DNA from: Isohypsibius dastychi | Lineage: Eukaryota > Tardigrada > Eutardigrada > Parachela > Isohypsibiidae | Direction of reading: 5' to 3' | DNA: 24,854 nucleotides | Assembly (NCBI GenBank): GCA_034696485.1 | Contig: JAQIWT010000284.1 | Location: forward strand, 1 to 24,854 | In this document: one piece after another, positions 1-24,854 of the stretch | How the letters are laid out: every line of letters begins with the position of its first letter | How positions within the stretch are numbered: the first letter of the stretch is position 1 | The notes under the pieces: generated by a model | What the model was told of the DNA's origin: nothing | Databases searched by the model: none | The model's input: the letters and a program-made list of their open reading frames with translations, nothing else | Made by a program: the position numbers and the translations under genes

Positions 1-318
1 TGTGGACTAAATCCGCCCTTCCAGAGATCTCTCTCTAGGGTTTGATGTGATCTTGCTGGGCAAGTTTCACGAATGTTCTCGTAGAAGGCAGAACGAAACT
101 TGAAATGGAACGGGGAACTTCGAAACGAAACTACGAAATTTGAAATAGGATTTCGGGTTCCTGATATTGTTATGATGTGGTTCTGCTCCGCTCTCATTGC
201 GTATTTTTTAAGTCCGTAGTTGTAAAAACGGAGTTATGTGTTTGAAGGCAAGTACAGCATTTGTTTTTTTCGACAAGCCTCATCAGCTTTCTGGATGTCC
301 AGGAATATGGACACTGCA
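1..318. other. Intergenic, no gene seen
   Basis: No convincing exon on either strand. Around 80-160 there is mildly repetitive AT-rich sequence built of 'cgaaact/gaaat' words. Nothing else is recognisable. Confidence 0.5.
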
Positions 319-510
319 TTCCGTAATTACCTTATTATAAGCCCCCCCCCCCCCCGAAATAGAAGCCCTCCCCGTAATAAAGGCCCAAATCTTCCCTCGT
401 TTTCAAAGGGTCCCCCCTTTAAAAAACGCGTTTTTCCATCACGTGACAGGTTGGAAAAATTGCTTCGATATGAATATAAGCCCGGGCTTATAATCGGTAA
501 ATTACGGTAA
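319..510. mobile_element. Short MITE-like element with poly-C core
   Basis: The left end (319-345) reads CCGTAATTACCTTATTATAAGCCC and the reverse complement of the right end (484-508) reads ACCGTAATTTACCG followed by ATTATAAGCCC, so the ends are imperfect inverted repeats of about 25 bp. The interior has a run of 14 C (342-355) and further C-rich 'aagccc/aaggccc' words. The right end overlaps an 18-bp perfect palindrome (475-492). No transposase is encoded. This fits a non-autonomous DNA element of about 190 bp. The family and the target-site duplication are not determined. Confidence 0.5.
475..492. repeat. 18-bp perfect palindrome
   Basis: TATAAGCCCGGGCTTATA reads identically on both strands. 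It sits at the inner edge of the right inverted end of the MITE-like element and probably reflects a back-to-back copy of the element's 'ATAAGCCC' word. Confidence 0.7.
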
Positions 511-945
511 TATATTTTTACTGAATTCGATTTCGTCACCCAGATTGAACGAATTCTGGACCATCCAATGAAGCCGATTCAATGAGACCTCCGTTGGCCG
601 ATTCTAGATCTATTGTCAAAACTGAAAAGGCTCAATCTTGAAAAAAAGGACCGCTCAGAAGCCATCGTAAGTAGGTATCAAAAATGCGAAGTATTCAAAC
701 AAACCCCACATAACCCATGAAGCTCGCAAATGCGTTATCAACATTTGTCTGCATTCAACCATCATTGACCATCACTGAGGGCGGATGGAAAAGTATAAAA
801 ATCAAGGACAGGAGCTGTGAGTTGTGGGTCTCTGTGGCTTTCTCTTATTCCTGCTTTGGACAGTGACAGTACGCAATCAAGATGAAAAGCGAGTGATTCG
901 TGTGAGGCTTGATGAAGCGTTGCAAACTCAGCGCAGCTAGCCGGG
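511..945. other. Intergenic, no gene seen
   Basis: No exon, RNA gene or repeat is recognised. On the minus strand this is the region directly 3' of the transmembrane exon at 946-1071, so it could hold that gene's 3' UTR. Confidence 0.4.
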
Positions 946-1071
946 TTAGACAGCTATCGAATTGTTCTCACGACATTGTTTCCGCTGTATCCATAAAATG
1001 AAGGCTGCAAATGGGGCACATGCAAATATCACTCCGAAGACAATGCAAGCTTCCAGAATATGCTGATCACT
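946..1071 (-). CDS. Terminal exon: transmembrane helix plus short cytoplasmic tail
   Basis: Read on the minus strand, a pyrimidine-rich stretch ending TTTCTGCAAG is followed by an open exon of 41 codons to a TAA. It encodes SDQHILEA, then about 21 hydrophobic residues (ACIVFGVIF ... FILWI), then the basic stop-transfer RKQCRE and a 13-residue tail ending SIAV. This is the usual layout of the last exon of a type I membrane receptor. The upstream exons are not securely identified; candidates on the same strand lie at 2422-2664 and 3021-3344. Given the Ig-domain genes elsewhere in the window, it may be the anchor of a membrane-bound relative, but that is inference. The exon start rests on one plausible AG acceptor. 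Confidence 0.4.
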   Translation of the reverse strand, partial: SDQHILEACIVFGVIFACAPFAAFILWIQRKQCRENNSIAV

Positions 1072-2421
1072 CTTGCAGAAACAAAGGGTATATATTAAAA
1101 ATGAAGTACGAAAGCACCCGTTTTCGTACCTCTTTTTCGACCGGAGGTACTTGATCCTGGTTGACTGACTTGGTTGCAGCAAACGTTATTTCTGGACACG
1201 CTTGTGCATTAAGTTCTGAACTTGCATGAAGTTGTTCAGTTTCTATGAAGCATGAACAATTGAGTTATATGAATGGTGATGTCGATAAAAATGCTAGGAC
1301 AGACAATCGAAGATACGCATGTTTCAAGTTTCTCTGGTTGAGCGCAAGCCAAATTCTGCTTTAAACGGTGGCAAAGATGCGGGGGCCAGAACTTCGTTTA
1401 ATATTTTTCGGTCCTCCAACTGCCCCCTAGAAAACTCGTGCTGATTGGCCTGCCTACTGGCTCAGTCTTCCCTCACTGATTATACTATTCAAACGGCCTA
1501 CTTGTTGTGAGACTACCTCAATGGAATCGTTCAAGAGGTCTTGTCATCACTCATTTAGAACGGCCGGAAAAAATCGATCTGGTGTCTTCGGGACTAACCC
1601 GAAGCGTTGGACCATTCACCCGGGACGAAACTCATGACCAAACATTAAGAAGAAATTCACCACAAGTATTAAGAGCTTTCCACGGTAAAATTTGGATTCC
1701 CGGGTGAGAATTACTCATTCCCTTGAACCGAGAAACCTGCCAGGGAAACCGAGTTCAAGTTCAAGGATTGCCCGTTAACCGAGAGAAAACCCGGTTTCCC
1801 GGTTCATCAAGAACATTGCTTTGGATCCGAATCTAGAGTAATCGACTGGTGCCTGCTGCTCGGATCAGTCAAGACAGTACCGGAGATGGAACATACGTCT
1901 CCGCCAATATTTATTGTAACTTGCGTACGCAAATCAGTTGATTGATACTTTTTACTACACATCAATCCGGAACGTACACTTAACACAATTACGGACTAAG
2001 GGAATCAAAGATCTCCATCGACGTCGCGATCTTCCCTAGGACCTTCCTCTCACATACGGTGAACTAGAGTAGCTAGATCCACAGAAGTTTCTTACGTTTT
2101 CATCATGGTTGGGTTCAACGGAAAATATCAAATGGATATTCAGAAAACAACGGTACGCTTCATAACTAGTACGTTGCAGGCGTACACGTTACGTCAATCA
2201 GTAGCGTAAAGCTTTACGGAGACGTACGAACCGATCACGTTAAGCGCTTTCCTTTAACACATCTGGTCGAGTTTCGCTGAGACCGGAGTGCGCTCGATTA
2301 ACCGCGACTAACTGCGCTGAGTACGGCTTCATAGTCGAAAAACTGAAGCTGAGCCTCAGCATGATAATTCACTGACTCCTCTGCCGCTCACTGATCAGTG
2401 AGTGGAGAAGAGGGCAATCAA
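1072..2421. other. Long stretch without recognised genes
   Basis: No exon with supporting motifs and splice sites was found. An open plus-strand frame at 1507-1707 has no recognisable features. At 1725-1815 there are GA/CC-rich degenerate words ('gaaaccgag', 'acccggtttcccgg'). At 2346-2402 there are two palindromes: GCTGAGCCTCAGC (2348-2360) and the 16-bp CTCACTGATCAGTGAG (2387-2402). If the transmembrane exon at 946-1071 belongs to a gene starting near 3344, this would be intronic. Confidence 0.4.
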
Positions 2422-2664
2422 TTATTCATCAAGGTGGCGAAAACCATGTTGGTACGATGTAGAGTTTTCATCAACGTCTTCCGAATGCAGGACTGGAATT
2501 TCTGCGCTGAGCAACTGTGACGAAATTCTTGAAATTGAAATTGTATAAAAGCATTTGATCATCGGGTTCTTATTGTTTGCGATTGGAATCATGTATATAG
2601 AGTTCACCGCCGCAGTATGACGCGGTGAAGTGGAAATACTTTCAAAACAGACGAAGAATATCAC
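2422..2664 (-). CDS. Possible internal exon, weakly Ig-like
   Basis: An open minus-strand frame contains ESISTSPR and then NPMIKCFYTIS. This is spaced somewhat like the start of the first Ig domain of the two paralogues further right (PSISI.P ... KPVIIECVYTSS). No matching tryptophan or second cysteine follows. It ends at a stop (…FRHLDE) with no convincing donor. It is either a decayed Ig exon or a chance frame. Confidence 0.2.
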   Translation of the reverse strand: MIFFVCFESISTSPRHTAAVNSIYMIPIANNKNPMIKCFYTISISRISSQLLSAEIPVLHSEDVDENSTSYQHGFRHLDE

Positions 2665-3020
2665 TGTTATTTAAACCACATTAAACGACGAGGTGTGAAA
2701 TTTAATCGTGGCTCATTGACTCTATTTGTTCCAATTAATCAACCACGACTTATCCACAGTTTTGGACAACGTTCTTTTGCGCGCAAGTATTATGTGATTA
2801 TCGCTAACACTTCCGGGTAGCCTCAGTTTTTAACCATTTTTTGGCGACCAAATGAACCTAGCAACGACCAGAAATATTGAATATGAGATTGCAACAGAAT
2901 GACAGCCGTGGTATCACTCCAAGAGCCCTGGGTCACCGCTGTTTGAATGAAGAAAAGTTAGTAACAATAACTTCTCAAAAGGCCAGATTTCAGTTCCAGC
3001 TCGAGTCAGTTATGAGCGGT

Positions 3021-3344
3021 CTAGGGTGTACCCGATTTGGTGGTCCGGTTCACGACAGTGGTGATCTGTCCATAGTTCAGGGAAAGAGAATAGGTTCCCT
3101 CGAGAGCAACGTTTACGCGGCGGGTAAGCTCGTAGTCGGGTTGGCCAGTCATGTATGTATTTGGTATCAGTTGCTGAAAATTCTCTCGTGTCATCACGAT
3201 ACCCAACGGCATGTCGGAGTCCAGCGGCATTATGGATGATAGTTTGGAATGAGGCAGCAACTGGCAAATAGAGTATTCAATGTAAAAGGTCACGCAGGTG
3301 GGAAGGCTGCAACCAAGCATAAACGCTGACACGAGAGACAACAT
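3021..3344 (-). CDS. Possible first exon with signal-like N-terminus
   Basis: A minus-strand frame opens with ATG at 3344 and begins MLSLVSAFMLGCSLPTC, a plausible secretion signal with a small-residue cleavage region. Downstream it contains an extracellular-looking stretch (RRVNVALEGTYSLSLNYG) with an N-glycosylation site NRT. Further splice sites are possible inside it: GTGACC after 'ACCTGC', and an acceptor AATTTTCAG before 'CAACTG'. The domain is not recognised. It may be the 5' end of the gene whose membrane anchor is at 946-1071. Confidence 0.28.
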   Translation of the reverse strand: MLSLVSAFMLGCSLPTCVTFYIEYSICQLLPHSKLSSIMPLDSDMPLGIVMTRENFQQLIPNTYMTGQPDYELTRRVNVALEGTYSLSLNYGQITTVVNRTTKSGTP

Positions 3345-3454
3345 TGCAGACTATCTGTGTTAATTATAACAACCCCGGCTTTGCGGTTGTTTATATATCA
3401 GTGAAACCTTATGATCATGAGCAAGTGCAGTTCCTGGTGGAGTCTTCCCGACGC

Positions 3455-3640
3455 TTCATTCAGCGATGGAATACCACACGACTGCAGTTTTTTTTCGGTT
3501 TTCGAGATGTATTGAACTGCACTGGATGCGTGTTAAGGAGAAAAGATCCGAACGATTACTAATCAGGTGCATGGGGTCTAGTCTAATGAGTGTACCTGAT
3601 GAGGTAACCTGATTCCAATCGATTAGATCTGTTGTAGATT
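3455..3640 (+). repeat. Dispersed duplicate, copy A (pair with 19600-19785)
   Basis: The segment aligns over about 160 bp with 19600-19785 on the same strand. Shared blocks include CATTCAGCGATGGAA, GCACTGGATGCGTG / GTTGCATGCGTGCGT, AGAAAAGA..CCGAAC and GGTCTAGTCT.AT.AGTG. The frame that reads FSDG.. in both copies is broken by a stop here (…EMY*), so this copy looks like a decayed coding fragment or a non-coding repeat. Confidence 0.5.
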
Positions 3641-3780
3641 GCCAAAAGTGGCCGTTCACTGGTGATGCTTTGATGAGCAATGTTTTTTCGTGCTAAGATT
3701 ACTGTACTTACTGCTTTTGCATTACCCGAGGAGAGTCGTACATCCATCAATAATTTGCAAATAAATGCTGGCTGGAGAAA

Positions 3781-3972
3781 ATGAAAACCATGCTATTCGA
3801 GCGGATCATTTCATTCATCATATTTGCTTTTTGCACAATTTCAGCTGCGGTCATATGGAGCAAACCTGGGAATAATCAGAACTATCGAATTGAAATGCTT
3901 TATCAACGATTCGAGAACAAATGTGAACTTCTCCACAGGCACAAAGGGGAACGTTATGGCACGTTGTATTGA
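3781..3972 (+). CDS. Small ORF with signal-like N-terminus
   Basis: A 63-codon frame starts MKTMLFERIISFIIFAFCTI, then SAAVIWSKPG. The basic start, hydrophobic core and small-residue end resemble a secretion signal or an N-terminal membrane anchor. The remainder (YRIEMLYQRFENKCELLHRH) is unremarkable. It could be a short secreted protein or exon 1 of a longer gene. No downstream exon was identified and the frame may be fortuitous. Confidence 0.25.
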   Translation: MKTMLFERIISFIIFAFCTISAAVIWSKPGNNQNYRIEMLYQRFENKCELLHRHKGERYGTLY

Positions 3973-4200
3973 CATGTAAAGCAAAGTTCGCAATTGTACG
4001 GTTTTCAAACATGTGAAAAACTGTTTTTTAGAACTTCAGCATTCCCCAGATTCCCTGACAATACTTCATAGCCTGCTGACTATAGCCTGCAGATTACGAG
4101 ATCTTTGCGAAGGAGAACAATCGGAATATTTTGGATGTGGATCGACGCATACAATCTAAAGTTATTGATTATATTAGCTGGGAACATTGAAATAAGCGGT

Positions 4201-4365
4201 GGGTTTGATACGTGAGGGTCTAGTGGTCAAGAGCTCCCAGGTCATTCCAGTTGATCGTTCCAACTCTCCACTCCCTCTCGTGATTCGAACCTGTGCTCTT
4301 TTCCATTCCGAAACCAAATCGTAACATCTCTTCATTTGCTCCTGATTGCTTCCGCACTTCTTGAA
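4201..4365 (-). pseudogene. Decayed Ig-like exon, inverted copy 1
   Basis: The minus strand here aligns with the plus strand of 5445-5609 over about 160 bp, with one 1-nt indel near the start. In the corresponding frame it reads SGANEE, FGFGMEKSTGSNHERE and RVGTINWNDLGALDH, then a stop. The other copy reads SGASSR, FGVRLEKGTDSEHKKE and RVEKISWNDSGALYH. The 'I.WNDSGALYH' block is the F-strand signature of an Ig-like domain (usually D.G.Y.C), but the cysteine is lost in both copies. An alternative is a tRNA-derived SINE: the plus strand carries TCTAGTGGTCAAGAG (A-box-like) and GATTCGAACC (B-box-like) about 50 bp apart. I favour a coding origin because the peptide alignment is collinear. Confidence 0.45.
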
Positions 4366-4587
4366 TCTATCATTCACTTCGCTGCATTATACCCAGCCCA
4401 AAAAACCCCAAAAAAACAGTCTCATGGAGCGAAAACTTGAAGCGAAAAATTAAATTTACATTGATATGAATTTCGAAACAGGATTTTGAACTAGAGATTG
4501 CTCGGTGATAAGATCAGAGTGTCTCGTCGGAAAAGCATGTGTGGCTTGACTTGTACACGGACCGAAAAAACAGCCACGCTTTTTCCA

Positions 4588-5125
4588 TGTATTTGTATTT
4601 TCTGTACTCTCTGTATTTCCCCGTAGTTCCTGTAGTTCCTGTATTTCCATGTGTTTTCTGTATTTCCTGTATTTCCTGTATTCAATACAAGAAATACAGG
4701 AAATACAGGAAATACAAGAAATACAGGAAATACAGGAAGTACAGGAACTACAGAAAATACAATAAATATAGGAAATACATGGAGATACAAGAAATACAGG
4801 AAATACAAGAAATACAGGAAATACAGAAAATACGGTAAATACAGGAAATACAGAAAATACAATAAATATAGGAAATACATGGAAATACAAGAAATACAGG
4901 AAATACAGGAAATACAGGAAATTCAGAAAATACGGTAAATACAGGAAATACAGAAAATACAAGAAATACAGGAAATACGGAAAATACAGGAAATACAGAA
5001 ACTAAACTGAAATTCGCTAAATACAACGAATACATGAATTCAGTTCTTGCAAAAAATTGCAAGGTAATATATCCGGAATACACGGGTCATACAAGGAAAT
5101 ACAGGGATATACGGCGAATACAAGA
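4588..5125. repeat. Fold-back minisatellite of 9-bp units
   Basis: The array is built of GGAAATACA-type 9-mers (variants AGAAATACA, AGAAAATAC, GGTAAATAC). From about 4588 to 4682 the units run as the complement (TGTATTTCC), and from 4684 onward as GAAATACAG. The switch is at TGTATTCAATACA (4678-4690), so the region is one long inverted repeat able to form a hairpin. Within the right arm a block of about 80 bp recurs at an offset of 100 bp (AATAAATATAGGAAATACAT at 4761 and 4861; AGAAAATACGGTAAATACAG at 4825 and 4925). The period is a multiple of three, so most frames stay open and mimic Tyr/Phe/Cys- or Lys/Tyr-rich proteins. I do not regard these as genes. Confidence 0.9.
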
Positions 5126-5444
5126 ATACAGATTTAAAAACGGACCGTATGTAACCGTTGCGTGTACAAAGTCAGCCATATCTAGGAAAAGAGCTGGACA
5201 ATAACAGACATGAAAACCAGCATATCGATTTATCAAGGAGATTCGGTGCAGCAACCGAAAACAATAACGTGACAGTAAATTCCAAAGTTTTTTAAGGAAA
5301 CCACGCATTTGTGGTATCACAGTCGAAACTGTATGTTGATGGGGTTCCGTCCCTCATCACCACTGACTTCACTCGATATATTCTAAACTGGTCCAGAAAT
5401 TGAACAACCGCGGTTCAGAATAATCCAAAGAATAGAATACCAGA
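5126..5444. other. Intergenic, no gene seen
   Basis: A minus-strand frame at 5087-5320 has no recognisable domain and begins inside the degenerate edge of the fold-back array. Nothing else is identified. Confidence 0.4.
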
Positions 5445-5609
5445 ATCAAGAAAAACGAATGCAAATCAGGAGCAAGTAGTAGGAAGTCATGCTTTGGTGT
5501 TAGACTTGAGAAGGGCACAGATTCGGAACACAAGAAAGAATGTAGGGTTGAAAAGATCAGCTGGAATGACTCGGGAGCTCTTTACCACTGGGTTCCACTG
5601 ATCTAACCC
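5445..5609 (+). pseudogene. Decayed Ig-like exon, inverted copy 2
   Basis: This is the plus-strand partner of the segment at 4201-4365. The frame runs SGASSR, CFGVRLEKGTDSEHKKEC and RVEKISWNDSGALYHWVPLI to a TAA. The Ig-like core is better preserved than in the partner (DSGALYH), but a tryptophan stands where the disulfide cysteine would be expected. No donor site follows the domain. The two copies are about 1.1 kb apart and flank the fold-back minisatellite. Confidence 0.45.
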
Positions 5610-5943
5610 ATCATTTGTTTCAACGTTCCGAGCTATTGTAGACATTGCAGTTCGCTAGGGAACCCTGATTTGCTATCCGGACAGTCACAAAAAATCGCAA
5701 TTTTGCTGACTGACTAGACAGGACCAGCCGCGCGATTTAAGCTGATTCAGTCCGGTTTTTCAGAAGTGGCATGGTTTGTACAAGGCTTGTGATCTGTTAC
5801 CAGTGAATTAATACGTACCAAGGGTAACATAACGTTCGGTTTATTATGGATGCATCAATGTAGCTATAGCTTTATTTCTATATTTATATTCCTATCAGTC
5901 TGTGAGTCGGAAAACAAGTTGTTTCGGGATATCAAGGCACATC
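5610..5943. other. Left flank of the large element
   Basis: No gene is seen. Isolated words of the neighbouring array type occur (CTGTTACCAGTG at 5796, AAGGGTAACATAACG at 5820). The sequence then becomes AT-rich up to the first full repeat at 5944. If the element at 5944-14012 is a transposon, its insertion point lies in or just right of this stretch. Confidence 0.4.
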
Positions 5944-6806
5944 ACATCGGTCACAGAGGTCACACAGGTCACACAGGTAACACAAGTCATAAGGTAACGT
6001 CGGTCACAGCGGTAACACCGGCATTGCCGAACACAGGGGTAACAAATTGACAGCAGTCACAAGGTAACACCGGTCACAGGGGTAACACCGGCATTGCCGA
6101 ACACAGGGGTAACAAATTGACAGCAGTCACAAGGTAACACCGGTCACAGCGGTAACACCGGCATTGCCGAACACAGGGGTAACAAATTGACAGCAGTCAC
6201 AAGGTAACACCGGTCACAGGGGTAACACTGGTCACATAGGTAACACTGGACTACAGGTAACAGCGGTCACAGGTTACGTCGGTCACAGGGGTAACACCGG
6301 TATCGCCGAACGCAGAGGTAACAAATTGACAGCAGTCACAAGGTAACACTGGTCACAGGGGTAACACTGGTCACAGGGGTAACACTGGTCACAGAGGTAA
6401 CACTGGACTACAGGTAACACAAGTCATAAGGTAACGTCGGTCACAGCGGTAACACCGGCATTGCCGAACACAGAGGTAACAAATTGACAGCAGTCACAAG
6501 GTAAGACTGGTGTCACCGATCGCAGAGACGATAAGGTGCCTATGGTCACAAGGTAACACTGTTCATAGAGGTAACACCAGTCACAGAGGTAACACGAGTC
6601 ACAAGGTATCGCCGGTCACAAGCTTACGCCGGTCACAGAGGTAACACTGGTAACGCTGGTCACAAAGAACACCAGTCCCAAGGTACCACCGGTCACAGAG
6701 GTAACCTCGGTCACAGACGTAACACTGGCCCCAGAGGTCAGATCGGTCACACCAGTCACCAGTCAGTTTACAGAGGGAATACCAGTCCTATCGGTAACAT
6801 GGGTAA
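5944..6806 (+). repeat. Left minisatellite array (18-bp unit), inverted relative to the right array
   Basis: The tandem unit is GGTCACAGAGGTAACACT, two related 9-mers (GGTCACAGA and GGTAACACT), with many variants. A 70-bp higher-order unit containing GGCATTGCCGAACACAG, AACAAATTGACAGCAGTCAC and AAGGTAACACCGGTCACAG starts at about 6021, 6091 and 6161. It recurs at 6301 (two periods later) and about 6448. The array decays toward 6700-6806 and stops about 100 bp before the 3' end of the transposase gene. Reading read inward from the left end, the unit has the same sequence as the right array read inward from its own end. Confidence 0.9.
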
Positions 6807-6906
6807 TTGGGCACACTAGAAATACAGAGGAAATCTGAGAGAACTTGCAAAAAAGTTCATATAAACCTCTAAATTGGAGCAAATCCTCCTCTTCTTTTCC
6901 GAACGA

Positions 6907-9174
6907 TCAGTCGCTGCGCTCATTGAACGCTCTACGCCCTGGTCCCACTATTTTCGCTCCCTTCTGAATGCAAGAAGTGATGTAGCTGTTGCGCATCTTT
7001 ACAATTCGGTGGATTAAAAATATCTGGTGGTCTTTGGGCATGGAATTGAGCTGTTTTTTGTACTTTACCAGCCAGCTAAAGGTCTGCTCAGCCGTCATTG
7101 TATTCTGCTTGCAGTCGTCTCCAAATTTCGTTTTGAACTTGTCCGGCCCATACAGCTGCTTGCATTCCGGGTTCTTATGATTCGCAATATGTAGACCATC
7201 GATAATCTTCGATATTTTGCCCCACATACTGTTGTATGGAGCAGGCAGTGGTAAGGGATCTTTTGTTGCAAGGAGCCTGTCTAACTGACACATGTTGTCA
7301 TACGCGAGAAATAGCTCACTCCATTTTGATTCGTCAACATCCTGTAAGCGCTGATACATCCAGGTGACGAGGATGAGAAACACTTGTCCGAGGCTTTCAG
7401 CTCTGAGCGAGAACAGCGTTAACAGGTATTTACGAATACATAAGCTGTGAAATCAAATACCGGTATATTGACGCGAACGCGTCAATGAGGCCACTGCCAC
7501 GCACCACAAAAACGTAGCCCCGGCTGTAAGAATAACCACGCTCGCCTTCGCCTTTGTTTTTGCGACACATCTCGTTAGGATCAAACTTTGGGCAGGAAGA
7601 ACCTTTTTTGTCCGAAGGTGAACCACGAAGAATTGAATCCACTTCTTCCACCGATATGTCGCCGAGCTTTTTCATCCCTAAAATAGTTGGTCGGCAACAG
7701 ACAACGCAAATGTTAGGAGCGTCTGCCTCGCTGGCTACCTTGGACAAGAAGCTCGGTCATTTCTTCGTTGATGGCCTCATGAGGACCCTCTCTCTTCCCA
7801 GATCCTTGATGGAGCACGCAGTATGGTGAATTACCATGAACAGCACGTGGGCAGACAGCTGGATAGTTGACTAGTGGAATTCCTTTAATTTTATTCTGCA
7901 AACCAATTATGATGAAAATTGGGATTACCACGCCTGATATAGAGACTGATTCTGAATTACCGTTACTGCTGCAGCGCAGTGACGAAAACCAATTTTCCAC
8001 ATTCCATCAACCACGGCCAACTTATCGCATCCCAGAGTTTGCATTCTGACTCACAAACATGGTTGTAAATCGTTGAGAAGATTTCTTTCTGAATAAATGG
8101 CAGGCATTGTTCTAGACTTGAACCCGTTCGGAATTTGAAGTCTGATTGGTTCCGCTCTCTCAGGTCAGCCTCCAACTGCGACTTGAAGAATAAATCAGAA
8201 ACAATTTTTCTGCTGAATCCTGTGAGTGGTCACATCACCAATCGAACACCAAATCAATAACAGCTTGACTTACGATTCGGCCAATTATGAGTGTTGCACA
8301 TTAGTTCAGCAAATCCTTCAAAAGTACACTGCGCAAACAGACTGCAAAATTGAACTTGTCAAGCCGCTGATGCGGATCCGAAAGAAATTGACTGGCCATA
8401 ATGGTAGCATGCAAACTAAGAAAATAAGAGCAGAAGTGTGCACCTTACTCACATCGAATTCTGCAGCAGATCAGCGAGCTTACGCGTAATGAAAACCACT
8501 TGAGTGACCTGAACCAGGTCTCTTTGCAGCAAATAAAAACTGTATTCATTCCGCTTTGGATCCGACCAAGTAGAGTACCCATATCGTTTCTCACATTCTG
8601 AATCGACGCAACGTAGAACGATGTGGTCAGCGCGTTTAAATTCTCCAGTGTGGGAGAAGACGAAAACCTGCGAAACGTTCAGTTGAATATGGATAGGCTG
8701 GAGAGAAATCACGCAGACTTCAGTGGGTCCCCTGTGCCAAGACAGTGGACGCAGTTGACCACGATTTCTTCCCTCTCTGTATCGACATTGATTAAGACAA
8801 TATTCCAGGGGTGTTGTGAGCAACCCATGTTGAGCTGACGGAGCTTGGTCCAGTCGTCCAAGATAAGTAGGTGATCCAGTTAGCAAGTCCTGCATCAGTT
8901 GTTGGACAACCGTTTCGGATAAGCCGGAATAAAGCTGAATGAACTTCAAAAACAAATCTGCAGACAGGGTAACTAAAACGATATCAAAACGAACCTCCAG
9001 CCGTTTCTCTTCAGGTATATTTTGGGGAACCATCAGATATCCGGTGCGCATTCTTTCTATGCTTCGAAAGCCATAACGATCCGAGATCCAAGCAAACGAC
9101 AGTCTTTCATCACCTGCCAGTTCTGAGAGTGGGCGCGTTCGGAAATCAGGAACATATAGCTTATGGTCGTTCAT
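6907..9174 (-). CDS. KDZ-superfamily transposase with cysteine-cluster N-terminus (one frameshift)
   Basis: Predicted cut-and-paste DNA transposase. Exons on the minus strand: 9174-8453, 8341-8274, 8219-7961, 7895-7739, 7677-7461, 7402-6907; all introns are GT-AG, 54-111 bp, with matching phases. The product is 639 codons. N-terminal Cys cluster: C126/C130, then VFVFSHTGEFKRADHIVLRC and C194, as in the CxC5/CxC6-type clusters linked to KDZ transposases. Next is a zinc-like segment (CESEC, GCDK, then VVDGMWKIGFRHC). The RNase H-fold catalytic residues are probably D335 (VVDG), D510 (AYDNMCQLDRL) and E580 (TMTAEQTFSW). LHIANHKNPEC (545-555) and the MPKDHQIFLIHRIVKMRN tail are also family-typical. 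One base is missing near 8030 (codon 325), so the copy may be dead or contain a sequencing error. Start: ATG 9174; an AG acceptor at 9203 leaves open an extra 5' exon. Family assignment is from motif recognition. Confidence 0.82.
8018..8050 (-). other. Frameshift within transposase exon 3
   Basis: Upstream the frame gives YNHVCESECK. Downstream the family-like continuation LGCDKLAVVDGMWKI lies in another frame. The downstream frame has a TGA just before the join, so no alternative reading avoids the break, and no GT-AG intron fits the few bases between. Restoring exactly one base makes exon 3 end in phase 0, matching exon 4. It therefore looks like a single-base deletion or sequencing error, not a hidden intron. 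Confidence 0.65.
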
Positions 9175-9514
9175 TCTGTATTTGGTCAAACGGTAACGCT
9201 GAGAAACGAAAACGGAACAAATGGTTGAGAAAGTGCTGTTTTTCACTATGTGCGACACAAACTGACAGACAGAAAGCTTCTGTTTTCCTTATCTTGTTGG
9301 CAGCGGCTTCAGTTCTTTGAAGTTAGCTTCTACCGTCTCTCGACGTAGATAAGAGAAAGAGTGATGTTCTCCCACTCTCTCCGAATCACGAACACGTAAC
9401 GCATTCCGATGGTAAACAGAAACTGAATTTCTCAATCGTTCTTTTGTTCTGACTTGTGTGGGGAAGACTGTGTTCTTATTCCATCTTTAACGATCATATT
9501 TCATCTGAGGTATT
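9175..9514. promoter_or_regulatory. Shared divergent promoter region
   Basis: Only 340 bp separate the start codons of the leftward transposase and the rightward ATPase/PHD gene, so regulatory sequences for both must lie here or inside the genes. No canonical TATA box was found. Short pyrimidine/purine tracts (CTCTCTCCGAATC, AGATAAGAGAAAGAG) occur. A possible small 5' exon of the transposase, ATG near 9400 on the minus strand, was considered but its phase does not match. Confidence 0.45.
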
Positions 9515-12500
9515 ATGGATGATACAGATTTATCCGTTACCGAATCTCAGGTGAGACGGCTAGTCAAGTCTACATTTAGATGCAATTTGCAAGGAGTGCC
9601 ATTCTAGACAGGAACAGTTTTTCGCTATGTCGAGGCAGATTGCGTTACCTACCGAAAACGACATGACAGCAGCGAACCTGACAAGCGGAATTATGTTTTC
9701 AACTTTATCTTGAGCTTAAAAGCGCAGGTGAAAGGTGACGATGACGAGGAGGGAGGTCACGTAGTGGAACTGCACTTTGACGACGGCAAATAGTGAGAAA
9801 AAATCTTGATCTAATGAAACCTTATCAACACATGTTTTCTTTCGACTAGTATTTCTTTCGTGCCAGCAACAGCTTGGAAAAGCGTCGAAAGGTTTTTCGA
9901 CGTGCTGCATAAAAATTCAAGCGGGTTACCTGCCATATTCAAAAAGATCACCAGTTACGACTTGAACGACTACGGTTTCGACAAAACCCAGGCATTCAAG
10001 ATGTAAGAGCTGGATATCACGCGTGTGAACGATGTTTTCTGATTAGCCATTTTCAGCAATTTTGGAGGTTACGATTATCTGAAGAAACGGGTGGTCAAAC
10101 TGGGAATTCAGCCGGATGAGAAGACGTTCATTATTGGCTCTGATGCAGTGTTCGAAATCGGTGAAAAGGTGGTCAAGAGACTGAATCTTGGAGAAACGGA
10201 GTACATCTGGATTCCGGGGAAATTACCTTCACTCCATGTCCCAGACCAGCCCGCAGCGAATGGTCTGAATCCTATCGAAATTATGGCCGACATTCTTCCT
10301 GAGTCAACACTCCTACGCTTTGCATTAACGATCGGTGAGTCGTTCCAAAAATGTTGCCACTCGAGTTTTGGATTTGCGTAATTTGCAAAAAGTTGGCGTG
10401 CAAGAATTTTTCAAAGAACAGTAGCGGTTGGTACGAGGTAGTGTACGCAACTGGAGTGCAACCCAATGGTCAACTACTCAGAACGTTAATTTGGCCTGTG
10501 TTCAATCTGAAATGATATGAAGTAATATGATCTGTGAAATTTTTATTTTCAAATCACAGATCACATTTTTCCGTGAATCTGAGACCTAGTCTGACACAGG
10601 TGCCATCACGATGGGACTCCATTACAAGTGCGTGACAGAGCACTTCAGTCGCTGTCCTACAGTTGTGTGTGTTGGAGAAACCAATACTGGGAAGACACTC
10701 TGCAGCAGTGCCAGTATGAGCCTCATTGCGAGCGAAGCCTCAAGCAAGTTGGAGTACAAATCCATCTCCGTGGCAGCTCTGCGAAACGTGGTATTCAGTC
10801 GACAAAATTTGCCAATCCTTCTTCATGACCCCAGTTCTGCGGAAGTTATGAAAATCCTCGTTGAAGAGAGCTATGAGGGCAAAGCCGTAGCCAACTGTCG
10901 CGAGAGCGTGGTTCCGGGATCCTCAGGGATCGTCACATGCAATGCTGACTTCTTAGCACAGTTCAGAAGCCTCAATACGTGCGTATATCGTCAGTACCTT
11001 CGTTCAGCTTCGCATCGAATTTATTCTGTCTCCAGAATGCGCGGGATGTCACGATGTGTCATCATCCCATTTACCGAGGAAATTGTTGACTTCACAGCTC
11101 GGCGTGGGTTGGACTTCAAGCGGGCCAAGTCAGAGTTTGCCATCTACTTACCAAAGCTTCTTCGGTTTGGAAGTGAAGATATATCATTAATATCTGAAAC
11201 GATCGACAAAGTTGCGCCTTTGATCAAGAGAGAGCTTGAGCGATATGGTTTCCCTGAGTCGGGGTCCCGAATCTCGTTCAACATAGCTCTGTTGTACGCT
11301 TTCGCAATCAAGGTATTCAAACTAGTTGTTATCGAAAAATAGTTAAGAGTTGACGCTAGACAGTCAACCAATAGACGGTTGTTCCATTTTCTAGATCCCC
11401 GCAATACGAGAATCATGACTTTTCAAGCATTGTTCATTGCAGGGTATCAAGTCTCTCTCTTTTTCGGTGGTCAAAGAACTTGCTCTCCTTGACTTCGTCG
11501 TCAAGGAACTGAGTAAGAGCGCGGTGACATGGCAAACGCCCACAGATGCGCCAAAACGAGCAGCTCCGATCCCCTCAGTTCCTCTATCTCCGTCCAAACG
11601 GCAGAAAGTCAAGTCATTGGACGATATCTTGGAGTGGATCTTGACAGAGCTGAACGGGCGACCAGCTCTGGTATGTGTGGTCGAACCAAGGAACTATTTT
11701 TTCTGAGATCCCTATCAACGAATCCGATTTTATAGATATCTAAAGTTTTCGCAATCACAAAGAAAGTGGATGGAAGTGCAGTGTTGTCGATCCGTGATGG
11801 CGATATTCATCAGGTTTTGGAAGTTGGTGAAGTTCATCCGATGATGTCGCAGTTCCGCACAGCAGTGAAATCTGTTCACGGGTATATGATGAACCAAACG
11901 ACCCGAGCTCCAGGCTTCGGCGAGAAAACAGTCAAAGCAATTCAGGTGCCATTATGCAGTGTCTCCAGCTCAGTTATCGATGCAGTGAAAGCAGCTGAAA
12001 AGGCTACTGTGGGAATCAAAACGGCTGTTTGCGTTGAGCTCGAACACAAGTCAGTTGAGGAAACTCCTAACATTGCCGTTCAGACCGATAAGGTCGTTTC
12101 CTTGGAAGAGCATGATAACCAGGCCGACAATGAGCCAAGTGGATCAAATATAAAAAGATTTGATTCACCAGCTCCGTTTGGCGAAGCCCTTGAATCCACA
12201 ACGTCTGCGCTTTCTGGTGAAAGAACTCGTCCTGCAGGTAATAAAATTGCTCAAGCCAGAACCCAGAAAATTCCAATAATCATCGCCAAATCTAGACGAG
12301 CAGGCCCCTACGAAACGGAAGAATGGAGATGTTGAAGAATCTGATGACATTCCAGCAAAATTACCCAGGCCACGTGGAAGATGCACCAGTCGTCCATCAA
12401 TGGCTGACAAAGCGAGATTCGCGCCTGATGTGGAGCAGTCTGCACAAGTGATTCACTCTAGGAGAACTAAGCTCCATGCTTTCTTAATTACATATGTCGT

Positions 12501-12733
12501 TATAGAAAATGTGCTCAGTTTGCAAGGCTGTGGTAAAACATGGACTCATTTTTGCGAATTGCGCTCGGTGTACAGGGAATTTCCATCCGAAATGCATTGG
12601 AATGACCATCCCAAAGGTCAAAGCATTTAGCAAAAGTTCTTGGAACTGCATGTCCTGCGATGCCGGTGACAAAAAGAATGGAACTGAAGAGCGACGAAAG
12701 TCAGAGGATAAAGCGTCGAAAGCTTCTGACTGA
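9515..12733 (+). CDS. P-loop ATPase (SF3/AAA-like) with C-terminal PHD finger
   Basis: Ten exons: 9515-9550, 9608-9792, 9850-10002, 10057-10334, 10600-10978, 11036-11312, 11443-11670, 11736-12237, 12296-12447, 12506-12733. Every junction is GT-AG, all phases agree, and an unbroken 805-aa product results. Residues 1-217 form an unrecognised N-terminal domain. An ATPase core follows: Walker A GETNTGKT (243-250), Walker B-like ILLHD (D294), a B'-like SYEGKAVANCRESVVPG, and sensor/motif C GIVTCN (N332), then MSRCVIIPF. This order resembles SF3 helicases or related AAA ATPases. Residues about 440-730 are low-complexity, basic and acidic linker. The end is a PHD zinc finger: C733, C736, C749, C752, H757, C760, W776, C778, C781, then a basic tail. 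It probably binds chromatin and acts with the neighbouring transposase, perhaps as a targeting or replication/transposition accessory protein; that role is inference. A capture of a host gene is also possible. Confidence 0.82.
10528..10563 (+). repeat. Inverted repeat in ATPase-gene intron 4
   Basis: TGATCTGTGA (10528-10537) and TCACAGATCA (10554-10563) form a perfect 10-bp stem with a 16-nt AT-rich loop, near the acceptor of the only long intron (265 bp) of the gene. It could be incidental. Confidence 0.5.
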
Positions 12734-12883
12734 AGAGGTCTGACAGCGGACAGGTAAACAACCACGTTATTCCGAGGTTCTCTAAGAAAACGTTTGATTA
12801 TGGGCCGGACAGCATTTTGTGAGTTCTGTAATAACTTTGATAAATCCTTGAGTGTTATTCTTGCGATGAAGATCGATCGCAAC

Positions 12884-12889
12884 AATAAA
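12884..12889 (+). terminator. Poly(A) signal of the ATPase/PHD gene
   Basis: AATAAA lies about 150 nt after the TGA stop of the ATPase/PHD gene on the same strand and is the first canonical hexamer after the stop. Placement is typical of a eukaryotic 3' UTR. Confidence 0.45.
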
Positions 12890-13396
12890 CCCCAGGTTAT
12901 TATCTAGTTCCGGGTTGAAACGCATGAACTGAAAATATTCGGTTCAAGCTTGAACTGTAACCTTTCTGAAAAGCACATGATTTTTCCCCACTCCGGACTA
13001 TCATCTATTTCACTTGCAAAACCAGTTCGACGAACAACGAGTTTTGGATTCTTTTCTGCAAGAGAGCAGTGGCATCCGTATACAAGACTGTTCGGCCCAA
13101 TCAGCACACTGCTGATTTGCTATTTGTTTGAACGAGAACCTCGTTTAGGTTGAATTTTATCTCTGTGGCGCTGTCAGAGTTCTGTTCCATGATGCGGCAC
13201 TTTCACTGGGAATCTGATACAAAATGAGGACACTCTAAAAACGTTTCTTGTTAGACTATGTTCGTGTTTTGGTTGTTTGCAAGATCGAAACCTTTGTGAA
13301 AGACATGTACAACTCTCTTATTTTCAGAGAATATCGCTCTCAAGAATATGATAATTAACAATCACGGCACAGTTTGCATAATCGAAAGCTCACCTT
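12890..13396. other. Spacer between ATPase gene and right array
   Basis: AT-rich, with no supported exon. Overlapping open frames at 12904-13153 on both strands lack domains and splice support. This is the right-hand counterpart of the 100-bp spacer between the transposase gene and the left array. Confidence 0.4.
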
Positions 13397-14056
13397 AGCC
13401 CTAGTGTTACCGTGTGACTGGAGTTATTTCTGCAACCTGAGTGGTGTGACCGGTGTTACCTCTGTGACCAGTGTTGCTTCTGTGACCAGTGTTGCTTCTG
13501 TGAGCAGTGTGACTAGTTACCTCTGTGACCAGTGTTGCTTCTGTGACCAGTGTTACTTCTGTGACCAGTGTTACTTCTGTGACCAGTGTTACTTCTGTGA
13601 CCAGTGCTACCTCTGTGACCAGTGTTACTTCTGTGACCAGTGCTACCTCTGTGACCAGTGTTACTTCTGTGACCAGTGCTACCTCTCTGACCGGTGTTAC
13701 CTCTGTGACCAGTGTCACTTCTGTGACCAGTGTTGCTTCTGTGAGCAGTGTTACTTCTGTGACCAGTGTTACCTCTGTGACTGGTGTGACTAGTGTTACC
13801 TCTGTGACTGGTGTGACTAGTGTTACCTCTGTGACTGGTGTGACCAGTGTTACCTCTGTGACCAGTGTCACTTCTGTGACCAGTGTTACTTCTGTGACCA
13901 CTGTTACTTCTGTGACCAGTGGTAGCTCTCTGACTGGTGTTACCTCTCTGGCTGGAGTTACTCTGGTGTCCAGTGTTACCCTTGTAATCCATGTTTCCGT
14001 TGTGACCGATGTTATCTCTGCAGATCAATATCTCTGTGTCCGTGTCATTTCTGTTC
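13397..14056 (-). repeat. Right minisatellite array (18-bp unit), inverted relative to the left array
   Basis: The plus strand reads TGTGACCAGTGTTACCTC (or TTC) in tandem. The minus strand therefore reads GGTCACAGAAGTAACACT, the left-array unit with one change. A 27-bp subrepeat containing GTGACTGGTGTGACTAGTG occurs three times (about 13777-13857). The array is more uniform than the left one between 13510 and 13900 and degenerates at both ends. Because the period is a multiple of three, several long frames (poly Thr-Ser-Val, Cys-Asp-Gln and the like) stay open; I regard none as genes. Confidence 0.9.
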
Positions 14057-16402
14057 CATGAGAAAATCGTTACGACCATGGTTAACAAATCGTTACTTTT
14101 TTCTCGCAGTTACGTTGGTAACAGCAGTCACAAGTTTTGTACCGATCGTGCCATATCTATACAAATTTGCACGCGTGTGGTTCTACCAACACACATGAAT
14201 TATACATACTGTGGTAACTATGATAACTTTGACAATGCATTGGATCCTGCACTCCCCTCTCTGAATCCATCCCAAAACCATGCCATCAAAAAGCCTGAGT
14301 GAGACAGTAAAGAAAAATCAAATGTACCAGCTGAAGAGTCTGAACTCTGCACAGATTTTCTTTACAGAAATTTTTCTCAGATTTTATCATCAGACATCTG
14401 CTGTGTCCACCCATTTCAGTCGCGAATATTCATGAACAATGAACTCCAAAAACAGGTTGACGTTCGTTCGAGTGCTGAAGGACAGTTCAGAATTCAGCTC
14501 CGGTCCAGCTAACCGGGCTGCTTCTCACTCCGGTCTTGAATCCAGGCAAACAATATCCCTCTTGCAGTACCATGAAGTTTCAAATCACACAAGGTCAGAT
14601 TCTATTAATTGTTCAGTTAATGTAAACCACCGAATATCACTGATCATGTTCTTGTGCCCGTTTGATCTAACAACGACGCAGTTTTATGTATCTTTCCAGA
14701 TTCGAGTTTCCAGGAAACGAAAGGGAGAACGAATGACAGGATTTTGAATTTCGATGAAAAAAGCATTCAAGAATGAGATGAGAGAGACAAATGATTAAAG
14801 CCACAACAAACTGCACGGACATAATTAGCCATGAAATATCTTAAGACTGCGGGGTCCGGTTGGTAAACAGATGGGGTTGCGGTCTTGATTTACCGAATCA
14901 AGACTTCCTCCCTCCAACTAATCGGTGGGACGGAGTAACATCCTCATGCGAATCCTCCTCACCGGGGATCCGCAATATTTGAACACTAACTTCGGAGCAT
15001 TCGCTCCTGATCGCACAGAGCTGAAGCTGGTGTGGATCCGAATAGCATGATCCAAGATTAGCAAAATGACAGGTGAATTCAGTGAAATACGAGGGGTGTT
15101 AGTTAGAACTTTCATTTCATTATTCTTGAAACTCCGTCGAATTATAGGCTGAGCTTCCGCTGGAAGATATTTTCGATTGGGATCGACAGATGTATGGAGC
15201 TTGCATCTTCCTTGAAAACTTCCATGCCTCTATCAGCTGAAGTTGCTATCAATGTACGGGGAGTCAAAACCACAGAATGCAGAACCACCTGGCGAGCGAG
15301 TGAACTGGAGAGACTTGTCTACATGGAATATGATATTGAAAATCCACCAATGCTTACCCTAATCTGCGATTCGCTCGTAGATGATATTCAGTACATCACC
15401 GTTGCTATTCTTTCGTATAGTCAATTAGTTTCGTAAGCCCATGATGATGTGAATGCGATGCATGGAATAAGTTATATGACTCAAGAAAGATCGCCCAAGA
15501 AACCAACACATTTAGGGTTGTCCAGAGTTTTCGTCAACGACGAATTTAAGCTGGTTGACAGATGAAACTGTACCGGATACCGGAACCAGGAACCTTGTTC
15601 AAATTTCACAGCACTTCAGGTTTGCAAAGTTCAGACTACTGTACAGCTACGTATGACCGACTGACGCATAATTTGTTTTGATGCAATCAAGATGACCCGT
15701 CATTACTAACTGTCATCCCAAAGAAAACAAGTCGCTAAATCGGACAGACCATGGACCGTAGATGACTGTATATCCACAAAATGCATCGAACCCATGGATT
15801 TCAATTCTCTTCAAGGACCTGCCTTCCATTTGAGAGACCGGTGCTAGCCCATCTAATAACGCGATCAATTTTTTTTTCCAATGCGTCGCTTATGTGTTAA
15901 TCTCTATTTCCCACTCTGCATTCGTGGAAGCAGCTCATCGCATGCACACCAGGCTGTCTTTGTTTTACCCTTTTCAGAGTCGGGGAGGGGGGGGGGGGTG
16001 GCGATGTAGGAAAGTTAACCCGGCTGAATTCGGAACATCAACTAGCACTTGCTGTGACCTTTCACTTCTTTCGAAAACGAAAAAATTGTGGTATCTACCA
16101 ATCTACTGGAATTTGTCCCAAAAATGCTGATGTGAGCAAATCATCATTTGTGTGTTACGAAGGGACCTTTCAGAGACATGCTTTCGGCATCAAGTTCTCG
16201 TGATCTGCTCCGGTATCCCTTTTTTCTGAGGCCGTCTAAAGTGGAACCAACTCAAAGGTTTGGCGTTGAATACCCAGCTGTTTTTCTCGTATGTTGCACA
16301 ATATTATGTTGATATGCTACATCCGGAGACACATATATGATGCGGAGAAAAGGTTATCGAAAGAATGTGGTGCTGAGTAAATATCAATGATCGCATTTGT
16401 GC
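14057..16402. other. Long stretch without recognised genes
   Basis: Several open frames (14439-14747, 15194-15436 plus; 14918-15115 minus) show no domain I can name and no coherent splicing. At 14117 a fragment GTAACAGCAGTCACAAG matches the left-array higher-order unit in direct orientation. At 14882-14904 there is a hairpin (GTCTTGATT, 5-nt loop, AATCAAGAC). At 15987-15998 there is a run of 12 G. The right part is downstream (3') of the first Ig-domain gene. Confidence 0.4.
14882..14904. repeat. Perfect 9-bp hairpin
   Basis: GTCTTGATT and AATCAAGAC surround TACCG. No gene or U-tract is adjacent, so the role is unknown. Confidence 0.5.
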
Positions 16403-18925
16403 TCAAAAAGTTTGCAGGGGAGGGCAATCTGTCTCGGGTTCCAGAGTGACCCATACATAAGCGGAACCGACTGCATTTGTGATAACGCACGCATAGGTCG
16501 AGGTAAAGTCTTCATAGTAACTTCTGGCACCAAGATAGGATGTGAAGGTGAATGGCTTCGATCCGTGTTTAATCGCATGTGTCAAGCCAAACACCACCGT
16601 TTGGCCGATCGTAGAATTTGTGAATGGCCAACTCGATTCGAAGATCATGAGAGTGTCCGTCTGAACTTGTAAGCGTTCTGTATTCCGTGCTTGAAAATCG
16701 TGCCGAATGTTGGGTTCTTGATATGTGAGTAAATTCGTCCACTTGACCTGTAATCCAGTGATGGAGGACTGGAAGGAACAGGGAAGCTGGAACGAATTAA
16801 ACGGGCAGATCTTTTTCACAATTTGTTTCTGCTTCACTTCGGGTGCGACTGAAAAAAAACGGACTTCAGGTTGACTTGAATTTTTGGTGGCCCACGAGCG
16901 CTAAGTTCTGGGATTATCTTATATCAAAGCCTAGTGTGACCCAATATTACTACCAGTCTACTTGACTGGCGGGTTCTTTCGAAGATCCAAAAAATGCGGC
17001 TACAGATGTTGAGGTTTAAAAAAACAGTTTTCAAAATGTTGACCACCGAAAAAAAGATCGCGAAAAACTTTTCAGGATCTTCTTGATTTTCGCATCGGAA
17101 TGGCTCTTGTATGCCCTTTCCACAGAAATCCATCGAAATTCGTCAGAATGAGAGGCTCATAAAGACCACTTACGTTTGGTTAAAGGGAAAACAAAATTGA
17201 AAATGACATAGATGGGCCAGTTCACGGGAATTTTTCTCTTTCTGTTTCATCAGCTTCGATTGTGGATAAGATTACACGCAGGACTCCAATCACTCCAAGT
17301 TGCCCCAACCTAATATCTTTATTTCCTTTTCTACAGTAAGAAAACTTTTTAACATTTGAGTTCATGGGAAGTGTGGCTTGAAGGTTCGAATTACTGGGGA
17401 GTCTGGCTAATCGACCAATGGGGTAACCTCTTTAAAACTATTTTAAAAGTCAGTTTTCTGGTCCAGTATATAAACACCAGTGCTAGATCGCCCTCCTAGC
17501 GGGGGGGGGGGGGGGGCGGACAAATACACACGGGGACAACTTCATGTAAGGCCTGATCTTAGATCAGACCAGGAGCATATATACCGCAAGGTGGCTGTGT
17601 TCTTTACATCAACACATGAGTGACTTACAGTGAACATTCACGTTGATTTCTACGGCATTGCGGTTTGCCTTGGTTAATCTGAACAGCTGACCGTTCCATG
17701 GAAGGTCAAACTGTGCATTGGAACTTGAACAAATGTAAACACCACTGTCATTCCTATTGACAATCCCCAAACTGAATGCCACCTGATTCGTGTCATGCAG
17801 GTGCAGCGAGACGTTGTTGCCATTTGGATCTGTGCATCCAAACTCTGCCAGACTGAAGGGCGGGATCACGCCTAAAATAACAAGTCCCTCTCTGCCTTCC
17901 AGGAAATTGACTTCGTTGATGTTCGGCGAAGGCATCACAACAGGAGAGCTCAACCGGTTAACATAAAACAGAACGGTGTCTGAACGCGTTGTACCGCATA
18001 CACAAGAATAATTCCCAGTGTCATTCATGGATAAAGTGAGTGGGCCGTTATTGACATCTCTCCTCATCCGATGCCAGTTCGGGATATCCTTCCATTTGTA
18101 TCCAACAGTATGTTCAGGAATTCGAAACTTCATATGCGTTGAGCCGGTTCCTGTGATGACAGGATCTTCGTAGCAGACTTCTGATCCCCGAAAGAAACAA
18201 TCGAAAAATATAATGTCCTTGAGGTAAACCGTCATGCGAGTAAAAGATCTTTTCTGGTCTCGTGTCGTCAGAGATAGTATGATATCAGGTCCCCCTGACA
18301 AATTGCAGATTATGCATCTCGAGTCAGAGACCATGCAAGGAACTGCCGAAAGATGCATACTCACTCTTGACCATAAGGGGCTGCGGTAAGGAAGTGAATA
18401 TTCGTGTTCCGTTGTCAAAAGTAGCTGCGCAGTAGTGAGCAGTGCCGTTCCATGATTCACTTGCGATGAACTCCCTGGTTAGACCTCTCAAGTTACCATC
18501 TCGCCAGGTATCAATTCTGAGATGCCGATCCGCTGTCTGAGCGCCGCCGTTCACATAGTGATCATACCACTCGACACGTGGATTTGACGATTCAGCGTCC
18601 GATGAAGTGTAAACGCATTCTATTATAACTGGTTTGAGTTCCTCAATTTGATCGGCAGCGGGAAATATCGAAATTGATGGATTTTGCTGTGGTGGAGAGA
18701 CATGGTATCTAGAAAACACAAATTTTGATAACGTAAGTTGACTGATTTCGTGAACAGGATCGAGTGGAACTGGAAACGTGTTCGAAAAACGTGTTTCATT
18801 AATTAAATTTACCCACTGTCACTAGTTGTCACTTACTTTTCTGAACCACCATTAACTGCCATTGATCCAAGCACCATCATCCCGGCAGTTGAGTACAGCA
18901 GCCTTACACCCAGAAACGTGATCAT
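16403..18925 (-). CDS. Secreted protein with four Ig-like domains, paralogue 1
   Basis: Exons on the minus strand: 18925-18837 (89 nt), 18708-18365 (344), 18294-17629 (666), 16848-16403 (446); GT-AG introns of 128, 70 and 780 bp; 514 aa. Exon 1 encodes a signal peptide (MITFLGVRLLYSTAGMMVLG). Exon 2 is one Ig-like domain (IIECVYTSS, VEWYDHY, NGTAHYCAATFDNGT). Exon 3 holds two more: the first has YKWKDIPNW and NDTGNYSCVCG, the second FGCTDPNG and NRNDSGVYICSSS. Exon 4 is a fourth (LPCSFQSS, LQVKWTN, STYACVITNAVGSAYVWVTL) and stops soon after. Several N-glycosylation sites (NGT, NDT, NDS) are present. No transmembrane helix is visible, so it is probably secreted; adhesion or immune recognition is typical of the superfamily but unproven here. 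The exon lengths match paralogue 2 exactly. Confidence 0.85.
17501..17516. repeat. Run of 16 G in intron 3 of paralogue 1
   Basis: An uninterrupted G16 tract lies in the longest intron (780 bp) of the first Ig-domain gene. A TATATAAA word on the plus strand at 17467-17474 lies just before it but no plus-strand gene follows. The tract is prone to slippage, and its exact length is unreliable in sequence data. Confidence 0.6.
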
Positions 18926-19189
18926 TGTGATTATCCTTCCCAGATGCCGAGCTTGATTTTGCTCACCTACGACTGAAGAGCGTTGATGTTGCACGACCGA
19001 AGTAAAGACTTCGTACTCTTCAACGCTTGGATAGATATAGTACTGGCAGTATTCGAACGCACAGCTGGCCGCCAAGCTGATGGGCTGTTTCGTGGCAACT
19101 TTCCACTTGCTCAGATTGCTCGAATCGATGATCAGTCATGAAGTGGCCAAGCTGAAGGTAAGTTTGAGAATCCAGAAAATCAAGACTCG

Positions 19190-19434
19190 ATGTCTAAACG
19201 GCTTTCATCGCAAGTGACTGGTCTCAAAGAAACTGCGGTCAGTGTGCATTGCAGTCCAACTCTTGATCTGGTAAGTCTTCTGAAGCAGATAAGTTTCTAG
19301 TATGACGTCATGTGGACATCAGCTGACCAGAGAGAATACGAGCTGATGTGCTGCAGCGATTGTTTCTTAAATCAAGTGATGCTGATATACAGATGTGTTT
19401 CATGGTCCAATGGCAGCATGCCCGTTAAAGCAAG
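19190..19434 (+). CDS. Possible two-exon start of a small gene
   Basis: An ATG at 19190 opens 27 codons (MSKRLSSQVTGLKETAVSVH…) that end exactly at a CTG|GTAAGT donor (19270/19271). A phase-compatible acceptor at 19330 (GCTGACCAG) leads into REYELMCCSDCFLNQVMLIY, which runs to a GCAAG|GTACGG donor near 19434. No domain is recognised. The frames are short, and splice sites chosen by eye can be coincidental. The region is also the 5' flank of Ig paralogue 1 on the other strand. Confidence 0.22.
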
Positions 19435-19599
19435 GTACGGTCATAGTCGAAAAATAAAATACTGTATGAAAAATTTCATTCGAATGGTCCAGCAGCTGGT
19501 TATAATTCCATCACTGACTGCGAACATTGTGGCTCTGAAGTCTCTTATATAGCAAAGAAGCTTGATTACTGTAATGAAAAGAAGATCCGGGTGAAGTAT

Positions 19600-19785
19600 T
19601 TCCGTATTTTCGTTCCATTCAGCGATGGAACAACAAACGCAACGCCGCCATTTCTGTCGGGTTTTCTTCAGCCAAGTTCGATTGCGTTGCATGCGTGCGT
19701 TAATAAGAAAAGAGCCGAACATGACCAATTAAGTAAATGGTGTCTAGTCTGATAAGTGATACTTGATACCTGTTCAATCACCTAA
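19600..19785 (+). repeat. Dispersed duplicate, copy B (pair with 3455-3640)
   Basis: This is the better-preserved copy of the pair described at 3455-3640. It is open in one frame (VKYFRIFVPFSDGTTNATPP … LHACVNKKRAEHDQ) up to TGA. It could be an exon or the remains of one. The two copies are 16 kb apart in the same orientation, flanking the large element and the first Ig gene. Confidence 0.45.
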
Positions 19786-20010
19786 AGAGTGGAATAACAA
19801 AAAACAGATCAAAAGATGCTGTGTTACTACCGCTTGTCATTTTTTAATTCATTGTTTGTTGATACAAAACTCAGTGGATCACAATTTATTCCAGCCCGCG
19901 GAATATGTGAACAACAATCAACATTTGACCAACGAGTGCCAACGCAAAATTTGATCATGATCTTCTTGAAAATCTCTCCAATGCGAGCTGCATTCTCTTG
20001 ATGAATTATT

Positions 20011-20175
20011 ATGGCCAAGAGCGATCCAGCCGAGAAGCTGTTTTCTCTTCATACTCCGGCGGATATAAACGCTGCAAACCAGGGTTACATCCGAGAGCTG
20101 GAAAAGAACAACCTGCAACACAAACAAACTGACAATCGTGCACTGAAGAGGGTTTCAAACAATTTCGACAGCTAG
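20011..20175 (+). CDS. 54-codon small ORF or last exon, unknown function
   Basis: The frame starts MAKSDPAEKLFSLHTPADIN and ends ALKRVSNNFDS followed by TAG. The middle (GYIRELEKNNLQHKQTD) is charged and helix-forming. Composition and lack of low complexity make it look protein-coding, and it could be the final exon of a small gene that begins near 19190. No family is recognised. It would also be consistent with a decayed fragment. Confidence 0.33.
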   Translation: MAKSDPAEKLFSLHTPADINAANQGYIRELEKNNLQHKQTDNRALKRVSNNFDS

Positions 20176-21262
20176 GTCGGGTGTGATAGGTAAAATAAAC
20201 ATGAATGATAAGAACCAATTTTCGACGAAATGTTGCGGATGTTTTTTGTCACCGCCCCAGGGATGTGGTCTTACAATACCTTCAAGTTTTTCCGGACGTT
20301 TTCCTTCACGCAAGTTACCCATTTTTCAACCCCATTTCTTTGTTCACCGGGTCAACGAACCGACTTTCTATAAATCTGGTTCAATGGAGAGAGGTTCCGA
20401 ATACCATGAAGTCACGGGTGAGAATGTAGTCACCCCGGAAATAACGTTAGAAAATGTAAAAAGATCAAGTACATATTCATTTGGAAACCTCCTAGGCTTT
20501 CAGGGGATTTTCCTTCGCGCAAAGTAACCTTTCTGTGGAAGCTTTCTCTGATCAGAGTCGATGAAGCGACTCTTCTGAAGTGTTGGTCAAGGGACCGGGG
20601 TTATGAAAGTGATCTGAAACTCTGAAAGTCATTTCACCGTTTTCCTCGAAGGAAAAAAGGGTGGACGGTATGCCCCCCGCAAAACGTTCTCGAACAGCTT
20701 TTCCGGGAATATTTGTTGGTGACTCTGCAGGGTTGACTGAATACAAATTTTGAATTCAAGGTTTGAAAGTTTTAGTCCGTTGAGCATCACAGTTGTTTCA
20801 AGCGGAATCGTTCAAATTATAGTTCATACGGTAATTATGAGTTTAGCAGTGTGTTAACAACAACGAAACCTAATCATAAAGAAAATTATCATCCTATATA
20901 AAAGGCGGTTACATAACAGTCGAGTTCAAGAGAAGTCACCGGAGAATCAAGCGTGGTGATTTCCACACATCAAAATTTTGGCTGAAAATAATTTAAATAT
21001 TCTTGTTGTCACGAAGACCGTGAATTATCCGGAGATCGAACCAATTTCGACAGAACAAATGATATCTTCGGTGACGAAGAGATCGTTCGTTGAACACTGA
21101 AATGTAGATCAATAATTTCGACTCACTGGAAAGAGAAAGCTCTCTCAAAAAACGGGGTTAGGCTGAGCCCGACGTACGGAAGCCTTGGCTCTTGAGATTT
21201 CAGTTCGAAAAAGGGTTCTCAAATATGCAATGCTGACTGAAGATCAGTGATTTCATTCGCAC
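20176..21262. other. Region between the two Ig paralogues, no gene recognised
   Basis: Open frames at 20183-20527 (plus) and 20552-20746 (minus) lack domains or splice support. A strong plus-strand TATA-type word is at 20895-20905. This is 3' of Ig paralogue 2 (minus strand), whose transcript would end here. No LTR or reverse transcriptase fragment could be shown. Confidence 0.4.
20895..20905 (+). promoter_or_regulatory. TATA-box-like element without assigned gene
   Basis: TATATAAAAGG is a near-ideal RNA polymerase II TATA box. A transcript would start around 20925 and run antisense into Ig paralogue 2. No plus-strand exon was found immediately downstream, so it may drive a non-coding transcript, belong to a repeat, or be chance. 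Confidence 0.25.
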
Positions 21263-23528
21263 TCAAAACTGTGGTACCGGAGAACAATCGTTTTCGGGTT
21301 CCAAAGTAACCCACATAGAAGCCGAACCAACTGAATTTGTGACAACACATGCGTAAGTAGAGGTATGTTCTTCCTGGTACATAGCAGAATGAAGAAAAAA
21401 CGTGAACTCGAGCGGCTTTGATCCGTATTCAATCGCATGTGCCAAACCATCCAACGCCCTTTGACCAGTTGTGATATTCGTGAAAGGCCAACTTGATTCG
21501 AATATCATCAAAGTATCCGCCTGAACCCGTGCGCGTTCCCTCTTCCGACCCTGAAATTTATGCCGAATGCTTGGTTCTTGATATGGGAGCAAATTCATCC
21601 ACTTGACCTGCAGTCCAGAAGTGGAGGACTGGAAAGAACATGGCAACTGGAAGGAATGAAGGGGACAGATTCTCATAACAAGGTGTTGGTGCTTCATCTC
21701 AGGTGCGACTGAAAACAAAAGTGCTCTGAATTTAGAAAACGACAAAACTCAGCTCTCTCCGGCCCAAAAACGCTCAGTTCTCAAACTGTTCTGGATCACC
21801 TGCTCAGGCTACTACAGAGCCTCCTCACAACAAAAGCTTCGCCGCTGTACTGCGGTCCCACTCCCCAAAGACCGCGGTTTCGTTCAGGTAAAATTTGCAG
21901 TTCCCCCATAAATTCTCTGGCGAACTCAGCCTCACATCTTAAATCTGTACACTCCCCAAGAAATTCACTGGGAAACTCCAATGAAAAGTTTACGAGATTT
22001 TCCCAGTAAATCACCGAATGAAGTGTAGGAGGCGGGATTGGTATGCACGAGGGTTTCCGAGAGAGATGTATGTAATGTACTGAATCATAGCAGCATTAAT
22101 GAGATCGCAAGGTGGCCAGGCTGCCGTACTGTGAATAACATTGATGAATAGATAACTTACAGTGAACTTTTACGTTGGCTTTTACGGCGTTGCGGTCCAC
22201 ATCAGTGATTTTAAGCAGCTGACTTTGCCACGGAAGGTCAAACTGTGTTTTTGAGCTCGTACAAAGGTACACACCACTCTGATTTCGGTTGACAGTTCCC
22301 AAGTCGAACGCTACCTGATTCGTGTCATGCCGGCGCAGGGAGACACTGAGGCCATTCGGAGCTATACATGTGACATCTTTCTCGTTGAATGGTGGGATAA
22401 TGCTGAGAATTAGTAATCCGTCTCTACCCTCAAGGAAATTGACATCGTTGATGTTCGGAGAAGGCATCACAACAGCAGAGCTCAACTGATTTACATATAG
22501 CAGAACGCTGTTTGATCGAGTTGCACCGCATACACAGGAGTAGTTCCCTGTGTCATTCAGGGATAAAGTAAGAGGGCCATTGTTGATGTCTCTCCGTATC
22601 CGTTGCCAGTTCGGAATACCTTTCCATTTATAACCAAGATGGTGTTCAGGGATTTGAAACTTTTTAAGAGCTGAATCGGTTCCTGTGAAGACAGGCTCTT
22701 CCGTACACACTCCTGATTCTCGGTAGAAACAATCAAAACTTATCCGTTCGGTGAGGTCAATCGTCATGCTAGTGAAAGATTTCTTTTGGTCCCGTGATGT
22801 GAGAGAAAGAAGGATATCTGGTCCTCCTGGCAAATGGCGATTCCGATTAGGCAGAATGGTAGAAGAACATCTGTTAGAATTAAGATACTCACTTTTGACC
22901 ATGATGGGATGCGGGAGGGAAGTGACAATTCGTGTACCATTGTCAAAAGTTGCGGCGCAAATGTGTGCAGTGCCGTTCCAGATTTCACTTGCAATGAACT
23001 CTCGGGTTAAAATCGTCAAGTTACCATCTCGCCGTTTCTCAATTCGAAGATGTCTTTCTGTCGGCTGACCTCCACCGTTGACATAATAAGCATACCACCC
23101 GATATGTGGGTTTGATGAGTCAATATTAGATGAAGTGTATGTGCACTCTACAATAACGGGCTTGAGTTCTTCAATTTGATCTGCAGCCGGCAGTATTGAA
23201 ATTGACGGATTCTGATGCGTCACAGAGTTGTTGTGCCTGAAGAGATCGACAAAGTTAATGAAGCATACCCACTAGTTTGTATGTAGAGCTTGATAGTTTC
23301 AACAAAATGGTGTGAAAGGAGTACATGAAGGCACAATTCGTTACAAAGCTCATTTTTAGTTATGGACTGTTCAGATATTCAAGAACTCACCAGTTTCGGG
23401 TCTACATAGCTTTTCATCCACTACAAACTCATAACTTACGTTTTTGAATGTTCACAGACCGCAGTTGGCCAAAGCATCACTATCTCGGTGGTTAACAGCA
23501 AGAAATACACGCTGAAGAGTGCAGCCAT
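21263..23528 (-). CDS. Secreted protein with four Ig-like domains, paralogue 2
   Basis: Exons on the minus strand: 23528-23440 (89 nt), 23236-22893 (344), 22826-22161 (666), 21708-21263 (446); GT-AG introns of 203, 66 and 452 bp; 514 aa. The signal peptide is clear (MAALFSVYFLLLTTEIVMLW, cleavage near PTAVC). Domain 1: C61, W77 and C123 (NGTAHICAATFDNGT). Domain 2: FDCFYRES, YKWKGIPNW and NDTGNYSCVCG. Domain 3: VTCIAPNG and NRNQSGVYLCTSS. Domain 4: LPCSFQSS, LQVKWMN and STYACVVTNSVGSASMWVTL, then stop. Domains 1-4 match paralogue 1 at most positions, while the signal exon and the first residues of exon 2 do not. No transmembrane segment or GPI-type tail is seen. Likely an extracellular recognition or adhesion protein; the ligand is unknown. 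Confidence 0.85.
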
Positions 23529-23825
23529 GGTGAAGTAGATGGTGCTTTTAGAATTCTGAGGCCATTTCCGTCTGAAAACGCTCAGAGATCGTGAATTTCT
23601 TCACGGCCCACTCGAGTTGGAAACAGTTAAAGTGAAATGAGCTTTCGAACGGGAAGCTGACTGCGAAGCTTGCTAGTCGTTCCATGGGAACGGAGTTACC
23701 ATATTTCAACTAAAATGACTACGTTCATCTGTTTACTCACATCTTCAGTCCACCTGATAAAGGCTTGAACTTAACCTCAAAACCGCTTTCATAACCTCTG
23801 AAAACGTTCTAGTTTTGCGCTCCTG

Positions 23826-23833
23826 CTATATAG
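23826..23833 (-). promoter_or_regulatory. Candidate TATA box of Ig paralogue 2
   Basis: CTATATAG lies about 295 bp upstream of the paralogue 2 start codon on the minus strand, in the context CTCCTATATAGCAGGAG. Transcription would start near 23800, leaving a 5' UTR of about 270 nt or one with an intron. The word is palindromic, so the strand is assigned only by the neighbouring gene. Confidence 0.28.
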
Positions 23834-24345
23834 GAGCCGATGGAACAAAACTTTGGTGAGCGAATGCAGATTCTATACTTCTCCCATTTTGACATCTATG
23901 ACGCACTAGTTGTAGGAATATTATCTGGCTGTATTTGTAACTTGTTAACACTGTGAGGTTCTAAAACCAACCTTGATAACCAGAATGTCCACGGATTACG
24001 TTTTTTTCTTTTCCAAATGCGCAGTCGATTCTGCAGACGCACTGGTTTTGAGAATGTGACAGGTGCCGGCGTCACACAGTTCTGATATCTGTCAAGCTTC
24101 CAAGAGAGACATGTAGTCATTCAACTAATGCACGACTGGTCATCAAGCAACCAGCACCGTTATCGCTGCTGGCCAGTACTCCTCGCGAGGAGTACAGATG
24201 AGTGAAATGCTTGATTGTCCTGGACTAACGAAGGGTTTAATTTTATGTCAAGAAAAGCGACTAACCTTTATTCTCATAACTTGCTCAAAATCTGCTTCAT
24301 TAGATTCTCAGTTTTCACCATACTTTTTGCAGCCTACTTGTTCAG
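23834..24345. other. Upstream flank of Ig paralogue 2, no gene recognised
   Basis: No supported exon. A minus-strand frame at 23896-24120 has no domain. A 20-bp perfect palindrome is at 24176-24195. The last bases are a pyrimidine-rich acceptor region for the exon at 24346. Confidence 0.4.
24176..24195. repeat. 20-bp perfect palindrome
   Basis: GTACTCCTCGCGAGGAGTAC is a perfect dyad with no loop. It lies about 650 bp upstream of Ig paralogue 2 and 150 bp before the plus-strand Ig-like exon. It could bind a dimeric factor or be a small repeat terminus. Confidence 0.6.
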
Positions 24346-24552
24346 GATGAGTGGCTCAACAGGACGAGGTTGAGTATATTTGGACCGAGTGATGTGCCCG
24401 AGTCTATCATGAGGTGGCATCAGGGATTTTTATTCCAGCAGTGTGTGCTGGATTATAATCAGAGCATGGCATATGTGTGTGCTGCTGCAGTTCCATCGAC
24501 CAAAACCTTTTCTGATGGAATCGAGTATTCTGGCTATTTGACCTTTACTTGA
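24346..24552 (+). CDS. Ig-like terminal exon, plus strand (partial gene or relic)
   Basis: After an acceptor-like TACTTGTTCAG, 68 codons run to a TGA. The frame begins DEWLNRTRLSIFG and contains RWHQGFLFQQCVLDYN, SMAYVCAAAVPSTKTFSDG and YSGYLTFT. The W...YVCAA spacing parallels the second half of domain 1 in the two minus-strand paralogues (W … HYCAATFDNGTR), and an N-glycosylation site (NRT) is present. The upstream exon with the first Ig cysteine was not found. It is either the end of an oppositely oriented relative or an isolated fragment. The exon boundary is uncertain: an alternative acceptor ends at 24332. Confidence 0.33.
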   Translation, partial: DEWLNRTRLSIFGPSDVPESIMRWHQGFLFQQCVLDYNQSMAYVCAAAVPSTKTFSDGIEYSGYLTFT

Positions 24553-24854
24553 ATGGTTATGATGTTCGGAAAAAAATGCCCAATCAGTGCAACTGGTATT
24601 GGTAAAATTTGGGATCGTCGATATGTCAAAGCGGTTTCGGAATGAAACTGGGAGGATCATCTTGAACTGGAAAAAGAGATGACCTTTCAACAGTTTTCGA
24701 CTTTTTTTCGTGCGTAAATCTGTTCTTTCAGGCCGGGTTGAGGAATGAAAGATGCGTGGTGGCCCTAGTAAGAATACCGCTCCGTTTGGCATTGGCAAGC
24801 GCAGCCTGGTTCCACTTTCTCAAGGAACTCATGTGGGTAAAGAATATTTCCTGC
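24553..24854. other. No gene recognised at the right edge
   Basis: Mixed sequence. A minus-strand frame at 24430-24798 is antisense to the Ig-like exon and has no domain of its own. Confidence 0.35.

What the first reader, a model, noticed from the sequence alone, without database searches (positions are those of the whole stretch)
5944..14012. Two-gene KDZ transposon: transposase and ATPase-PHD protein head to head
A KDZ transposase gene and an intact 10-exon P-loop ATPase/PHD gene diverge from a 340-bp spacer and are jointly enclosed by inverted copies of one repeat array. KDZ elements are known to carry partner genes in fungi (for example TET/JBP genes). I am not aware of an ATPase-PHD partner. 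If it recurs, this would be a transposon with its own chromatin-reading ATPase, analogous in logic to elements that use an ATPase for target choice.
Basis: partly seen in the sequence, partly recalled or inferred. Interest (0 to 1): 0.9.

Follow-up and report, generated by a model that had tools for sequence, protein, structure and literature searches.

The report
Two-gene KDZ jumping gene with ATPase
This is a real animal jumping gene that carries, besides its cutting enzyme, a second gene for an ATP-driven protein with a possible histone-reading finger; the two genes have travelled and diverged together, which gives a concrete system for asking how such elements choose where to land.

Summary
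Window 5761-14159 is a KDZ-superfamily DNA transposon. A transposase gene (6907-9174, minus) and an open 10-exon gene for an 805-residue P-loop ATPase with a C-terminal PHD finger (9515-12733, plus) diverge from a 340-bp spacer. Of 14 transposase and 13 ATPase contigs found in the same genome, 7 carry both, all 7 head to head. The proteins co-diverged (Mantel r 0.96; 4 of 5040 permutations as high, the true order included). The true ends lie outside the arrays: imperfect 42-44-bp TIRs with unlike tips. Eight-bp target duplications appear in related short elements (of 11 tip pairs: 3 perfect, 2 at 7/8, 1 at 6/8, 1 at 5/8, 4 none), not in the window copy. In 8 of 8 ends checked the array is a one-way tandem of a motif that the TIR holds in reverse. 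Relatives of both proteins occur in the tardigrade Hypsibius exemplaris. The window transposase has one frame break. The ATPase is SF3/AAA+-like by motifs only; its fold stayed unresolved. Target choice and chromatin reading are inference. I found no paper on this partner, in an incomplete library. New variant of a known kind.

The parts
5761..14159 (.). whole transposon, 8399 bp
   Evidence: ends by alignment with C669 (90% and 92% DNA identity) and C962; TIR pattern, 9 genomic hits against 0 in the control, 5 of the 9 being the copies it was made from
5761..5802 (+). left TIR, CAGAAG-type tip, transposase side
14116..14159 (-). right TIR, TAGATA-type tip, ATPase side
   Evidence: three copies end at the same base or within one
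5944..6799 (+). left subterminal array of GGTMACAnn units, one-way (55 sense, 0 antisense cores)
13403..14054 (-). right subterminal array, same unit inverted (45 sense, 0 antisense cores read inward)
6907..9174 (-). KDZ transposase gene, about 8-9 exons, CxC5 zinc cluster and motifs VVDGMW / AYDNMCQ / TAEQTFSW
8025..8040 (-). single frame break just upstream of the first catalytic motif
   Evidence: alignment to the C1347 relative
9175..9514 (.). 340-bp spacer between the divergent start codons
9515..12733 (+). ATPase-PHD gene, 10 exons, 805 aa, open
   Evidence: intron positions compared with C790 and C1347
10600..10978 (+). exon 5: Walker A GETNTGKT, Walker B-like LPILLHDP, TCN motif
12512..12658 (+). 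PHD finger, C4HC3 (regex from first to last Cys)
   Evidence: Pfam PF00628 E 4.5e-4, under cut-off; regex
5625..5759 (.). left flank: end of another dispersed repeat (15 further matches, 10 of them ending at 5758-5759)

Best explanation
A Zisupton-like KDZ cut-and-paste transposon encodes two partner proteins from one divergent promoter region. Shown: the two genes sit head to head in 7 copies, co-diverged and share gene structure; the ends are TIRs, with 8-bp target duplications in related short elements; one-way subterminal arrays repeat a motif that the TIR holds in reverse, and unit and TIR change together between families. Inferred: the transposase binds the motif in TIR and array, the array loading many molecules; the ATPase, SF3/AAA+-like by motifs, forms an ATP-dependent oligomer on DNA that assembles the paired ends or delivers them to the target; the PHD finger docks it on histone H3 tails, so the element brings its own target selector.
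For: Recurrence: 7 of 14 transposase contigs and 7 of 13 ATPase contigs, 7 of 7 divergent. Agreeing trees, Mantel r 0.96. ATPase codon positions 1/2/3 differ by 0.465/0.340/0.691 between window and C790, which fits purifying selection. PHD regex over 16 contig stretches hit only downstream of an ATPase: in full at C284, C1347, C790, C121, C597, half at C611. Antisense core in the first 70 bases of 8 of 8 ends, against 1-3% of 2429 other 70-base pieces. TSDs. Both proteins in Hypsibius.
Against: About half of the loci lack the partner, at six of them with kilobases of contig on the partner side (ATPase without transposase: C319, C597, C493; transposase without ATPase: C906, C784, C98); these carry stops, frame breaks or altered P-loops. 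No PHD pattern at C1401, C319, C151, C493 or the truncated C218. Only 1 of 4 near transposases reaches the KDZ profile at E 0.1. Nothing but motifs supports SF3: profile hits not significant, AlphaFold2 pLDDT 41 and 45. The PHD finger shows no obvious aromatic cage (my reading). P-loops are altered in C597, C493 and C151. The array cores were chosen after seeing the sequences.
Confidence: 0.6

Rival explanations
1. The ATPase-PHD gene is a passenger that helps the element in the host, for example by opening or un-silencing chromatin, as TET/JBP genes are thought to do in fungal transposons, and takes no part in the transposition reaction.
For: KDZ and several other transposon lineages of fungi carry TET/JBP dioxygenases, read as an escape from silencing (PMC12730594, abstract and passages). 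A PHD finger suits a chromatin role.
Against: That paper reports independent gains of TET/JBP genes (passage); here one ATPase lineage tracks the transposase across deep divergence, as a core gene would.
Confidence: 0.25
2. The ATPase is a replication helicase: the element uses an SF3-like helicase to copy itself or to replicate as an episome.
For: Motif pattern NTGK[ST], hhhHD, hhTCN, LSR. Three 'Replication protein E1' chains are among the four PDB hits of one profile, E 1 to 1.3, behind LSm3 at E 0.51; not significant.
Against: 8-bp TSDs and TIRs fit cut-and-paste; I saw no nuclease or polymerase gene between the ends, though I did not search for one specially.
Confidence: 0.12
3. Two unrelated genes are neighbours by chance or by segmental duplication.
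For: The 7 pairs could in part be old duplicates of one ancestral pair.
Against: With 14 and 13 contigs out of 1648, about 0.11 shared contigs are expected (plain arithmetic), 7 seen. DNA matches between the window and C1347, C790, C218 stay inside the element (pieces of 60 bases or more). ATPase identity is 39-56% within the near group and 14-28% to the rest; element ends are found near several pairs.
Confidence: 0.02

Closest known systems
Zisupton / KDZ superfamily DNA transposons
   Same: KDZ and CxC5 domains, D-D-E motifs, multi-exon gene, TIRs, 8-bp TSD
   Different: divergent ATPase-PHD partner gene; unlike tips CAGAAG/TAGATA; one-way arrays of a TIR motif
TET/JBP-bearing KDZ transposons of fungi
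   Same: a KDZ element that carries a second gene with a likely chromatin link
   Different: other enzyme; the partner here is old and co-diverging rather than gained repeatedly
Tn7 TnsC, Mu MuB, IS21 IstB (recalled)
   Same: logic: transposase plus separate ATPase
   Different: bacterial; no sequence relation shown; target role here untested
En/Spm subterminal TNPA sites (recalled)
   Same: many short motif copies near both ends
   Different: here the array is one-way, inverted to a copy in the TIR, and 0.6-0.9 kb long in the window
Harbinger/Nuwa with Myb/SANT partner
   Same: two-protein eukaryotic DNA transposon (PMC12730594 passage)
   Different: partner is a DNA-binding Myb protein, not an ATPase

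Membership tests
KDZ superfamily | KDZ transposase domain (PF18758) | tested here: met
   weak in the window copy: E 4.9e-4, 20.3 bits, under the 26.6 cut-off, and 1 of 4 near members matched at E 0.1; the sponge relative P0002, found with the profile of these 4 at E 1.4e-55, scores 32.7 bits, over the cut-off
KDZ superfamily | CxC cysteine cluster next to KDZ (PF18718) | tested here: met
   4 of 4 members, best E 6.2e-10; window copy 25.7 bits, just under 26.9; Hypsibius relative 38.9 bits
KDZ superfamily | conserved D, D, E residues | tested here: met
   VVDGMW, AYDNMCQ, AEQTFS in 4 of 4 near copies; that these are the catalytic motifs is recalled
Zisupton branch | 8-bp TSD | tested here: met
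   met in relatives with the same tips: of 11 tip pairs 3 at 8/8, 2 at 7/8, 1 at 6/8, 1 at 5/8, 4 at 3/8 or less, the window and C669 among the last; 8 bp for Zisupton from PMC12730594, where a Dileera family too has 8 and Kyakuja 7
Zisupton branch | position in a KDZ tree with named Zisupton, Kyakuja, Dileera | not tested
   reference sequences not at hand
SF3 / AAA+ ATPase | profile or fold match | tested here: inconclusive
   no Pfam match over a cut-off (best E 0.01, P0004), no significant PHROG or PDB match; models pLDDT 41 and 45
SF3 / AAA+ ATPase | Walker A, B and Asn motif C | tested here: inconclusive
   GxxxTGK[ST], LPhhhHD, hhTCN seen by eye in near copies; altered in C597, C493, C151
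PHD finger | C4HC3 zinc ligands | tested here: met
   full pattern at C284, C1347, C790, C121, C597, half at C611; none at 5 further ATPase loci in the scanned stretches, C218, C1401, C319, C151, C493, of which C218 is truncated and C493 ends with its contig; Pfam E 4.5e-4, 20.6 against cut-off 24
ATPase target selector (TnsC/MuB-like) | ATP-dependent target choice with transposase | not testable with these tools
   needs biochemistry

The most novel reading that the evidence does not exclude
An animal cut-and-paste transposon lineage has its own chromatin-reading ATPase that loads on histone-marked DNA and hands the target to a KDZ transposase, a eukaryotic counterpart of TnsC/MuB that arose separately; the one-way arrays are loading platforms that co-evolve with it.
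Probability: 0.3. Interest if true: 0.9.

Novelty: new variant of a known kind. Interest (0 to 1): 0.7.

Why it matters
Eukaryotic DNA transposons are mostly thought of as one-protein machines whose target choice is loose. A partner ATPase with a PHD finger, kept in step with the transposase over deep divergence, makes target choice or complex assembly by a dedicated second protein directly testable in an animal element. The arrays give a natural record of how a transposase and its binding sites change together.

Tried and rejected
Array ends as element ends: rejected, the TIRs lie outside. Single-copy host gene: rejected. The first search for ATPase relatives with the single sequence found nothing; the profile found Hypsibius and one unnamed fragment. 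The KDZ Pfam family searched in the own genome and in 14 control genomes rang nowhere, so that answer was empty. Fold: two AlphaFold2 jobs, pLDDT 41.3 and 44.6, not usable; Foldseek on the second gave no hit at E <= 0.001. Viral contigs with the transposase profile: no relative; with the ATPase profile the tool found no usable stretch. TIR pattern of 21 positions with up to 3 mismatches: 164 hits against 170 in the control, so only low-mismatch rows mean anything, and the list was cut; the short elements were picked from that list. Empty site with joined window flanks: none; it showed that the left flank is a dispersed repeat. No copy of TACAAATT (7 of 8 or better) at window 3600-4400. A search for TIR plus TSD around the neighbouring arrays gave nothing. 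Inverted arrays at both ends: contig ends prevented a test in C790 and C1347; C218 scored 24 against a shuffle maximum of 23, C1401, C611 and C151 did not exceed shuffles. Sigma-70-type promoter scan of the spacer: nothing, and not suited to an animal. Literature searches: (68 papers hold a KDZ name, 30 listed; 232; KDZ, transposase, ATPase, PHD finger: 0; 3; 6; 83; Zisupton and helicase: 11; 1; 5), 119 (Zisupton and PHD finger: 0); of these I read passages of PMC12730594, PMC9297572, PMC11071193 and PMC8226300 only, the rest as listings. Iyer 2014 and Bohne 2012 are not held, so their content is recalled only.
Full report
WHERE. The window is contig C284 of an unnamed 30.4-Mb assembly of 1648 contigs. 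The named relatives found for both proteins are from the tardigrade Hypsibius exemplaris (transposase P0001, E 2.0e-65, 49% identity over 19% of the query; ATPase P0003, E 5.2e-48, 33% over 44%); a sponge, Dysidea avara, has the transposase (P0002), and an unnamed fragment the ATPase (P0004) (in one search the candidates were capped). The host may be a tardigrade; this is inference only. Whether the two Hypsibius genes are neighbours could not be seen: their longest contigs differ in length.

THE TWO GENES. On the plus strand 9515-12733 carries ten exons joined by GT-AG introns without a stop or frameshift, 805 residues. It has a Walker A motif GETNTGKT and a C-terminal C4HC3 PHD finger (Pfam E 4.5e-4, 20.6 bits against a cut-off of 24). 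On the minus strand 9174-6907 is a multi-exon transposase with a CxC5 cysteine cluster and a weak KDZ match (of 4 near copies 4 match CxC5 and 1 matches KDZ at E 0.1), and invariant motifs VVDGMW, AYDNMCQ and AEQTFS. The window transposase has one frame break, immediately before the first of these motifs; exon borders around 8330-8450 are not resolved in the window or in the three near copies. The starts are 340 bp apart.

RECURRENCE. Searches of the same genome gave transposase matches on 14 contigs and ATPase matches on 13, some of them weak (C436 E 3.5e-7; C456 E 1.6e-5; C151 ATPase E 4.9e-5); the tool calls such counts lower bounds. Seven contigs carry both: C284, C1347, C790, C218, C1401, C611, C151. 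In 7 of 7 the genes diverge, with about 20 bp to 2.8 kb between the nearest matches. By simple arithmetic about 0.11 shared contigs would be expected. The other 7 transposase contigs: C669 looks like a deletion derivative that keeps both ends; C1279 begins 0.5 kb from a contig start and C561 lies about 2 kb from a contig end on the side where the partner would be; C436 was not examined; C906, C784 and C98 show no ATPase match and carry stops and frame breaks. The other 6 ATPase contigs: C121 and C400 begin within about 0.6 kb of the contig start; C456 is a fragment not examined; C319, C597 and C493 have 8 kb or more read on the partner side without a transposase match and carry stops, breaks or altered P-loops.

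ONE INHERITED UNIT. Trees of the two proteins agree: (C284,(C790,(C218,C1347))) in both (support 0.82-0.98), C151 near that group, and C1401 and C611 in a second group with the Hypsibius proteins. Over the 7 pairs the identity matrices correlate at r 0.96, reached by 4 of 5040 permutations, the true order included; the C218 ATPase is only its first 220 residues, and the result owes much to the deep split. Five intron positions of the ATPase gene agree in codon and phase between window, C790 and C1347 (74, 218, 344, 437, 731); three more lie within a few residues; one at 13 is shared by window, C790 and C218. Codon positions 1/2/3 differ by 0.465/0.340/0.691 between window and C790, the third being near saturation. 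The PHD regex, run over the 16 contig stretches then held (about 175 kb), hit only downstream of an ATPase: in full at C284, C1347, C790, C121, C597 and by half at C611; it found none at C1401, C319, C151, C493 and the truncated C218. C790 reads without a stop over 780 residues; C1347 has one stop in a badly aligned stretch.

ENDS. C669 matches the window at 5760-5965 (90%), 6014-8027 (87%) and 14088-14159 (92%), and C962 matches the right end to within a base. The ends form an imperfect TIR of 42-44 bp with unlike tips, CAGAAG and TAGATA. A 30-base TIR pattern (up to 3 mismatches) has 9 hits, 0 in the control; 5 of the 9 are the copies it was made from, the others C329, C403, C654, C793. Short elements with the same pair of tips exist. 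Of 11 tip pairs examined (7 fetched as flanks plus C329, C793, window, C669), 8-bp duplications are perfect in 3 (C651, C323, C329), 7/8 in 2 (C312, C266), 6/8 in 1 (C793), 5/8 in 1 (C218 at 22076), and absent in 4 (C917, C22, window, C669). The window's left flank is the end of another repeat with 15 further matches, 10 of which stop at window 5758-5759; this may explain the missing duplication. Which side bears which tip is not constant: of six copies with a readable end, window, C218, C790 and C121 agree, C1347 and C906 do not.

ARRAYS. The arrays of the window are 9/18-bp tandem units facing inward. Other copies have arrays with other units: GTTCAC in C790 and C218, GTCCAC in C1347, further units in C611, C1401, C121, C906. 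I checked 8 ends of 6 elements, those with a clear array and a known end. The core runs one way in the array (55:0, 45:0, 43:0, 17:0, 18:0 over two cores, 37:0, 13:1, 37:0), and the first 70 bases of all 8 ends hold at least one copy in the opposite direction; 3 of the 8 hold a sense copy as well. Antisense cores occur in 1-3% of 2429 other 70-base pieces. The cores were picked after seeing the sequences. I read the arrays as amplified transposase sites that drift together with the TIR. The non-autonomous C329 is hardly more than two such facing arrays between two tips.

THE ATPASE. No Pfam, PHROG or PDB match is significant (best Pfam E 0.01, under its cut-off). The order of motifs, NTGK[ST], hhhHD, hhTCN and LSR followed by hydrophobics, is that of SF3 helicases as I recall them; three E1 chains appear at E 1 to 1.3, behind LSm3 at 0.51, which is not evidence by itself. 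Structure models failed. So the enzyme class is a lead.

HOW IT MAY WORK. Shown: two genes, one unit, TIR, TSD in relatives, array rule. Inferred: divergent joint expression from the spacer; transposase on TIR and array; ATPase as assembly or target factor; PHD finger as docking module. I give 0.95 to the two-gene unit and about 0.5-0.6 to a role of the ATPase in the transposition reaction itself.

KNOWN OR NEW. KDZ elements and TET/JBP passengers are known (PMC12730594, abstract and passages read; the main text holds no 'ATPase', 'PHD' or 'P-loop'). Zisupton in Pristionchus is described with TIRs and no detected TSD, and the text holds no 'ATPase', 'KDZ' or 'PHD' (PMC9297572, passages). A tardigrade repeat paper lists Zisupton among superfamilies in the one passage that matched (PMC11071193). 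A Chlamydomonas paper reports Zisupton and Kyakuja (PMC8226300, passages). No paper in the library holds KDZ, transposase, ATPase and PHD finger together, nor Zisupton and PHD finger. Repbase entries and subscription papers could not be read, so an earlier description cannot be excluded.

I recounted against the calls and corrected: left-flank start, intron comparison, identity ranges, the E1 statement, the weak KDZ match, the missing PHD patterns and sense copies in three ends; I added one control.

Noticed in passing
window 4114-5759: Left neighbour: a repeat with long inverted arms (4114-4390 and about 5420-5707); its end at 5625-5759 has 15 other matches in the genome.
   Followed up: partly
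window 4594-4998: Another tandem array of 9-mers (AATACAGGA) with an inverted partner stretch, nested in the repeat above; a weak KDZ-like tip (4 mismatches) lies at 5184.
   Followed up: partly
C669 5384 to about 7688 (L057): A different element with 47-bp identical inverted ends and inverted 9-mer arrays (GAGCATACC) is nested in the deletion derivative, so inverted arrays are not confined to KDZ elements here.
   Followed up: partly
C793 9897-9949 (L065): A 53-bp minimal element consisting of little more than the two tips, with a 6/8 target duplication.
   Followed up: yes
C329 6556-7752 (L066): A non-autonomous element made almost wholly of two facing 18-bp arrays, perfect 8-bp duplication GAAACAAC.
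   Followed up: yes
C962 (L062): Inverted 14-mer arrays (GGGGACAATTCGGA) lie directly beside a leftover right end of the window family.
   Followed up: no
window 16403-23271: Similar open stretches on the minus strand that read like multi-Ig-domain proteins, probably tandem duplicates (by eye; no domain search).
   Followed up: no
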